This document shows positions 1-64,000 of a stretch of DNA of 64,000 nt, in pieces. Position numbers and translations under genes: made by a program. The notes under the pieces were generated by a model. It was not told the DNA's origin. It ran no database searches and was given only the letters and a program-made list of their open reading frames with translations. This DNA comes from Marinobacter salinisoli (GTDB taxonomy: Bacteria > Pseudomonadota > Gammaproteobacteria > Pseudomonadales > Oleiphilaceae), in NCBI RefSeq assembly GCF_017301335.1, contig NZ_CP071247.1:2480001-2544000 (forward strand), given 5' to 3'. Each line of letters opens with the position of its first letter. Positions within the stretch are counted from its first letter, which is position 1.

Positions 1-323
1 GTCACGTCGACGTAGTTACCATCCAGTTCATGCGCCGGAGCGAAACCAACGGCGTGAACAATGATATCTATGTTGTCCCAGTGCTTGCCCAGCTCAGTGA
101 ATACTTGCTGAATCTCCTCATCGGAGGCGACATCGCAGGGGAACGTGAGCTGACTACCCCATTGTTCGGCAAACTTTTCTACCCGGGGCTTGAGCTTGTC
201 ATTCTGGTAGGTGAAGGCCAGTTCTGCGCCCTCACGGGCAAAGGCCTCGGCAATGCCGTAGGCAATGGAAAGCTTGCTGGCAACGCCAACGATCAGGGCT
301 CGTTTGCCACTGAGTATTCCCAT
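1..323 (-). CDS. fabI: Enoyl-[acyl-carrier-protein] reductase (NADH), 5' part
   Basis: Reduces trans-2-enoyl-ACP in the last step of each fatty-acid elongation cycle in the cytoplasm. The first 107 codons are present and the reading frame runs off the left edge without a stop. The translation opens [19 protein letters not shown] and continues with [20 protein letters not shown], the FabI version of the Rossmann nucleotide site (GVASxxSIAxGIA). The ATG at 323 has an upstream GGAG. It sits 66 bases downstream of the YejF-like gene on the same strand, the order seen in Pseudomonas. Substrate Tyr/Lys residues lie outside the window. Confidence 0.93.
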
Positions 324-389
324 GGGTGAATCTCCATGCATGACTGAATTTTCCGCATTATCCCCGAAGCTTGGAGGGCGGGGTAACAC

Positions 390-1994
390 TCAATTGGTCG
401 TAGAGGACTTCTGGTAGAAGAATGCTGCGTTGAGCAGCTCGCAGGTATAATCCTGCTTGGGCGACTGGAAAATGTCGCTGGCGTCTCCGTATTCGACAAT
501 TTTGCCATGCCGAAGCACCAGCAATTTATGGCTGAGTGCCCGAACCACGGCCAAATCGTGACTGATGAAGATATAGCTTAGACCATAGCGGTCCTGAATA
601 TCCCTGAGCAGTTCAACCACCTGTTTTTGCACGGTTCGGTCCAGCGCAGAGGTGGGTTCGTCCAGAATGATCAGGTCCGGTTGAAGGGCCAGTGCCCGAG
701 CAATGGCGATACGCTGGCGCTGCCCGCCGGAAAATTCGTGCGGGTAGCGGTGCCTGGCATCCGGGTCCAGCCCCACATCTTTCAGGGCTTGAATGACGCG
801 CGCTTCGTGGTCCGCCCGGTTATCCGGATCATGGATTTCCAGGCCTTCACCGACAATCTCGGCAATCGACATGCGGGGGCTGAGGCTGCCAAACGGATCC
901 TGAAACACAATTTGAATGCGCTTCCGCCAGGGGCGGAATTCCCGCTGGGTTAATGGCCCCAACTGGTGCCCATCGAGATCGATTCCGCCCGTACTGTTGA
1001 TCAGTTTGAGCAAGGCATGCCCGATGGTGGTTTTGCCACTGCCACTCTCGCCGACGATGCCCAGGGTCTCGCCCCGTTCCAGGCTGAAATTTGCATCTTG
1101 AACGGCATGAAAATAAGCCTTGACCTTGCCCAGCAACGATTTCCTGGTGGGGAATCTAACGTCCAGTTGCCGGACCTCCAGAAGCGAATTGCCCGTGGTG
1201 TTCTTCGGCGGCGGTGCAGAGGGCGGTTCGGCGTTCAGGAGCATCTGGGTGTAGGGGTGTTGCGGGCTGGCGAATAACGCCTCTGAGGTGGCCCGCTCGA
1301 CGAGCTTGCCCCGTTCCATGACGGCCACCCGGTCAGCGTACCGGTGCACGATGGTCAGATCGTGCGTGATCAGCAGGATCGCCATGCCGAGTTTTTTCTG
1401 CAGGTCTTGCAGAAGTTCCAGCACCTGCTGCTGGACGGTCACATCCAGGGCCGTTGTGGGCTCATCCGCGATCAGTAGCTCCGGTTCATTGGCCAGGGCC
1501 ATCGCAATCATCACCCGCTGCTTCTGGCCCCCAGAGAGCTGGTGAGGGTAGCTTTTGAGTCGGCTTTCGGGGTTGTGGATGCCCACCAGGTCGAGCAACT
1601 CGATCGTACGTTTTCTGGCCTGGGAGTTGCGCAGCCCCTTGTGCAGTTCCAGGATCTCGCCAATTTGCCGTTCCACCGTGTGCAGCGGATTCAGAGAGGT
1701 CATTGGTTCCTGAAAGATCATGCTGATCTGCCGGCCGCGGATTTGCCGGAGCCGTTTGTCCGAGGCTTTGAGCATGTCTTCGCCACGATAGTGTATGGCT
1801 CCGGTGGGGTAGCTTGCGTGCCGCTCGTCCAGCAGCCGCAGCACTGACAGCGCCGAGATGGATTTGCCTGAGCCGCTTTCGCCCACCAATGCGACGGTCT
1901 CGCCCTCATCGATCGACAGCGACAGCGCGTCGACCACCCGGGGGCCCTCGTCGAAACAGATGGAGAGGTTAGAGATTTCCAGCAAATGGCTCAT
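390..1994 (-). CDS. yejF: ABC transporter ATPase with two fused nucleotide-binding domains (YejF/NppD-like)
   Basis: Powers import of peptides or peptide-like compounds by the inner-membrane transporter encoded upstream. The 534-residue protein has two complete ATPase halves. Each has a Walker A motif (GESGSGKS, then GESGSGKT) and an ABC signature (LSGGQKQR, then FSGGQRQR), followed by LLIADEP or LIILDEP Walker B motifs. The dipeptide/oligopeptide C-terminal extension follows each half. I chose the ATG at 1994 (MSHLLEISNL) because it lies one base after the TGA of the permease gene; an in-frame start at 2042 would overlap that gene. The order matches the Pseudomonas peptide/nucleoside-peptide transporter cluster beside fabI. 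Confidence 0.93.
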   Translation of the reverse strand: MSHLLEISNLSICFDEGPRVVDALSLSIDEGETVALVGESGSGKSISALSVLRLLDERHASYPTGAIHYRGEDMLKASDKRLRQIRGRQISMIFQEPMTSLNPLHTVERQIGEILELHKGLRNSQARKRTIELLDLVGIHNPESRLKSYPHQLSGGQKQRVMIAMALANEPELLIADEPTTALDVTVQQQVLELLQDLQKKLGMAILLITHDLTIVHRYADRVAVMERGKLVERATSEALFASPQHPYTQMLLNAEPPSAPPPKNTTGNSLLEVRQLDVRFPTRKSLLGKVKAYFHAVQDANFSLERGETLGIVGESGSGKTTIGHALLKLINSTGGIDLDGHQLGPLTQREFRPWRKRIQIVFQDPFGSLSPRMSIAEIVGEGLEIHDPDNRADHEARVIQALKDVGLDPDARHRYPHEFSGGQRQRIAIARALALQPDLIILDEPTSALDRTVQKQVVELLRDIQDRYGLSYIFISHDLAVVRALSHKLLVLRHGKIVEYGDASDIFQSPKQDYTCELLNAAFFYQKSSTTN

Positions 1995-1995
1995 G

Positions 1996-3018
1996 TCAGC
2001 TCTTTCTCGGATCAAAGGCATCCCGGACGGCTTCGCCAACAAACACCAATAGGGTCAGCATCACCGACAACGAAACGAAAGCAGATATGCCCAACCACGG
2101 GGCATGCAGATTGGCCTTGCCCTGAGCGATCAGCTCGCCGAGTGATGGCGACCCCGAGGGCAAACCAAAGCCAAGGAAGTCGAGCGATGTCAGCCCGGTG
2201 ATGGCGCCGGTGAGGATAAACGGCAGAAACGTCAGAGTGGCAACCATGGCATTCGGGAGAATGTGCCGGAACATGATTTTTCGGTTGTCGAGCCCCAATG
2301 CCCGAGCGGCCTTCACGTATTCAAAGTTTCTGGCGCGAAGGAATTCGGCACGGACCACATCCACCAGCCCCATCCAGCTGAACAGCAGCATGATTCCCAG
2401 CAGCCACCAGAAGTTCGGCTGGACAATGCTGGACAGAATGATCAGAAGATAGAGCACGGGCAAGCCGGACCAGATTTCAATAAAGCGTTGTCCGAGCAGA
2501 TCGATTTTTCCGCCGTAGTAGCCCTGAATGGCACCGACCGCGACACCGACAATGGTGCTCGCGAAAGTCAGGGTCAGACCAAACAGCACCGAAATCCGGA
2601 AGCCGTAGATAACCCGTGCTGCGACATCCCGGCTCTGGTCGTCAGTGCCGAGCCAGTTTTCTGCACTGGGTGTTGCCGGCGAGGGTACTTCCAGGTCGTA
2701 ATTGATGGTGTCATAACTGAAGCGGATTGGTGGCCAGACAATCCAGCCGTTGGCTTCAATCTCTTCGGCAATGAAGGGGTCACGATAGTCCGCCTCCGTG
2801 GGCAGAAATCCGCCGAACGTTTCCTCTGGTACCGCCTCGACGACGGGGAAATACAGGTTCCCGTTGTATGACACAATCAGCGGTGAATCATTGGCAATCA
2901 GTTCGGCACAGAGCGAGAGACCAAAGAGGGCGAGGAACACCCAGAGCGACCAGTAACCGCGTCGGTTGGCCCGGAAATTCCGCAGCCGTCGTTGTTGAAT
3001 CGGAGAGAGTGACGGCAT
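1996..3018 (-). CDS. yejE: Peptide ABC transporter permease (YejE-like)
   Basis: Second inner-membrane permease of the same importer, 340 residues. It has an N-terminal membrane segment near residues 23-45, then a periplasmic stretch with WLGTDDQSRDVAARVIYGF, the signature start of the DppC/OppC family. Five further hydrophobic segments and the EAA cytoplasmic loop (EYVKAARALGLDNRKIMFRHILPN) follow. It is two bases from the YejB stop and one base from the ATPase start, so it is almost certainly translated from one operon mRNA. The long periplasmic insert (about residues 55-115) is typical of YejE rather than DppC. Confidence 0.92.
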   Translation of the reverse strand: MPSLSPIQQRRLRNFRANRRGYWSLWVFLALFGLSLCAELIANDSPLIVSYNGNLYFPVVEAVPEETFGGFLPTEADYRDPFIAEEIEANGWIVWPPIRFSYDTINYDLEVPSPATPSAENWLGTDDQSRDVAARVIYGFRISVLFGLTLTFASTIVGVAVGAIQGYYGGKIDLLGQRFIEIWSGLPVLYLLIILSSIVQPNFWWLLGIMLLFSWMGLVDVVRAEFLRARNFEYVKAARALGLDNRKIMFRHILPNAMVATLTFLPFILTGAITGLTSLDFLGFGLPSGSPSLGELIAQGKANLHAPWLGISAFVSLSVMLTLLVFVGEAVRDAFDPRKS

Positions 3019-3020
3019 GG

Positions 3021-4106
3021 TTACGCACCCTCCCGGCTTTCAAAGTCGATTCGGGGGTCGACCAGCACGTAAGTGATGTCGCTCACCAGTTTCAGGACCA
3101 GCCCCATCAGAGTATAGATGTAGAGCGTACCGAAGATGACCGGGTAATCCCGGTTGAGCGCAGCCTCAAAGCCCAGCAGGCCAAGACCATCAAGTGAGAA
3201 GATGACTTCGATCAGCAGTGAACCGGTGAAGAACAGGGCAACCAATACGCCGGGCAGGCTGGCAATGACGATCAGCATGGCATTGCGGAATACGTGACCG
3301 TACAGCACCTGTTTGTTATCAAGCCCCTTGGCCTTGGCCGTAACCACATACTGCTTGCTGATCTCGTCAAGGAAGGAGTTTTTGGTCAGTAATGTCAGGG
3401 TGGCAAAGCCACCGATGACGTTTGCCGTTACCGGGAGGGCCAGGTGCCAGAAATAGTCGGCCACCTTCTCGTACCAGGCGAGCTCGTCAAAGTTGGACGA
3501 GGTCAGGCCGCGGAGCGGGAACCAGTCAAAGTAGCTGCCACCGGCGAACAGGACAATCAGCAGTATCGCAAAGAGAAAACCGGGAATGGCGTAGCCGACT
3601 ACGATGGCGGAGCTGGTCCAGACATCAAATCGCGAACCGTCGGTAACGGCCTTGCGAATGCCCAGAGGAATGGAGATCAGGTAGATAATCAGGGTGGACC
3701 AGAGACCCAGTGAGATGGATACCGGCATCTTGTCCAGAATCAGGTCCAGAACGCTTTTTTCGCGAAAGAACGAGTCGCCGAAGTTAAAGGTGGCGTAGTC
3801 CCCAAGCATTTTGAAAAAGCGTTCGTGGGGGGGCTTATCGAAACCGTACATGGTTTCGATTTCTTTCAGCAGTTCATCTGGAATGCCGCGGGCTCCACGG
3901 CTGTCGCCGGAACCGCTGGCGACTTCACCGCCGGCATCACCGCCCGATGCCCGTGCAAGGGCGCTGCCGCCGTGACCCTCCATTTCCGCAATCAACTGCT
4001 CAACCGGTCCCCCGGGGGCGGCCTGAACGATGACGAAATTCAGCAGCATAATCCCGATCAGAGTCGGGATGATCAATGCAAGCCGTCGGAGTATGTATAT
4101 GCCCAT
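3021..4106 (-). CDS. yejB: Peptide ABC transporter permease (YejB-like)
   Basis: First inner-membrane permease, 361 residues, starting [20 protein letters not shown] as expected for DppB/OppB proteins. After the first membrane segment comes a Gly/Ser/Ala-rich insert around residues 40-70. It includes [20 protein letters not shown] and probably forms a flexible periplasmic loop, as in YejB. The EAA-type loop [20 protein letters not shown] lies near residue 255. It follows the solute-binding gene by 42 bases. Membership in the YejB family is clear; the exact peptide substrate is not visible from the sequence. Confidence 0.92.
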
Positions 4107-4148
4107 CTGGTGGTGCGTTCCTTACGTTACAGCTTGGGTAAGAGTGTC

Positions 4149-5981
4149 TTACTCAGGTTTTACCCACCAGTTGTTCAGGTCCGACCCATTTTTGGGCGTG
4201 ATTTCCGGCCGTTGCAGATGGCTCCAGTAGGCGACCCGATCCTGGGCCAGGTGCCAGTGCGGGATCACGTAGTGGCCATGAAGCAAAACCCGGTCAAGTG
4301 CGCGAACCCGCTGAACCAGTTCCTCCCGGTCGGGCGCCTGAATCACCTGCTGGACCAGGCTGTCGACCACCGGGTCCGCAATCCCCATGTAGTTTCTTGA
4401 TCCGTTGGCGTTCACGTTGGCGGAGTGCCAGTACTCACGCTGCTCGTTGCCGGGCGAGTCGGATTGGGGCAGCACTTGGGTGATCATGTCGAAATCGAAT
4501 TCTCGAACCCGCTGAATGTATTGGTTGCTGTCCACCAGGCGAACAGAGACATCAACGCCCAGCTTGGCGAGGGTGTTCTTGAAGGGCAGCACAACACGCT
4601 CAAAGCTCTTCTGGAACAGAAGGATTTCGAAGGCCAGTGGTTTGCCGGATTCGACATGGGTCATCTTCCGGTCCTGGATTTCGTACCCCGCAGCCTTCAA
4701 TAGCTCCATGGCTGTGCGAAGGTTTTTCCTCAGACCCTGTTGTCCGCCGGCTTCTGGTGGCTGGTAGGTTTCTGTGAAAACGTCTTCGCTGAGCTGGTCA
4801 CGGTACGCTTCCAGAATTTCGAGTTCTCGCCCCTCGGGCAGGGCGCTTGAGGCAAGATCGCTGTTTTCGAAGTAGCTGTCGGTTCGGGTGTACTGGCCAT
4901 AAAACAGGTTCTTGTTGGCCCATTCGAAGTCGAAACCGTAGGCCAGCGCTTCACGGACCCGCGCGTCCTTGAACACGCCCCGTCGGGTATTGAAGATGAA
5001 GCCCTGCATGCCTGTTGGGCGATGGTGTTCGATGGCTTCGGCAATAATTTTTCCTTCCGTGAACCTGGGGCCGCTGTAGGCTGTCGCCCAGTTTTTTGCC
5101 GACGTCTCGATTCGGTAGTCGAAACTCCCTGCTTTGAAGCCTTCCAGAGCGACCGTGTCATCGTTGTAATAGTCGTACTGGATTTTGTCGAAATTGAATC
5201 GACCCTTTCGCACGCCCAGGTCCTTGCCCCAGTAATCTTCCACACGTTCATAGGCGATGGAACGACCCGCCTCGAATTTGCCGATGCGGTAGGGGCCGCT
5301 ACCCAGGGGCGGGTTCAGTCCGTTTTTGCCAAACTCACGATCGGCCCAGTAATGGGCCGGAAGAATCGGCATCTGACCCAGGATTAATGGCAGTTCGCGA
5401 TTGGATGTGTCGCCAAAATCGAAACGAACGCGCCGCGGGCTTTCCACCGTTACCTTTGAGACATCGGCGTAGTAATTGCGGAAAAAGGGGTGACCCTTGG
5501 TGGTCAGAATTTCGAAGGAGAACTTCACATCCTCGGCCGTGATGGGCTGACCATCGTGAAAGCGCGCCTGTTCCCGAAGGTTGAAGATCACGTAGCTGCG
5601 ATCTTCGGGGGTTTCGATGGATTCCGCGATCAGGCCGTAGGCGGAAAACGGCTCGTCGTCAGAGGATTCCAGCAGGGTGTCGTACAGGTAGGTATTGATG
5701 CCGGCCGCGGCAATGCCCCGAATATCGAACGGGTTGAAGGAGTCGTAGCCGTTGGCAACAACCGCCATTTTGACCGAGCCGCCTTTGGGGGCGTCCGGAT
5801 TGACGTAGTCAAAGTGCGCGAACCCGTCAGGATATTTGGTTTCCCCGTGCATGGCCATGCCGTGCCTGGGTTCAGCCGAGGGCGCCTGTGGTTCTTCAGC
5901 GAATCCGGTGGTTGTACCGGCCATCAGGGAAAGAGAAGCTAGAAGCGTCGTCAGGTATGAAGCTGTCCGTTTGCTGGTCAT
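4149..5981 (-). CDS. yejA: Periplasmic solute-binding protein, extracellular family 5 (YejA-like)
   Basis: Captures peptides or related ligands in the periplasm and delivers them to the YejBE permeases. It has 610 residues. A cleavable signal peptide is visible (MTSKRTASYLTTLLASLSLMAG then TTTGFAEE, probable cut after GFA). The family-5 fold follows, with HDGQPITAEDVKFSFE near residue 140 and LEGFKAGSFDYRIE later. It is the first gene of the operon, with 130 bases of intergenic space upstream. Pseudomonas has two such binding proteins at this place; only one is present here. Confidence 0.92.
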   Translation of the reverse strand: MTSKRTASYLTTLLASLSLMAGTTTGFAEEPQAPSAEPRHGMAMHGETKYPDGFAHFDYVNPDAPKGGSVKMAVVANGYDSFNPFDIRGIAAAGINTYLYDTLLESSDDEPFSAYGLIAESIETPEDRSYVIFNLREQARFHDGQPITAEDVKFSFEILTTKGHPFFRNYYADVSKVTVESPRRVRFDFGDTSNRELPLILGQMPILPAHYWADREFGKNGLNPPLGSGPYRIGKFEAGRSIAYERVEDYWGKDLGVRKGRFNFDKIQYDYYNDDTVALEGFKAGSFDYRIETSAKNWATAYSGPRFTEGKIIAEAIEHHRPTGMQGFIFNTRRGVFKDARVREALAYGFDFEWANKNLFYGQYTRTDSYFENSDLASSALPEGRELEILEAYRDQLSEDVFTETYQPPEAGGQQGLRKNLRTAMELLKAAGYEIQDRKMTHVESGKPLAFEILLFQKSFERVVLPFKNTLAKLGVDVSVRLVDSNQYIQRVREFDFDMITQVLPQSDSPGNEQREYWHSANVNANGSRNYMGIADPVVDSLVQQVIQAPDREELVQRVRALDRVLLHGHYVIPHWHLAQDRVAYWSHLQRPEITPKNGSDLNNWWVKPE

Positions 5982-6111
5982 AGGTCTCGCGCGTTCCGGA
6001 GTGTCAGTTAAGAGGCGCCGGCTCTCGTTAAGCTTCGATCGACGGCGCGCTCCGGGTCATTCTGACCCATCTGATTCTTATGTGTTCCCAGAATGTCCTG
6101 ACCTTTCCGGG

Positions 6112-7812
6112 TCAGGGACTGTTCCGGATATCAACGTAGAGTACCAGACTTTGGCCAGGTTGGAGATATCGTGAGGTGTTCAGGTCGTTCCAGCTTGCGA
6201 TGTCGCGCACATTCACGGAGAAACGGCTGGCAATCGTCCACAGGGAATCACCCTCTCGAACCCGGTAACCCACCTTGCGAACCATGGAGCTGCCACGGGC
6301 ACTGGACGACGCCACCTGAGTTGGCTTGGATACCTTGGACCAGATCACCAGTTCCTTGCCTGGCAACAGGGGATCGCCAGGCGCCATACCGTTCCAGGCT
6401 GCGACCTGGCGTACGGATACCCGATGCTCTCTTGCGATGTCCCAGAAAGTGTCACCACGGCGCACGGTATAACGGACCTTGTTGCCCTTCCGCTTACGGT
6501 CCTGCTTGCGCTCCAGGCGCTCGGAGGCGCTCAGCGCGTAGGTGTCTGATCCTTTCAGAGCGGACGGAATCAGCAGGCGCTGGTTAATCCGGATCAGGTC
6601 AGTATCCAGTTTGTTGACCTGCTGGATCACTGAAGGGGTCGTGTTGAACTTGCGTGCAATGGAGATCAGGCTGTCCCCGGAAGCCACTTTGTAATTGCGC
6701 CAGGAGACGCGCTGCTCCACCGGCAGGTTCGCCAGTGCGGAGCGGAATGTATCGGCATTTTCGATCGGAACCAATAGACGGTGGGGGCCATCGGGGTTGG
6801 TTGCCCAGCGGTTGTAGCTCGGGTTCAGCAGATAGATTTCGTCCACGTCGACCTGTGCAAGCTGGGCTGCCTGGGCAAGGTCCAGCTGGGAGCCGGTATC
6901 GACAACCTCGAAGTAGGGCTCATCCTTCAGCGCAGGAAGTTCAATTCCGTAGGCTTCCGGCTTGTCGAAGATTCGGGCCAGGGCGATCAGCTTGGGTACG
7001 TAATGTCGGGTTTCCTGTGGCAGATCCAGTGACCAGTAATCCTGTGGATGATTGCGCTTGCGATTCTTGCGCATGGCGCTGGATACGGTGCCACCACCAC
7101 TGTTATAGGCGGCGAGTGCCAGGGTGTAATCACCGTCAAAGCGCTTGGCCAGCCGGTCGAGGTAGGTGAGAGCGGCATCGGTGGCCTCAATCAGGTCGCG
7201 ACGATCATCGTGCCACCAGCTCTGGGTCAGGCCGAAGTATTTTCCCGTGGAGGGTATGAACTGCCAGAGGCCGGCAGCTCTGCCGTGGGAATACGCAAAT
7301 GGATCAAATGCGCTTTCTACAATCGGCAACAGTGCGAATTCGTTGGGCAAGTTGCGCTTTTCGGTTTCGTTCAGGATGTAGTGCAGGTATCGACTACCCC
7401 GGTCGGCTACCCGCTTGATGTAAGTCGGGTGCTTGGCATACCAGTCAAGCTGATCCCGGATGCGCTTGTTGTCGATGTCGTGGTCAAGCTCAAACCCTTC
7501 TCGCAGGCGTTGCCAGAGGTCCTGGGTTTCGGCGCTGGCCTGCTGCTCGGGATTGTCCAGCTTTTCACGGGCATCCTGGGCTGCGGCACGCAGTGAAGGC
7601 GCAATGGCATCGTCGAGGGTTCCATCCGGCGCGCCACCGCCCGAAGCCACGGATCGTTTGAGTCCTTCGTCGCCCGCCGCCACGGTGACCTGGTTGGAAT
7701 CGAGCAGCGCCTCCTCACTGAGTTTTGCCGTCTCTCTGGACGTCTCGAACACACTGCATCCACTGGCCAGTGCACCGGTAAAAAATAGCAGAGACAATCG
7801 TTTGACCGACAT
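6112..7812 (-). CDS. mltD: Membrane-bound lytic murein transglycosylase D (lipoprotein)
   Basis: Cleaves glycan strands of peptidoglycan from the inner face of the outer membrane. The ATG at 7812 gives a lipoprotein signal MSVKRLSLLFFTGALASGCS with lipidated Cys19; a GTG at 7830 is an alternative start. The soluble lytic transglycosylase domain holds the catalytic Glu166 in LLPIVESAFDPFAYSHGRA, followed by AGLWQFIPSTGKYFGL. Three LysM repeats follow in the C-terminal third, each with the pattern YxVxxGDSLxxIAxxF or a close variant (KVASGDSLISIARKF, YTVRRGDTFWDIARE, YRVREGDSLWTIASRF). The family commonly has two, so three is slightly long. It lies between the ABC cluster and gloB. Confidence 0.94.
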   Translation of the reverse strand: MSVKRLSLLFFTGALASGCSVFETSRETAKLSEEALLDSNQVTVAAGDEGLKRSVASGGGAPDGTLDDAIAPSLRAAAQDAREKLDNPEQQASAETQDLWQRLREGFELDHDIDNKRIRDQLDWYAKHPTYIKRVADRGSRYLHYILNETEKRNLPNEFALLPIVESAFDPFAYSHGRAAGLWQFIPSTGKYFGLTQSWWHDDRRDLIEATDAALTYLDRLAKRFDGDYTLALAAYNSGGGTVSSAMRKNRKRNHPQDYWSLDLPQETRHYVPKLIALARIFDKPEAYGIELPALKDEPYFEVVDTGSQLDLAQAAQLAQVDVDEIYLLNPSYNRWATNPDGPHRLLVPIENADTFRSALANLPVEQRVSWRNYKVASGDSLISIARKFNTTPSVIQQVNKLDTDLIRINQRLLIPSALKGSDTYALSASERLERKQDRKRKGNKVRYTVRRGDTFWDIAREHRVSVRQVAAWNGMAPGDPLLPGKELVIWSKVSKPTQVASSSARGSSMVRKVGYRVREGDSLWTIASRFSVNVRDIASWNDLNTSRYLQPGQSLVLYVDIRNSP

Positions 7813-7967
7813 AGAAAAGTTCCGGCTCACGGTTGGGGCCGGATCATGTGATTGAAAATCCGGCAGATTTAATGGGTTACAATAAAAAGGTGGAACGATT
7901 CTATGAAAGCCCTCTTCTGAGCGTCAAGAAGCCTCTCGTTACGACCCTGAGAGGATTTGTTAACGAC

Positions 7968-8762
7968 TCAAAAGTTGTCCTTGCCGTGTCTTATGGCCGC
8001 AAATATCGCATCGGCACTATCCGATGGCAGATTGTGCTGCTCGCAATAGGCTAACGCGGCTCGCTCCACGGACGGATCGTCCCAGCGCAGGAATGGGTTA
8101 AGTTGCCTTTCCTGGGCCAGGTTTGAGGGTACCGTGGGCTCGTCTTTTTCACGCAGTTTCTTGCAGTGGTCCTCGAACGCTTTCAGGTTGGCGTCCTCTG
8201 GCAGCCAGCTGCGGGCGAAACGGAGATTGGCCAGGGTGTATTCGTGGGCACAGTAAACGGCCGTACTTTCGGGCAGGGAGCGGATTGCCTCCAGTGAGTG
8301 GCGCATCTGTCCGGGTGAGCCTTCAAACAGTCGGCCGCAACCGCAGACAAACAGCGTGTCTCCGCAGAACAGAATTGGGCGGCCGTTCACCGCTGTTTCG
8401 CAAAAGTACGCGATGTGATCAAGCGTGTGTCCAGGAACACCCAGCACCGAAAACGCCAGCTCGTACCAGGTCGCTTTTGCGCCGGGTTGCACGGGCTCGG
8501 AAATACCTTTGAACGGTGAGTTTGCCGGCCCGATAATGCGGCAGTCCGGCGCATGCGTGTGTAACTCCGGCACACCGCCGACATGATCGGGGTGGTGGTG
8601 GGTGACCAGGATAGTATCCAGGCGCAGGTGGTGTTCGTTCAGGTGCTCAAGCACCGGCCTGGCCTGCCCGGGATCAACCACCAGAGCCCGACCTGTCTCG
8701 GTGTCCGAAAGGCACCAGATATAGTTATCACTGAACGCGCGGATGGGATGCACGGTCAACAT
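7968..8762 (-). CDS. gloB: Hydroxyacylglutathione hydrolase (glyoxalase II)
   Basis: Hydrolyses S-lactoylglutathione to lactate and glutathione in methylglyoxal detoxification. The 264-residue protein shows the binuclear-metal motif [10 protein letters not shown] near residues 53-62, then the metal ligands in [10 protein letters not shown] and [17 protein letters not shown], and the final [13 protein letters not shown]. The start at 8762 ([16 protein letters not shown]) matches the family N-terminus; upstream in-frame codons read into the divergent promoter region. It diverges from the methyltransferase gene, as gloB and yafS do in enterobacteria. Confidence 0.95.
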
Positions 8763-8851
8763 ACAAGTCTCACCTGTGAAATCTGAGTGTGACTGATATG
8801 ATAGATCATTACCGGGGCGGTCCAAAACCGGGCCAGAAGCGGGGTGACCTT

Positions 8852-9646
8852 GTGAAAAAGCCAGAAACGATTGATTACGCGGCTCGCCACGAAAGTTTCG
8901 AGCGGTGGTTTCAGACGCCGCTGGGCAGGGCTTTACTGGCGGATCAGCGGCGAATGCTGGACAGCGATCTGGCTCGCCTGACCGGCGCTCGCCAATTGCA
9001 GGTCGGTATCAGTCATCGATTACCGTTGGCCACCGGCACGGATTTCACGCAAAGAATCATGACCACCCCCTTTTGGTCGGGCGAGATCTCCGACGGGGTA
9101 GTCGTGTGCGATTCCCATGAATTGCCGTTTCCCTCAGATTCCATGGATCTGGTCGTGCTTCATCACAGTGCGGATTTCAGCAAGTCTCCGCACGAGGTGA
9201 TTCGGGAAGCTGCCCGTGTCCTGCGGGGTGAGGGGACGATCGCGCTCATCGGTTTGAATCCGTTGAGCCTCTGGGGGCTGCGCCGGGCAGTCTCCCGTTT
9301 CCGCGAAGGGCCCTGGGGTGGGCGGTTCCTGTTTCGCGGGCGCATGGAGGACTGGTTACACCTTCTGGGTTTCAATATTGAAGTATCTGCCACGCGGTTT
9401 TTTCGTTTGCCGCTCCAGAGGAGTGGGCGAGATGTCGAAAGCCGGTTGGATTCGAGGCTGGCTGGCAATAGAATCCTGCCCCTTGGTGCTTACTACTGCA
9501 TTATGGCCAGAAAACGGGTGTATGCGGGATTGCCCAAGCGTCCGGTCTGGGGCAAGGCGAAAGTGATTGCGCTGTCTGGCACCAGAGCCATTGGGGCATC
9601 CCGCGGAGCCCACGCAGGCAAGTGGATGCAGGAAAATACCGAATAA
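8852..9646 (+). CDS. SAM-dependent methyltransferase, YafS-like
   Basis: Class I methyltransferase of unknown substrate. The core reads [23 protein letters not shown], then [34 protein letters not shown], which closely follows the E. coli YafS pattern. The SAM-binding glycine motif near the N-terminus is degenerate ([10 protein letters not shown]), as in other YafS proteins. I chose the GTG at 8852 ([16 protein letters not shown]) because GGGGTG precedes it by a few bases; the frame is open from 8789. Its position between gloB and rnhA-dnaQ is conserved in gammaproteobacteria. Confidence 0.88.
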
Positions 9647-9660
9647 ATATCAGGAGTATT

Positions 9661-10104
9661 ATGTCGGGCAGAGTGATTTTGTACACCGATGGCGCGTGCA
9701 AGGGTAATCCCGGTCCCGGTGGCTGGGGGGTCGTCCTGCGATACGGCGATGCCTGTAAAACGCTGCACGGAGGTGAGGCCGAGACAACCAATAACCGCAT
9801 GGAGTTGATGGCGGCGATTCGGGGGCTGTCGGCACTCAAGCGGGCCTGCGAAGTCGAACTCTACACGGACTCCCAGTACGTCCGTAAAGGCATTACTGAA
9901 TGGATGAAAGGCTGGAAACGGAACGGCTGGAAAACGGCGGCCAAAAAACCGGTCAAGAACGAAGATTTGTGGCGCGCCCTCGATGACGAGGTTGCCCGTC
10001 ATCAAGTGAACTGGCACTGGGTAAAAGGCCATTCAGGCAACCCGGATAACGAACTGGCCGATGAACTGGCCAATCGTGGTGTGTCCGAGTTAAGTCGGGC
10101 CTGA
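9661..10104 (+). CDS. rnhA: Ribonuclease HI
   Basis: Degrades the RNA strand of RNA-DNA hybrids. It has 147 residues, close to the E. coli length. The catalytic carboxylates are D10 ([16 protein letters not shown]), E48 ([10 protein letters not shown]), D70 (LYTDSQYV) and an Asp in the C-terminal [10 protein letters not shown]. The basic-protrusion helix [20 protein letters not shown] is present. The ATG at 9661 follows AGGAG and gives the usual N-terminus. The methyltransferase stop lies 15 bases upstream. Confidence 0.97.
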
Positions 10105-10132
10105 CGCAAGCAACGCGGATTTATGTGAAGTT

Positions 10133-10834
10133 ATGAGACAAATTGTACTGGATACCGAGACCACAGGTATTGATCCGTCTTCCGGACACCGGATTATCGA
10201 AATCGGCTGTGTTGAGCTCATGGAGCGCCAGCTGACGGGCCGGACCTATCACGTCTACATAAACCCGGAACGAGAGGTCGAGGCTGAAGCTATCTCGGTC
10301 CATGGTATTACCAACGAGTTTCTCGTTGATAAGCCAAAGTTCGCGGAGATTGCCGACGAATTCTTCGCGTTCATCGATGGCGCCGAACTGGTTATTCATA
10401 ACGCGGCGTTTGACGTCGGCTTCATGGATGCTGAATTTGCCCGCCTGAAACCGGTTCGCAAAACGGCCGATCATTGTGGCGTAGTGGATTCACTGGCCAT
10501 CGCGAGAAAAAAGCATCCTGGCCAGAAGAACAATCTTGACGCCTTGTGTAAGCGGTATGGCGTGGACAACAGTAATCGGGAGCTGCACGGCGCACTTCTT
10601 GATGCTGAGATTCTCGCTGATGTCTACCTGTTGCTCACGGGTGGGCAGACTGCGCTCTCCCTTGACACCGGATCGGAAGACGGTGGCAGTGTGGGGGGAA
10701 TTCGCCGGTTATCTTCTGAGCGTGCCCCTCTGGCTGTGGTTGCCGCCAGTCAGGATGAGCAGGACGCCCACGAGGAGTTTCTGGGCATGATGGAAAAGCA
10801 GGCAGGTGAAACAGTCTGGAGCAAACTTCAGTAG
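10133..10834 (+). CDS. dnaQ: DNA polymerase III epsilon subunit (3'-5' proofreading exonuclease)
   Basis: Proofreading exonuclease of the replicative polymerase core. The 233-residue protein begins MRQIVLDTETTGIDPSSGH, the ExoI motif with the metal-binding Asp7 and Glu9. ExoII is seen in ELVIHNAAFDVGFMDAEFA and ExoIII in NRELHGALLDAEILADVYL (DEDDh type). The C-terminal tail, which binds the alpha subunit, ends GETVWSKLQ. The gene lies 28 bases after rnhA in the same direction; in enterobacteria the two genes are adjacent but divergent. Confidence 0.97.
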   Translation: MRQIVLDTETTGIDPSSGHRIIEIGCVELMERQLTGRTYHVYINPEREVEAEAISVHGITNEFLVDKPKFAEIADEFFAFIDGAELVIHNAAFDVGFMDAEFARLKPVRKTADHCGVVDSLAIARKKHPGQKNNLDALCKRYGVDNSNRELHGALLDAEILADVYLLLTGGQTALSLDTGSEDGGSVGGIRRLSSERAPLAVVAASQDEQDAHEEFLGMMEKQAGETVWSKLQ

Positions 10835-11060
10835 CTCGAATGAGAAATACCTCGGATTATACCAAATGTTACATTCTGCCTTTCTTGAGGTGCTTGAGTT
10901 TTATGATATAAGTAGTGGTCAGTTAGCCGGTTTTGGTTTAAAAAGAGTGAGCTGAAACCCTGGATTACGCAATAACAAGAGTAGGCCTGTCAGTGTATCG
11001 GGCGGGTAATGGTTACCATGAGGTTGCGGTAGTCTCCGCTAATAATAACAGGAAGCGTTT

Positions 11061-12767
11061 ATGGTTCAGTCGTCTCTAGCGACGAAATCCCAGTCGTTTG
11101 ATCTGGTCAAAAAAGAAATCGAGCAGACCATCAAGCAGGCAGAATCCAGTCTAGAACGCTTCCAAGAAAACCGGGAAAGTGGCGAAGACCTCCAGAACTG
11201 TGTTGACTTCATCAACCAGCTCCGAGGCATTTTTGTTCTTGTGGAACTCCGTGGTGGTGCTTTGCTTTGCCAAGAAGCCGTATCCATGGCGAACGATGTT
11301 CCCGTGGGCGCCAACGACGACAAGAACATTCTGCTGACCACCCTCAATAGCGCGCTTTTCATCCTTCGTCGTTATGTCGAGTATTATCACCAGCAGCGTG
11401 CAGACCACCCCGAATTGCTTTTGCCGGTTATTAACGACCTGCGCGAGGCCCGTCGTGAAAAGCCCTATCCTGAGTCGGTATTCTTTGAAGTAGACGTCAA
11501 AGACCAGCCGGACTTCTGTGCTGGAATGCAGATCGACCCATTCACCGGTGGCGACTCCGAATACGAAATCATGGCGCGCCGTATGCGCCTGACCTTCCAG
11601 GTTGCGTTGCTTGGTATTCTCAAAGAGCGCAATGACCTCGTTAACAAGAAGCTGATTGGTCGTGCATCCCGCGGTATGGCTCGCCTGTGCTCCGGTGCTC
11701 CGATGGGGCAGATGTGGTGTTTGGTTTCGGTCGTGGCTGACACCATGCTCGACCGCGCTATGGGCTTCAGCAAGGCACGCAAGCGCATGTTCATGCGCAT
11801 CGAGAAATACGCCAGGGAAGTGGTGTACGTCGGCAAGGTTGCGACCGCCAAGCACGCACCGGATTCCCTGATTCGTGACCTGATTTACCTGTTGTACCGC
11901 AGCGGCTCGGGCAACCCGGAAGTGACGCGGGTGCTCTCGGCGTACCGCTTGGCGCCTGCAGACTTTACAGACTCCATGCTGGAAAGCCATGCCCGCCGGC
12001 TGTACGGGCCGGGCAGTGACGTTCTGAAATCCCTGTCCGAAGCGCTGCAGGATGAATTGAACCAGCTGAAAGACAAGCTCGACATTATCGAGCGAGGCAT
12101 TGAGCCTGACCTTGCGGAGCTGTCGTCCATTGCCTCTGCACTGGACCGGCTGGCCAATACGCTGTTGATGCTGGACCTGAACAAGCTCGCGTCGGTTGCC
12201 CGAGAGGAAGCCGCGCGCTTGCGTCGATGGGAGGCGGATTCCAAGCTGCCAGAGGATGATGAACTCTATCGTCTGGCAGGTTCCGTATTGAGCATTGAAG
12301 ACGCGGTTATCCAGATCGTGAATCGCGGTATTACCTCGGAAACCGACGCCCTTGCAGTAGCGCAAAACAAACAGGACGAGTCGATCTACCTGCGGGAGGC
12401 TCTGTTTGTCGTAGCCGATGAGGCTCGCAGTGCGCTGACACTGGCAAAACGAGCCATTACCGCCTTTGTTGAGTCGGATTATGACAAACTTCATCTTGCG
12501 AACCTGCCGGGTACCCTTCATAGCATCTGGGGTGGGCTGCAGATGGTGGATGATCCGGCTGCTGCGAGCGTTCTCGAGCGGGTGGCGGGTTCCATACAGG
12601 CTCAGCTCCTGGATGGTCGTGACGCACCATCGGCACAGGTGCTGGAAGCCCTGGCCGACGCTTTGACTTCGATGGAGTACTACATAGAGAGCATCGGTCA
12701 GCGAGAGGACAAGAATCAGGATCTCCTCAAGTTGGCGACCAGCTCATTGGATGACGTGGGTCTCTGA
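11061..12767 (+). CDS. fimL: FimL-like regulator related to the N-terminus of ChpA
   Basis: In Pseudomonas FimL acts with the Chp chemosensory system in type IV pilus function and cAMP control. This 568-residue protein is about the same length and begins with repeated Hpt-like helical bundles (LVKKEIEQTIKQAESSLERF, then LRGIFVLVELRGGALLCQEA). In the places where phosphotransfer domains carry His, I see LVELRGGALL and LLMLDLNKLA without the HxxKG signature. This fits the known degenerate Hpt domains of FimL. The location shortly after rnhA-dnaQ matches Pseudomonas. The CDS is certain; the name rests on context and helical pattern. Confidence 0.78.
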   Translation: MVQSSLATKSQSFDLVKKEIEQTIKQAESSLERFQENRESGEDLQNCVDFINQLRGIFVLVELRGGALLCQEAVSMANDVPVGANDDKNILLTTLNSALFILRRYVEYYHQQRADHPELLLPVINDLREARREKPYPESVFFEVDVKDQPDFCAGMQIDPFTGGDSEYEIMARRMRLTFQVALLGILKERNDLVNKKLIGRASRGMARLCSGAPMGQMWCLVSVVADTMLDRAMGFSKARKRMFMRIEKYAREVVYVGKVATAKHAPDSLIRDLIYLLYRSGSGNPEVTRVLSAYRLAPADFTDSMLESHARRLYGPGSDVLKSLSEALQDELNQLKDKLDIIERGIEPDLAELSSIASALDRLANTLLMLDLNKLASVAREEAARLRRWEADSKLPEDDELYRLAGSVLSIEDAVIQIVNRGITSETDALAVAQNKQDESIYLREALFVVADEARSALTLAKRAITAFVESDYDKLHLANLPGTLHSIWGGLQMVDDPAAASVLERVAGSIQAQLLDGRDAPSAQVLEALADALTSMEYYIESIGQREDKNQDLLKLATSSLDDVGL

Positions 12768-12771
12768 TTGT

Positions 12772-13413
12772 ATGTCGCAGGAATTCGCTACCATTGCGCT
12801 AGCCGGTCTCGGTGCGGTTCTGGTTATCGCCGGACTCACATTCTTTCTCCGTCCTCGCTGGCTGCTGGCCTGGCTGAAAGGGATGGCGGTTTTCGGTGTA
12901 ATGACCGTTGGCGCCTATCTTCTGGTTATCGCCTTTAATCTTTACAGCTATCAATCCCTCGCGGGTATGCAGACTGTTGCTACCGTGTCCACTCAGGAGC
13001 AGGGGGCGCAGCGCTGGGGTGTCACCTTTGAAGCCCGGAACGCGCAGCCGGTGGTTGCAACCCTTCGTGGGGATCAATGGCAGGTCGACGCCAAGATTAT
13101 TCGATTCACGGGTCCGTTGCGCTGGCTGGGAATCGGGCCTGCGTATCGATTGGAGAGGCTCGGTGGTCGTTATACATCGCTCGAGCAGGAGCGCGATTTG
13201 CCAAGGTCCGTTATCGGTCTGAGCGATACAGTATGGGCGGATATCTGGGAACTGGATCGTCAGTTTGACCTGCCCTTTGTTGAGGGCGTCTACGGTAACG
13301 CGACGTTTATGCCCATGAGGGATGGAGCGGCATTCGACGTCCGGCTTTCCGGTTCAGGCCTGGTGGCAGTGCCGGTCAATGAGGAGGCCCGTAAGGCCGT
13401 CCAATATTGGTAA
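12772..13413 (+). CDS. Conserved membrane-anchored protein downstream of fimL
   Basis: I do not know its function. The 213-residue product starts MSQEFATIALAGLGAVLVIA. It has two membrane segments in the first 60 residues (about 7-25 and 37-57), then a soluble domain of about 150 residues beginning TVSTQEQGAQRWGVTFEARN. Similar proteins are sometimes labelled multidrug transporter in databases, but two membrane segments cannot form such a pump. It follows the fimL-like stop by four bases, so the two are probably co-transcribed. A strong terminator follows. Confidence 0.85.
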   Translation: MSQEFATIALAGLGAVLVIAGLTFFLRPRWLLAWLKGMAVFGVMTVGAYLLVIAFNLYSYQSLAGMQTVATVSTQEQGAQRWGVTFEARNAQPVVATLRGDQWQVDAKIIRFTGPLRWLGIGPAYRLERLGGRYTSLEQERDLPRSVIGLSDTVWADIWELDRQFDLPFVEGVYGNATFMPMRDGAAFDVRLSGSGLVAVPVNEEARKAVQYW

Positions 13414-13440
13414 CGCCGTCTCTGGATTCAAAGCGAAAAA

Positions 13441-13469
13441 AAAAGCCTGCGGTGAACGCAGGCTTTTTT
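13441..13469. terminator. Bidirectional intrinsic terminator
   Basis: GCCTGCG (13445-13451), loop GTGAA, CGCAGGC (13457-13463), flanked by an A-run on the left and TTTTTT on the right. It ends both the plus-strand fimL unit and the minus-strand SCP2 gene. Confidence 0.93.
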
Positions 13470-13487
13470 GCATCAGGATGGGGTTGA

Positions 13488-13802
13488 TCAGCCCATCTTG
13501 AACAGCTCACCGAGCTTGGTGGCGAGCATCATGTCGCCCTCAGCGCGCAGCTGGCCGGCCATGAATGCCTGCATGCCGTCAGTTTCGCCAGACACGATGC
13601 CGTGCAGGGTTTCGGAGTTCATGATCAGGGTTACCGAAGGATCGCTGTGCTCGCCTTCCTGAACATTGCAGGTGCCGTCGTTGATTACAACGTGGTAGTT
13701 CTTGTCGTCTTCGATGTCGAACTGGAATACCAAGTCCAGGCCTTGCGCTGCGTCAGCGTTGAAGTTCTGTTCAAGTTGTTCGAATACCTGAGCTACAGAC
13801 AT
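13488..13802 (-). CDS. SCP2 sterol-binding domain protein
   Basis: A 104-residue single-domain protein of the SCP2 lipid-binding family. It shows the family pattern FQFDIEDDKNYHVVINDGTC, then DPSVTLIMNSETLHGIVSG, and near the end MQAFMAGQLRAEGDMMLATKL. Members bind hydrophobic ligands; the physiological ligand in bacteria is not settled. It is transcribed alone, with a shared terminator downstream and 229 bases of noncoding DNA upstream. Confidence 0.92.
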   Translation of the reverse strand: MSVAQVFEQLEQNFNADAAQGLDLVFQFDIEDDKNYHVVINDGTCNVQEGEHSDPSVTLIMNSETLHGIVSGETDGMQAFMAGQLRAEGDMMLATKLGELFKMG

Positions 13803-14031
13803 TATCTTTCCCTTTTTGGCTGGTTGTCTGGTGTTGGCGACGGCTTGGATGCCCTTGACAGGTAAGCCTGAACGGGCGCTCTAGCAGAGCCGACCTCGAA
13901 ATCGACTTTATGGTGAGTGCAGGGAGCTGTCAAGCTCGATCGAACGCTTGTTTAAATAATTTTGCTCACCTTATCAGCGTAAATTCGGTAAGTTACACTG
14001 TTACGCCCAGAACAGGTTACGGAGAAGCACT

Positions 14032-15096
14032 TTGGAGTTTCTGACAGAGTATGGTTTGTTCCTCGCCAAGGTTGTCACCTTTGTTGTGGCGGCTCTGGTG
14101 ATTATCTCGGTGATTGTCTCTGCCGCCCATAAAGATCGCGACGATCACGGTGGTGACGGTGAGCTAAAAATCCGGAAGCTGAACGACAGCTATAAGAAAC
14201 TGCGGGAATCCATTCAGGCCCGGTTGATGTCTGAAGGCGAGCGCAAGGCGGCGGCGAAAGCCCGCAAGAAAGAAGAGAAGGCCAGAAAGAAGTCGGAGAA
14301 GGCCAAAGAGAAGCTGGGCGAAAGCGCAGAAGACCAGCGCTCGAGAGTTTTTGTCCTGGATTTCGATGGTGATATCAAGGCAAGCGAAACCGACCAGCTG
14401 CGCCGCGCCATTACCGCAGTGCTGAGTATTGCCAACCCTGATGAGGACGAAGTCGTCATTCGCCTCGAAAGCGGTGGTGGCATGGTCCACGCGTACGGGC
14501 TGGCGGCAGCCCAGCTGGACCGGATTCGTGGTAAAGGTATTCGATTGACCGCTTGCGTAGACAAGGTGGCTGCCAGTGGCGGCTATATGATGGCTTGTGT
14601 CGCAGATCGGATTGTAGCCTCGCCCTTCGCCATCCTTGGCTCTATCGGGGTCGTGGCCCAGTTGCCGAATTTCCATCGCCTGCTGAAGAAAAATGACGTC
14701 GATGTTGAAGTGCTGACCGCCGGCGAACACAAACGGACCCTGACAATGTTCGGTGAAAATACCGAAAAAGGTCGTGAGAAGTTTCTCGCAGATCTGGAAG
14801 ACACTCACGTGTTGTTCAAAGACTACGTGAGCCAGCGCCGCCCGGACCTTGACATTGCCGAGGTCGCCAATGGTGACATTTGGTTTGGCACCCGCGCGCT
14901 GGATGTAAAGCTGATCGATGACATCAAGACCTCAGACGAATATCTCATTGAAGCCTGTGATCGTGCCGACGTAGTCTCTGTGTCTTACCAGCGAAAGCGC
15001 ACGCTGGCGGAAAAGTTCGGGCTGGCGACCAGCGCAGCTCTTGAACATACGGTCTGGAAGGTGCTGAGCGCCTTTCGGAAGCAGAACATCCAGTAG
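14032..15096 (+). CDS. sohB: Inner-membrane peptidase SohB (SppA/S49 family)
   Basis: Signal-peptide-peptidase-like serine protease at the inner membrane. It has 354 residues: a membrane anchor at about 8-30, a charged Lys/Glu/Ala-rich coiled region (about 70-105), then the S49 domain. The catalytic Ser is S182 in VAASGGYMMACVADRI and the general base is K234 in TAGEHKRTLTMFGENTEKG. Translation starts at a TTG (14032) with GGAGA about seven bases upstream; no better ATG lies in frame. Confidence 0.93.
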   Translation: MEFLTEYGLFLAKVVTFVVAALVIISVIVSAAHKDRDDHGGDGELKIRKLNDSYKKLRESIQARLMSEGERKAAAKARKKEEKARKKSEKAKEKLGESAEDQRSRVFVLDFDGDIKASETDQLRRAITAVLSIANPDEDEVVIRLESGGGMVHAYGLAAAQLDRIRGKGIRLTACVDKVAASGGYMMACVADRIVASPFAILGSIGVVAQLPNFHRLLKKNDVDVEVLTAGEHKRTLTMFGENTEKGREKFLADLEDTHVLFKDYVSQRRPDLDIAEVANGDIWFGTRALDVKLIDDIKTSDEYLIEACDRADVVSVSYQRKRTLAEKFGLATSAALEHTVWKVLSAFRKQNIQ

Positions 15097-15122
15097 ACAA
15101 CCAAACGGAAAGGGGTGTGATT

Positions 15123-16121
15123 GTGACGATGAATACAGAATACAAAGCCTGGCGGGTAGAGGAACAAGACGGTGACTATGTCGGGTCTGAGAAAACCCTG
15201 AATATTGGGGATCTGCCTGAAGGTGAGGTGCTGATTCGCGTTTCCCACTCCTCCCTGAACTATAAGGATGCCTTGTCGGCATCCGGTAATAAGGGCGTGA
15301 CCCGAAACTTTCCACATACGCCCGGCATCGATGCCGCAGGTGAGGTGGTCGAATCGTCTTCTGCTGAGATAGCTGAGGGTTCCCAGGTGATTGTCACAGG
15401 CTACGATCTGGGGATGAACACCTCCGGCGGCTTCGGTGAATACATTCGGGTGCCAGCTGGCTGGTGTGTGCCCATGCCATCGGGCTGGGATGCGCGCACC
15501 GCCATGATTTACGGTACCGCCGGGCTCACGGCTGGGTTATGTGTGCAGAAGCTGCTCACCATGGGCGCGCAGCCGGAGCAGGGGGCTGTTGCTGTATCGG
15601 GTGCAAGTGGTGCGGTTGGTAGTGTCGCGGTTGAGTTGCTGGCCAGGCTGGGGTTTGAGGTAGTTGCGATCAGCGGAAAGGCCGATCATGAAAAATCGCT
15701 CAAGGCGCTTGGCGCGAAAGAAGTTGTCGGTCGGGATGCGTTGACGCAGGAGAAAAAGCCCCTGCTCAAGCCGGTGTTCGCCAACGCAGTGGATACCGTG
15801 GGCGGGACGCCTCTCGCCGAACTGTTAAAGCAGGTGAAACCGGGGGGCTCTGTGTCTTGCTGTGGCCTTGTTGCGGGACCGCAGCTTGAAACAACCGTTC
15901 TGCCGTTTATTCTGCGCGGGGTCAATCTGCTGGGCGTCGATTCGGTGGAAATCCCCCTGCAGGATAAGAAGACGATATGGCAGAAGTTCTCTAGCGACTG
16001 GGCGTGCTCGAAAACCGAAGCTTCTGCACGGGATATTGGTCGAGCCGAGCTTGATGCGGCGCTTAAGGCGTTCCTGAAGGGTGAGTCGGCCGGAAAGATT
16101 GTGCTGGATCACAGCAAGTAA
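15123..16121 (+). CDS. acuI: Acrylyl-CoA reductase/quinone oxidoreductase, YhdH/AcuI family
   Basis: NADPH-dependent medium-chain reductase. Family members reduce acryloyl-CoA to propionyl-CoA, a step relevant to DMSP breakdown in marine bacteria. Seen here: the GroES-like half with NYKDALSASGN and PGIDAAGEV, the nucleotide-binding motif AVSGASGAVGSVAVELLARLG, and VDTVGGTPLAELLKQVKPGG. The start is ambiguous: GTG at 15123 has AGGGG at ideal spacing, while ATG at 15129 is six bases later. The specific substrate is assigned by family only. Confidence 0.87.
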   Translation: MTMNTEYKAWRVEEQDGDYVGSEKTLNIGDLPEGEVLIRVSHSSLNYKDALSASGNKGVTRNFPHTPGIDAAGEVVESSSAEIAEGSQVIVTGYDLGMNTSGGFGEYIRVPAGWCVPMPSGWDARTAMIYGTAGLTAGLCVQKLLTMGAQPEQGAVAVSGASGAVGSVAVELLARLGFEVVAISGKADHEKSLKALGAKEVVGRDALTQEKKPLLKPVFANAVDTVGGTPLAELLKQVKPGGSVSCCGLVAGPQLETTVLPFILRGVNLLGVDSVEIPLQDKKTIWQKFSSDWACSKTEASARDIGRAELDAALKAFLKGESAGKIVLDHSK

Positions 16122-16126
16122 AAGCA

Positions 16127-16157
16127 TAAAAAAGCCTGTCAACGACAGGCTTTTTTC
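16127..16157. terminator. Bidirectional intrinsic terminator
   Basis: GCCTGTC (16134-16140), loop AAC, GACAGGC (16144-16150), with A-run before and TTTTTT after. It separates the convergent acuI and DUF934 genes. Confidence 0.93.
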
Positions 16158-16170
16158 ATTGATGGTTTCC

Positions 16171-16674
16171 TTACCCGGCGCGGCGGCGGAACAGCGGTGT
16201 GTCGGTGTCCGTCGCGGCCTGATAGCCTTGGGTAAAGAACCCAAGGCATTTCGCAGCCTTTTGGATGTCCTTGTCCGGTCTCAGGGCATAGCTGTTGAAG
16301 CCGCAGCGCTTCATAAACTGGAGCTGGTCCAAGAGGACGTCACCAATCGCTCGCAATTCGTTTTCAAAGCCCAGCCTTTCCCGCAGAATCCGGGCGATGC
16401 TATAGCCCCGCCCATCGGTGAATTTCGGGAAGTTCACGGCGATCACGGGCAGCTCGTTTACCTTGTCGCCCAGTGATTCCGGTTCCTGATGGCTGTCGAG
16501 CCAGACGCCGATGTCTGCTCGGCCGGCGTAGCGCTCGTAACCCGCGAGCCACAGGTCGGCCGGAATCAGCGCCTTCTGGTCCGGTACGTTCAGAGACTCG
16601 CCTTCTTCTGGGCGCGGAACAACAACCCAATCGTCCTGTTTAATGCTGCCGTTGTGTAATACGATCTCAGGCAT
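16171..16674 (-). CDS. DUF934 protein associated with sulfite/nitrite reductase
   Basis: A 167-residue protein of the DUF934 family, which is found almost always next to a CysI-type reductase and is presumed to support assimilatory reduction. Visible pattern: ADLWLAGYERYAGRADIGVW, then VAVNFPKFTDGRGYSIARIL-like text (VIAVNFPKFTDGRGYSIAR) and GDVLLDQLQFMKRCGFNSY. Its start overlaps the last eight bases of the reductase gene, so translation is probably coupled. The biochemical role is not known. Confidence 0.9.
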   Translation of the reverse strand: MPEIVLHNGSIKQDDWVVVPRPEEGESLNVPDQKALIPADLWLAGYERYAGRADIGVWLDSHQEPESLGDKVNELPVIAVNFPKFTDGRGYSIARILRERLGFENELRAIGDVLLDQLQFMKRCGFNSYALRPDKDIQKAAKCLGFFTQGYQAATDTDTPLFRRRAG

Positions 16675-18319
16675 AAACGCTCTCCTTGAACGGGTCGATT
16701 CCGATGCGGCGATAGGTGTCCAGGAAGGTCTCTTCCTCGGTCCGCCGACCTACGTAGACATCAATGATTTTGGCAATAACATCGGGCATGGCTTCCCGGG
16801 CGAAAGATGGCCCCAGAATCTTGCCGATGGAGGCATCGTGATGGGATGAGCCCCCCAGACTAATCTGGTAGAACTCCTCGCCTTTTTTATCTACGCCGAG
16901 AACCCCGATGTTGCCCACGTGGTGATGGCCACAGGCGTTCATGCAGCCTGAGATGTTCAGATCGATGTTGCCAAGGTCATATAGATAATCGAGATCATCA
17001 AAGCGACGCTGAATTGCTTCCGCCACGGGGATGGATTTGGCGTTGGCCAGAGCGCAGTAATCGCCGCCAGGGCAGCAGATTACGTCCGTCAGGGTGTTCA
17101 GGTTTGCGGTACCAAAACCCATCGGAACGATGGCCTGCCACAACTCAAACAAGCGATCCTGTCGTACGTCGGCCAGCACCACGTTCTGTTGATGAGTGAC
17201 ACGAATCTCTCCGAAGCTGTATTCATCGGCAAGATCGGCAATCTGCTCCATCTGACGGTCGGTGACGTCGCCCGGTGGGGTGCCGGTTTCCTTAATCGTC
17301 AGATTAACAATCGAGTAGCCCGGCTTTTTGTGAGTATCCACATTGTGGCTCAGCCACTGATCGAAGGCGCGGTTCTCGAAGCGCTGTTTTGCCAGTAGGT
17401 CTGATGCGTTTTCCAGGCTGACGTAGCTGGGCTCAGTGAAATAGCTCTTGATGCGGTCGATCGCGTCACGCGTCAGCTTGGTCGGGGAATCCTTGATGTG
17501 CGCCCACTCGGCTTCCACCTTGTCGGCGAACCCGGCCGGTGTCAGCGCCTTAACCAGGATTTTGATCCGTGCTTTGAATTTGTTATCCCGTCGGCCGTAG
17601 CGGTTATAAACCCGCAGCACGGCCTCCAGGTAAGTTAGCAAGTCGAGTTCCGGGAGGAATTCACGGATCACCGGCGCCACCATGGGCGTGCGGCCCAGGC
17701 CGCCACCAACGTGAACACGAAAACCCAGGTCGCCCGCCTCGTTGCGGACTATCTGCAAGCCAATATCGTGCACCTGAATGGCTGCCCGATCGGTTTTCTC
17801 AGAAGCATTCACCGCTACTTTGAACTTCCGGGGCAAAAACGCAAATTCCGGATGGAAGGTGGACCATTGGCGAATGATCTCGCAGTAGGGGCGTGGGTCG
17901 GCAATCTCGTCGTCCTGAACCCCGGCGAACTGGTCCGTGGTGGTATTCCGGATGCAGTTTCCGCTGGTCTGGTTGGCGTGCATCTCGACTTCTGCAAGTT
18001 CGGCCAGAATGTCCGGCACATCTTCCAGGTTTGGCCAGTTCAGCTGGACGTTCTGGCGGGTGGTGAAATGGGCGTAACCCTTGTCGTAGTCGCGACTGAT
18101 TCGAGCCAGACGACGGAGCTGATTTGAGCGCATCATGCCGTAAGGCACCGCAATTCGGAGCATGGGGGCAAGCCGCTGAACATAGAGGCCATTTTGCAAG
18201 CGCAGTGGGAGGAACTCTTCCTCTGCCAATTCGCCCGCGAGGGCGCGATCGGTCTGGTCTCTGAACTGCGCTACCCGTTCGGCCGCTATTTGCCGATCGT
18301 GCTCGTCGTATACGTACAT
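16667..18319 (-). CDS. cysI: Sulfite/nitrite reductase hemoprotein (CysI-type)
   Basis: Six-electron reductase with siroheme and a 4Fe-4S cluster, in assimilatory sulfate (or nitrite) reduction in the cytoplasm. The 550-residue protein has the four cluster Cys in ICCPGGDYCALANAKS (C-x5-C) and NISGCMNACGHHH (C-x3-C). It has the two-fold repeat typical of the family, with HFTTRQNVQLNW in the first half and RVTHQQNVVLADV in the second. The DUF934 partner suggests sulfite as substrate. 271 bases of AT-rich leader separate it from the divergent small gene. Confidence 0.93.
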   Translation of the reverse strand: MYVYDEHDRQIAAERVAQFRDQTDRALAGELAEEEFLPLRLQNGLYVQRLAPMLRIAVPYGMMRSNQLRRLARISRDYDKGYAHFTTRQNVQLNWPNLEDVPDILAELAEVEMHANQTSGNCIRNTTTDQFAGVQDDEIADPRPYCEIIRQWSTFHPEFAFLPRKFKVAVNASEKTDRAAIQVHDIGLQIVRNEAGDLGFRVHVGGGLGRTPMVAPVIREFLPELDLLTYLEAVLRVYNRYGRRDNKFKARIKILVKALTPAGFADKVEAEWAHIKDSPTKLTRDAIDRIKSYFTEPSYVSLENASDLLAKQRFENRAFDQWLSHNVDTHKKPGYSIVNLTIKETGTPPGDVTDRQMEQIADLADEYSFGEIRVTHQQNVVLADVRQDRLFELWQAIVPMGFGTANLNTLTDVICCPGGDYCALANAKSIPVAEAIQRRFDDLDYLYDLGNIDLNISGCMNACGHHHVGNIGVLGVDKKGEEFYQISLGGSSHHDASIGKILGPSFAREAMPDVIAKIIDVYVGRRTEEETFLDTYRRIGIDPFKESVYA

Positions 18320-18507
18320 AATGCGAGATCCTGCTCTAACTCATCGATTGGAAGCCTGGCTCTGAAACCCACGTTCAGGCCGGGTCTTATATCTGCGTCG
18401 CAGGATATCACCACGTTTATATTTCTAAAATGATTATTTCAAAATATGTTTATCGATTCAGGCGATATAGGAAAAGTGAAACTGGACGAATCGCCGTTTG
18501 CTGTCTT

Positions 18508-18541
18508 AACTGAAACAAGGAACGAGGTAACTCCTTCAGTT
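18508..18541. repeat. Interrupted inverted repeat upstream of the small membrane ORF
   Basis: AACTG (18508-18512) pairs with CAGTT (18537-18541), and AAGGA inside pairs with TCCTT. The bulged hairpin lies in the 271-base region between divergent cysI and the 34-residue ORF. It has no clean U-tract, so it could be an operator or leader hairpin rather than a terminator. Confidence 0.35.
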
Positions 18542-18590
18542 TCCGATAAAAATAAACATTAGCGAAGCAATTTCGAAAGAGGGAAGTGCG

Positions 18591-18695
18591 ATGAAAAAAA
18601 CAGCAGGTTCAGACAGTCATGTGGATGCGGTGGCATCGGTCCTTCTGGTGATGCTGGTGGTTGCCTTTGCAGTGATGTGGGTGTCCGGCCAGTAA
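18591..18695 (+). CDS. Single-span membrane microprotein, 34 residues
   Basis: Begins MKKTAGSDSHVDAVASVLLV and ends FAVMWVSGQ. A single hydrophobic helix covers roughly residues 12-30. GAGGGAAG lies about seven bases before the ATG, which is a strong ribosome site. It runs convergently into the DUF2970 gene with five bases between stop codons. I do not recognise a family. The good ribosome site and clear membrane helix argue that it is real. Confidence 0.6.
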   Translation: MKKTAGSDSHVDAVASVLLVMLVVAFAVMWVSGQ

Positions 18696-18700
18696 GCGGG

Positions 18701-18937
18701 TCAGCTACTCGCCAGCACCATGTTGACGATCAGGATCAGCCCAATGACGAATCCCGCCGTGAAGAGAACACCGGCGATGATGTAAGGCCAGGGGCTGCCA
18801 CTGGCGAAATCTTCTTGCCGGCGCTTGTCAGACTGGACGCCGAAGGCGCCGGCAAGAATACTCTGCAGGATTTTCAGGACCCCCGGGCGTTGCGGAGCGT
18901 TATCCTTTTCAGGCTGTCCTTTGCTCCCACTCTTCAT
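18701..18937 (-). CDS. DUF2970 small membrane protein
   Basis: A 78-residue protein. Its conserved core reads VLKILQSILAGAFGVQSDKR, followed by RQEDFASGSPWPYIIAGVLF and a membrane helix (about 50-74). This pattern identifies DUF2970, a family of unknown function common in beta- and gammaproteobacteria. It lies 41 bases downstream of metH on the same strand and may be expressed from the metH transcript. Confidence 0.85.
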   Translation of the reverse strand: MKSGSKGQPEKDNAPQRPGVLKILQSILAGAFGVQSDKRRQEDFASGSPWPYIIAGVLFTAGFVIGLILIVNMVLASS

Positions 18938-18978
18938 CGGGCGTCCTTTTCCATTCCAATTGGTGTTTGGTCGGCGGC

Positions 18979-21900
18979 TTATTCCGCTGGATCGTAAGCC
19001 AGGCTGGGTGCAAGCCAGCGTTCCGCCTCGGCCTTCGTCATGCCCTTACGTTCAGCGTAGTCTTCCACCTGGTCTGCGCCAATCTTTCCCACGGCAAAAT
19101 ATTTCGATTCCGGATGCGCGAAGTACCAGCCAGATACCGCCGCAGCCGGGAACATGGCGAAGTGTTCGGTCAGTTCGATGCCTGCCGTTTTGGGGGCGTT
19201 GAGAAGCTCAAACAAGGCGGCCTTTTCTGTGTGGTCCGGGCAGGCCGGGTAGCCTGGGGCCGGGCGGATGCCTTGGTAGCGCTCTTTGATCAGCGCATCG
19301 TTATCCAGGCTTTCGTCCGTGGCATAGCCCCAGAACTCTGTTCGAACCCGCTCGTGCATGCGCTCGGCAAAGGCTTCGGCCAGGCGATCTGCCAGGGCTT
19401 TCACCATGATGGCGTTATAGTCGTCGTTGCGATCCTTGAACTCATTGGAGAATTCCTCGGCACCGATACCGGCCGTCACGGCGAAACCACCCACATAATC
19501 GCAGCAGGCCGAACCCTCAGGTGCAACAAAGTCGGACAACGCCCTCATGGGCTGGCCGGGCGCCTTTTCATCCTGCTGACGAAGGTGATGCAGGGTGGTC
19601 AGTTCTTCCGTCCGGCTTTCGTCCTTATAGACCACGATGTCATCACCGCGCCGATTAGCGGGCCAGAAACCGACCGCTGCTCGGGCCGAAATCCGTTTTT
19701 CATCAATCATCTGGCGAAGAATCTTCTGAGCGTCATTGAACAGGCTGCGGGCCGCTTCGCCCCGTTTCGGATCATCCAGAACGGCCGGGTACTTTCCTGC
19801 AATGTCCCAGGAAATAAAGAACGGTGTCCAGTCAATGTACTCGACCAGCTCGTTCAGGTCGTAGTTATTGAACTCGCGGATGCCGGTGAATGCCGGTTTT
19901 GGCGGCTCGTAATCGTCCAGCCCGATTTCCGGTGCTCTATCCCGGGCCTCTTTCAGGCTGACCAGTTTGGTTCGTTCGCCCCGGGATTTCCGCCGCTCGC
20001 GAATCTGGTCATACTCTTCCCGGGTGGCCGACACCAGTGGGTCTTTCGCGGTTTGACTGAGCAGTTGTGAGGCTACGTTCACGCAGCGGGAAGCGTCGGA
20101 CACGTAAAGCGTCAGGTCATTCTGGTATTCGGGCTCAATTTTGACCGCTGTATGTGCCTTCGAGGTGGTCGCGCCGCCGATCATCAGTGGGATATTGAAA
20201 TCCAGCCGCTGCATTTCCTTGGCAACGTGAACCATTTCATCCAGCGATGGCGTGATGAGTCCGCTCAAGCCGATGATGTCGACATCTTCCTTGCGGGCGA
20301 CGTCCAGGATTTTTTCGCAGGGCACCATGACGCCCAGATCGATGACCTCGTAATTATTGCACTGCAACACCACGCCCACGATGTTCTTTCCGATGTCGTG
20401 AACATCGCCTTTTACGGTGGCCATCAGGATTTTGCCCTTGGCTTTTTGTTCCGACGTCTTTTCCGCTTCGATGAAGGGAATCAGGTGCGCAACCGCCTGC
20501 TTCATAACGCGGGCGCTCTTGACGACCTGAGGCAGAAACATTTTGCCGTCACCGAACAGGTCGCCGACCACGTTCATGCCGTCCATCAGAGGGCCTTCGA
20601 TCACTTCGATCGGATGCGTGGCGTTCTGGCGACAGGCTTCGGTGTCTTCGACGATGTAGGTGGTTATACCTTTAACGAGTGCGTGCTCCAGGCGCTTTGC
20701 CACCGGCCATTCACGCCACGCGAGGTCTTCTTCCTGGGTCTTCTTGCTCTGTCCCTTGAATTGCTCCGCGATTTCCAGCAGGCGATCGGTGCCATCGTCC
20801 CGGCGATTCAGCACTACGTCCTCAACACGCTCTTTCAGGTCCGAGTCGATTTCGTCGTAAATCACCAGTTGCCCGGGATTGACGATCCCCATGTTCATAC
20901 CTGCCTTGATTGCGTGGTACAGGAACACGGAATGGATCGCTTCACGCACGACGTCGTTGCCGCGGAAGGAAAAGGACACGTTGCTTACGCCGCCAGAAAT
21001 GGACGCATGAGGCAGGTTTTGCTTGATCCAGCGTGTCGCCTCGATGAAATCCACGGCGTAATTGTTGTGTTCCTCAATACCCGTAGCAATGGCAAAAATG
21101 TTGGGGTCGAAGATGATGTCGGCGGGATTGAAGCCGATGCCGGTCAGCACGTCGTAGGAGCGTTTACAAATCTCGGTCTTGCGTTCGTAGGTGTCGGCCT
21201 GGCCCTGTTCGTCAAAGGCCATCACCACGACAGCGGCGCCATAGTGCATGCAGTCTTTGGCGCGCTTGATGAACTCCTCCTCGCCCTCTTTCAGGCTGAT
21301 CGAGTTCACTACCGCTTTGCCCTGAATGCAGCGCAGGCCCGCTTCAATCACTTCCCATTTGGAGGAATCGATCATGATGGGGACGCGGGAGATATCCGGC
21401 TCCGAGGCGATCAAATTCAGGAAGGTGACCATGACCTCCCTGGATTCAAGCATCCCTTCATCCATGTTGATATCGATAATCTGGGCGCCGTTTTCCACCT
21501 GGTCGCGGGCAACGCTCAGTGCCTCTTCATACTGTTCTTCCTTGATCAGGCGCAGGAAGCGGCGGGAGCCGGTTACGTTGGTGCGCTCGCCAACGTTGAT
21601 GAACAGGACATTCTCGTCGCCGGTGAATGGCTCAAGACCAGACAGCCGGAGTGCCGGCTTGATGTCGGGAATCTGTCGAGGAGGGTACTTCGCGACGGCT
21701 TTGGCAACCGCCTCGATGTGATCGGGGCGTGAGCCGCAACACCCGCCAATGATGTTCAGGAAGCCGTCGCGAGCAAAACCCTCGATGATGTCTGCCATTT
21801 CCTCCGGGGTTTGGTCGTACTCCCCGAATTCGTTTGGCAGGCCAGCGTTCGGGTGTGCGCTGACATAGGTGGTCGCCTTGGTTGCCAGCTCTTCGACGTA

Positions 21901-22677
21901 GGGTCGCAGGGCGTCAGCACCCAGAGCGCAGTTGAGGCCAACGCTGAGTGGCTTGGCGTGGGCAATGGAGTTCCAGAAAGCCTCGGTGGTCTGGCCGGAA
22001 AGGGTCCGGCCGGAGGCATCGGTAATGGTGCCGGAAATCATGATCGGCAGCTCAATGCCGCTATCGTCAAAGTATTGCTGCGTGGCGTATATGGCTGCCT
22101 TGGCATTCAGTGTATCGAAGATAGTTTCGATCAGAATGAGATCGCAACCGCCTTCCACCAGGCCTTCCACGGCTTCGTAGTAATTGTCGACGAGGGTCTG
22201 GAAATCAACGTTTCGGAAGCCGGGGTTATTGACGTCCGGCGAGATCGAGGCTGTTCTTGAAGTAGGACCCACGGCGCCGGCCACAAAGCGGGGCTTGTCG
22301 GGGGTGCGGCGAGTGAATTCGTCGGCAATGTCCCGTGCCAGCCTGGCGGCTTCAACGTTCAGTTCCCGGGCAATGGATTCCAGCCCGTAGTCCGCCTGGG
22401 AGAGCCGGGTGGAGTTAAATGTGTTGGTCTCAATGATGTCTGCGCCGGCGTCCAGGTAATCGGCGTGGATTTCCTTAAGGAGTTTCGGCTGGGTCAGATT
22501 CAGCAGGTCATTGTTGCCCTTTACCTCCCGGTCGAACTCCGCGAACCGCTCGCCGCGAAATGCCTGCTCATCCAGCTTGTGACTCTGGATCATGGTGCCC
22601 ATACCACCGTCGAGAACCATAATCCGTTCTTTCAGGGCGTTATGAAGCTGTTCGAGGCGGATTTTGCGATCGGTCAT
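18979..22677 (-). CDS. metH: Cobalamin-dependent methionine synthase
   Basis: Transfers the methyl group of 5-methyltetrahydrofolate through cobalamin to homocysteine. The 1,232-residue protein has all four modules. First is a homocysteine/zinc domain, opening [20 protein letters not shown] and ending [11 protein letters not shown]. Next is a pterin domain with [20 protein letters not shown]. The B12 domain follows, with the lower-ligand motif [19 protein letters not shown]. The C-terminal AdoMet reactivation domain includes [13 protein letters not shown] chose ATG 22677 ([11 protein letters not shown]); the frame is open to 22725. No cobalamin riboswitch was seen upstream. Confidence 0.97.
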
Positions 22678-22921
22678 ATCTGAACTTCCGAGAGTAAGTA
22701 AAGTGTTGCGTCTTATTGCCGGCAATGGCGCGGAATCATAGCAAAAATGCGCGGGAGCGTCTCAGCGATGGCCCTCTTTTCGCACATTGGAACCTTGAAA
22801 TTGCGGCCGGCCCACTATACGTAGAAGTTAGTACGCTTTAAAAGACCTAGTATTTTACTTGGTCTTTCATGTTCCGAGTGAGTCCCTTAGAATATCTGAA
22901 ACATTCAGACAGGTTGAAAAC

Positions 22922-23509
22922 ATGGCAATGGTAACTGTGACAGATCCCGCCCGGGACTATCTCGCACAACTTATCGATAAGCAGGATGTAGAAGGCATGG
23001 GTGTCCGTATGTTCGTGACTCAGCCCGGCACGAAAAACGCTGAGACCTGCCTGGCCTATTGCCCACCCAATGAAATTGTTCCAACTGACGAGCAGCTGGA
23101 TCTGGGCAAGTTCACCCTGTACCTGGACCACAGTTCGGTTCCGTTTCTGGAAGAGGCATTTGTCGATTACTCGAAAGACCAGATGGGTGGCCAGCTGACC
23201 ATCAAGGCGCCGAACGCGAAGGTGCCGAATGTCTCTGACGATGCGCCCCTGCCGGATCGGGTAAATTACATTCTGGCCTCGGAGATCAATCCAAACCTGG
23301 CCGCTCACGGCGGCGAGGTGTCGTTGGTCGAGATCGTCGATGAGTCCGTGGCCGTACTTCGCTTTGGTGGCGGTTGCCAGGGTTGTTCCGCGGTCAGCCT
23401 GACCCTTAAGCAGGGGGTTGAAACGACGTTGAAAGAACGTCTTCCGGAGATTACCGGTGTTCGGGACATCACCGACCACACCAATACCGAAAACGCCTAC
23501 TACCAGTAA
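22922..23509 (+). CDS. nfuA: Fe-S biogenesis carrier NfuA
   Basis: Carries and delivers 4Fe-4S clusters to apoproteins. The 195-residue protein has an N-terminal degenerate A-type (HesB-like) domain and a C-terminal Nfu domain. The latter carries the C-x2-C cluster site C152/C155 in [20 protein letters not shown]. Start ATG 22922 ([18 protein letters not shown]) matches the family. It diverges from metH across a 244-base region and is followed by a terminator. Confidence 0.96.
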
Positions 23510-23523
23510 ATCGGGTGGTTGAT

Positions 23524-23564
23524 TGAAAAACGCCAGTAGTGCTTCGCTACCGGCGTTTTTTTTT
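23524..23564 (+). terminator. Intrinsic terminator of nfuA
   Basis: AACGCC and GTAG pair with CTAC and GGCGTT around a seven-base loop with one A-C mismatch, followed by a run of at least nine T. It is well placed 15 bases after the nfuA stop. Confidence 0.85.
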
Positions 23565-23730
23565 GTGTCTGGCTGCCGTATTACCGGTGTTGGGCTGGCG
23601 GCTCGGCCAATGTCCCGATTTGGCCTTTCCCACATGATTCAGGTAAAGCCCGACTGCATAAGCCTGTGGCCTGAATTTCGGCGGTCTTTCCCTTAATGGC
23701 TGGCACGTCATTCTCTTACCGGGGTTTCTT

Positions 23731-24936
23731 TTGTCCGACGCAACGCTTCTTTTGCTGCCGATAGTCGCGGGCCTGATTGGTTGGGCGACCAACTGGCTGG
23801 CCATCAAGATGTCGTTCTATCCCGTGCGCTTTATCGGATTGGGCGCTATTGGCTGGCAGGGTGTGATTCCCCGCAAATCTGAAAAAATGGCTCACATCTG
23901 TGTGGACCGAACCATGCAGCAGTTTGGCGACCTGAACGCCGTCTACGAGAAACTCGAGCCCCAGCGTATTGTGGAGCAGATTATTTCCCAGGTGACGCCT
24001 CGCATGGACGAGTACATTGATGAAATCATGTACGAAATCCAGCCGGTGCTATGGGACAACCTGCCGCTCTTCGTGAAACGGCGCATTTACCAGTGGGCGA
24101 GGCAGCAGTTGCCCAATCGTGTTGAAGAGCTGGTTGAAGACTTTGGGGACGATCTCGACGACCTGGTGGATCTCAAGGCGCTTCTGAGTAAGGAGCTGGA
24201 AAAGCATCCGGATCTGATGAATCGCATTTTTCAGCAGGCGGGGGCCGTGGAGTTGCGCTCGGTAGTCAATTGCGGCGCGCTCCTTGGGGGGTTGTTAGGG
24301 GCCGCGCTTATTCCGCTTTGGACGCGTTTCCCGGAACCCTGGATACTACCGGTCGGTGGATTTCTGGTTGGCTTTTTGACCAACTGGCTGGCGATCAATC
24401 TGATCTTTACGCCGGTTCGCCCTCGCCGGTTCCTGTTCTGGACAATTCAGGGGTTGTTTCTGCGGCGCCAGCCGGAAATTGCCGAGGTTTGGGCTCAGTT
24501 GGTGGCTGATGAGCTGATCACGGTTGAAAAAGTGGCTGACGCAATGCTGAACGGGCACCGTGGTGACCGAACCCGGGCTATTATCCAGAAGCATCTGCGG
24601 CCATTGCTCGATGATTCGATGATTATGAAGCTGACGGCGCAAGTCAGTGTGGGGATGGCCGGCTACACCGAACTGAAGAAGGTGATGAACCAGAAAGCGG
24701 TAAAGGCAACGAAAGAGGTTTTTAGTGACCCGGAGTTCAATCGGGAGCGTGCGCCGGTGGTCGCTGATGTGTTGTCGTCTCAACTCAAGGCGCTTGGGCC
24801 GGCCGAGTTTCAGGATATCCTTCGTCCAGCCTTCCGTGAGGAGGAGCTGCTACTGATGTTTGTTGGCGGCCTTTTCGGTGCAGTTGCTGGAATAGCCCAG
24901 TTTATTTCACTGACCTATTTTCAATTCTCAGGCTGA
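23731..24936 (+). CDS. DUF445 family membrane protein
   Basis: A 401-residue inner-membrane protein of the DUF445 (YheB/YjiN-like) family. The duplicated family signature is visible twice: LLPIVAGLIGWATNWLAIKM with FYPVRFIG at the start, and GGFLVGFLTNWLAINLIF with TPVRP in the middle. A last membrane helix closes the protein (LFGAVAGIAQFISL). Translation starts at TTG 23731 with GGGG upstream. Function unknown. It is 17 bases from the next gene. Confidence 0.88.
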   Translation: MSDATLLLLPIVAGLIGWATNWLAIKMSFYPVRFIGLGAIGWQGVIPRKSEKMAHICVDRTMQQFGDLNAVYEKLEPQRIVEQIISQVTPRMDEYIDEIMYEIQPVLWDNLPLFVKRRIYQWARQQLPNRVEELVEDFGDDLDDLVDLKALLSKELEKHPDLMNRIFQQAGAVELRSVVNCGALLGGLLGAALIPLWTRFPEPWILPVGGFLVGFLTNWLAINLIFTPVRPRRFLFWTIQGLFLRRQPEIAEVWAQLVADELITVEKVADAMLNGHRGDRTRAIIQKHLRPLLDDSMIMKLTAQVSVGMAGYTELKKVMNQKAVKATKEVFSDPEFNRERAPVVADVLSSQLKALGPAEFQDILRPAFREEELLLMFVGGLFGAVAGIAQFISLTYFQFSG

Positions 24937-24953
24937 GGTGCGGGAGGCCGGAC

Positions 24954-25313
24954 ATGTCTGACTGGACGTTCATTGCAGTCATCGCTCTGGTGACGGGGTC
25001 CGTCGTGGCGCTTGTGTTGCTTGGCGTTTGGCTGCTTGTTGTGCGGCCCCATCTGGACCGGAAGGTTGAGCAGCTGATCGAGGCTTCCCAGAATATTGAG
25101 CTAAAGGTGAGTCAGGGTGTGAAGCGAGGTGTCCGGGAGGCTTTTCGGGAAATACCGGAGACCGCGCTGGATGGAACCCTGAAGGAATCCACCCGGCAGT
25201 TTCGAAAATTCGGATCTGCTTTGTTCGAGAACGGCCTGAGCAGCTTTATTGGCAATGCCGATGATTTAGAGCGCCGCACACCTCGTTCACCAAAGGCCGA
25301 TAAAGAGGATTAG
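24954..25313 (+). CDS. Small single-span membrane protein of unknown function
   Basis: 119 residues. One membrane helix at about 6-30 (FIAVIALVTGSVVALVLLGV), then a cytoplasmic helical region with a charged tail. GGGAGG precedes the ATG. Its stop overlaps the stop of the convergent tusE by three bases. It probably forms an operon with the DUF445 gene. I cannot assign a family. Confidence 0.75.
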   Translation: MSDWTFIAVIALVTGSVVALVLLGVWLLVVRPHLDRKVEQLIEASQNIELKVSQGVKRGVREAFREIPETALDGTLKESTRQFRKFGSALFENGLSSFIGNADDLERRTPRSPKADKED

Positions 25314-25639
25314 AGGCAGTTGGTGGGCCGGGGCAGGCCGGCAATCCGGCAGGCGGTTTTGGCCGGAGTGCCCGGAAATAACTGCATCAGGTAGATGCTA
25401 TTACCTTTCTCTTCACCCAGGGCTTCCCGAACGGCTTTAACAAACAGTCGGTTGGAAGGTGGAGAGATTTCGTGCTTGGTGTAGAAGAATCTCAGAAAGT
25501 CGATGATCTCCCAGTGATTTTCTGAAAGTTCAATTGCGTCCTCTTCAGCAATCAGCTCTGCCACCTCATGAGTCCAGGCGTTGGCGTCCTCCAGAAAACC
25601 CTCGTTATTTCTTACAGGTAGGTTTTGATCAATTGCCAT
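25310..25639 (-). CDS. tusE: Sulfur relay protein TusE (DsrC family)
   Basis: Accepts persulfide from TusBCD and passes it to MnmA for 2-thiolation of tRNA wobble uridine. The 109-residue protein has the DsrC pattern LSENHWEIIDFLRFFYTKHE and ends GLPRPTNCL, with the conserved penultimate Cys that carries the persulfide. A second Cys lies 11 residues before it (KTACRIAGL), the spacing of the DsrC C-terminal arm. It overlaps the tusB gene and closes the yccA-tusDCBE cluster. Confidence 0.93.
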   Translation of the reverse strand: MAIDQNLPVRNNEGFLEDANAWTHEVAELIAEEDAIELSENHWEIIDFLRFFYTKHEISPPSNRLFVKAVREALGEEKGNSIYLMQLFPGTPAKTACRIAGLPRPTNCL

Positions 25640-25644
25640 GCGGA

Positions 25645-25926
25645 TCACCAGCTGATTACGCGTTTCGCTTGAAGAGTCAGATCGACCAGTCCCTCATAAT
25701 CCAGAGTTGACGCAGCACTTCCGTCGGCGGGAAGTCCGCGTGCCTCTAGGTCTGACTGAATGGCAAACACCGAGTGCAGCGGCAACTGCTGCGTCACAGG
25801 AAGGGCGGTGACCCCGTTTTCCGTCAAGACCAGCGCGTCCTCCGGCCCGAGCATGGCCAGGCACTCGTTGAACCGGGGATGCTCCGGCGTCTTGTTTAGG
25901 ATATGTAAGGTATGGATGTCGCTCAT
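25645..25926 (-). CDS. tusB: Sulfur relay protein TusB (DsrH family)
   Basis: Small subunit of the TusBCD persulfide-transfer complex. The start MSDIHTLHILNKTPEHPRFN resembles E. coli TusB, so I placed it at 25926; an in-frame ATG exists at 25935. DALVLTENGVTALPV near the middle and the C-terminal VDLTLQAKRVISW are typical of DsrH. The gene is positioned between tusC and tusE. Confidence 0.9.
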   Translation of the reverse strand: MSDIHTLHILNKTPEHPRFNECLAMLGPEDALVLTENGVTALPVTQQLPLHSVFAIQSDLEARGLPADGSAASTLDYEGLVDLTLQAKRVISW

Positions 25927-25947
25927 TTTAGCCATCTTAAAGAGAAA

Positions 25948-26298
25948 TCAGTTTGAGAAAACGATACTGGTGTAGCTGGCAAGCAGATCGTGGCTGCTTT
26001 TGGTGATCGTTGTGCCCGCAATAAGCTCATCCTGGGCGAGGCCGTAGCGCTCGCAGGAAACCTGATCAGCCATAATTTTGTCGATACCGAAAATGGGCGC
26101 TGCGGTGATATTTTTTTCGGCTGATTTTTGCCCGATTGCCTCCGGCGCCTGGCCTTTGCGCAGCCAGTTCACGCCAGCCCCAGTGAACAGCAGGCTCACC
26201 TCTTGATCAAAGGTTGCCAGCGAGAAAGCCATGTCCAGCGCCTCGCGGCCGGCCCAGTTACCGTAGGGCGCTTGGTCGATCACGATGAGCGTTGTCAT
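25948..26298 (-). CDS. tusC: Sulfur relay protein TusC (DsrF family)
   Basis: Subunit of the TusBCD complex, 116 residues. The DsrE/F fold is seen in MTTLIVIDQAPYGNWAGREA, then DMAFSLATFDQEVSLLFTGAGVNWL. GGGAG precedes the ATG. The gene starts three bases after the tusD stop. Confidence 0.92.
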   Translation of the reverse strand: MTTLIVIDQAPYGNWAGREALDMAFSLATFDQEVSLLFTGAGVNWLRKGQAPEAIGQKSAEKNITAAPIFGIDKIMADQVSCERYGLAQDELIAGTTITKSSHDLLASYTSIVFSN

Positions 26299-26301
26299 GC
26301 G

Positions 26302-26718
26302 TTAACTCCCGCTGTGGAAATACAAGGTCTTGGAGGATTTGATTGTACCCTCGACCCATTCGCCGAGCCCCGCGATCACAAAGGGTGAGAGCAGGTTATT
26401 GGATGCCAATTGGTAGCGCTTTTGTTCACCTTCATCGATCAGGCCCCGACGGAGGGCTGAAGCGACGCATGCAACGCCGGCTACTTGATGGTCATCCAGG
26501 AAAGAAGCCCAGGCATTCGGCCAGTGTGTTTCGTCTGATGGTGGTGTTGCCAGTGAAGACGCCAGGTGAACACCGTCCCCGTAAAGGAAGACCCGGTCAA
26601 TTCTATGGCCTTTTGCGACGGCGGCCTTGGCGAAGGCGAGTGCGGTTTGAGGCGCCTGAGATGAATACGGAGCGCCGGTTATCACCAGAGTGAAAGATTC
26701 GGAGGCTTGTTCGCGCAT
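26302..26718 (-). CDS. tusD: Sulfurtransferase TusD (DsrE family)
   Basis: Carries the active-site Cys of the TusBCD complex. The 138-residue product has TLVITGAPYSSQAPQTALAF at the start, GHRIDRVFLYGDGVHLA, and the Cys-containing VAGVACVASALRRGLIDEGE, where the first Cys matches the DsrE persulfide position. I placed the start at 26718 (MREQASESF); an ATG at 26751 lies in the yccA terminator. Confidence 0.92.
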   Translation of the reverse strand: MREQASESFTLVITGAPYSSQAPQTALAFAKAAVAKGHRIDRVFLYGDGVHLASSLATPPSDETHWPNAWASFLDDHQVAGVACVASALRRGLIDEGEQKRYQLASNNLLSPFVIAGLGEWVEGTIKSSKTLYFHSGS

Positions 26719-26747
26719 AGTTTTTTTTACATGAAAACGTTCAGAAA

Positions 26748-26780
26748 GCAAAAGCCCCGGCCAGAGCCGGGGCTTTTCTG
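26748..26780 (-). terminator. Intrinsic terminator after yccA
   Basis: GCCCCGG (26754-26760) pairs with CCGGGGC (26767-26773) around a six-base loop, with A/T runs on both sides. On the minus strand the U-tract follows the stem, ending the yccA transcript before tusD. Confidence 0.85.
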
Positions 26781-26798
26781 TCCAATGCCAGCAACGTT

Positions 26799-27512
26799 TT
26801 ATTCGTCGTTGAAGGCGCCGATCAGGTGCAACAGGCTCGTGAACAGGTTGTAGATGTTCAGGTAGAGCGCTGTCGTTGCCATCACGTAGTTGGTTTCACC
26901 GCCGTTCACGATGCGGCTGGTGTCAAACAGGATCAGGCCGGACATCAGCAAAACGATTGCTGCACTCAGTGCCAGGCTGAACGCGCTGATTTCGACACCG
27001 AACATGGAGGCTACAAACATGCCCAGCATGCCAAAGATCACAACCATCAGGCCGGCAAACAGGAAGCCGCCCATGAAGCTGAAATCCTTCTTGGTAGTCA
27101 GCACATAAGCCGACAGCGAGAAGAAAACCAATGCGGTTCCACCCAGAGCCTGCATCACAATGCTACCGCCATTCGACATCGACAGGTAGTAGGTGAGGAT
27201 CGGGCCGAGCGACAGGCCCAAGAGGCCGGTGAAGGCAAAAACGACAGCGATGCCCTTGGAGCTGTTAGCGGTACGAGGCAGTACCAGCCAGATCAGCGCC
27301 AAAGCGCCCAGGCTGCAGAGCAAGCTCGCGCCGCGACCCAGTCCAACGGCCATCGACACACCTGCCATCACCGCGCTGAACGCCAGTGTCATAGCGAGCA
27401 GGGTATAGGTGTTGCGCAACACTTTGGTGACGTCGGCATTGATACCTGTCGACGTTCCGGCGTGAGGCGCCGCATAGGTGCCTTGTTGACTGTTGATATG
27501 TCTGTTCTCCAT
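26799..27512 (-). CDS. yccA: Bax inhibitor-1 family membrane protein (YccA-like)
   Basis: Seven-span inner-membrane protein; E. coli YccA modulates the FtsH protease. The 237-residue product has seven hydrophobic segments starting at TYTLLAMTLAFSAVMAGVSM and the family end LYLNIYNLFTSLLHLIGAFN. The acidic C-terminal residues DE are typical. I chose the ATG at 27512 because a TGGAG ribosome site lies just upstream; earlier in-frame starts overlap that site. Adjacent tus genes are a conserved neighbourhood. Confidence 0.9.
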   Translation of the reverse strand: MENRHINSQQGTYAAPHAGTSTGINADVTKVLRNTYTLLAMTLAFSAVMAGVSMAVGLGRGASLLCSLGALALIWLVLPRTANSSKGIAVVFAFTGLLGLSLGPILTYYLSMSNGGSIVMQALGGTALVFFSLSAYVLTTKKDFSFMGGFLFAGLMVVIFGMLGMFVASMFGVEISAFSLALSAAIVLLMSGLILFDTSRIVNGGETNYVMATTALYLNIYNLFTSLLHLIGAFNDE

Positions 27513-27662
27513 TCTCATCTCCACTGATGACGATTCTGAGTTCTATTGTCCCATAATAATGTCAGCTACGTAACTTTCAATCATTTACGACCGTAAACCT
27601 GCCTATGGATTCCATTAAATGGCGGTAATGCGGAAAAAACCCCTCGCGGTGTTTTGGGGGCG

Positions 27663-27690
27663 TTGACAGCTGAGGCAATTCCGGTATCAT
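27663..27690 (+). promoter_or_regulatory. Sigma-70 promoter of the tRNA-Ser gene
   Basis: TTGACA at 27663-27668 and TATCAT at 27685-27690 with a 16-base spacer. The predicted start lies about 30 bases before the tRNA. Confidence 0.75.
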
Positions 27691-27725
27691 GCTCACCGCT
27701 GTCGCAAGGCAGTAATGGAAAAAAC

Positions 27726-27816
27726 GGTGGGCTGGCAGAGTGGCTGAATGCAGCGGTCTTGAAAACCGCCGAAGGTTAATAGCCTTCCCGGGGTTCGAAT
27801 CCCTGGCCCACCGCCA
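27726..27816 (+). tRNA. serT: tRNA-Ser (anticodon TGA)
   Basis: Acceptor arms GGTGGGC (27726-27732) and GCCCACC (27806-27812) pair fully, followed by G and the encoded CCA. The anticodon stem GCGGT/ACCGC encloses the loop CTTGAAA with TGA at 27760-27762. The long variable arm (GAAGG...CCTTC) is typical of class II tRNA-Ser. Its 3' end is the attachment site of the adjacent island. Confidence 0.97.
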
Positions 27817-27820
27817 TTTT
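27803..27820. repeat. attL core: 3' end of tRNA-Ser
   Basis: CTGGCCCACCGCCATTTT. The same 18 bases recur at 45663-45680 in the same orientation. They cover the T-arm/acceptor end, CCA and four downstream T. Confidence 0.88.
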
Positions 27821-27868
27821 TTTCCAATAATCAGCATCTTAGGGAAGAGTAATTTCTGTACCTTCCTT

Positions 27869-27879
27869 CCTACCTATCA
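27869..27879. repeat. Possible integrase arm site, left copy
   Basis: CCTACCTATCA, repeated in the same orientation at 45523-45533. Both copies lie just inside the island ends. The match is short and could be chance. Confidence 0.3.
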
Positions 27880-28086
27880 ATAGAGAAATAGTGAACATTC
27901 AGGCGTTCGCTGACTGATTAGAGGCTTCATAATCTGGCTCTACGGGGCGAACCAATCTCCTGTAACTGCCTGATTTTAAATCAGCAGGCCTCCCATCCCC
28001 CTCATCGAAAAAAACTCTCCATTTCGATGTCTTAATTGTCGTGAAGTCGCGCCAGTTTGTGTTGGAGTTCTGAGGTTTTCAGTCGA

Positions 28087-28710
28087 TCAGGCCCAGTCGG
28101 ATAGTATGTCGTCCAATCTCCTAAACTCCTCTATTTGAGCGAACTGCATTTCGGTAAACATGCGTTGATGCTTTTCCTGCAATCGCTCAAACGTGCGAAT
28201 GTGCATTCCTTTTGGACGCGTTCGATCCTTGGGCGCAGAGTTGTTTGGCCGGCCGGTGTAGCTAGCTTCGATTGACCGGAGTTTTCGGAACATTCGCTGA
28301 ATTTGGTTTTCTCGCTGGCTCTGGTAAGCGATCCCCCAGCAATGCCGACAGAGCATCGAATTCGGTCCATAGAGAATTGCCACTCTTTTACTGCATTGGT
28401 CACCTGGGCAAAGAAACCAAGGACGATCACCGCCAAAATGACAGGCGGTTCGAGCGATGCCGATGGTTTGGTACGGAAACAGGTTTGTTTGGTTATCAAA
28501 TGGGCTGTATTTGAGTTCCAAGCAGTCGTCGTAAACGACTATCGAAAATATCCCGCACTTCTTGCCTTGGTTGTACATATGCAGGTTGTACGCTGCCCCG
28601 GGCTTGAGCCCGTCGCTCTTCTGGAGTTTTCGGATATCGAGTGCCACGAACTGTTCGGGGAAAGGTTTTGCCGTTCTTGAAGGTTTTCTTCCGCTAAATA
28701 TCCCGCCCAT
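28087..28710 (-). CDS. Zinc-ribbon hypothetical protein of integrative elements
   Basis: 207 residues, function unknown. Four Cys form a probable zinc ribbon: WFLCPGDQCSKRVAILYG (C-x4-C), then NSMLCRHCWGIAYQSQREN (C-x2-C). The C-terminal part is basic and helical. Proteins with this pattern (CP...C, LYG, CRxCxxxxYxSQ) recur in integrated elements of Proteobacteria, in my recollection. It is the only gene between attL and the defence cassette and may be a DNA-binding accessory protein. Confidence 0.72.
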   Translation of the reverse strand: MGGIFSGRKPSRTAKPFPEQFVALDIRKLQKSDGLKPGAAYNLHMYNQGKKCGIFSIVVYDDCLELKYSPFDNQTNLFPYQTIGIARTACHFGGDRPWFLCPGDQCSKRVAILYGPNSMLCRHCWGIAYQSQRENQIQRMFRKLRSIEASYTGRPNNSAPKDRTRPKGMHIRTFERLQEKHQRMFTEMQFAQIEEFRRLDDILSDWA

Positions 28711-29058
28711 CTATCGCTCCGTTTTTTCGAAATCAATAGACAAATTACGGTCAAGAAATTTGAGAATAAGGAAACGTCATGCACGTGGCTAGCACCAGAA
28801 CGCAAAGAGGCACTCTCAGTTCAGAGCGTCGCGATCTTCGAGAGCGGTATTACTCCGCCTTGTCCAGTAGATCTGTATGAATCAAAATCATGCTCTCTAT
28901 AGAATGCTTTTGTCTTCCAGCTAAAAACCATTTCGCCTTCTTTTTTTAAATTCAATCACAGCATATAAAAAGGTTCTTGAAATAATTAGGTAAGTTCCAA
29001 GTCGTGGCTTGGCGCCAGTTGCGTAGCAACACCCGTTGAACGCACGCCGCTGTGCCGA
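28711..29058. other. AT-rich noncoding stretch between the zinc-ribbon gene and the ATPase gene
   Basis: No convincing ORF. Near its right end CCCGTTGA (29032-29039) is inverted as TCAACGGG (29059-29066), overlapping the stop codon of the ATPase gene. It has no U-tract on the minus strand, so it is at best a weak terminator. The rest probably holds the promoter of the zinc-ribbon gene. Confidence 0.5.
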
Positions 29059-32000
29059 TCAACGGGGCGAATCAGTTCTGGCTATCTGGCTCCAGCCATA
29101 GTCGAACGTGAATGTTCGAGCTTGGCCAGCGGGATTCTGAATTCTGAGCACGCGGGCTTGTGCTGGATCGGTCGCGTGTTCGACTATATACAGCCAATAT
29201 GCATCGCCTTTTTCGCGTGCATAGTCGAATTGGGTGTATGACAGGCCCACGGGGCGATCTTCTAGGCTCCCCGTCATCGACTTCACTTCAACCCATCGAA
29301 TCTGCTTGCCAGTGCTGTCGGCCTCATAAAGATCAAACCCGGGGTTGCCTTCTGGCGTTCGAAATAGTGTCGGCTCAAGGTTAGTGATTAGATTGATGGC
29401 GTGCGCTTCGATCTGCATCCGCGCCGATTGATCGAGGCCATCAGGATCGGCTTCATTGTCATCCGGATGTGCGCCGACGTAGGAAATGAATGGCCGTCCT
29501 CCCGCGTGCCCAGGCTTTCTTTTCCCTGGGCCACCAGACCCACGAGGCCCGCCAGACCCGCCAGACCCGCCAGACCCGCCAGACCCGCCAGACCCGCCAG
29601 ACCCGCCAGACCCGCCAGACCCGCCAGACCCGCCAGACCCGCCAGACCCGCCAGACCCGCCAGACCCGCCAGACCCACCAGATCCACCAGATCCACCAGA
29701 TCCACCAGATCCACCAGATCCACCTGTGTCGCCTCCATCGGGGTCAGGGGTTCCTGGCGGGATATCTGGCATATCATCGCCATACAAATCATTGGCATCG
29801 TCGTATACGTCGATGTCGGGTGGCGCGTCGGCTTCCGGTTCCGTATCTGTCGGTTTGTTCGGTTCTGGTACTGGACTGGGCGTTAATCGGGATGCGAGCT
29901 CTGCAACGATAGCGGGATCTCTTCGAAGCAGATCTAGAATTTCTGGATCAATACCAGCTTCCTTGGCCAGCTGATTGATGATTGGCGGCTTAAAGGCAAT
30001 CTTGGTCTGCAGGAAGGGGTTGGGCTTCCAGCCAAGGGTGTCGAATATCACTTGACTCGGCGTAGTCAGTTCGCCATGGCCGTTGGGCACCCAGGCGATC
30101 TGGTTAAGCATTCGAATAAAGGCCGCGTCAAATCGTGCATTCTTTGTTTCACGGTAGTAGCTCCATTCATAAGAACCATAAAATGCCCCGGTTCCGCGCC
30201 CTTCAAGATCTATCAGTGCTTCCCAAAGTACCGTTGCTTTAGTTACCGCTTCACTGTGCTGCAGAGTTGGTAAGAGCTTTAAAAGCTCTTCCAGCCCCCG
30301 AAGAGTGAAGTCTTGTGGTTCGGTCTCCCAGCTAGCGCGCTCAAGGCCGGCTTCTTTTCGGAGCTTTTCCTTTTCGGAGTAACTTAGTTGTGACGGTGTT
30401 GCCTCGGGGGTTAGGTAGCGGCTAGCACCACATGACACCAAAAGGTTGCGGATATCCTCACCGCGAAGACATTCATACTCGTTGTCGACTAGCAGTACAT
30501 CGGGTACGCCGGCGAAAAGTTGCTGCAGGCGCTCAGTGGCAATATAAATTGCGCTGGGCTGGGCGACATAGGTCGCGCCATCCCCACTATCAATCACCAT
30601 TACGAAGTTGTTTTCGTGTAGGGCTGCCTGGAGCTTTTCCTTCTGTTTACCTGAATCTGTTTTGAAAGCAGATAGGATTCGCTCGATGTCCGCCGCGTAA
30701 GCATCGTCATCCACGCTCACTTCTTGGTGCTGATACTTCGGCAGAATATTCCAGATTACGTCATCCACTGGATCAGGCTTGGTGATACCCAGTGAGCTCA
30801 GGAACGATATCGCCTCGGGTGTCGAACATACCGCACGGCTAATAGTGGGAAAATTTGTAGTGATATCGCTGGGTAGGAATGCGTTGGCCATGCCGTCTTC
30901 GCGCGCGACTACATGGGATCCGTCATTAAGACGGATTAGTGGAATGGTATCGAGGCGGCGACGCAGTGCCGCAGCCTCCTGGCCATTCAGAAACTCGTAT
31001 AGCTGCAGCACCCACTCGTCGGGCTGCGCTTCAAGGAATTGCTTGTTTAGGCTCGGTATGAGTCTGGCTGGCGTGATCTCGTCTATGTCGAGTTCGCGCA
31101 TCAGATACTGGCGGACCTCGGGTGCCTTATCCTGTGTAATATCAGCTGATAACCATGCAGTGACCGCAGGATCTAACAGCGCCGCAATCTGGTCTGCACT
31201 GAACAGTTCACGTAATTCTTGCGTGCGCGCCAGCTTTCCCTGATGGGCGGTCACGTACCGGCCGTCGAAAGTTGGTAGCAGAGCCTCCTCTTGAAACGCC
31301 TCCCGGACGGCATCGAATAACGGCGTAAACCGCGATCCTTGAGGAAACTTTTCGGGGTCGATGGGTAGACAGCGAAAAGCCGAAACATCCAGCATCGCTT
31401 CATCGCGCATCCAACGCATCGCTTCCACCAGTAGACTGGACGTTTCCATGACCAGATACTGGTTCCAAGGGTCGCTTGGTGGAACAGTTTCCCGACTGGG
31501 CGTGGTGCGATATGGGCCTTGCACGAGGAAACCAAGGTGGGTCTCCACCACAGTCGGGAAGAACACCACAAGCGGGGAGGTGGCCAGGGGATGAACGACC
31601 CAACGACCTGCAGCATCCTTGGGTTCGACCAGAGAAAACGCGATCTCCACCCTGCCAATCTTCTTCTGCTCCTCCGAGCAGACGTCGCGGTGGAATACTA
31701 GCCAGCTCTGGTCGACCTCAACTTGCCCGGTTTCATGGCCGATGACCGTCACGCGCTTGACGTTTTGCCCGAGTGCCTCCGGCCGGTTGCGCATGTAGAG
31801 CCCGGATGCGCCACCTTCGACGCTCCAGCTAATCTCCTCGACGTTGCGCAGAAACATCAGTGCGCCGGGCCCTAGGTGCCGGAACCCTGTCATGATGTCC
31901 TGTTCTACATCTGGTTCTTCAGCCCTGAGCGGCAGGATGATCTGTGTCTCGTCACTTTGGCGGCGCGTTCGAGTTGTTTGTCTGGGGAAGACGTATTCCT

Positions 32001-32388
32001 GGATAGCGAAGTCTTCTTCACCAGAGTGAATCTCTGGCAGGTCGGTAACCGTGTAGACTGATTTGAAGCCCAGTCCAAAGCGTCCAATGGACGCCTCGTT
32101 CTTTGTGCTCTCTGCAATGTCGCACACGCTTCGGACGTCTGCTTCATCGAATGGCTTGCCGAAGTGGGAAAGCGTCAATGTTGTTGGAGTCAGCTCAAAA
32201 GAGACCTTACGCGGCCCTTGCCAAGCGCCGCGTCGACCTAGGGCATCTTCGGCGTTCTGTAGCAGTTCGAAAATGAAGTGCGTTTGATTGTCATACAACC
32301 CCGCCGCCAGCGCCCCTGACTTTTGAGCGCCTTCCGTGCCATAGCGCCGCCGGTTTTCGTCGCAAATCGCTTCGTAGTTAGATGCCAC
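29059..32388 (-). CDS. Sacsin-type GHKL ATPase with GGS linker and C-terminal DUF3883 nuclease-like domain
   Basis: 1,109 residues, predicted defence protein. The N-terminal GHKL ATP site is clear: N-box ELLQNAED with E41 and N45, then SIGRFGLGFKSVY (about 101-112) as the glycine-rich lid. The middle of about 700 residues is unrecognised. Residues about 888-946 are an almost pure Gly-Gly-Ser repeat, then a basic PRGSGGPGKRKPGHAGG. The end has GFDLYEADSTGKQIRWVEVK, in which D1019, E1034 and K1036 fit a PD-(D/E)XK nuclease core as in DUF3883. It starts at GTG 32388 behind AGGGGGAG. It is divergent from the helicase/methylase operon across 130 bases. Confidence 0.88.
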   Translation of the reverse strand: MASNYEAICDENRRRYGTEGAQKSGALAAGLYDNQTHFIFELLQNAEDALGRRGAWQGPRKVSFELTPTTLTLSHFGKPFDEADVRSVCDIAESTKNEASIGRFGLGFKSVYTVTDLPEIHSGEEDFAIQEYVFPRQTTRTRRQSDETQIILPLRAEEPDVEQDIMTGFRHLGPGALMFLRNVEEISWSVEGGASGLYMRNRPEALGQNVKRVTVIGHETGQVEVDQSWLVFHRDVCSEEQKKIGRVEIAFSLVEPKDAAGRWVVHPLATSPLVVFFPTVVETHLGFLVQGPYRTTPSRETVPPSDPWNQYLVMETSSLLVEAMRWMRDEAMLDVSAFRCLPIDPEKFPQGSRFTPLFDAVREAFQEEALLPTFDGRYVTAHQGKLARTQELRELFSADQIAALLDPAVTAWLSADITQDKAPEVRQYLMRELDIDEITPARLIPSLNKQFLEAQPDEWVLQLYEFLNGQEAAALRRRLDTIPLIRLNDGSHVVAREDGMANAFLPSDITTNFPTISRAVCSTPEAISFLSSLGITKPDPVDDVIWNILPKYQHQEVSVDDDAYAADIERILSAFKTDSGKQKEKLQAALHENNFVMVIDSGDGATYVAQPSAIYIATERLQQLFAGVPDVLLVDNEYECLRGEDIRNLLVSCGASRYLTPEATPSQLSYSEKEKLRKEAGLERASWETEPQDFTLRGLEELLKLLPTLQHSEAVTKATVLWEALIDLEGRGTGAFYGSYEWSYYRETKNARFDAAFIRMLNQIAWVPNGHGELTTPSQVIFDTLGWKPNPFLQTKIAFKPPIINQLAKEAGIDPEILDLLRRDPAIVAELASRLTPSPVPEPNKPTDTEPEADAPPDIDVYDDANDLYGDDMPDIPPGTPDPDGGDTGGSGGSGGSGGSGGSGGSGGSGGSGGSGGSGGSGGSGGSGGSGGSGGSGGSGGSGGSGGPRGSGGPGKRKPGHAGGRPFISYVGAHPDDNEADPDGLDQSARMQIEAHAINLITNLEPTLFRTPEGNPGFDLYEADSTGKQIRWVEVKSMTGSLEDRPVGLSYTQFDYAREKGDAYWLYIVEHATDPAQARVLRIQNPAGQARTFTFDYGWSQIARTDSPR
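29551..29725. repeat. 9-bp tandem repeat encoding Gly-Gly-Ser, about 19 units
   Basis: Two phases are visible on the plus strand: about 14 copies of CGCCAGACC, then about 5 copies of CACCAGATC. All changes by whole units keep the reading frame of the ATPase gene, so the linker length can vary without frameshift. The repeat also leaves other frames open, which creates spurious ORFs. Confidence 0.95.
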
Positions 32389-32423
32389 TGCTCCCCCTCA
32401 ATACGGCCTTTTGGCAGCTCTCG

Positions 32424-32449
32424 GCTTGCCAGGTTTGCCCATGTTTGCC
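32424..32449. promoter_or_regulatory. Three helically phased GYTTGCC repeats, candidate operator
   Basis: GCTTGCC (32424-32430), GTTTGCC (32433-32439) and GTTTGCC (32443-32449) lie 9 and 10 bases apart in the divergent promoter region of the cassette. They could bind the 69-residue HTH protein encoded 70 bases downstream. This is inference from spacing and position. Confidence 0.4.
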
Positions 32450-32518
32450 CGATCAGGCCATCGTATGACAAGATTCCACGTCAGACCAACTTTGGTGCAG
32501 CGGCTAAAAGGTGACCAG

Positions 32519-32728
32519 ATGAGTGACCGCTCTGATGAAATTCTGACGATTGATGAGGTTGCTGCATATCTAAAGGCCGGCAAACGTACGGTATACCGTC
32601 TGGCTGCCAGCGGCAAACTGCCCGGGTTTAAGCTAGGTGGCACATGGCGGTTTAGGCGGGGTGACCTGGATCAATGGATCGCCACCCGTATCAACAAGAA
32701 GGTAGATGACAGCGAGGGGGCAGAATGA
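32519..32728 (+). CDS. Small MerR/excisionase-type HTH DNA-binding protein
   Basis: 69 residues. The helix-turn-helix of the helix_turn_helix_17/excisionase type covers most of it: LTIDEVAAYLKAGKRTVYRL, then GKLPGFKLGGTWRFRRGDLD with the terminal DQWIAT. AAAGGTG lies six bases before the ATG at 32519. The stop overlaps the helicase start (ATGA), so the two are translationally coupled. It is either the regulator of the divergent cassette or a targeting subunit; excision is less likely because it is far from the integrase. Confidence 0.85.
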   Translation: MSDRSDEILTIDEVAAYLKAGKRTVYRLAASGKLPGFKLGGTWRFRRGDLDQWIATRINKKVDDSEGAE

Positions 32729-35634
32729 CTACCGGTGCTGCTCACCTTCAGTCCAAAGCCAACCCTGAGCAGCTAAAAGCTATCCTGGCTACAGACGGCC
32801 CGGTGCTAATCATTGCGGGGCCGGGATCGGGTAAAACCTTCACGCTAGTCGAGCGCATTGTCTATTTAATAACCGAAAAAGGGGTCGAGCCCGAGTCGCT
32901 GCTAGTTGTCACGTTTACCGACAAGGCTGCACGAGAGTTGACCACCCGTATCTCGAATCGGTTAGCCGAGCTGGGCATTCAGTTCAATTTGAACGAAATG
33001 TACCTTGGTACCTTCCATTCGATCTGTCTGCGGTTGCTGGAAGATTATCGTGAGTTCACGCGGCTAAAGCGGAGCTTCACGCTATTTGACCAGTTCGACC
33101 AACAGTACTTCCTTTACCAGCGCATTAAGGACTTTCGTGAGATGCCCGATGCCCATTTAGTAATGGGTGAAGACCAGAAGGGGCGCTGGGCACAGTCGGA
33201 GAGCTTACTTAAGTGGCTTAATAAAGTCAGCGAAGAGGCGCTCGATGCAGCAACACTGGCGGCGGCGTCAGAGCCAGAAATTCGCGTCCTTGCGGCGTGC
33301 TTCAGTAAGTACCTGGATCTTCTGAACGAGAACAACTCGCTCGACTTCTCCGGTATTCAATACGAAGCACTGCAGCTGCTAGAAAGGCACCCCGAAGTGT
33401 TGGTGCAATTGCGTGAAAAGCTTACACATCTGATGGTGGACGAGTACCAAGATACCAACACCATACAGGAACGCATTCTTCTGTTACTCGCAGGCGAGCA
33501 CCAAAATTTGTGCGTGGTAGGGGATGACGATCAGGGCCTATACCGCTTTCGTGGGGCCACCATTCGCAACATTTTGGAGTTCCCTACGCTATTCGGTGAG
33601 GGTCGATGTAAGCAGGTTAAACTTACTGTCAATTACCGCTCGCACCCAGACATCATCCGCTTCTACACCGAGTGGATGAAGGAGCAGGTTTGGGACGATG
33701 GTACCCGCGTGTTTCGCTTTCCCAAGCAGATCTTGCCGCGAGAGGACGATTTTACAGAGCAGCCCACGGCAGTCCGCTTGGCAGCCGGTGATGATGATGG
33801 GGGCAACACAAACTGGAACGCCGAGGTTCTCGCGTTCCTCAATGGTTTGAAGGACTCAGGTCAGGTCGCGGACTGGAATCAGGTGGCGTTCCTTTTTCGC
33901 TCGGTTAAAAGTGACAAGGCAGTGGCGCTGGCGCGTTTTCTCGAAGCACAAGGGGTGCCGGTCTATTCGCCTCGTTCGAACATGTTCTTCGAGCGTGAAG
34001 AAATCCGTTTGATGATCGGTGCGCTGATTTTCCTATTCCCGCAGTTTCCAAAGGTGAGGGCGTGGGTCGAAGGCGTTACGCTGCCAATTTGGGACTACTA
34101 CGACCACCAGTGTTTCAAGCCGTTCACCGACGAATTGCGGAAGCCGGAGAACAAACCATTGCTGGATTGGGCGCGGCCATTGGCCAAGCGTCACGCCGTG
34201 CTAGCACAGAACACTGACTACTCGTTCTCGGGCTTGTTTTACCAGCTACTGCAATTCCCTCTGTTTTCGCGTTTTCTTAGTGAAGAAGTATTGCAGGGGG
34301 TTGATAAGGGACGTGCAGCGAGAAACCTCGGCACTTTTTCCAAGTTGCTGACTAAATTCGAGTACCTACACTATGTCAGCGTACTCAACCCGGAATTTCT
34401 GGAAAAAAATCTACGTGACTTTTTCAACCAATTCCTACGCTTTCTCCTGAGCGGTGGTATCGGCGAATACGAGGACGAGGCAGAGTACGCGCCCAAGGGC
34501 TGCGTCTCGTTTCTTACCATTCATCAGTCCAAAGGGCTGGAGTTCCCGGTGGTGGTTTGCGGCTCGCTGGAAGCGGTACCGCGCAAGCAATACAGCACCC
34601 TGGATGTGATGCTGGAAGACGGTGGCTACCTCTCTAAAGAGCGTTTTGAGCCACTCGAACATATCAAAAGGTTCGATTTCTGGCGGCTGTTCTACACCGC
34701 TTTCTCTCGCGCCCAGAATCTTCTAGTGCTTGCTGCGCAGGAAAAGCAAGGTCAGGGGAGGTCGCCCTCCAAATATTTCCAGCGCCTGTTTTACGAGCTT
34801 CCGAACTGGCGCGACATTGATCTCTCAGGGCTGACCTTCGAAGCGGTGAAGCAGATCAACCTCAAACGCGAATATTCATTCACATCGCACATTACGGTGT
34901 TCGAGAACTGCGCCGAGCAGTACCGGTTCTTCAAGGAGCTTGAATTCGCACCTGTTCGCGAAAGTCCGATGCTGTTCGGCACCTTGGTGCACCAGACTAT
35001 CGAGGACATCCACAAGAGCGTCTTGCGGGGTGAAGAGGGAAAGCTTTCTTTAGACGCCATTGAAGGTTGGTTCTCGGCAAACTACGCCATGCTCTCGAAG
35101 AAGGAGCGCGTATACCTTGCTCCTTCTTCGCAGCGGGCGGCGTTGCTGCACGTATTGCGCTATTACGAGCGCGAGAATGGAAATTGGGATCGCATCAAGG
35201 AGGCCGAGGTCGATATTTCGCTTGTCAAGGATCAGTACATATTGAAGGGCAGTGTCGACTTGATCCGCGGCGAAAACAATACGGTCGAAATCATCGACTT
35301 CAAGTCTGAGAAGAAGCCGGATATGGAGAAGGATCGGGAGCGGCTGCGCCAATATCAGCACCAGCTTGAGGTCTATGCCCATCTGGTGGAAGAGCGTACG
35401 GGCCAGCGGGTTAGCCGAATGCATCTTTACTATACGGGCGAAGACGGTGGTAACCCTTACGTCTCCTTTTCAAAGGATGACCGGGCCATCGGGAATACTA
35501 TCGCGCGCTTTGATGACATCGTGGCACGTATCGAGAGCCAGGATTACCAGATCGAAACACGCCCTACAAAACTGTGTCAGAGCTGCGACATGCGTGGCTA
35601 CTGCGACAACAAGAATTGGAACTTCAGGAATTGA
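32725..35634 (+). CDS. UvrD/Rep-type helicase fused to an AddB/Cas4-like Fe-S nuclease
   Basis: 969 residues. Superfamily 1A helicase motifs: Walker A IAGPGSGKTFTL (about 30-41), VVTFTDKAARELTTR, motif II LMVDEYQDTNTIQER (near 236), VVGDDDQGLYRFRGA, and motif V FLTIHQSKGLEFPVVV (near 600). The C-terminal 250 residues form a RecB-family nuclease with GSVDLIRG (D845) and EIIDFKSEK (D858, K860). Four Cys complete an Fe-S staple: C729 in FENCAEQYRFF, then C951, C954 and C960 in LCQSCDMRGYC. That arrangement is typical of AddB and Cas4. So it looks like a DNA-end-processing helicase-nuclease within a restriction-like operon. Confidence 0.92.
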   Translation: MTTGAAHLQSKANPEQLKAILATDGPVLIIAGPGSGKTFTLVERIVYLITEKGVEPESLLVVTFTDKAARELTTRISNRLAELGIQFNLNEMYLGTFHSICLRLLEDYREFTRLKRSFTLFDQFDQQYFLYQRIKDFREMPDAHLVMGEDQKGRWAQSESLLKWLNKVSEEALDAATLAAASEPEIRVLAACFSKYLDLLNENNSLDFSGIQYEALQLLERHPEVLVQLREKLTHLMVDEYQDTNTIQERILLLLAGEHQNLCVVGDDDQGLYRFRGATIRNILEFPTLFGEGRCKQVKLTVNYRSHPDIIRFYTEWMKEQVWDDGTRVFRFPKQILPREDDFTEQPTAVRLAAGDDDGGNTNWNAEVLAFLNGLKDSGQVADWNQVAFLFRSVKSDKAVALARFLEAQGVPVYSPRSNMFFEREEIRLMIGALIFLFPQFPKVRAWVEGVTLPIWDYYDHQCFKPFTDELRKPENKPLLDWARPLAKRHAVLAQNTDYSFSGLFYQLLQFPLFSRFLSEEVLQGVDKGRAARNLGTFSKLLTKFEYLHYVSVLNPEFLEKNLRDFFNQFLRFLLSGGIGEYEDEAEYAPKGCVSFLTIHQSKGLEFPVVVCGSLEAVPRKQYSTLDVMLEDGGYLSKERFEPLEHIKRFDFWRLFYTAFSRAQNLLVLAAQEKQGQGRSPSKYFQRLFYELPNWRDIDLSGLTFEAVKQINLKREYSFTSHITVFENCAEQYRFFKELEFAPVRESPMLFGTLVHQTIEDIHKSVLRGEEGKLSLDAIEGWFSANYAMLSKKERVYLAPSSQRAALLHVLRYYERENGNWDRIKEAEVDISLVKDQYILKGSVDLIRGENNTVEIIDFKSEKKPDMEKDRERLRQYQHQLEVYAHLVEERTGQRVSRMHLYYTGEDGGNPYVSFSKDDRAIGNTIARFDDIVARIESQDYQIETRPTKLCQSCDMRGYCDNKNWNFRN

Positions 35635-35639
35635 GACAT

Positions 35640-37580
35640 ATGACTAAAAGTACTCCTGTGCAAGAAAGCCTTCAGATTGCCACTCCCGATGGGGAAACCA
35701 CCAACGTCGAGAACTATGAGTTTGAGCCGATCAGGGGCTATCCGATGCTTAACTGGCGGGGCAAACGACCATTCACATCAACGCAGTACTATCCTGCGCA
35801 ATTGAAGGAAGTACACGGCGAAGAAGTGAATGGTTGGCGCAATAAGGTTTTCTGGGGTGACAACCTGCAGGTGATGGGCCACTTGCTGAAAGAGTTTCGT
35901 GGGAAAGTAGACTTAATTTACATCGATCCGCCTTTTGATTCCAAGGCGGAATACAAAAAATCGATTCGACTTAAAAATGCAAGCGCTTCATCGGACTCAT
36001 CACCATTCGAGGAAAAGCAATATAGCGATATTTGGAACAATGACGAATATTTACAGTTCATTTATGAGCGGATGATATTGGCCAAAGAGTTGCTGACGGA
36101 CGGAGGCTCACTCTACTTTCACTGCGACTCGCACAGAGTGCACTACATCAAGTGCTTGCTAGACGAAATTTTCGGGGTTGAAAATTTCATGAATGATGTG
36201 ATTTGGAAGCGTACTGGGTCACATAATAGTGCGAAACGTTACGGTCCGATCCATGACACATTACTTTTCTACACTAAGGGGCCAAATTTTCATTGGTCTG
36301 GCATCACCACGCCATACGATGAGGAATACAAAAAGCGTTTTAGCTATGCCGATCCAGATGGTCGTAAGTTCCAACCAATAAGCCTAATTGCAGCGGGGCT
36401 ACGAGCCGGTTCGACTGGTAAGCCTTGGCGTGGAATTGACGTGGCTAAGAACGGAAATCATTGGCGGACCACGGTCGAGAAGCTTGAGAAGCTTGATGAA
36501 GATGGCTATATTTTTTGGCCCCCGGGTGGAGGACTGCCTCGTCTAAAGCAGTATTTAGATGAAGCCAAAGGAAATCCAATCCAAGACATCTGGACCGATA
36601 TTCCAGCCATCAACTCTCAAGCACAAGAGAGAGAAGGATACCCCACTCAAAAACCAGAAGCGCTGCTAAAGCGAGTGATTGAGGCATCCACTCCGCCGGG
36701 TGCACTTGTACTTGATTTCTTCATGGGTTCAGGAACTACACAGGTTGCTGCGATGAAACTCGGTCGCAGATTTATTGGTGCGGATATCAATCTCGGATCA
36801 ATCCAGACCAGTACAAGGCGCTTGATTGGTGTTGCCGATAAAGTTCGACAAAAAAACCTAGATGAAGAGCACGACCGTTGGACCGGCTTCGAAGTATATA
36901 ACGTCAACCACTACGATATTTTCCGCAACCCCGTTCAAGCTAAGGAACTGCTTGTCGAAGCGCTTGAAATACAGAAGTTAGAATTCAGTACCGTATTCGA
37001 TGGTGAGAAAGATGGCCGTATGGTAAAGATCATGCCGGTCAATCGCATCTCTACTCGTGCCGATCTGAACGAGCTTGTTGCGGGCTTCGACTATAAGGCA
37101 TGGGAACGTAAACAGAACGAGAGGCCTAACCAGCCGGTCGAGAAGATAGCCCTTATCTGCATGGGACACGAGCCAGATTTGGCTGCGCAACTGGAGTTTG
37201 CCGCCAAGCCCTTCAAGATCGATGTAGAGGTGGTGGATATCTTACGCGACAAGGCTGATCTAGAGTTCAAGCGCGACGCGCAGGCGAAAGTTGTTATCAA
37301 GAATGGAGAGCTTGTCATTGAGAAGTTTTACCCGATGAACCTTCTGCAAAAACTTTCGCTGCAAAAGGAGTCGGTTGAGGACTGGAAAGAGTTGGTCGAG
37401 TCCGTGTTAGTCGACTGGAACTACGATGGCGGAGTGTTACAGCCCGCAGTGGTGGATATCCCCGGTAAAAAAGACATGGTGAAAGGGGTGTACAAGATAC
37501 CCGCCGAGGCTGGAACCATCCGCGTGAAGATCACGGACCTACTCTCGGAGTCGTGGGAAGGAGAATTGAGTAATGGCTAA
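35640..37580 (+). CDS. Beta-class DNA methyltransferase (type III Mod-like)
   Basis: 646 residues. The catalytic motif IV is DPPF (residues 96-99, LIYIDPPFDSKAEY), and the SAM motif FMGSGT comes later (361-366, VLDFFMGSGTTQVAAMKLG). This order defines the beta class, which includes type III Mod subunits and N6-adenine or N4-cytosine enzymes. DPPF instead of DPPY is a tolerated variant. PTQKPEALLKRVIEAS precedes motif I. The C-terminal 250 residues are longer than the catalytic core and may hold a target-recognition or partner domain. It starts five bases after the helicase stop and overlaps the next gene by eight bases. Confidence 0.93.
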   Translation: MTKSTPVQESLQIATPDGETTNVENYEFEPIRGYPMLNWRGKRPFTSTQYYPAQLKEVHGEEVNGWRNKVFWGDNLQVMGHLLKEFRGKVDLIYIDPPFDSKAEYKKSIRLKNASASSDSSPFEEKQYSDIWNNDEYLQFIYERMILAKELLTDGGSLYFHCDSHRVHYIKCLLDEIFGVENFMNDVIWKRTGSHNSAKRYGPIHDTLLFYTKGPNFHWSGITTPYDEEYKKRFSYADPDGRKFQPISLIAAGLRAGSTGKPWRGIDVAKNGNHWRTTVEKLEKLDEDGYIFWPPGGGLPRLKQYLDEAKGNPIQDIWTDIPAINSQAQEREGYPTQKPEALLKRVIEASTPPGALVLDFFMGSGTTQVAAMKLGRRFIGADINLGSIQTSTRRLIGVADKVRQKNLDEEHDRWTGFEVYNVNHYDIFRNPVQAKELLVEALEIQKLEFSTVFDGEKDGRMVKIMPVNRISTRADLNELVAGFDYKAWERKQNERPNQPVEKIALICMGHEPDLAAQLEFAAKPFKIDVEVVDILRDKADLEFKRDAQAKVVIKNGELVIEKFYPMNLLQKLSLQKESVEDWKELVESVLVDWNYDGGVLQPAVVDIPGKKDMVKGVYKIPAEAGTIRVKITDLLSESWEGELSNG

Positions 37581-40248
37581 GCGAAAAATCCAAAGTGCCT
37601 CGCTCGACTTCGCCTTCTTCCAATTCTTGTGGCAATTCTATCAGTCCAATCGAGGCACGATCCGCACGCATTACAAAGAGCTGACGCGCAAATTTCTGGA
37701 TTTCAACAACCCAGAGAAGAATCCAAAGGCTTTCTTGCGTCAGCCACAATTCGAGGCGTTAGAGGTTTATATCTTCCTCAAGGAGTTCCTTGGTAACGCC
37801 AAAGTTGAAAAGATTTTTCAGCAGTGGTTCGAAAAGCAAGGTCGATTCGGGGGTCGGGCTGAAGGCGGAATCGTGTCAGATAAATCTGGCCAGGCAGACT
37901 TACTTGACCAGATAACACAGGATCAGTACAAAGCTGTATTCGCCGCAATGCGCAAGAACTCGCGTGCCTACCCAAACTACATTTTTGCGCTAACGATGGG
38001 TACCGGCAAAACCATCCTGATGGCGACCTGCATCTTCTATGAATTCCTGCTGGGCAACAAATTCGAGAAAGACGCGCGATATTGCCACAATGCGCTGGTG
38101 TTTGCCCCTGACAAGACTGTGCTGCAGTCATTGAAGGAGATCGAGTCCTTTGACCTTACGTGCGTGGTGCCACCAGAGTACGTTAGTTTCCTGACCACAC
38201 ACCTGCGCTTTCATTATCTTGAAGAAGCTGGTACCTCACTCGACACTTTGGACCGGTCGCGTTTCAATATTATCGTCTCCAACACACAGAAAATTATTCT
38301 AAAGCGCAAGCATAAAGAGAAGTCTTCTGTCGACAAACTTTTTGGGGCTAACGGACAAACACTGAGAACAACCGGCGTCTATTCTGACGCCGCGGATCTC
38401 TACGATTTTGATCAGCCCGAGGAAGAGGGCGAGCTAACTACTAACCAGCGATTTGAGAAGCTGCGTCGCTTGGAGCAGTTGGGTATATATGTCGACGAGG
38501 CCCATCACGCTTTTGGCAAGGCATTAGCAAAGGATATGGGTATCGGAGCGAAGGCAACTGATACCAGTCTGCGCACTACAATTGATATCTTGTCCGCCAG
38601 TCTTAGCGCGTCGGGCACCAGGGTGGTTGCCTGCTATAACTTTACCGGCACTCCCTACGTCGGGCGTGAGGTGCTACCAGAGGTGGTCTACACCTACGGA
38701 CTAAAGGACGCCATCGATAAGGGCTTTCTTAAGAATGTGATGCTTCATGGCTATGCCAACACACGGACCGATGAATTTGTCGATATAGCCATCGAGAAAT
38801 TTTTGGAGGAAACTGGCGAAATTCGACCCGAGGGGCTGCTGCCAAAGTTGGCCTTCTTCGCGGCCACTATTGACGAATTGAATAACGAGCTGAGGCCGGC
38901 GGTGGAGCGCGTGTTGCTTAAGCACGGCATTCCAACCTCGCGCATTCTGGTTAACGTGGGTGACAACAAGCTAACCACGAACGACGATATCCGGGAGTTT
39001 AATAGGCTAGACAAGGCAGAATCGGAGAAACAATTCATCCTTCTTGTAAATAAGGGTCGCGAGGGATGGAACTGTCGTTCGCTATTCGGTGTTGGCCTTT
39101 TCCGGGAACCTAAATCTAAGGTGTTTGTACTGCAGGCCACGATGCGTTGTTTGCGAGCCATCGGTAAGGCCCAGTATACCGGCCATGTTTTCCTGTCGGA
39201 CGACAACCTGAAAACCCTGAACGACGAACTCCAGCAAAATTTCCATATTAGTACTGATGAGTTACAGAAAGTTGGGAAGGATAAAGAGCGGGTACAAATT
39301 CGGGTGGTTGAGCCCCCTGTCAAAATCAGGTTAGTACGAGTACGTAAACAGTATCAGATGCGGGAGAAAGTGCTCGTGCCCGGTCAGCCTCTAGGCCTAA
39401 ACCGAGCTGATAAGGAGAGCTGGAACTTGCTGGTAGAAAAGTATCGACTGGTAGAAATTCAGCAGGAAGGTTTGGCAACTCCTGAGGCGGCGCGTGCCTC
39501 CGGTAGTCAGACCTTCGACTTGACTGAGCGCCGGGAGAAGCGGACTTTCTCACGGCTATCGTTGGTTGCGGAGGTGTCCCGCTATCTGAACCTTGCGCCG
39601 CTAGACGTCGAGGAGCTTCTCGATGCTACTGAGGAAGGTGCTGATGAGTTGGTTGCTATAGCCAATGAATTTAACGAGCTACTCTATGACGAAATAATTC
39701 CGCGTTTATTCCGTCAATTATACGACCTTGATGAATCGCAGAAAACCGAAGAGCACGAGGTCGATTTGATAAAAGTTCCTTCCGCCGGCTATTACGAGAT
39801 GTCTGCGGAAAAGGACAAGATTGTGCGAATGAGCGACGAGCAGGTCAAAGAGGAGGGACGCTCCAAGAGCTTCCACCTTGACACCTACTGCTTCGATTCT
39901 GGTTCTGAGAATTGGCTGTTTTGGGACCTGCTTCGTGAGCAGCGGGTGAAGAAAATCTATTTCACCGGGATGTTGACGCACGGCCAATCGGATTTTTTTA
40001 TTCAGTACATCGACCCCGATTCGCACACTGTCCGAAGCTACTATCCGGATTTCATTTTTCAGCGTGAGGAACCAGATGGAAGCCTGAAGTATGTAATCGT
40101 TGAAGTAAAGGCTGACAACCAGGTTGAGGACTCTGTGGTGCAGGCCAAAAAGGACTTCGCTCAGCAGATCGCGGTGGCCAGTGGGATGGAGTACCGCATC
40201 TTGAAGTCCTCCGATGCGGATAAGCGGCATTTCCGAATGCTACTGTAG
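37573..40248 (+). CDS. Res-like DEAH helicase with C-terminal PD-(D/E)XK motif
   Basis: 891 residues, related to restriction subunits of type III systems. Walker A TMGTGKTILMATCIF (T141-T147) and DEAH box VDEAHHAFGK (D308-H311) are followed by FTGTPYVGREVLPEVVYTYG. Helicase motif VI lies near VLQATMRCLRAIGK. A nuclease-like end shows YYPDFIFQ (D826), then YVIVEVKADNQ (E844, K846), giving the PD...ExK pattern. It overlaps the methylase stop, with GGAG upstream of the ATG. Together with the methylase it resembles a Mod-Res pair, but here linked to a UvrD-nuclease and a GHKL protein. Confidence 0.92.
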   Translation: MAKRKIQSASLDFAFFQFLWQFYQSNRGTIRTHYKELTRKFLDFNNPEKNPKAFLRQPQFEALEVYIFLKEFLGNAKVEKIFQQWFEKQGRFGGRAEGGIVSDKSGQADLLDQITQDQYKAVFAAMRKNSRAYPNYIFALTMGTGKTILMATCIFYEFLLGNKFEKDARYCHNALVFAPDKTVLQSLKEIESFDLTCVVPPEYVSFLTTHLRFHYLEEAGTSLDTLDRSRFNIIVSNTQKIILKRKHKEKSSVDKLFGANGQTLRTTGVYSDAADLYDFDQPEEEGELTTNQRFEKLRRLEQLGIYVDEAHHAFGKALAKDMGIGAKATDTSLRTTIDILSASLSASGTRVVACYNFTGTPYVGREVLPEVVYTYGLKDAIDKGFLKNVMLHGYANTRTDEFVDIAIEKFLEETGEIRPEGLLPKLAFFAATIDELNNELRPAVERVLLKHGIPTSRILVNVGDNKLTTNDDIREFNRLDKAESEKQFILLVNKGREGWNCRSLFGVGLFREPKSKVFVLQATMRCLRAIGKAQYTGHVFLSDDNLKTLNDELQQNFHISTDELQKVGKDKERVQIRVVEPPVKIRLVRVRKQYQMREKVLVPGQPLGLNRADKESWNLLVEKYRLVEIQQEGLATPEAARASGSQTFDLTERREKRTFSRLSLVAEVSRYLNLAPLDVEELLDATEEGADELVAIANEFNELLYDEIIPRLFRQLYDLDESQKTEEHEVDLIKVPSAGYYEMSAEKDKIVRMSDEQVKEEGRSKSFHLDTYCFDSGSENWLFWDLLREQRVKKIYFTGMLTHGQSDFFIQYIDPDSHTVRSYYPDFIFQREEPDGSLKYVIVEVKADNQVEDSVVQAKKDFAQQIAVASGMEYRILKSSDADKRHFRMLL

Positions 40249-40301
40249 GAACTTTCTGCAGTAGTGGAGTTCGTGTTTGAGAATGTAGGGAGAAAAATGT
40301 A

Positions 40302-40406
40302 ATGGCAAGGATGAGAATCTCAAAGAGGGTGCTTCCAATGTCCCTGCGCTCGAAGTGTGACCGAGTCCTTGCTTTAGCGCAGGAAAAAGGCATTAGCACT
40401 CGGTAA
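40302..40406 (+). pseudogene. 34-codon ORF at the cassette/satellite junction, possible gene remnant
   Basis: Starts MARMRISKRVLPMSLRSKCD and ends EKGISTR. GGGAG lies about 11 bases before the ATG, 53 bases after the Res-like stop. The basic, helical text looks like the beginning of a longer protein that stops abruptly. It may be the leftover of a sixth cassette gene cut by rearrangement, or a small regulator. I cannot tell which. Confidence 0.35.
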
Positions 40407-40641
40407 GTTGCAACATGTTTGTTTCTGAAAAGGTATGTTCCTGAAGCGCCAATGGTTGTGGATTGAATAAAGCTTGTGCAGCTGAAACAGGGATGTTTAC
40501 AGTGATTGATTCGAGTTTTTGTTCAATGATCCACGTTTCGATGACAGGAGTTATAGAGTCTTCTGGGCAGACGGCAATCCGATTACCCATCAGGTTTTCA
40601 GCGTCTAATCCATGCTCATGAAGATAGGCAAGTGCGTTCAT
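40393..40641 (-). CDS. Hypothetical 82-residue protein of the satellite module
   Basis: No recognised family. It opens MNALAYLHEHGLDAENLMGN, then RIAVCPEDSITPVIETWIIE. The opening resembles small regulatory or primase-associated proteins of P4-like elements, in which a short helical start precedes a strand-rich part. Its ATG overlaps the stop of the replication gene (ATGA), so it belongs to that operon. Confidence 0.65.
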   Translation of the reverse strand: MNALAYLHEHGLDAENLMGNRIAVCPEDSITPVIETWIIEQKLESITVNIPVSAAQALFNPQPLALQEHTFSETNMLQLTEC

Positions 40642-42851
40642 CAGAACACCCTCCTATTTGCGGCTGAATTGCCGGTTTTTGGAGGGAGGTCTATGGACCT
40701 ACTCGGATCTGAAGTCAGAGAAGTCGGAAGTTTTTCCTTCTTTGTAGTGTTATCCACGACTTCAAGACATTGATGACTTTGGACTAAAGAATTTCTCAGT
40801 CCGATTCTCCATTTGACGGTAGACCCGATTTTCCCAAGGCATTTGCACTCGATACCGAGCTGACGCAACGCGGGGGCTGCCCGGCGCATTGCATCACCAA
40901 GCCCCCTGGGTGACCGGGGCCATGAATCACAGTTTCGGGGCTTGAAACCTTCCAGGATATTCAGCCATTTCTTTGCTGAGTGCTCCTCGATTAGGTCACA
41001 TTTTGATTCAGCCCAGTCCCGAATTGCCGAGGCAACAGGACTTGCGTCCAGTGTGCGTTCAAGTCCGTCTTGGCGAGCAGCGTTAAATTGCCTCATAAAA
41101 CTTTCAGGTGGCTGATTCATGGCCTTGGCTACTGCCATGCCAAGATAGGCAAATTCGACCAAGCGTGGACGTTGTTCTGCTGGCAAGGTCATGTCTGGAA
41201 GGTATTCGAAAGCCCTTGCTGCAATATCCATGAGCGCCCCGAGAATGCCCGCGTGATGCCTCTCAAAGTCAGCCTCCAGCTTATCCTTGGGGCACGCATC
41301 AGTTATAACCGGCAGTTCGATACTGATTGCCCGTGATACCGCGTCTTGCTGAGTAATGGCAGCCACAATGCCGTTGAGGATTGCAGGGCGTTTTAGCGTG
41401 ATAACAACCTCGTCACTATCACTGTAAAGCTTGCGCCTCGCGAATCCCCCGCCGGTCGCAATTACGCACAGTGCGTCCTGAATTGGCGCGGGCAAATGGC
41501 TTACATTTTCGATGCTGAGGATGTGATTTGTGCCGCCGGTCACATACAGATCTTCAGCGGACTTCGGTGCGGCTCTGAGGTCGGCAGCGTTAGGATCTAT
41601 AAGCCGCCGGAGAGCAGACTGAGTGGTACTTTTTGCACATCCCTGTTCACCGAACATCTCCAGAATCGGGAACGGAGTATCTAATCTTAAACATTCCACT
41701 AGCCATGCTGTCACAAGGAGTTGCTGATGGCTTGGGATGTTGGCGATTCGCCATAGTGGCTCAATACTCCCACCCCTGACGGGGCGCGGAAGTGGCTGCG
41801 TGCTTTCAGACCTTGGGAACATCACCGGACTGTCAAAGATGTCCCATTTTCCAGGCATGATGCAGATGGCGGCACTTTGGCCGGGCTCAGCAAGATCAAG
41901 CCAGTGTTGACCATTTACGCTCGCGACTCGAAGGTATACCGATCGCTGTTCCTGCATTGCGATGCCCTCGAGCGTCATTTTTGCTTCGCGTAACGATTGA
42001 TCCCTGATGGCCCTTTCGTATTTCTGGTAGAAAGCTGAAGTCAGCCAATGCCTAAAGGCCTTACTGGCGACTGAACGCACTTCGCCTGTTTCAATATTCC
42101 GCGCGTGCGCGATATTGTTTTTGTCGTGGAACAATTCATTGAATGTTTGAACAAAAGCGACAATTTGGTCCGATTGCGACTGGCGCTCGCGTTCTGTTTT
42201 TTCGGTTGTCTGGGAATCAGGCTTGATCGGTGGGGTGATACCATCTTCAAACTCAGCCAGAACTGCATCTGATCCTGACATCTGATGAACATCGCTCCAA
42301 TCTTTTTCCGTTTGCGGGCATGTCCAGGAACAGCCGGACTTTTGGCCTGCTCTCTTGCCTGCATTGTCGTTATCCACTGCGGCAATAAGCTTGAGAGTAG
42401 GGGTCAGCTTTCTGATTGCCTCTACGTTGCCGGGAATGTTCAGTTCACCAACGCCACACGCCACTGGAAGTCCTGTTGCCTCGTGCAGTCGATATCCATC
42501 GGCTAGCCCGGCACAAACAATCAGTCTCCCGGTCAAGGTAGCTAGGTCTGCAAGCTCGAACCCAATAGGTGTGCAGGATCCAGCTGTTTTAGCGCCTTTA
42601 GTAACTAACTTGTTCTTTGGCTTCTCATCTGGATTTCGCTGAACAGGCTCCGAAAGGATTCGTTCATGCCCGCAGTGTTCTTGAGTGTCAATCAGAAAAA
42701 GTGGCCGAAATATAGCGTCGCCTTCCCACGGTGTAATCGGCTTTCCTTCGCTGTCAAAACAAGAGAGAGTGACCTGCTCTATAGAGCAGCCGAGAGGTTC
42801 CATAGCTTGCCATTCAATCTCTTTCTCAATGAGGTAGGGGTGGGGTTTCAT
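40641..42851 (-). CDS. Toprim/helicase replication protein of the element
   Basis: 736 residues, probable replication protein of the satellite. A Toprim-like stretch lies at about 105-170: GRLIVCAGLADGYRLHEATG, then KLIAAVDNDNAGKRAGQKSG, with the DxD type acid pair in DNDNAG. A helicase-like ATPase follows near residues 385-500: ILEMFGEQGCAKSTTQSALR (Walker A GEQGCAKST), then HILSIENVSHLPAPIQDALC (Walker B-like). No archaeo-eukaryotic primase core was seen. The acid of the usual Toprim Glu is replaced by Ala/Gly (CAGLADG), so primase activity is doubtful. It overlaps AlpA by ATGA. Confidence 0.8.
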   Translation of the reverse strand: MKPHPYLIEKEIEWQAMEPLGCSIEQVTLSCFDSEGKPITPWEGDAIFRPLFLIDTQEHCGHERILSEPVQRNPDEKPKNKLVTKGAKTAGSCTPIGFELADLATLTGRLIVCAGLADGYRLHEATGLPVACGVGELNIPGNVEAIRKLTPTLKLIAAVDNDNAGKRAGQKSGCSWTCPQTEKDWSDVHQMSGSDAVLAEFEDGITPPIKPDSQTTEKTERERQSQSDQIVAFVQTFNELFHDKNNIAHARNIETGEVRSVASKAFRHWLTSAFYQKYERAIRDQSLREAKMTLEGIAMQEQRSVYLRVASVNGQHWLDLAEPGQSAAICIMPGKWDIFDSPVMFPRSESTQPLPRPVRGGSIEPLWRIANIPSHQQLLVTAWLVECLRLDTPFPILEMFGEQGCAKSTTQSALRRLIDPNAADLRAAPKSAEDLYVTGGTNHILSIENVSHLPAPIQDALCVIATGGGFARRKLYSDSDEVVITLKRPAILNGIVAAITQQDAVSRAISIELPVITDACPKDKLEADFERHHAGILGALMDIAARAFEYLPDMTLPAEQRPRLVEFAYLGMAVAKAMNQPPESFMRQFNAARQDGLERTLDASPVASAIRDWAESKCDLIEEHSAKKWLNILEGFKPRNCDSWPRSPRGLGDAMRRAAPALRQLGIECKCLGKIGSTVKWRIGLRNSLVQSHQCLEVVDNTTKKEKLPTSLTSDPSRSIDLPPKTGNSAANRRVF

Positions 42852-43039
42852 GTTTCAGCCTCTCTACCAGCTTCCCATGCTTTGACGTCCGATAACTTCC
42901 AGCGGGTGCAATTGGGGCCTAGTTTTAGGGGAGCGGGGAATTTTCCTTCTCGGACCCAGCGCCAGATTGTCTGCCGACTGACTTCAAGAAATTCGGATAG
43001 CTGTTTATCTGATGCATAGTGAAGGGACTGCTTGCTCAT
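42848..43039 (-). CDS. alpA: AlpA-family HTH regulator
   Basis: 63 residues, nearly all helix-turn-helix: YASDKQLSEFLEVSRQTIWR, then WVREGKFPAPLKLGPNCTRW and KLSDVKAWEAGR. This is the AlpA pattern (phage P4-type transcriptional regulator that can activate integrase or excision). It is first of the AlpA-replication-82aa unit. The upstream 132 bases contain two TCCCAGGGA palindromes. Confidence 0.88.
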   Translation of the reverse strand: MSKQSLHYASDKQLSEFLEVSRQTIWRWVREGKFPAPLKLGPNCTRWKLSDVKAWEAGREAET

Positions 43040-43115
43040 GGTTGCGCCTTCCTGTTACGGGGCTGGTTGAACACATGAGCAGTTAATCAGGCGAAACAAG
43101 TTTTAGAGACAAGCA

Positions 43116-43166
43116 TCCCAGGGACGATGTGCGCTTACCTTGGGACAATGAACAGTCTCCCAGGGA
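43116..43166. promoter_or_regulatory. Two TCCCAGGGA palindromes 42 bp apart upstream of alpA
   Basis: TCCCAGGGA at 43116-43124 and 43158-43166, which is four helical turns apart, in the 132-base gap between alpA and the upstream gene. A related TTGGGA half lies between them. Candidate operator for AlpA or for a helper-phage regulator. Confidence 0.4.
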
Positions 43167-43171
43167 GGAGG

Positions 43172-44071
43172 TTATCTAAGCCTAATTCCATTATCCTTGG
43201 CGTATTGACGAATCCAATTCGTAACGGTCCGGGGCTCGTATTCGAACCCCTTTTCTCTAAGCCAGTCGGCATAGTGAATCCCAGCCTTTTCAGTGCTTGC
43301 AAAAGTAGTCTTCTTATCGTTCCAGTCTTCGGTGACGAGGCTGCGAGCTTCATTTCGTCTTGCATGTCGCACCTTGTTACCTGTCTCGGACTTTTCCCAT
43401 TTCGCAAAACGCTCGCGTCGACTGATGGCGTCTCTTATCCTCTTATAGTTGTCGATTTTGTCGAACCAGTAACGGGCCAACTCATGATCATCCACGTAAG
43501 CATCATCAAGAGCGTACTTCACTGCGATATTATCGATGTGGCAAAGGGTAAAATAGGCGGCCAGGAATTCGCGATCGTAAGGCCAATCGTCAAAATCCTG
43601 TTCTAAATTAACGGTCTCCATGATGTTATCAAGTATACGGATTAATGGTTCGATCCGGTGGCCGTAGGCTGTCCAAGGATCGGTTTGGTCTACCCGGATA
43701 GACTCTTGCCCTGGAATAGACTCTTCTGAATCTGAATTGATCACGCGTATATGGCCACCCTCGATTAGAGGTTCCAGCATTTCCTCGTGTCCATTCCACA
43801 CTTTAATTAGGCCGCCAAGGAAGTAGTAAAAAACAGTGTCAATAACTATCCGTGTGATTTCTAGATCTAATTTCGATGCTAAGCAGTCAAAGGCCCGTTT
43901 GCCAAACTTCCACAAAACGGGATTATGAATAATCTGTGGGGCTCTACCCGGGATGGGAATAATTAGAGCATGATTTTTTTCACCTTCCCCATTATCTTTG
44001 AAGGATTCAATGGGATCGATTACCCAGTACAACCATTTTGCGCCGGTGCCTCCTCCATCAAAATCTTTCAA
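43172..44071 (-). CDS. Hypothetical protein coupled to the integrase
   Basis: 299 residues with no recognised family. The C-terminal 60 residues look like a DNA-binding or helical domain: FASTEKAGIHYADWLREKGF, then EPRTVTNWIRQYAKDNGIRL. The middle is acidic with DDWPYDREFLAAYFTLCHID. Its ATG overlaps the integrase TGA, so it is co-translated with the integrase. It could be an accessory recombination or control protein of the element. Confidence 0.72.
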   Translation of the reverse strand: MKDFDGGGTGAKWLYWVIDPIESFKDNGEGEKNHALIIPIPGRAPQIIHNPVLWKFGKRAFDCLASKLDLEITRIVIDTVFYYFLGGLIKVWNGHEEMLEPLIEGGHIRVINSDSEESIPGQESIRVDQTDPWTAYGHRIEPLIRILDNIMETVNLEQDFDDWPYDREFLAAYFTLCHIDNIAVKYALDDAYVDDHELARYWFDKIDNYKRIRDAISRRERFAKWEKSETGNKVRHARRNEARSLVTEDWNDKKTTFASTEKAGIHYADWLREKGFEYEPRTVTNWIRQYAKDNGIRLR

Positions 44072-45366
44072 CCGACACCTCCGGAAATAGAAATTACTTT
44101 AGGGTTTTCTTGTGCTTTTTCTCCCTCAGTACAGAACTTTTCCCAATCCGCCATGAGTAAGCGGCGCTTGTCTATTAGTTCGGAGCGCGCATAGGCGGCT
44201 CGAGTGGCGTCGCTGTTTACGTGAGCTAGGGCAAGCTCTGAAACTTCATCAGCGTAGCTTGTGCACTCTCTGGCCCAATCTTTGAAAGTTGAGCGAAAAC
44301 CGTGAATTGTGCTCTCAATTTCCATTCGCTTGAGCAGGGCTGTTAGGAAGTTGTTTGAGGGGATATCGCCTTTCGGGCCAGGGAATATTAATTGATTCGG
44401 TTCGCCTGGAGGCATGTCTTTCAATAAGTTCACGGCAGTCTCAGAGAGCGGAACGCGGTGTTCCTTGCCAGATTTCATACGCTGGGCGGGCACCGTCCAA
44501 ACCTTGCTTTTGAGATCTACTTCCTGCCAAGTTACTCCGGCTTTATGAATTCGCTTATCGCCTATTACTTCGTTGGTGCGGGCAGCGGTCAGAACGAGAA
44601 ATTCCAGGGCGCGGGCAGCAGTGCCAGTGCGCTTCTTTAATGCAGCCATGAAATCGGGCATGGCTTCCACAGGCAAGGCATTGAAGTGGGCCTTCTTTTT
44701 GATTTTCTCAGGTGAGGGATAAACTTCATCGAGATAGCCTTGCCACTTTGCCGGGTTTTCATTGGAGCGGTAACCGTGAATAGCACACCAGCCGAGTATG
44801 TTCTCCATTCTTGCCCTAACACGATTGGCGGTTTCGGTTTTTTCATACCAGATGGGATCAAGTACTGCTTTGACATGGGGGAGCGCAATTTCTCGGACAG
44901 GTACCTTGCCAATGTGGGGTACAGCATATGTATTCAGGCTGTTTTCCCATTGCTGCCTCTGGCGAGGGTTTTTGAATTCTTTGGATTTCATATCGATATA
45001 GTCGGACATCGCATCGACAAAGGTAACAGTGCTTAATCTGGCGGCCAGCAGGGCGCGTTTATTTGCGTTCTTTTCCTCAACTGGATCGATTCCGGCTGTA
45101 ATCTTGTCCCGTGTTTCTCGGGCCTTGTCTCGGGCCTGCGCCAATGTAACGTCTGGAAAAGCGCCCAGCCCTATGCTCCGGCGCTTGCCTGCGATCACGG
45201 TCCGGTAGATCCAAGACTTTGCATTACTAGGAGTAACTTGTAGGAGTAGACCGGATACACCGCCGACTGGATGCAACGCATTGTATGCCTTCCCGCTGGT
45301 CTTACTTACAGCATGCGTCAGTCGTCTGACCTCGGTGGCACTCAACTCTCTAACTTTTTTGGGCAT
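44068..45366 (-). CDS. int: P4-type tyrosine integrase
   Basis: 432 residues. N-terminal DUF4102 arm-binding domain with GGVSGLLLQVTPSNAKSWIYR and RSIGLGAFPDVTLAQARDKA, then a SAM-like core-binding domain, then the catalytic domain. The active residues are R in VLTAARTNEVIG, HGFR in TIHGFRSTFKDWA, H in ELALAHVNS and Tyr in ATRAAYARSE. The start at 45366 (MPKKVRELSATEV) is preferred over 45381. It is located near attR and points away from it, so the integrase sits at the end opposite the tRNA, which is less common. Confidence 0.93.
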   Translation of the reverse strand: MPKKVRELSATEVRRLTHAVSKTSGKAYNALHPVGGVSGLLLQVTPSNAKSWIYRTVIAGKRRSIGLGAFPDVTLAQARDKARETRDKITAGIDPVEEKNANKRALLAARLSTVTFVDAMSDYIDMKSKEFKNPRQRQQWENSLNTYAVPHIGKVPVREIALPHVKAVLDPIWYEKTETANRVRARMENILGWCAIHGYRSNENPAKWQGYLDEVYPSPEKIKKKAHFNALPVEAMPDFMAALKKRTGTAARALEFLVLTAARTNEVIGDKRIHKAGVTWQEVDLKSKVWTVPAQRMKSGKEHRVPLSETAVNLLKDMPPGEPNQLIFPGPKGDIPSNNFLTALLKRMEIESTIHGFRSTFKDWARECTSYADEVSELALAHVNSDATRAAYARSELIDKRRLLMADWEKFCTEGEKAQENPKVISISGGVG

Positions 45367-45522
45367 GTCAGCTGATTCCATTCAGGCGATGAGAGCTCAA
45401 ATCTGGAAAAGAGCTATAAACTCCGACCAGTAGCGTCAAAGGAGCAGGAAGGTGTCCGGTGAAGAGTAGAGCATGGACAGTCGGATGAAACCTGTAATCA
45501 ATCTTGGCCAGAAACCTAACTA

Positions 45523-45533
45523 CCTACCTATCA
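45523..45533. repeat. Possible integrase arm site, right copy
   Basis: CCTACCTATCA, the direct repeat of 27869-27879, 130 bases inside attR. Confidence 0.3.
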
Positions 45534-45551
45534 TTAAGTCTAATATTCCAC

Positions 45552-45577
45552 GTTACAGGATGTAACCGACTGTTACA
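45552..45577. promoter_or_regulatory. Cluster of three GTTACA motifs between int and attR
   Basis: GTTACA (45552-45557), its reverse complement TGTAAC (45561-45566), and GTTACA (45572-45577). A further TGTAAC lies at 27961-27966 near attL. Candidate arm or regulator sites for int. Confidence 0.35.
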
Positions 45578-45662
45578 AGCAATTGTGGCCAATGCAGGTT
45601 TTATGCGGATAGCACTTCAAAAAAACTAATAAATGCAAATGCCTACAGAACTTTTGGAAGGT

Positions 45663-45680
45663 CTGGCCCACCGCCATTTT
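45663..45680. repeat. attR core
   Basis: CTGGCCCACCGCCATTTT, identical to the tRNA-Ser end at 27803-27820. Bases on either side differ (T before, C after), so the repeat is exactly 18 bases. Confidence 0.88.
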
Positions 45681-45757
45681 CCCATACAGCTTCGAGCTCT
45701 TGCGACTTCCTTCCTTCTCTTGCTATATCCCCCGAAATCACCCTTGCCTAAGACTTC

Positions 45758-45777
45758 TTTTATACAGTTGTATAAAA
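45758..45777. promoter_or_regulatory. 20-bp perfect palindrome
   Basis: TTTTATACAGTTGTATAAAA: nine-base arms around GT. It lies in noncoding DNA between attR and the LuxR gene end. Possible operator; no neighbouring start codon explains it. Confidence 0.4.
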
Positions 45778-45941
45778 CGATCTTGGAAAAGGGGCGAATT
45801 TCACCCCCTATTACTCAGCGGCCTTTTTACAGATCAACGGCGTGATCTGAAGTACCCCGTGTGATTGGGCGGGCAAGCATTCCGCTGACCTGATCGAAGG
45901 AATCACCCTGGCATTGGCCCCGTTCGGGCGAGGGTCGCGGA

Positions 45942-47114
45942 TTATGCTATCTCACTGCTTGCGGCTAATAGTGCTACCAATTCCGCTTGGCGACTGGTGT
46001 TGGTTTTACGAAACACTGATCTCAAGTGTGATTTTACCGTTTCTCGTGTGCGGTAGGTTTGAGTGGCGATGTCAGAGATGGTTAAGCCATTCGAGAGCAT
46101 TGCCGCTATTTGGGCCTCCGATGGCGTTAAGCTGAAGGCAGCCTTGAGAACATCTGGGTCGATGTAGGGCCTGATGGACCAGTCGTAAAGGCCAATAATG
46201 GCTCCACCTCTGTGTTTATGGTTTTTGGTGGCCAGCTCTCCCTCTGGGGCCTGCAAAGGGGAAACCGTAATAGTGACGCTACTACTCCCATTTTTTAGGG
46301 CAATAATTTTGTCGGGCGTCTCGCGGCGTTCGATCGACGCACGGACGGCACTCGTCAGAGCGACCATTAAGGAAGTGGAAGGTGAGTTGGGGCCGAGTGT
46401 TAATAGGCCCTGATCGCTTATTTTAATGGCGGGGTTTTCAGAGATTATGGTGCGTGCATAGGCATTCCGGAACACAACCCGAAAGCTGGCGTCACATATC
46501 AATATGCCTCGTTTTAAATCCTGCAAAACCATGCGTTCCGGAGTCGGATTAATGTTGGAGAGGCTTGCTAATTTGGTGAACAGGCTTACTGCTCGATTGA
46601 TGTGGGGCAGAATCAGGTTGAAAGCGGCGAGCTCCTCTGGACTGAACGAGGATTGATGCTTCGATCTCTGCATTACGAAAAAATTAAGGTAGTTTTTATC
46701 ACGAAAGGTGACGGCGCACACGGCGTCGCGCGCTCCGAGGAGATCCATGAATTCACCGATCCGGGTTTGGGAACGGATGAATTCCACGTTCTCAAGATCC
46801 AAGTTGCTTGCTACAAAGCCCAGCTTTCCTTGCTCGTTAACCGCCAGGGCGGCCTCTAGCAGCGCATCCTGGTCAGCTACGTGGTCAGCATAAAACTTGA
46901 GCACGTCATCTGGGATGTTGACCGGCCACACCCCTGCTACAGAGCCGGCATTGAGATCGTAGATCGCAAAGCAAGCGCTCTTACCATCGAATACCCGAAT
47001 AAACCTGTTTATGAAGGGGAAAAAACCGTTTGGGTGGCCGATAGCATCGTAAATCAGGCCGATCAGGTCGTGATAGTCGGGAGACCAAAAAGTTGAATCA
47101 GAGTTACTGGACAA
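45942..47114 (-). CDS. LuxR-type transcriptional regulator with long N-terminal sensor
   Basis: 390 residues. The GerE/LuxR HTH is at the C-terminus (about 320-385): LTPSEAQIAAMLSNGLTISD, then TYRTRETVKSHLRSVFRKTN. The first 180 residues are a sensor-like domain of unknown ligand (DYHDLIGLIYDAIGHPNGFF), followed by a PAS-like stretch (ICDASFRVVFRNAYARTII). There is no receiver domain and no obvious acyl-homoserine-lactone site. Such regulators often control a neighbouring operon; here the adjacent genes are small ORFs and the pxp cluster. Confidence 0.9.
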   Translation of the reverse strand: MSSNSDSTFWSPDYHDLIGLIYDAIGHPNGFFPFINRFIRVFDGKSACFAIYDLNAGSVAGVWPVNIPDDVLKFYADHVADQDALLEAALAVNEQGKLGFVASNLDLENVEFIRSQTRIGEFMDLLGARDAVCAVTFRDKNYLNFFVMQRSKHQSSFSPEELAAFNLILPHINRAVSLFTKLASLSNINPTPERMVLQDLKRGILICDASFRVVFRNAYARTIISENPAIKISDQGLLTLGPNSPSTSLMVALTSAVRASIERRETPDKIIALKNGSSSVTITVSPLQAPEGELATKNHKHRGGAIIGLYDWSIRPYIDPDVLKAAFSLTPSEAQIAAMLSNGLTISDIATQTYRTRETVKSHLRSVFRKTNTSRQAELVALLAASSEIA

Positions 47115-47503
47115 ATCGGTCTCCTTTTAAAAAAAGAGCCAGACTCATCCTTAAGTAAATAATCGGAATGCGGTTTACGAGGTTGCGCAACCATGCGGCT
47201 TTCTGCGATTGATAGTCAAAATAGCTCCGATTCGGCCACTGTCCAGTGGTGTCGGGTGCAATCCTTCAGAAATTCGGCTTAAGCGCGGTGCCTTCTTATA
47301 CCAATTTGGCACTTGTAACCCGTAAAAAGTTCCGATTCGAATAGAGATTCCCCCATACAGGTGATTCAGAAAAGCGGCGGTTTTCCGGACGATGATCTAG
47401 TAGAGATGCGGACAGCTTCAGCCGATGATGTATTGGGTGAGTTGGTGGTATTTGCATCTCTTCTGGGGGCGTGGCGCCTCTGATATTTGTGGGGGATGCA
47501 ATA
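47115..47503. other. Noncoding region upstream of the LuxR gene
   Basis: No supported ORF or RNA. It probably holds the LuxR promoter on the minus strand. It has AT-rich stretches and no strong repeat. Confidence 0.4.
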
Positions 47504-47731
47504 ATGAAACTCTATTCGCTTTTTGGCGGCTATCGCTTTCTGGTCATGCTGTCATCGGCTTCCGGGGATCAGTGCGGTGATTTTCGGGATGACCCAAGGT
47601 GGGCAACCAGTGAGCGGGAGATAGCAGAAGACGCAATAAGGTCTGCGGAACGGATGCTAGAACTCCTAGAGAGTCATAAAGACGTGAAGACTTGGAGAGA
47701 TAAGAGCGTAAAGCATCGAAAAGCAAGCTAG
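47504..47731 (+). CDS. Small hypothetical protein, 75 residues
   Basis: Begins MKLYSLFGGYRFLVMLSSAS; an amphipathic, acidic/basic helix fills the second half (SEREIAEDAIRSAERMLELL). GGGGGA lies seven bases before the ATG at 47504. No family recognised. It could be real or chance; the good ribosome site favours real. Confidence 0.42.
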   Translation: MKLYSLFGGYRFLVMLSSASGDQCGDFRDDPRWATSEREIAEDAIRSAERMLELLESHKDVKTWRDKSVKHRKAS

Positions 47732-47927
47732 TGCAGGGCAGTCCACGGGCAATCAGAGGCCGTGGCTTAAATGCAAGTTTTCACTGTCTTGGATGCGTGG
47801 GCTTCAGGCTACCCGCAACAAACCTCGGGGGCGCATTTTTATCCCTCCCGACTTGAATTGTCCTGTATTCACTCTTACTTATAACTCATTGCCGCTGCTT
47901 AGGCTCTGTGCCTTATAGGAGAGCGTT

Positions 47928-48122
47928 ATGGACCCCCGAAAAGACACCCCCGCAGATCGTGAAACTGACCGGAAATACTCGGTTTCGGCGAATCGATCCA
48001 GTTCCCGCCACCGTGTTCGGTACGTTGAAACCGGCGGTGCAGGCGTTGATCTGGAAGAGTGCGCGTTTTGCGAAGCCAAGCCAGTACCGGATTCAAGCTT
48101 TCGCGGGAACGAAAAGCGCTAG
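47928..48122 (+). CDS. Small hypothetical protein, 64 residues, with CxxC
   Basis: Starts MDPRKDTPADRETDRKYSVS, then a basic Ser/Arg stretch, then GGAGVDLEECAFCEAKPVPD with a C-x2-C pair. GGAGAG precedes the ATG. No homologue is known to me. It is convergent with pxpC and its stop lies 9 bases from the pxpC stop. Confidence 0.45.
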   Translation: MDPRKDTPADRETDRKYSVSANRSSSRHRVRYVETGGAGVDLEECAFCEAKPVPDSSFRGNEKR

Positions 48123-48131
48123 AGCCTGATG

Positions 48132-49079
48132 TTAAGCCCAGGTCAGGGATCCGGTTTCAGTCCAACGGGATTGCTTGAGCCATTCCTCGAACAGTAGCCG
48201 GGCCGTTTGCGCTTCCGCAATGTCAACCCATTGAAACTGTACCGCTTGTCCCGGCCGGGCTTGGGCGAGTCGATAACAGTCCACCGCAATGACGGTACCC
48301 AACTTCGGGTAGCCGCCAATCGTTTGCCGATCCTGAAGCAGTACCACCGGATTTCCGTCACCGGGCACCTGAACGGAGCCAAACGCAATGCCCTCGGATA
48401 CGATACCGGGAGGCGGGTGGCGAAGGCGGGCGCCTTCGAGCCGGAATCCCATACGGTCTGACTGCGCGCTGACTTGGTAGGTTGTGGTGATGACGCGTGC
48501 CCGATCAGCCACCGAAAACTGCTCGTGCTGATAACCGGGTACCATCCTCAGCTGCAAGGTGTCCTCATAGCCAGGCTGGAATTCATTCGGTAGCTGGCGG
48601 GCGGGAACCGCAGGGCTTGCCTGACCGATCAGTACCGTGCCTTCGCGAAGCGCTTCCAGCCCTTCAATACGTTCGCGCACAACCACTGAGCGGCTGCCAA
48701 ATGTCTGGATGCTCCTCAGGCCACCTCGCACGGCAAGATAGGTGTAACGACCGCTGGCCGGAGAGGAAAAGCACAGTTTGTCGCCAGGCTTAACGGCAAG
48801 GCTTTGCCACGGCTTTATCGGCAGGCCATTCAGAGTCGCGAGGCAATCCGCCCCGGTAATGGCCGCGGTTGTCTCAGCGAGCACCCGGAGTCCGAGGCCG
48901 CCGAGCGTTATTTCAAGGCTTGCAGCCGCTGGATCGTTGTCCAGAAGCTTGTTGGCAATCAGATACGCAAACCGATCGGCGGCGCCGCCTTGCGCGAGCC
49001 CGTGTCGCTGGTAATGACGACGGCCGGCGTCCTGCACTGTGGTTCTGGGGCCGGGCCTTAGGACCTCAAACAGCTTCAC
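48132..49079 (-). CDS. pxpC: 5-oxoprolinase subunit C (biotin-dependent carboxyltransferase family, KipA-like)
   Basis: Large subunit of the PxpABC 5-oxoprolinase, which hydrolyses 5-oxoproline to glutamate with ATP. 315 residues. Family pattern: VLRPGPRTTVQDAGRRHYQR at the start, then ASLEITLGGLGLRVLAETTA and ITGADCLATLNGLPIKPW. GIAFGSVQVPGDGNPVVLLQ and TIGGYPKLGTVI lie in the second half. It overlaps pxpB by four bases. Confidence 0.95.
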   Translation of the reverse strand: MKLFEVLRPGPRTTVQDAGRRHYQRHGLAQGGAADRFAYLIANKLLDNDPAAASLEITLGGLGLRVLAETTAAITGADCLATLNGLPIKPWQSLAVKPGDKLCFSSPASGRYTYLAVRGGLRSIQTFGSRSVVVRERIEGLEALREGTVLIGQASPAVPARQLPNEFQPGYEDTLQLRMVPGYQHEQFSVADRARVITTTYQVSAQSDRMGFRLEGARLRHPPPGIVSEGIAFGSVQVPGDGNPVVLLQDRQTIGGYPKLGTVIAVDCYRLAQARPGQAVQFQWVDIAEAQTARLLFEEWLKQSRWTETGSLTWA

Positions 49080-49762
49080 AGCTGTCCCCCCAGGTCCAGG
49101 TATTCGGCGCGGGATACTGAGCGAAACTTTACCTGGTCGCCCACGCTAAGAAGTGAAAGATTTACCGGGTCAAACATCCTGGTGGGGCTTCGGCCGATCA
49201 GGTTCCATCCGCCCGGAGACGCCTCGGGGTAGACTGCCGTCTGGCGGTTAGCGATAGCAACGCTGCCGGCCGGGACCCGGTTTCGCGGCGTTTCCAGACG
49301 AGGTGTAGCGATGCTTTCGTCAACCGAGCCAAGAAAGCCGAAGCCGGGCATGAAGCCAAGTGCATACACCTGATAGGTGATTTCAGTATGGCGGCGAATG
49401 ACTTCTTTTTTCGCAACACCGCTTGCGCCTGCGATCCGTTCGAGGTCGGGGCCAGTTTCATCGCTGTAATAAACCGGTATGTCATGAGTTCGGGAGGCAG
49501 CGGTGTCACGGTGTTCGCTCGACCTTGCATGGTTCAATTCCCGCGCAAGTTGCCCAATGCGGGCTTCAGCCCCGCGAAAATCGATCCGCAACGGATCGTA
49601 CACGACCAGAATCGTGGTGTAGGACGGGACGATATCCACCAGCCAGGGTTCGCATGCCCGTTCGATGGCCGTGCACAGGCGAGCAATGCGTGGCGTGAGT
49701 GACGGGGCAATTTGATCACCCAGGGTGATCAGAAGGCTGTCGTCTGAAACGCTCTGGATCAT
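49076..49762 (-). CDS. pxpB: 5-oxoprolinase subunit B (KipI-like)
   Basis: 228 residues. Family features: FGDQI-like [20 protein letters not shown] at the start, [18 protein letters not shown] in the first third, and [20 protein letters not shown], then [20 protein letters not shown] with [12 protein letters not shown]. It overlaps both neighbours by four bases, so the three subunits are made together. Confidence 0.95.
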
Positions 49763-50499
49763 TGGCGCCGGGTCGTCAGTGCCTCGCGGATTGCCTTGAC
49801 GGCTTGCAGGGCGGCTTCGTTATCACCATGGACGCACAGGCTGTCGGCTGGGAGCTCCAACCACTGGCCGCTATGGCTAGTGACGCCTCGTTTGTCGGCA
49901 AAAGAGCGTGCCTGGGCCACAATTGTTTCCGGATCGGTGTGCACAGCACCAGTTTCGGAGCGGGGCAGAAGCAGGCCTTCATCGGTATACGCCCTATCTG
50001 CGAAGGCTTCCAGCAAGACAGGGACGCCGCAGGATTCGATCAGTGTGCGCTGTTCGGTGTGGCGGCACGTCACCGGTATCATCAATGGCAGATCCCGGCG
50101 ATAGCTGGCCACCGCTCTGGCGACGGATAGGAGTAGCTCGTCATCTCGCATCATATCGTTGTTGAGCGCGCCATGAGGTTTCACGTAGCGAATTTCGGTG
50201 CCCTCGGCTCGACAGATACCATCCAGTGCACCGAGTTGATACAGCAGCAGGGCATGGATTTCTTCCGCCGTGTGCGAAATAGAACGGCGGCCAAATCCGA
50301 CCAGATCGTGGTAGGAAGGATGTGCGCCAATCTCAACATCATGTGCGAGGGCGAGCGCCACGGTATTCCGCATCACCACCGGGTCGGCTGCGTGGAAACC
50401 GCAGGCGACGTTAGCCATGTCAATCAGAGGCATGACGGCCTCATCCTGTCCCATGGTCCAGGCCCCGTAGCTCTCTCCGATGTCACAGTTAAGCTTCAT
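49759..50499 (-). CDS. pxpA: 5-oxoprolinase subunit A (LamB/YcsF family)
   Basis: 246 residues beginning [20 protein letters not shown], the family signature, then [20 protein letters not shown] and [35 protein letters not shown] supplies further conserved residues. The start lies three bases after the hemH stop, so hemH and pxpABC appear to share a transcript. Confidence 0.95.
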
Positions 50500-50502
50500 G
50501 GC

Positions 50503-51612
50503 TCAGATATTCCTGCCGGGATAGGTGGCCTTTTTCCGGTTGTCAGCCCGTTGTGCCCGGGCTTCCAGTTCGTTCGCCTCGTTGTTAGGCAGCGCCCAGC
50601 CCTGAAGGTTCTCTTCGATCAACTTAACGAGCGCCTCGATATGCCCGGGTGTCGCGTTCAGGGCCGGGATGTAGCTGAAGGACTGGCCACCAGCCTCCAT
50701 GAAATAATCCCGGTTTTCTTCGTTGATTTCCTCAATAGTTTCAAGACAGTCGGAAGAAAACCCGGGGCAAAAGACATCAATGGATTTCAGACCCTGGCCC
50801 GGCAGCGCTTTGAGCGTGTGGTCGGTGTAGGGTTTTAGCCACTCCTCGCGCCCAAACCGGGACTGGAAGGTGGTCATGTAGTCGTCACTGCTCAGGCCAA
50901 GTCGCTCCGCCAGTAAGCGCGAGGTTTTATGGCACTCGCAATGGTAGGGGTCGCCCTTTTGAAGGTACTTCAAGGGGACGCCGTGATAGGAAAGAATGAG
51001 CTTTTCATTGCGCCCGTGATTTGCCCAGTGTGCTTCAATGTGACGGGCCATGGCTTCGATATAGGGTGGGTAGTCCGGATAGTGGCTTACAAACCGAAAG
51101 TCCGGCAACCAGCGCCGCCCCATAAAATCCTTGGCTATGGCATCGAAGGTAGACGCAGATGTGGATGCCGAATACTGAGGGTATAGTGGCACCACAAGCA
51201 GCTTTCGTACGCCTTGCTGCTGCATTTCATCCAGCACCTTGGGCACAGAGGGGTTGCCGTAGCGCATGGCAAAACCCACCACGATGTTCTGGCCGTATTT
51301 TTTTTTCAGGCTGTCCCGGATGCCCTCGGCCTGTTTGGCCGTGTGGATCAGTAGCGGCGAGCCTTCTGGTTGCCAGACGCCTGCATAGGCCTTGGCGCTC
51401 CGCCTGGGGCGAATTCTCAAGATGATGCCGTGCAGAACCAACCACCAGATCGGTCGGGGCACTTCAACGACCCTTGGGTCCGAGAGGAATTCAGCAAGGT
51501 AGCGGCGAAGAGCGGACGGGGTCGGGGCATCGGGGGTGCCGAGATTGGTGACCAGTACGCCGAGCTTGTCCGGCTGTTTGTGGCTGAAATTCTCTGAACC
51601 TTTAAAGCGCAT
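50503..51612 (-). CDS. hemH: Ferrochelatase
   Basis: Inserts Fe2+ into protoporphyrin IX at the membrane face of the cytoplasm. 369 residues. Motifs: GVLVTNLGTPDAPTPSALRR, LTRPP-like YLAEFLSDPRVVEVPRPIWW, then LILSYHGVPLKYLQKGDPYH with the active His, and DVFCPGFSSDCLETIEEINE with the second active-site region. No C-terminal membrane anchor is visible; the tail is hydrophilic. Upstream lies the TIGR01244 gene in the same direction. Confidence 0.96.
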   Translation of the reverse strand: MRFKGSENFSHKQPDKLGVLVTNLGTPDAPTPSALRRYLAEFLSDPRVVEVPRPIWWLVLHGIILRIRPRRSAKAYAGVWQPEGSPLLIHTAKQAEGIRDSLKKKYGQNIVVGFAMRYGNPSVPKVLDEMQQQGVRKLLVVPLYPQYSASTSASTFDAIAKDFMGRRWLPDFRFVSHYPDYPPYIEAMARHIEAHWANHGRNEKLILSYHGVPLKYLQKGDPYHCECHKTSRLLAERLGLSSDDYMTTFQSRFGREEWLKPYTDHTLKALPGQGLKSIDVFCPGFSSDCLETIEEINEENRDYFMEAGGQSFSYIPALNATPGHIEALVKLIEENLQGWALPNNEANELEARAQRADNRKKATYPGRNI

Positions 51613-51646
51613 AGATCATCCTGATGTCGTGAGTGATGTCCGTTGT

Positions 51647-52078
51647 TCAGTTCTGCCTCTGGGCTTGCTGGGCAAGTCTGGGAGTCAGAGCAGTGATGTC
51701 ATAGCCTGCGTTACGTGCTTTGGTGAAGATGTCTTGTACTCCGCCGTTTCGTGCGGCACTTAACGCCCACAGGACGGTACAACGGGTGCCGGACCGGCAA
51801 AAAGCCAGTACGGGTTTGTCTGCGTCGCGGATCATGGGAGCGAACTGATCGACGTCCTGATCGGTGATGTTTCCAGACGCCACCGGCATGTAAACCCAAG
51901 CCAGACCGTGTTCCTGCGCTGCGGCTTCGATATCGCTCATTGGCGGCTGTCCGAACTCTTCCTGATCCGGCCGGTTGGCAACCAGGGTTTTGTACCCCAG
52001 GCGCGCAATCTCTGCGACATCATCGACAGAAATCTGGGGTGCTACCGAAATGGTGTCATCGATCTTTCTGATATCCAT
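51647..52078 (-). CDS. TIGR01244 family phosphatase/sulfur-transferase-like protein
   Basis: 143 residues. The fold is that of dual-specificity phosphatases: the active-site loop is VLAFCRSGTRCTVLWALSAA (C-x5-R). MDIRKIDDTISVAPQISVDD at the start is the TIGR01244/Blh N-terminal pattern. Members near persulfide or sulfur-transport genes are thought to act in sulfide oxidation or signalling. Two YeeE/YedE genes lie directly upstream, which fits a sulfur role. Confidence 0.85.
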   Translation of the reverse strand: MDIRKIDDTISVAPQISVDDVAEIARLGYKTLVANRPDQEEFGQPPMSDIEAAAQEHGLAWVYMPVASGNITDQDVDQFAPMIRDADKPVLAFCRSGTRCTVLWALSAARNGGVQDIFTKARNAGYDITALTPRLAQQAQRQN

Positions 52079-52181
52079 GAAATATTGCCTTTGGAAACGT
52101 TTACAAGGGTGGCCATCATCATCGCACAAGCCGATGCGAACTGTCAGATACGCGGCGACGAGCGCACGCGTACCAAGGTCA

Positions 52182-52607
52182 TCAGGCAGCTGTTTTTTTG
52201 CGCTCCAAGATCTCGAACAGGGCCATGCCAGCGATCATTGAGGCAACGAATACCGCTGCTTTGGCCTCGCCAGCACCCAGGGCGACAAGCCCGGGTCCGG
52301 GGCAAAATCCTGCGATACCCCAGCCAATGCCGAACACCAGCCCCCCGCCCACCAGGCGTTTGTCAATGTGGGTGGCTTCCGGGATGTTCATTTTAAGACC
52401 GAGGAAAGACAGGGTACGTCGCCGGGCAACGGCAAACGCAGCCAGCCCGACAACTATGGCGCCGCCCATGACAAACGCCAGGGATGGGTCCCACAAGCCT
52501 GCGAGATCCAGAAATCCCAGAACTTTTTCTGGATTAGCCATGCCGGAGACGATCAGGCCAAGGCCGAACACAAGGCCGGTAATCAGCGATACGAGGGTAT
52601 GCTTCAT
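52182..52607 (-). CDS. YeeE/YedE family membrane protein (DUF6691), second half-transporter
   Basis: 141 residues with four hydrophobic segments. Pattern: LVFGLGLIVSGMANPEKVLG, DPSLAFVMGGAIVVGLAAFA, VGGGLVFGIGWGIAGFCPGP (Cys in GFCPGPG). This is the C-terminal half of a TsuA/YedE-like thiosulfate or sulfur-compound transporter, split into two genes. Four bases separate it from the other half. Confidence 0.88.
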   Translation of the reverse strand: MKHTLVSLITGLVFGLGLIVSGMANPEKVLGFLDLAGLWDPSLAFVMGGAIVVGLAAFAVARRRTLSFLGLKMNIPEATHIDKRLVGGGLVFGIGWGIAGFCPGPGLVALGAGEAKAAVFVASMIAGMALFEILERKKTAA

Positions 52608-52611
52608 CGGT

Positions 52612-53046
52612 TCAGGCCCCCAGAACGTGACGGATCACGAATACGGTGACGAAGCCCGCAGTCATGAACGCAAGGGTGGCGATGAGAGAACGCACGGAGA
52701 GTCGGGATAAACCGCAAACGCCGTGGCCACTGGTGCAGCCCGAGCCGTACCGGGTGCCCAACCCAACCAGCAGGCCCGCAATCACCAGAGACGGGTAGCC
52801 AGCATTGATTTCGATGGGCGGCAGGGCAGCAAAACCCAGCCAAAGCAATGGCGATGCTATCAATCCGACCAGAAAGGCGATCCGCCATGAAGTGCCACCC
52901 TGAGCCGGATTCAGCAGCCCCCCGAGTATGCCGCTGATGCCCGCAATACGGCCGTTAAACAGCAGGAAGATCGCTGCCGCGACCCCTATGAGGATGCCGC
53001 CACTGAGCGCGGCCCACGGGGTGAAATCACTCCAGGCAATGGTCAT
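52612..53046 (-). CDS. YeeE/YedE family membrane protein, first half-transporter
   Basis: 144 residues, about four membrane segments. The conserved Cys motif is LVGLGTRYGSGCTSGHGVCG, then LSRLSVRSLIATLAFMTAGF. In the TsuA family these Cys bind the sulfur substrate. The chosen start at 53046 is MTIAWSDFTPWAALSGG. Together with the next gene it probably imports a reduced sulfur compound. Confidence 0.88.
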   Translation of the reverse strand: MTIAWSDFTPWAALSGGILIGVAAAIFLLFNGRIAGISGILGGLLNPAQGGTSWRIAFLVGLIASPLLWLGFAALPPIEINAGYPSLVIAGLLVGLGTRYGSGCTSGHGVCGLSRLSVRSLIATLAFMTAGFVTVFVIRHVLGA

Positions 53047-53392
53047 TGTCGAAGACTCCGGATCTGGTAACAGTATGGATAGATTGCACAAACAGTGGGG
53101 GCGATCTTAGCAAAAAAAAGCCCGGCAGAGGGTGCCGGGCAGAGGCGTGCGAGTAGTATCCATGAAAGACTTCCAGACAAACCGGCATCAGCAGGGACAC
53201 CGGTATTAGGTAGTATTGTACATAATTTGAACACTGCAAGTTCTGCCCTATATCTAATCAAAACATTTTTTCATATGGGCCAGCTGCTTATACTGAAGCC
53301 TTACCCAGCAAGGCTTTCCGGCGCACTGAAATTGTGCTGGCGGTGTAATACAATAGGGGCTTGATTCAATCCCCACCCCCTGAGGTTTTTAA
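53047..53392. other. Intergenic region between yeeE and phasin genes
   Basis: No gene. It holds a GC-rich hairpin with a U-tract on the minus strand (53112-53140) and the phasin promoter region. TATACT at 53289-53294 is a possible -10 box, but no convincing -35 pairs with it. Confidence 0.5.
53112..53140 (-). terminator. Terminator-like hairpin upstream of the yeeE gene
   Basis: GCCCGGC (53120-53126) pairs with GCCGGGC (53134-53140), followed on the minus strand by eight T. It lies 65 bases before the yeeE start and after no minus-strand gene, so it may be a leader attenuator or insulate yeeE from antisense transcription. Confidence 0.7.
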
Positions 53393-53809
53393 ATGTCTGA
53401 AGAAAGTGACAAGAAGCCGGAGAACGATCCGCAGCTGGCGGCAAAAGTGAAAGAATCCGCCCGCCAGATCTGGCTGGCGGGTTTAGGGGCTTACAACAAG
53501 GCTGAAGAGGATACGGGTCGGTTTTTCGAGCGTCTGGTACAGGAAGGCGAGCAGATCGAAAACAAAACTCGTGGCGTTGTCGAGAAGCAGATCAAGTCGG
53601 TTGAAACCCGGGTAGATGACGTGCGCCAGCGCGCTACCGGTACCTGGGACAAGCTGGAGCACATGTTTGACGAGCGGGTATCCGGAGCGTTGCGCCGGCT
53701 GGGCATTCATCGTCGCGAGGAGATTGAAGCGCTGGAACAGCGGATCGAAGCGCTGGAAAGCGAACTCAAGCGTCTGCGCGGTAAAGGTGGTGCGGACGAA
53801 GAAGAGTAA
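53393..53809 (+). CDS. phaI: Phasin family (polyhydroxyalkanoate granule-associated) protein
   Basis: 138 residues. The phasin core is VKESARQIWLAGLGAYNKAE, then FFERLVQEGEQIENKTR, and a C-terminal coiled coil with leucine heptads (REEIEALEQRIEALESELKR). Phasins coat polyhydroxyalkanoate granules. It is convergent with the PhaD-like regulator, with seven bases between stops. The phaC synthase genes are not in the window. Confidence 0.85.
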   Translation: MSEESDKKPENDPQLAAKVKESARQIWLAGLGAYNKAEEDTGRFFERLVQEGEQIENKTRGVVEKQIKSVETRVDDVRQRATGTWDKLEHMFDERVSGALRRLGIHRREEIEALEQRIEALESELKRLRGKGGADEEE

Positions 53810-53816
53810 GGCCGGT

Positions 53817-54446
53817 CTAGAGGTAATCCCGGCTCATCACCCTTGCCTGCTCCTGCTCTTCGGGAGTCAGGTAGGGGATGACCTGATGCAACATCTGGTA
53901 GACCCCACGGCCCGGGTCCACGGATTCCCGGTCATTCAAATGCGAAAGCGTGTCAAAACTACTCCAGTAGCATGCAGTTAGCGTAAGCTGTTCGCATACA
54001 GCTTCAAGTTGTTCCGGGTCAATGCGCATCACACCCTGGCGCTGAAAACTCTGGCAGATCACTCGAAAGGCCTCGGTTTTCTTCGTTCGCAGGCGTCGAA
54101 ACCGAGACTGCAACTGATCATAGCGTGAGAGGATGTTTACCAGATCCTGGTAGATGAAGCGGTAGCGCGCCACTGCCTCAAACATCAGATGCAGGAAGAA
54201 TCCTTTCTGATCCAGGCTGATTTCAGCATCCTCAGGCACGGCCAGCAGTTCCAGCATTTCCGCTTCGTAGAGCTTGAACAACTCCTCGACGATGTCGCCC
54301 TTGCTTTTGAAGTGGTAATACAGATTGCCCGGGCTGATATCCATTTCGTCGGATATCAGCAGCGTGGTGACGTTGGGCTCGCCCATGTTGTTAAAGAGGG
54401 CGAGGCTGGTGTTGAGGATCCGGTCCCTGGTTTTAATTTTCTTCAT
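53817..54446 (-). CDS. phaD: TetR-family regulator, PhaD-like
   Basis: 209 residues. The TetR HTH covers about 5-55: KTRDRILNTSLALFNNMGEP, then TTLLISDEMDISPGNLYYHF with KSKGDIVEEL. The rest is an all-helical ligand domain. PhaD regulates phasin genes in Pseudomonas, and the phasin gene is directly adjacent here, so the assignment is supported by context. Confidence 0.85.
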   Translation of the reverse strand: MKKIKTRDRILNTSLALFNNMGEPNVTTLLISDEMDISPGNLYYHFKSKGDIVEELFKLYEAEMLELLAVPEDAEISLDQKGFFLHLMFEAVARYRFIYQDLVNILSRYDQLQSRFRRLRTKKTEAFRVICQSFQRQGVMRIDPEQLEAVCEQLTLTACYWSSFDTLSHLNDRESVDPGRGVYQMLHQVIPYLTPEEQEQARVMSRDYL

Positions 54447-54464
54447 GCAATAGCGAACGCATCC

Positions 54465-55277
54465 CTACAGATTAAACTTCGCCCAGACGGGGCAGTGGTC
54501 CGAAGGCCGTTCCATTCCGCGGATCTCGTAAGAGACACCGGCCTCCACAGCTTTTGGAAGCAGGCTGTCGCTGGCCATGATCAGGTCAATCCGAAGGCCG
54601 CGCCGGGGATCCCGTTCAAAGCCTTTACTGCGGTAATCGAACCAGCTGAAGGTGTTGGCCTCGTCAGGATGGAGGTGGCGAAACACATCGGTATAACCCC
54701 GGGACTCAACCTGCCCCAGCCATTCCCGCTCTTCGGGCAGGAAACTGCATTTGCCGGTTCGGAGCCAGCGCTTGGCGTTATCGGGGCCGATGCCAATGTC
54801 GCGATCGGTGGGGGAGATATTCATGTCGCCCATCACAACCACATGTCCGTCTTTTTCCTTGAGGTTGTCCAGATATTGCATCAAGTCGGCGTAAAACTTT
54901 TCCTTGGCCGGGAACTTCACCGGATGATCACGGCTTTCACCCTGAGGGAAATACCCGTTGATAACGGTTAGCTGCTTGCCGTCGATGGTGAAGTGCCCGG
55001 TGATCAGGCGGCGCTGGGAGTCTTCGCCATCCCATGGATAGCCCTTGATAATCTCATCTGGCTCCTGCCTGGAGAGCAGCGCCACACCATAGTGGGTCTT
55101 CTGCCCGTGGAAGCTGACGTGATACCCCATGCTTCGAATTTCATCGACCGGAAATTCTTCGTCCCGGACCTTGGTTTCCTGAAGGCCAATAACATCAGGG
55201 CTGAGCTGATCAATGACTGCCTGAAGCTGATGCAGGCGGGTGCGAATACTGTTCACGTTGAACGACACGAATATCAT
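54465..55277 (-). CDS. xthA: Exodeoxyribonuclease III
   Basis: AP endonuclease and 3'-5' exonuclease of base-excision repair. 270 residues. Motifs: [39 protein letters not shown] (metal Glu), [16 protein letters not shown], and [11 protein letters not shown] with [12 protein letters not shown]. The end is [16 protein letters not shown], with the catalytic Asp-His pair. Confidence 0.95.
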
Positions 55278-55364
55278 GGGTACGGACTCTGAACTCTACA
55301 AATGTAAGGCGTAAGGAGTGTACCACATTGGCCCCGGGAGGCTGCCTTGGCAGTCGCGACGGTT

Positions 55365-56111
55365 TCAGGGAGTCAGTTCACAATCCGGCCACGTCGTTGT
55401 GCTGTAACGGATATGAGCGGTGTAGTTTTCTTCTTTGTTTTTTCGGATATTGGTGAGTCCGACATAGTCAGTGAGTGCACCATTGGTGTCATAGCCCAGC
55501 TGAATGGGGTCAACCAGGAAACGAAGCACAAAACCGGTTGGCCGGATCTGAAAGACATGGTCGGCTTCGATATCGGGGCTCTTGGCAGGCTCGAGAACGA
55601 AAGCAAAGTGCTCGCCGCGCGTGGGGGCCAGCACGTGGAAAAAGACCGATTCACCGCCGGTTATCTGGCCCCAGTGTCGGCGCACAAAATTGTCGAACCC
55701 GGCATCCACTACGAGGTTTTCCGGGAAGGATACATCGAAGGTCAGGGTTTCTCCCTGCGGCGATTGCCAGTTCACTTCGAGCTCGAAAGCCCCGGTGTAA
55801 TCCACTGCGATGGATTCACGGAACTGGGGTTGCCGAAAATCCACCGTGGGTCGAATCAGGGACTCCTGATAGCGCAGATCCTTCTGGGCGAACGGCTGGT
55901 CCTGATCCGGCCACCGGTAGAGCACCTGGTGGACGTCTGGCTGAAAACTTCCTTCACGACAACTGCCAGACACTTCATGGGTTTCGGTGTACAGGGTGTC
56001 GCCGGAGAAGCTTTTGGCGGTGCCGATAAACCGCATTTCAGCGGCACCGGACAGCGGAATGCCGCATGCGATCGCAGTAACGAACAGCAGGGCGGCGTGT
56101 TGGCGTCTCAT
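55365..56111 (-). CDS. Exported protein of the lipid-modification operon
   Basis: 248 residues. A cleavable signal peptide is visible (MRRQHAALLFVTAIACGIPL then SGAAEMRF; probable cut after GAA). The mature part begins MRFIGTAKSFSGDTLYTETH; nothing identifies a family for me. It starts by an ATGA overlap with the DUF2878 stop, so it is the last gene of the operon. It may act in the periplasm or outer membrane on the modified lipids. Confidence 0.82.
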   Translation of the reverse strand: MRRQHAALLFVTAIACGIPLSGAAEMRFIGTAKSFSGDTLYTETHEVSGSCREGSFQPDVHQVLYRWPDQDQPFAQKDLRYQESLIRPTVDFRQPQFRESIAVDYTGAFELEVNWQSPQGETLTFDVSFPENLVVDAGFDNFVRRHWGQITGGESVFFHVLAPTRGEHFAFVLEPAKSPDIEADHVFQIRPTGFVLRFLVDPIQLGYDTNGALTDYVGLTNIRKNKEENYTAHIRYSTTTWPDCELTP

Positions 56112-56629
56112 GCCTGAAGTTCCGGGTACAGCGACTTGCGAATGAACAGCAGTAAGGGGAATACCACGAGCCAGCCAAGGGCCATGGCCACCAGCGACGG
56201 TGCAAGCTGTGGAAGTGTTATCGCGCCCAGCTTGCTGGCGGACCAATACGCAAACGGACCGGCAACAGGGGCCAGCACGAACGGCAACCAGGCCTTCCGG
56301 CTGATCCAGTCGAGTGAGTGGCACAGAGTCGTCATGAATATCGCCCAGATGGCGACCAGCCAGGGTGGCGTATGCAGCACCTCCTGGTTGTCCAGCCCAA
56401 GAACGCCGGTGCGGAACCAGAGCCAGTCGAGAGTGGCCCCCACCACCGTGCCCAAGGCGATAAACTGCAGTTCGCTCTTACGTTTCTGGCTGACCAGAAT
56501 AAAGTGAAGCACGACAAACCCGACCACCAGTGCGGCAGCCAGCTTGCCCGGAAACATCACACAAATCAGCCAGCCAGCCTGGAACAGCAGGAAATTGACA
56601 ACGTTACGAACCGTTTCTGACGCGATCAT
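56108..56629 (-). CDS. DUF2878 membrane protein
   Basis: 173 residues, about five membrane helices (LLFQAGWLICVMFPGKLAAA, FVVLHFILVSQKRKSELQFI). DUF2878 members occur in RpoE/ChrR-linked lipid operons. It overlaps the Cfa-like stop by ATGA and the next gene by ATGA. Start 56629 (MIASETVRNVV) was chosen by that overlap. Function unknown. Confidence 0.85.
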   Translation of the reverse strand: MIASETVRNVVNFLLFQAGWLICVMFPGKLAAALVVGFVVLHFILVSQKRKSELQFIALGTVVGATLDWLWFRTGVLGLDNQEVLHTPPWLVAIWAIFMTTLCHSLDWISRKAWLPFVLAPVAGPFAYWSASKLGAITLPQLAPSLVAMALGWLVVFPLLLFIRKSLYPELQA

Positions 56630-57900
56630 AGGCTGATGATGTTGGCTCGTTTGTTTCCAGGTTTGGCCAGAACGAGCTGCGACACCCCGATGGCACGCTC
56701 GCTGAAGCCAGCCTCGCAATAGGCAAAGTAAAACTGCCATAGGCGTCGGAATGCCTGATCGTATCCGAGTTTCTCCAGTTCTTCCGGCCGGGACAGGAAC
56801 CGTTTACACCAGTCATTCAGGGTCCTGGCGTAGTGAAATCCTATGTCTTCGGCGTGGGTCATGACCAGATCGCTGCCAGAGCGCACCGCATCGAGTATGG
56901 CGCCAAACGATGGAATGAAGCTGCCCGGGAAAATGTAGCGCTGAATGAAATCTACGTTCTTCAGGGCCCGCTGGTAGCGTTGCTCCGGCATGTTTATGGC
57001 CTGAATCAGTGCCAGCCCGTCAGGTTTGAGCAGCTGACTGATCTGGCCAATGTAGCTGTTCAGGAACTGCGGCCCGACGGCCTCAATCATCTCGATGGAC
57101 ACCAGTTTGTCGAACTGACCTTGCAGATCCCGGTAGTCATCGAACAGCAGGGTGATGCGGTCCTCCAGACCTTCTTCGTTGACTCTTGCGCGGGCCATTT
57201 CGAGCTGTTCGCTGGAAATGGTGGTTGTGGTGACGTGACAGCCATAATGCTTGGCCGCGTGGATGGCAAACCCGCCCCAGCCGGTGCCAATCTCGATCAC
57301 GCGGTCGCCCGGCTTGAGATCCAGCTTCCGGCAGATAATATCGAGTTTGTTCTCTGCGGCTTCTTCCAGCGAGGCTTGCTCGTGGGGGTAGATGGCAGAG
57401 GAGTACATCATGGTCGGGTCGAGGAACAGCTCAAAAAGATCGTTGCCCAGATCGTAGTGGGCGCTGATGTTTTTGCGCGACCCTTCTTTGGTGTTCCTGT
57501 TGAGCCAGTGCAAGCCTTTCAGCGCGGGCTTGGTGACCCAGCTGTAGCGGTCCTCAAAGGCGTTCATCCGGTCGATATTTCGGGTGAAGAAGCGAAGCAG
57601 GCCGACCAGGTCGGGGGAAGTCCAGTCGCCGGCGACGAAGGCTTCTGCGGCGCCAATGCTGCCGCCGGTAAGCAGGTCTTTCCAGGTAGAGCTGTCGTGG
57701 ATGACCAGCTCTGCCACTGGATGGTGCAGGTCATGGTCACCAAAAGTGAGCGTCTCGCCGTCGGGTTCCTTGATTACCAGGCGTCCGTGGCCAAGCCGCT
57801 CGAACTGCTGGATGACCAGCTTTCTGGCAAGCCGGCTGCCCAGGGGGCGTGCTGCCTGTGACTGGCCTGAGGTGTGCACCGAGGTGTTCAGGTTCTCCAT
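56626..57900 (-). CDS. cfa: Cyclopropane-fatty-acyl-phospholipid synthase-like methyltransferase
   Basis: 424 residues, SAM-dependent. Motifs: YDLGNDLFELFLDPTMMYSS, then VIEIGTGWGGFAIHAAKHYG as SAM site, SIEMIEAVGP and FIQRYIFPGSFIPSFG. The N-terminal lipid-binding domain is present (FERLGHGRLVIKEP). It methylates unsaturated acyl chains of phospholipids at the membrane. The start overlaps the DUF1365 gene by 13 bases. Relatives in such operons may perform other methylations, for example in furan-fatty-acid synthesis. Confidence 0.92.
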   Translation of the reverse strand: MENLNTSVHTSGQSQAARPLGSRLARKLVIQQFERLGHGRLVIKEPDGETLTFGDHDLHHPVAELVIHDSSTWKDLLTGGSIGAAEAFVAGDWTSPDLVGLLRFFTRNIDRMNAFEDRYSWVTKPALKGLHWLNRNTKEGSRKNISAHYDLGNDLFELFLDPTMMYSSAIYPHEQASLEEAAENKLDIICRKLDLKPGDRVIEIGTGWGGFAIHAAKHYGCHVTTTTISSEQLEMARARVNEEGLEDRITLLFDDYRDLQGQFDKLVSIEMIEAVGPQFLNSYIGQISQLLKPDGLALIQAINMPEQRYQRALKNVDFIQRYIFPGSFIPSFGAILDAVRSGSDLVMTHAEDIGFHYARTLNDWCKRFLSRPEELEKLGYDQAFRRLWQFYFAYCEAGFSERAIGVSQLVLAKPGNKRANIISL

Positions 57901-58772
57901 GAGCTGACCCTTCCGCGAGATTCGTGATTATGTACGTTGGATGAAACATCAAGGCCCGCGTCTTCCCGACCACGGCGGAACGCCGGGTCCTCCGGTGGCA
58001 GCTTGTCAGGGTGGGTGTAAAACGGCGTGCCCTTGAGTTTGAGTTTCAACGCATGCCAGTAAATACCACCGGTGACCTTGAGCGCTTCCAGTGGAAACTG
58101 GCGCAGGCTTCTGTGGAGTTCTTTACGAGTGAGAGGGGCTCGCTGGACTACCAGTGTGGCGTCAAAATGCTTGCTGTGGTTCTCCTGCACATTCATGTGA
58201 ATGCGCAGTTCCGGACCGCGAAAGCTGAACGTCCACTGGTACAGCTGCTCCATGCCGTTAAATGGCGATACGTGAAATCGCTTTTCGAAGCCGAAACGCT
58301 GGGTTCGCCAGCCGGCCGTGTTGGGTTCGGTGTCGGTGGTTTCCAGGCAGTAGACATGGCGCTCATGCCAGGGCGTGTTGGTTATCTGAGCCAGGATGAC
58401 CCTGGGCACCGCGCCTTCTATGGGATCGTCACCCGGAGAGTAGCAGAAGTAGAAACTGACGGGATTGAAAACATAGCCGATGTAGCGGGGATGGGTGATC
58501 AGCTCAATGCGGCCGTCCGGGCGCCAGCCTGTGGCCTGTTCCACGTGTTGGCTGATGACGTCTTTGAGTGGGCCATTCTCCGGCTTGAAGTAATCGGCGC
58601 GCCGAAGCGACAGCCAGTTGAATCGTTCGAGCGAGAACAGGGGGCTGATGCCGGTCACCCAGTTCCATTCATCAAGGTCCACCGCAAGCATGCCGGTGTT
58701 GTATTCAAACCGGTGCCGGGTAGGTTGCATTCGCCGGTGCCGCACAGAGCCTTCGAGCCACTGGCTGTTCAT
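57888..58772 (-). CDS. DUF1365 protein
   Basis: 294 residues. Pattern: GSVRHRRMQPTRHRFEYNTG at the start, THPRYIGYVFNPVSFYFCYS, and FEKRFHVSPFNGMEQLYQWT. DUF1365 is always near Cfa-like and FAD amine-oxidase-like genes; the function is not known. It is two bases after the FAD gene stop. Confidence 0.9.
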   Translation of the reverse strand: MNSQWLEGSVRHRRMQPTRHRFEYNTGMLAVDLDEWNWVTGISPLFSLERFNWLSLRRADYFKPENGPLKDVISQHVEQATGWRPDGRIELITHPRYIGYVFNPVSFYFCYSPGDDPIEGAVPRVILAQITNTPWHERHVYCLETTDTEPNTAGWRTQRFGFEKRFHVSPFNGMEQLYQWTFSFRGPELRIHMNVQENHSKHFDATLVVQRAPLTRKELHRSLRQFPLEALKVTGGIYWHALKLKLKGTPFYTHPDKLPPEDPAFRRGREDAGLDVSSNVHNHESRGRVSSWRT

Positions 58773-58774
58773 GG

Positions 58775-60043
58775 CTATAACTCCACCCCAAAGTCCTCGG
58801 TCACCCGTAATGCGCTGCGTACGCCATCTTCGTGGAACCCATTGAACCAGTAGGCGCCGCAGAAATGGCTGCGGTTTCGGTTTCCAATGTCCTCGTATCG
58901 GTTCTGGGCCGCCACAGCTTCGAGCGTGAAGACCGGATGCGCGTAGCGGAATTTCTTGATGATCTTTGTCGGGTCGATGTCATGGCTGCGGTTCAGGGTG
59001 ACGCAGAAGGTTTCCGGCGCATCGTGGAAGTTCTGCAAAATGTTCATGTTGTAGGTAACCGACACCGGCTCCGTACTGTGGCTCGGAATGTAGTAATTCC
59101 AGGCAGCCCAGGCGAGTTTCGTGCTGGGCAGCACCTGGCTGTCGGTATGAAGGACCACGTCGTTGTCCTGATAGCCGATAGCACCCAACACCTCGCGCTC
59201 CTGCTCAGTGGCATCATCGCCAAGTATCGAGAGCGCCTGGTCGCTGTGGCAGGCGAAAATAACCTGGTCGAAACGCTGCTCCTGCCCATCAGTCCAGAGA
59301 CTGACCCCATCATCGTCCCGTTTTACACGCTCAATCGGGCTGTTCAGATGGGTATGCGGTTCCAGACGTTCCATCATCCTGGTCACGTACTGGGCCGATC
59401 CGCCCGAGATCACGCGCCACGTGGGGCGATCGTCTACCGAAAGCATGCCGTGGTTGTTAAAAAACTGCAGGAAGAACCGGATTGGAAACTGAGCCAGCAC
59501 GATTTCTGGTGCCGACCAGATGGCCGCGCCCATCGGCACGATGTAGTAGTCGCGGAAATATCGGGAGTAACCGTTACGGTTCAGGTAACTGCCCAAAGTC
59601 TCCTGATCCGTAATTGCGCCCGCTTCGAGATCTTCACGGGTCTCCCGATTAAACCGCAGAATTTCCCGGATCATCCGCAGGAACGAGGGGTTGAGCAGGT
59701 TCTTGCGCTGAGCAAACAGCTTGTTCAGGTTGGTCCCGTTGTATTGAAGGCCGGTGTAGCGGCTTTCAACACTGAAACTCATGTCACTGACTTCCGACGG
59801 CACGCCCAGACGATCCATGAGCCGCATGAAGTTCGGGTAGGTCCAGTCGTTGAAGACAATGAATCCGGTGTTGACGGGCCAGCTTCTGCCCCCAGCCTCA
59901 ACATGTTCGGTGTTGGTGTGACCGCCTGCGTAACCGGCCGCTTCAAACAGTTGTACGTCGTGGTGTTCAGCTAGCAGCCATGCGGCTGTGAGGCCGGAAA
60001 CGCCGGCCCCGATGACAGCAATACGCTGACGTTCGTTACTCAT
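58775..60043 (-). CDS. FAD-dependent amine-oxidase-like protein of the lipid operon
   Basis: 422 residues with an N-terminal dinucleotide motif RIAVIGAGVSGLTAAWLLAE, then GYAGGHTNTEHVEAGGRSWP and NTGFIVFNDWTYPNFMRLM. NAD/FAD amine-oxidase fold; adjacent to DUF1365 and Cfa as in other gammaproteobacteria. Its reaction is unproven. It probably works on acyl chains because of the operon. Confidence 0.9.
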   Translation of the reverse strand: MSNERQRIAVIGAGVSGLTAAWLLAEHHDVQLFEAAGYAGGHTNTEHVEAGGRSWPVNTGFIVFNDWTYPNFMRLMDRLGVPSEVSDMSFSVESRYTGLQYNGTNLNKLFAQRKNLLNPSFLRMIREILRFNRETREDLEAGAITDQETLGSYLNRNGYSRYFRDYYIVPMGAAIWSAPEIVLAQFPIRFFLQFFNNHGMLSVDDRPTWRVISGGSAQYVTRMMERLEPHTHLNSPIERVKRDDDGVSLWTDGQEQRFDQVIFACHSDQALSILGDDATEQEREVLGAIGYQDNDVVLHTDSQVLPSTKLAWAAWNYYIPSHSTEPVSVTYNMNILQNFHDAPETFCVTLNRSHDIDPTKIIKKFRYAHPVFTLEAVAAQNRYEDIGNRNRSHFCGAYWFNGFHEDGVRSALRVTEDFGVEL

Positions 60044-60060
60044 CCAGTGATGTCCTGTTG

Positions 60061-60840
60061 TTAGGTTCCCTTGCGCGCCATATTGGCGGCAATTCGATCG
60101 ATAAGCCCTTGGGGAAGGTTGCTGAGCAATTTCAGTGTCCAGGTGAATCGCTTGGGGAAATCAATGTCGTTTTTACCTTTGGCCAGCCCGCTGACGATTC
60201 GTTCTGCCGCGTCTTCGGCGGACACCAGGAACGGCATGGGAAAATCGTTGCGATCGGTCAGGGGCGTTTTTACAAACCCCGGAGATACCACAACGACGTC
60301 GATTCCTTCGGGGGCCAGATCGGCCCGAAGCGAGTGCGCGAAATAGGTCAGGGCAGCCTTGGATGCCCCGTAGCCTTCAGCGCGACCAAAAGGAAACCAC
60401 CACGCCGACGAACTCACGATCACCAGCGTTGCCGGCAGCCCTTTGGCGCGTGTGCGGCGCAGCGCCGGCAAGGCAATGTCCACGCAGCGGGCGGTGCCGA
60501 TGACGTTGGTGTGTATGTTCTGTTCGATGACATGGCTGTCGTACTCGGTCACGTCGAGGTACTGGCAGGTGCCGGCGTTCAGGATGGCCATGTGCAGGTC
60601 ACCCTGGTTTTCCAGAACACTGGCGATCTGTTCCAGGTCCTTTTTGCTGGTGGTGTCGCCCGGCGCTGTGACCATCCGCTCCGGGGCTAGTTCACACAGC
60701 GCCTCCAATGGTTTCGAACGGCGGCCAGTGAGTATCAGTCGGTGCCCGCCCCGAGCGAGGGCCCGGGTCACCGCTTCTCCAATGCCCGTGCCAGCACCGG
60801 TAATCCAGATGTTTGTGGCGGATTCAAGGCGTTGACTCAT
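60061..60840 (-). CDS. Short-chain dehydrogenase/reductase
   Basis: 259 residues. Classical SDR: WITGAGTGIGEAVTRALARG (cofactor site), ILNAGTCQYL, VIVSSSAWWFPFGRAEGYGASKAALTYF (catalytic Ser, Tyr and Lys), then SPGFVKTPLTDRND. It overlaps the NTF2-like stop by ATGA. Substrate unknown; the operon implies a lipid-related one. Confidence 0.9.
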   Translation of the reverse strand: MSQRLESATNIWITGAGTGIGEAVTRALARGGHRLILTGRRSKPLEALCELAPERMVTAPGDTTSKKDLEQIASVLENQGDLHMAILNAGTCQYLDVTEYDSHVIEQNIHTNVIGTARCVDIALPALRRTRAKGLPATLVIVSSSAWWFPFGRAEGYGASKAALTYFAHSLRADLAPEGIDVVVVSPGFVKTPLTDRNDFPMPFLVSAEDAAERIVSGLAKGKNDIDFPKRFTWTLKLLSNLPQGLIDRIAANMARKGT

Positions 60841-61304
60841 CCGGCGTATCCCTTCACCCAGCGAATGACTTTGCCAACCATCGGCAGGTTTTCGTACAGC
60901 AACTGGCCTGCATCAAAGTAATCGCGGTGATAGCAGACTTTGCTGTCCCGGATAGTCAGGTGGCTGATGCCCTGGACAGCGATTTCCCGGCCTCGGTTGA
61001 TTCTTTTGTGCCTCAAATGCATTACCCAGGGAATGGCGACTCGTTGGTCGTCAACCACAGGATCAGCGAACTCGAACTGGCAGCTGATGGCATTGGCGTA
61101 CGCTGCGTTGAAATAATGGGTCAGCTCGTCGAGGCCTTGCACGGAACCAAGCGGATCCTGAAAGCGAACGTCGTCGCTGTATATCTCCGGGAGCCGGTGC
61201 ATGTTGTCCTTGTCGAGCTCGTTAAACAGGGCAGTAAAGCGATCGAGTGTTGCAGGAACGGCAAGGTTCGCTGCTCCCATGTCGACGGCTGAGGCGGTTC
61301 TCAT
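60837..61304 (-). CDS. NTF2-like (SnoaL) protein
   Basis: 155 residues. Pattern: FTALFNELDKDNMHRLPEIY, then SDDVRFQDPLGSVQGLDELT and VCYHRDYFDAGQLLYENLPM. Such proteins are cone-fold domains that bind small ligands or act as isomerases. The ATG at 61304 overlaps the desaturase TGA. It is in the operon between the desaturase and the SDR. Confidence 0.85.
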   Translation of the reverse strand: MRTASAVDMGAANLAVPATLDRFTALFNELDKDNMHRLPEIYSDDVRFQDPLGSVQGLDELTHYFNAAYANAISCQFEFADPVVDDQRVAIPWVMHLRHKRINRGREIAVQGISHLTIRDSKVCYHRDYFDAGQLLYENLPMVGKVIRWVKGYAG

Positions 61305-62257
61305 GAGCGTTTCCTCCCTGCAGTGTCCAGTTTTCGTGTTTCTTCCTGAATGTGTTCCGGTATCGGGTTCAGGTCCCAGATGATGCCAAGGCGAGCCATC
61401 ACCCAGAGTACGTACCAGGTGATGTCGATTTCGTACCAGCGAAAGCCCTGCCGCACCGACTGAGGCCACCGGTGGTGGTTGTTATGCCAGCCTTCACCCA
61501 GGGTGATCAGCGCGAGAAAGAAGTTATTCCGGCTGCCGTCTGGCGTGTCAAAGCGTCGGTGGCCCCACACGTGACACAGCGAATTGATCGTGACAGTGGA
61601 ATGGAACAGGGCAACGGTGGAGATGAAGAACCCCCAAACCAGCAGTTGAAAGCCGTTGGTACCCAGCTGAGGCGCCCAAGCGGCGAGCGCTTCACCAAGG
61701 CCGAAGATGAGTACCGCTGAAATGGCCGGTATGGCAGCGTCAAACCGGTTTAGCCAGCGCAGTTCAGGAAACTTTAGCCAATCGCGCACACGACGTTCGT
61801 TGGTGGCGAAGCCCGCGTCACAGGTGAACCAACCGATGTGAGACCACCAGAACCCGCCCTGATGGGGTGAGTGCAGATCCTGCTCCTGGTCTGAATGCTG
61901 GTGGTGGTGGCGATGGTGTGCCGCCCACCACAGTGGGCCTCGTTGCGCAGCACTTGCGCCAAGCAGGGCAAACATGAATTGCGCCGGGCGGCTGGTCTTG
62001 AACGTTTTGTGAGCGAAATAGCGATGATAGAACCCGGTAATGGCGAACATTCTGACCAGGAAAAAGCCAACCGCGAAAACCAGGGCAAAGGTGCTTACGC
62101 CGGTAAAGAAGGCCAGGAAGCACGCGAGATGCAAAAACAGGAACGGGATCACTCTGATCACATTAAACTGTCGTGACGATGTGTCGATGTGATCTGAACC
62201 GGCTTCGGAGTCGAACCACCGCAGAATATTCAAAAGCCAGCCATTTGTTCGGGTCAT
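61301..62257 (-). CDS. Membrane fatty-acid (acyl-CoA) desaturase
   Basis: 318 residues. The three His boxes are present: HRYFAHK, HRHHHQHS and WHNNHHRWPQS, which bind the di-iron centre. Several membrane helices precede (VIRVIPFLFLHLACFLAFFT). Family members introduce a cis double bond (delta-9 type) into acyl chains. It is the first gene of the operon. Start 62257 (MTRTNGWLLNIL) was chosen from two possible ones. Confidence 0.93.
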   Translation of the reverse strand: MTRTNGWLLNILRWFDSEAGSDHIDTSSRQFNVIRVIPFLFLHLACFLAFFTGVSTFALVFAVGFFLVRMFAITGFYHRYFAHKTFKTSRPAQFMFALLGASAAQRGPLWWAAHHRHHHQHSDQEQDLHSPHQGGFWWSHIGWFTCDAGFATNERRVRDWLKFPELRWLNRFDAAIPAISAVLIFGLGEALAAWAPQLGTNGFQLLVWGFFISTVALFHSTVTINSLCHVWGHRRFDTPDGSRNNFFLALITLGEGWHNNHHRWPQSVRQGFRWYEIDITWYVLWVMARLGIIWDLNPIPEHIQEETRKLDTAGRKRS

Positions 62258-62325
62258 ACCCTGTACACCTTCCGTCGTCGAATTCAAAGTCGCCGGTATT
62301 GTTTTGAGACTGATTCCGGCAGCAT

Positions 62326-62348
62326 GTTCAAATGGTTATACGTTCAAA
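62326..62348. promoter_or_regulatory. Two GTTCAAA direct repeats in the divergent promoter region
   Basis: GTTCAAA at 62326-62332 and 62342-62348, 16 bases apart, between the desaturase and the FAD oxidoreductase genes. Candidate operator, low certainty. Confidence 0.3.
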
Positions 62349-62374
62349 CCTGTTATTTTGGATGCACCTGATCA

Positions 62375-63394
62375 ATGCCTAAACCAAATGAATTGTCACC
62401 TTCGGTACGTCGCACTGCCATTGTTGGTTCAGGCGTGGCAGGCCTGACAGCAGGAATTCTCCTGAAGCAGGCCGGGCAGGAGGTAACCGTCTTCGAAAAA
62501 AGCCGGGGCCCCGGAGGGCGTCTTGCCGCCAAGCGTGTTCCTGGAGGCTCGGCCGATATTGGCGCCCAGTACTTCACTGCCCGAAATCCGGCATTCCTTC
62601 CTTTTCTTCGCCAGTACGCCGGCGAAGGCTGTTTCGATGTCTGGCAAGCTCGCCTTGGATTCAGGGCGGAAAGCGGACAGTGGGGACAATTTCCGGAAGA
62701 ATCCCGTTACGTTGGCTGCCCACGGATGACGGCAATAACCCGGGCACTTTCGGGTCATGTAACTGTGGTGTCTGAAACCCGCGTGGAGCGATTCGAACGG
62801 CACGGTAACCGATGGCTTCTCTATGACACTCAGAATAGTTCACTCGGCGCTTTCGACCAGATCATCCTGACCGCGCCGCCGGCTCAGAGTCAGGATCTGC
62901 TTGCGGCCAGCGGTTTGGCGCAGGAAGCCGAAAGTCTGGACGACCAGGTGAAGGCCATGTTGCCGTGTTGGGCGGTGGTGGCACACTTCGAAAAAGCCCC
63001 GTGGACCGATCACGACGGCATGCGAGTGGAGGACTCGGTGCTGTACTGGGTGGCCAATAATTCGAGTAAGCCCGGTCGCCAAGACGATGGCCAATGGTGG
63101 GTGCTGCACGCTAATCCGCAGTGGAGCCAGGAACAGGTCGATGCGTCGCCGGAAGACGTCGCCAGTCAGGTGCTCTCAGCGTTCCGTGAGTTAATCGGGT
63201 ACGTCGATGAGCCGGATACCGTGCTGGCTCATCGCTGGTTGTATGCCCGATCGGAGGATGCTGAGCGTCCCGGACACCTGTGGTTTCCGGACCATCGCAT
63301 TGGCCTGGCCGGAGACTGGTTGAGCGGTGGGCGAGTGGAGGGTGCCTTCAACAGCGCTTGCAGCCTGATTGACGCCCTCATTGACGAACGCTGA
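62375..63394 (+). CDS. FAD-dependent oxidoreductase, renalase-like
   Basis: 339 residues. Starts MPKPNELSPSVRRTAIVGSG and continues GVAGLTAGILLKQAGQEVTVFEKSRGPGGRLAAKRV, the FAD-binding motif. GSADIGAQYFTARNPAFLPF is the family pattern. The end is FPDHRIGLAGDWLSGGRVEG, with the FAD-contacting GD. It is divergent from the lipid operon. Confidence 0.9.
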   Translation: MPKPNELSPSVRRTAIVGSGVAGLTAGILLKQAGQEVTVFEKSRGPGGRLAAKRVPGGSADIGAQYFTARNPAFLPFLRQYAGEGCFDVWQARLGFRAESGQWGQFPEESRYVGCPRMTAITRALSGHVTVVSETRVERFERHGNRWLLYDTQNSSLGAFDQIILTAPPAQSQDLLAASGLAQEAESLDDQVKAMLPCWAVVAHFEKAPWTDHDGMRVEDSVLYWVANNSSKPGRQDDGQWWVLHANPQWSQEQVDASPEDVASQVLSAFRELIGYVDEPDTVLAHRWLYARSEDAERPGHLWFPDHRIGLAGDWLSGGRVEGAFNSACSLIDALIDER

Positions 63395-63414
63395 CGCTAC
63401 CCAGGGCATGATAG

Positions 63415-64000
63415 TCAGTTCTTGATCGGCGACGGGCGTGTGTAGAAGTGCGTGATGGTGCCGTCGCGGAACTTGCTGAAAAACGCACTCACGTCGGTAA
63501 TTTTGTGCAGCGACCTCGACCGGTTGATCGGATCACGGGTGAGTACTTTAATGCCGTTGAAGTTGTCCTGAATGTTCGAGAAACGGGCTCTCATGGAGCA
63601 GGTAACGACGTCCTCAGGTTTCAGACCAAGCGCACTGGCCAACCAGGTGGCATGGTCAACGATGCCGGCCTCGCTCAGGTCTTCCCGGGTATCCAGATGA
63701 TTCAGCTTGACCCGATTGACGATGCAGAAGGAGTAGCTGGCAGGATTCTTTCGGGCTTCTTTACGGAAGGCTTCCCAGAAGAAGTTGTCGGTCAGTTCCG
63801 CGAAGAAATCCATATTGCTCAGGCAGGTATCCACCCAGTCGAAATTCTCCGGGTCTTCGAGTACTTCATTGATGGCTTCCCGCAGAAGCCAGTCGAAGCC
63901 GAGGGCGGTTTTGTGGGCGTAGACTTTGCGGTACATCTGGTGGCGGCTGTAGACAAAATCCTCCAACGCGCCGAGACCTTTTTGGGTTATCGCCAGCCCC
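63415..64000 (-). CDS. HD-domain phosphohydrolase, C-terminal part, cut by the window edge
   Basis: The frame is open to the right edge. The visible part reads LGALEDFVYSRHQMYRKVYA, then HKTALGFDWLLREAINEVLE, which fits the COG1078 HD superfamily (dGTPase-like). The HD motif itself would lie outside the window. The gene is convergent with the FAD oxidoreductase; the stop-to-stop distance is 20 bases. No terminator was seen. Confidence 0.88.
   Translation of the reverse strand, partial: GLAITQKGLGALEDFVYSRHQMYRKVYAHKTALGFDWLLREAINEVLEDPENFDWVDTCLSNMDFFAELTDNFFWEAFRKEARKNPASYSFCIVNRVKLNHLDTREDLSEAGIVDHATWLASALGLKPEDVVTCSMRARFSNIQDNFNGIKVLTRDPINRSRSLHKITDVSAFFSKFRDGTITHFYTRPSPIKN

Follow-up and report, generated by a model that had tools for sequence, protein, structure and literature searches.

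A UvrD–methyltransferase–Res-like core with an optional GHKL ATPase-nuclease on an integrative island of Marinobacter salinisoli: a probable anti-phage cassette

The island and its genes

The window (the whole 64,000-nucleotide stretch of the M. salinisoli genome that was analysed) contains a 17.9 kb integrase island seated in a tRNA-Ser gene, which harbours all five genes of the cassette. The following features were identified, with the basis of assignment in brackets:

27726..27816, plus strand: tRNA-Ser (tga), attachment gene of the island (ARAGORN)
27803..27820, plus strand: attL-like 18-base direct repeat covering the 3' end of tRNA-Ser (exact copy at 45663-45680)
28087..28710, minus strand: 207-aa island ORF with no match in Pfam, PADLOC, NCBIfam or PHROGs
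29059..32388, minus strand: GHKL (sacsin-type) ATPase with a C-terminal DUF3883/NOV_C PD-(D/E)XK-like domain, TmtA-like (Pfam, PADLOC, motifs, model)
32433..32448, plus strand: conserved direct repeat with a 10-base period, candidate operator (DNA alignment, divergent promoter region)
32519..32728, plus strand: small excisionase-type HTH protein, 69 aa (HTH_17, NF047737, PHROG 66)
32725..35634, plus strand: SF1 UvrD helicase fused to a Cas4/AddB-like 4-Cys (Fe-S) PD-(D/E)XK nuclease (profile matches, alignment)
35640..37580, plus strand: beta-class N6/N4 DNA methyltransferase (MTase), Mod-like (Pfam, PADLOC, motifs, solved-structure matches)
36132..36674, plus strand: variable target-recognition region of the MTase, residues about 165-345 (identity blocks, mosaic pairs, window correlations)
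37573..40248, plus strand: Res-like SF2 DEAH ATPase with a C-terminal TnsA-like PD-(D/E)XK nuclease (Pfam, alignment, motifs, model)
40641..42851, minus strand: 736-aa primase/Toprim-like replication protein of the island (PHROG 4913, 6.2e-20)
43172..44071, minus strand: 299-aa island ORF, no family assigned (4-base overlap with the integrase ORF)
44068..45381, minus strand: tyrosine integrase (profile matches)
45663..45680, plus strand: attR-like 18-base direct repeat, right end of the island (exact copy at 27803-27820)

A preliminary description of this DNA had proposed a tightly packed five-gene cassette carried as island cargo. The exact pair of 18-base repeats, the tRNA-Ser gene and the tyrosine integrase bracket the cassette and bear out the cargo claim, and all five ORFs are present at the coordinates listed, with open reading frames. 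The packing was re-measured and agreed: the HTH and UvrD genes overlap by 4 bases (ATGA), 5 bases separate the UvrD and MTase genes with ATG 35640 taken as the MTase start (an in-frame GTG lies upstream at 35574), and the MTase and Res genes overlap by 8 bases. The use of ATG 32465 as the HTH start would give a protein of 87 aa. Among the remaining island genes, the 736-aa ORF also gave a Toprim_3 match, which was weak and under its cutoff, and nothing in the PADLOC search; relatives of the 207-aa ORF (26-27%) adjoin the core genes in two other loci (L040 and L043). A megablast search with the island against E. coli genomes gave zero matches.

The UvrD protein carries UvrD (3.6e-76), PDDEXK_1 (PF12705, 6.3e-22) and Cas_Cas4 (1.3e-5) domains of Pfam, with nuclease residues H756, D845, D858, K860 and Q880 and cysteines 729, 951, 954 and 960 invariant in 28 aligned rows. 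The MTase (N6_N4_Mtase, 4e-52) belongs to the beta class, as had been claimed, because its motif IV (DPPF96) precedes motif I (FMGSGT361). Its best solved matches are Mod proteins (6k0w, 1.2e-34; EcoP15I, 4zcf, 2.1e-33), this match ending near profile position 367 with the well-conserved C-terminus past it unmatched; in PADLOC the top profile is a type II MTase. The Res protein matched ResIII (5.5e-6) and a TnsA-like nuclease (1.7e-8), and its nuclease residues P825, D826, E844 and K846 are invariant in 32 rows. Its model (mean pLDDT 73.1) retrieved SF2 translocases in general, the nuclease end being barely covered. No sequence similarity of Res to solved type III Res proteins was detectable, and the assignment as a canonical type III Res by sequence was dropped, such a match being undetectable with the PADLOC profiles as well.

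The GHKL protein (1109 aa) contains SACS (3.4e-15) and NOV_C/DUF3883 (1.9e-8) domains, and its nuclease-like residues D1019, E1034, K1036 and Q1053 are invariant in 22 rows. Thus, the three PD-(D/E)XK-like sites predicted earlier, in the GHKL protein, the UvrD fusion and Res, were all confirmed by alignment. The complete PADLOC list for the GHKL protein consists of TmtA only, presumably the Tiamat protein: nine profiles matched, with a best score of 225 bits, and they cover both the N-terminal part (25-783, PDLC03972) and the C-terminal part (829-1107, PDLC03969) of this large protein. A fold search with its model (mean pLDDT 66.9) gave mainly Hsp90/sacsin and some MutL at low overall TM, the middle region being uninformative.

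The small protein matched HTH_17 (1.5e-18), NF047737 (81.8 bits, cutoff 80) and PHROG 66, and probably regulates the shared promoter region. The direct repeat in this region, a pattern that was defined after viewing the alignment and then counted, occurs in 11 of 17 loci with both HTH and GHKL, in none of the seven GHKL loci without HTH and in none of the three HTH loci without GHKL. A sigma-70 and terminator scan of positions 32300-32760 returned nothing.

Recurrence of the core and divergence of the recognition region

The UvrD/Fe-S nuclease, the MTase and the Res-like helicase with its TnsA-like nuclease form a conserved core, the order of which recurs widely and beyond chance. Among the 80 loci fetched (the best 80 of 159 matches), 77 have the MTase gene on the strand of Res and upstream of it, at a distance of 100 bases or less in 70 and of 134-1338 bases in seven; the remaining three (L059, L062 and L080) are cut off, the first base of Res being number 3, 15 or 241 of the fetched sequence. 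Of the 66 loci offering 5.4 kb of room, 63 have UvrD no more than 6 kb upstream, and the exact 8-base MTase/Res overlap occurs in 33 of 76. Two genome samples contained UvrD in 4 of 229 genomes (the own genome included) and in 4 of 399 (the seed genome included), with Res in every one. Loci without a full-length UvrD gene include L007, L016 and L026; in L004 a WYL gene precedes UvrD and a cut GHKL gene lies 3.5 kb from the core.

The GHKL/DUF3883 ATPase and the HTH protein are optional additions to this core. They accompany it in 25 and 20, respectively, of the same best 80 of 159 matches, and a GHKL match at E 1e-20 is absent genome-wide from 4 of 15 core genomes. The expected recurrence in unrelated genomes holds for the UvrD-MTase-Res order. 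That the five genes make one unit is not supported, the core recurring without GHKL or HTH and a close GHKL gene being found without the core (L123). Ten flanking ORFs, hand-picked mostly by size at ten loci without a GHKL match, were compared with PADLOC profiles, and seven matched: IetS, TmtA, PDC-S60, GajB (which may be a generic UvrD match), LmuB and HerA (both weak) and ShosA. Bacteria from many phyla carry the core, but the matches listed in PADLOC-DB 2.0.0 for its three proteins (for UvrD the best 25 of 66 families, for the MTase the best 25 of 70) are generic.

New in the present analysis is the decoupling of MTase residues about 165-345 from UvrD and Res; the other proteins co-diverge. 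Over 312 close pairs, the MTase blocks of residues 161-360 have an identity of 0.27-0.51, compared with 0.86 for UvrD and 0.84 for Res. In rank correlation with UvrD, the MTase windows that begin at residues 121, 181 and 241 give -0.15 to -0.11, all 180-residue UvrD and Res windows and the MTase C-terminus give 0.88-0.96, and the remaining MTase windows are intermediate. Mosaic pairs were also found, in which the recognition region is more similar than UvrD: 83% against 74% for the window and L033, 81% against 52% for L070 and L039, and 81% against 59% for L073 and L024. With the recognition region decoupled and the other proteins co-diverging, the specificity of the assembly as a whole most likely resides in the MTase, just as it does in Mod for type III systems. 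An exchangeable recognition part, with motors unchanged between bacteria, suggests that one part may steer the whole machine. The prediction is that replacing a single stretch of the methylase would redirect the two motor-nucleases together; type III restriction would thereby be joined to RecB/AddB-type end degradation within a single cassette.

Relation to described systems

That nothing comparable has been described was not supported, since the ATPase fits nine TmtA profiles and a neighbourhood of a UvrD-Cas4 fusion with Mod and Res is in print, predicted as defence by Hudaiberdiev et al. 2017 (PMC5704561). In the available part of that paper, a UvrD-like SF1 helicase fused to a pfam12705/Cas4-like nuclease stands beside Mod and Res, as does the core here by its domains and gene order (compared by description), and HTH and WYL genes occur at some loci. 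That part of the text leaves the system unnamed, contains no sacsin-type GHKL/DUF3883 partner and does not mention the recognition region; the sole mention of MORC ATPases there is as a further setting of the Dcm/Vsr pair.

The likeness to type III restriction-modification systems such as EcoP15I and EcoPI, as far as described in the available part of PMC4005696, lies in a beta-class Mod-like MTase of ~650 aa whose recognition region is central, as it is here, and in an adjoining SF2 ATPase with a C-terminal PD-(D/E)XK nuclease. The reading of a pair resembling Mod and Res, to which a UvrD/Fe-S nuclease has been added, is supported; the cassette differs in this additional helicase-nuclease gene, in a Res without detectable sequence similarity to the solved ones, and in the MTase C-terminus beyond the match to Mods. 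The Geobacillus Bad protein also combines an Fe-S RecB-type nuclease and an SF1 helicase beside a type III Mod-like MTase, and its authors weigh a new class of restriction enzyme (PMC7430649, as far as available). In the description given there, however, the nuclease is N-terminal (D150) and followed by the helicase (K815), the reverse of UvrD here; Bad was therefore set aside as an orthologue and regarded as an analogue.

Compared with TmtA, the GHKL protein is shorter than eight of the nine profiles, scores moderately against 1494 bits for the gene in L063, and is linked to the UvrD-MTase-Res core. The term TmtA was found in no paper within a literature collection without preprints or most subscription journals; Tiamat is named in PMC12629846, the available part of which lacks its gene anatomy. 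GHKL ATPases (MORC/paraMORC) beside an SF2 helicase and a methylase in restriction-modification-like operons were described by Iyer et al. 2008 (PMC2292703, in the part available), whereas the protein here is of the sacsin/Hsp90 type with DUF3883, is optional and is transcribed divergently. The GHKL-containing Shedu protein VcSduA likewise joins a GHKL ATPase and a nuclease domain on one chain, but is described as acting alone, MTase or helicase partners being unmentioned in the available part of PMC12137116. The C-terminal nuclease-like part here matches NOV_C/DUF3883, and the comparison with Shedu was made by description. 

MADS systems combine the MAD1 HTH with other mad genes. Only the small HTH protein fits (MAD1 model, 81.8 vs 80 bits): no other mad gene appears in the full PADLOC match lists of GHKL, Res and ORFs 28087, 40641 and 43172, or among the best 25 of 66 (UvrD) and of 70 (MTase) families. 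MADS, named in PMC11980395 (gene anatomy absent from the part available), was thus rejected. Hma (helicase, m5C MTase and ATPase) was ruled out because its MTase, HmaB, is m5C (PMC8565338, part available) and the one here is of the N6_N4/beta class; HmaA, which is in PADLOC, was not among the matches listed for the cassette proteins (for UvrD and the MTase, the best 25 of 66 and 70).

Proposed function and alternatives

The cassette comprises a three-enzyme core and an optional ATPase-nuclease, and is probably anti-phage; its reading as a defence-type cassette is supported. The earlier model, in which the methylase would mark self DNA, Res would cut, UvrD would degrade and the GHKL protein would sense or gate, seems reasonable. 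The genes with intact catalytic motifs, their conserved order, the co-divergence, the decoupled recognition region and the optional second layer are established by computation. We consider it fairly probable that they constitute a two-layer defence cassette on an integrative island, with a type III-like restriction-modification core and an optional GHKL layer. In the first layer, the Mod-like MTase would methylate a site chosen by its exchangeable recognition region and direct Res, the SF2 ATPase/nuclease, to sites that lack methylation; there, having used ATP, Res would cut the incoming DNA. Next, the UvrD/Fe-S nuclease would unwind and degrade the broken ends, and the phage would therefore be unable to rejoin or recombine them. 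The optional second layer would be the divergently transcribed TmtA-like GHKL-DUF3883 ATPase-nuclease. We infer methylation and cleavage activity, complex formation, the order of events and the anti-phage effect.

It is quite possible, although less favoured, that the GHKL gene is an independent Tiamat-type system that shares only the island and the divergent promoter region with the core and forms no joint machine. Besides the nine TmtA profiles, this is suggested by the close copy (68%) in L123, which stands beside a BRO-N gene and housekeeping genes, by distant relatives that adjoin SNF2-type helicases (L126 and L125), and by the lack of a divergent copy in 14 of 35 close core loci. However, the divergent arrangement is kept in the other 21 of these 35 (against none of 24 distant loci), and over 21 loci GHKL diverges in step with UvrD (Spearman 0.82, reached by none of 2000 permutations). 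With the seed genome left out, the order sample has GHKL adjoining the core in all three core genomes, while the other 216 genomes, without the core, hold two close copies, one of them a fragment. Scored against other genomes, this co-occurrence has p 5.8e-6, a value that excludes the seed genome (G229) and assumes independent genomes, which genomes are not; judging from handles (27 of the 220 listed), the 220 genomes of this count seem to belong to the 399. Cores in L063, L058 and L127 likewise have TmtA-like neighbours, which belong to other branches, and in L036 a GHKL copy lies downstream of Res. In one set of rows picked by hand, L036 was classed as lacking GHKL on account of that position, and L004 and the loci without a full-length UvrD were excluded. 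The independent reading is weighed lower because other-branch TmtA genes adjoin cores. A plasmid search with GHKL gave five distant records, none shared with the 25 records of Res relatives. The presence or absence of this partner offers a natural experiment on the poorly understood TmtA-like proteins.

A bolder and rather doubtful proposal is a distinct restriction class, in which one exchangeable Mod-type recognition subunit would steer two separate motor-nucleases: the Res-like protein as an SF2 cutter, and the Fe-S protein as a truly unwinding SF1 helicase-nuclease that would destroy the cut DNA. In Proteobacteria, a sacsin-type GHKL nuclease under the shared divergent promoter would gate this system further.

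The UvrD/Fe-S nuclease might instead be a repair helper that shields the host from Res breaks at unmethylated self sites. Its RecB/AddB-like domain plan would suit such a role, and the available part of PMC5704561 suggests an ancillary or recombination-related function and places the fusion in a Dcm/Vsr context too. This is unlikely, as every UvrD of the core type was accompanied by Res in both genome samples, and the gene order is widely kept, while a helper would be expected alone more often. A BREX-like, non-cleaving action, with the MTase marking self and Res and UvrD blocking phage replication by translocation, agrees with the decoupled recognition region, as would any system with one specificity subunit; it is very improbable beside two intact core PD-(D/E)XK sites, invariant in 28 and 32 aligned rows.

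The least credible reading, an epigenetic, regulatory or plasmid-maintenance cassette with no anti-phage role, draws on the Res relatives on plasmids (25 records, of which the three opened have the helicase-MTase-Res arrangement) and on one in a phage genome beside helicase and MTase genes, and is opposed by defence-type neighbours and three active-looking nuclease sites. In the megablast search of the island against plasmids, only Res was matched, in two Nitrosomonas records.

The cassette and its recurring core

The genome of Marinobacter salinisoli (3.72 Mb, a single contig) carries an integrative island, roughly 17.9 kb long, which extends from the tRNA-Ser 3' end to position 45680. Besides an integrase, the island backbone comprises a primase-like protein of 736 aa and two ORFs of unknown family, while the cargo is a set of five genes, which the preliminary description had recognised correctly and whose coordinates, overlaps and spacing were all confirmed:

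27726-27816, tRNA-Ser, its 3' end being the left end of the island
27803-27820 and 45663-45680, 18-base exact repeat marking both island ends
29059-32388, minus strand, sacsin-type GHKL ATPase with C-terminal DUF3883/NOV_C, from domain matches (GHKL)
32519-32728, plus strand, small excisionase-like HTH protein (HTH)
32725-35634, plus strand, SF1 helicase fused to a Cas4/AddB-like nuclease (UvrD)
35640-37580, plus strand, beta-class methyltransferase (MTase)
37573-40248, plus strand, SF2 DEAH ATPase with a C-terminal TnsA-like PD-(D/E)XK nuclease (Res)
44068-45381, tyrosine integrase, inside the right island end

The nearest solved chains of the UvrD helicase part were PcrA/UvrD, and the fused nuclease has four invariant cysteines. 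MTase had Mod subunits as its top solved matches and a type II methyltransferase as its top PADLOC profile. Res is distant in sequence from known type III Res proteins, and its fold was that of an SF2 translocase, with no closer label in the fold search.

The UvrD-MTase-Res core is a real unit, because its linkage is conserved among loci and UvrD and Res coincide among genomes. A scan with Res, using one genome per species, gave 159 relatives, and the best 80 of these 159 loci were fetched; according to the record titles, they span Proteobacteria, Firmicutes, Chloroflexi, Bacteroidetes, Acidobacteria and others. The MTase gene precedes that of Res in 77 of the 80 (within 100 bases in 70, at 134-1338 bases in seven), and in the remaining three the stretch begins too near Res. 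The MTase/Res overlap is exactly 8 bases long, as in the window, in 33 of 76 loci. UvrD is present in 70 of the 80 loci and within 6 kb in 63 of the 66 that have at least 5.4 kb of room, the exceptions being L051 and L071, which lack it, and L068, where it is farther off. In a sample of 229 genomes, the window's own included, UvrD was found in four, all with a Res match (one partial, its contig ending just past the match), and a fifth Res match was distant (28%). In a second sample of 399 genomes, including the seed genome, UvrD was again found in four, all with Res, and a fifth Res was distant (34%); with the seed genome left out, this coincidence would have a probability of about 1e-7 by chance if the genomes were independent.

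The core also occurs on mobile elements. Res was found in 25 plasmid records, 14 of them from Enterococcus, several matching only part of the protein. On the Enterococcus faecium plasmid pDY28-poxtA (L118, locus 4379-11619), the core has IS1216 copies on both sides, and on plasmid p1 of Nitrosomonas eutropha (L119) it comes directly after genes encoding a recombinase, a DDE transposase and an AAA ATPase, in the manner of transposon cargo. In the Acutalibacteraceae phage NatCom_11578 (L122, locus 6445-14598), genes annotated as helicase and methyltransferase are followed by a Res relative, as in the core order, an additional gene of 246 aa separating the first two. In a Dechloromonas MAG (L007), HTH and UvrD form one ORF (1043 aa), as do MTase and Res (1554 aa), which may be an assembly error. 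One of the two island ORFs of unknown family (28087-28710, minus strand) encodes 207 aa, and weak relatives of its product (26-27%) lie near the core in two loci, L040 and L043.

The recognition region of the methyltransferase

The main new result is that the target-recognition region of MTase (residues about 165-345) is decoupled from the rest of the core. Among 312 locus pairs with UvrD 80-97% identical, mean identity was 84% for Res, 82-94% for blocks in the last third of MTase (from residue 441) and 27-51% for MTase blocks at residues 161-360. Across 57 loci with three full-length proteins each, the window included, the rank correlation with the partner protein was 0.88-0.96 for every 180-residue segment of UvrD and Res and for the MTase C-terminus, and -0.15 to -0.11 for the MTase middle, the segments between being intermediate. 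The recognition region was closer than UvrD in 16 of 1596 pairs, such as the window and L033 (83% against 74%), L070 and L039 (81% against 52%), and L073 from Lentibacillus and L024 from Ectorhizobium (81% against 59%). Judged from these alignments, the pattern in the MTase middle is that of a target-recognition domain which has been exchanged. Because this region changes without Res and UvrD, these two most likely read no sequence themselves and MTase gives the aim, as it does in type III systems and unlike in type II systems. The mechanism thereby becomes directly testable.

GHKL and HTH as optional partners

The preliminary description called for a test of whether all five genes occur together elsewhere. 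Joint occurrence holds widely for UvrD-MTase-Res but not for GHKL (25 of the 80 fetched loci) and HTH (20 of the 80), which are optional to the core. A divergent GHKL gene was found in 21 of the 35 loci with UvrD at least 75% identical to that of the window and in none of the 24 others. In one locus, L036, the GHKL gene is located downstream of the core and not divergently; a second NOV_C/DUF3883 protein (339 aa, L036:3695-4714) is encoded upstream. Among 15 core genomes searched whole, 10 have a closely similar GHKL, one has a distantly similar one and four have none at E 1e-20. Mapped on a tree of 38 UvrD proteins, GHKL presence changes no fewer than 10 times. A C-terminal GHKL fragment occurs, without the core, in genome G350.

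The ATPase boxes of GHKL and its nuclease-like signature (D1019/E1034/K1036/Q1053) are invariant in 22 relatives. In the structure model, residues 981-1090 form a predicted mixed helix/strand domain (block pLDDT 61-87), and the ATP-lid stretch with the preceding linker is of low quality. DUF3883 is named a restriction endonuclease domain in PMC3710099. A direct repeat, GTTTGC with ten-base spacing, lies between the divergent HTH and GHKL genes in 11 of the 17 loci having both, and in none of seven GHKL loci without HTH or three HTH loci without GHKL; it is a candidate operator.

Relation to known systems and probable mechanism

The core was anticipated in PMC5704561, which gives type III Mod and Res as the most common neighbourhood of the UvrD-Cas4 fusion and proposes a role in defence. 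In PMC7430649 the Fe-S helicase-nuclease Bad, whose gene adjoins that of a Mod-like methyltransferase, is characterised and a new restriction class is considered, but the domain order in Bad is the reverse of that found here. Other GHKL ATPases are linked with SF2 helicases and methylases in PMC2292703. In our literature search, neither the five-gene arrangement nor the exchange of the MTase region appeared in any paper. What had been proposed as a new five-gene defence system is a real defence-type cassette, but it is a predicted core already known with an optional partner of known type, and not one new system.

Beyond the intact genes and motifs, we infer that MTase would methylate self sites, that Res in complex with MTase would cut unmethylated DNA, and that UvrD would unwind and degrade the cut ends. 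Where present, GHKL would add a second, ATP-gated nuclease layer controlled by HTH. The strongest rival explanation is that the GHKL gene, labelled TmtA by PADLOC, is an independent TmtA/Tiamat system travelling with the core; a close GHKL gene does occur without the core in genome G388 (L123). GHKL and UvrD co-diverge (Spearman 0.82, 21 loci; 0 of 2000 permutations), which makes the pairing an old one in this branch. Cores are also flanked by TmtA-like proteins from other branches: directly downstream of Res on the core strand in a Desulfamplus MAG (L063:8530-13437, 1635 aa, 1494 bits), and upstream of the core in L127, split into two ORFs, and in L058 (506 bits, cut by the stretch end). That the pairing recurs speaks for some functional benefit in keeping a TmtA-like gene and the core together.

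Distant GHKL/TmtA-like genes were also found directly behind SNF2-type helicase genes in L126, where the helicase is DrmD-like by PADLOC, and L125, and behind a gene annotated as 'helicase-related protein' in L121. These may represent a separate two-gene arrangement.
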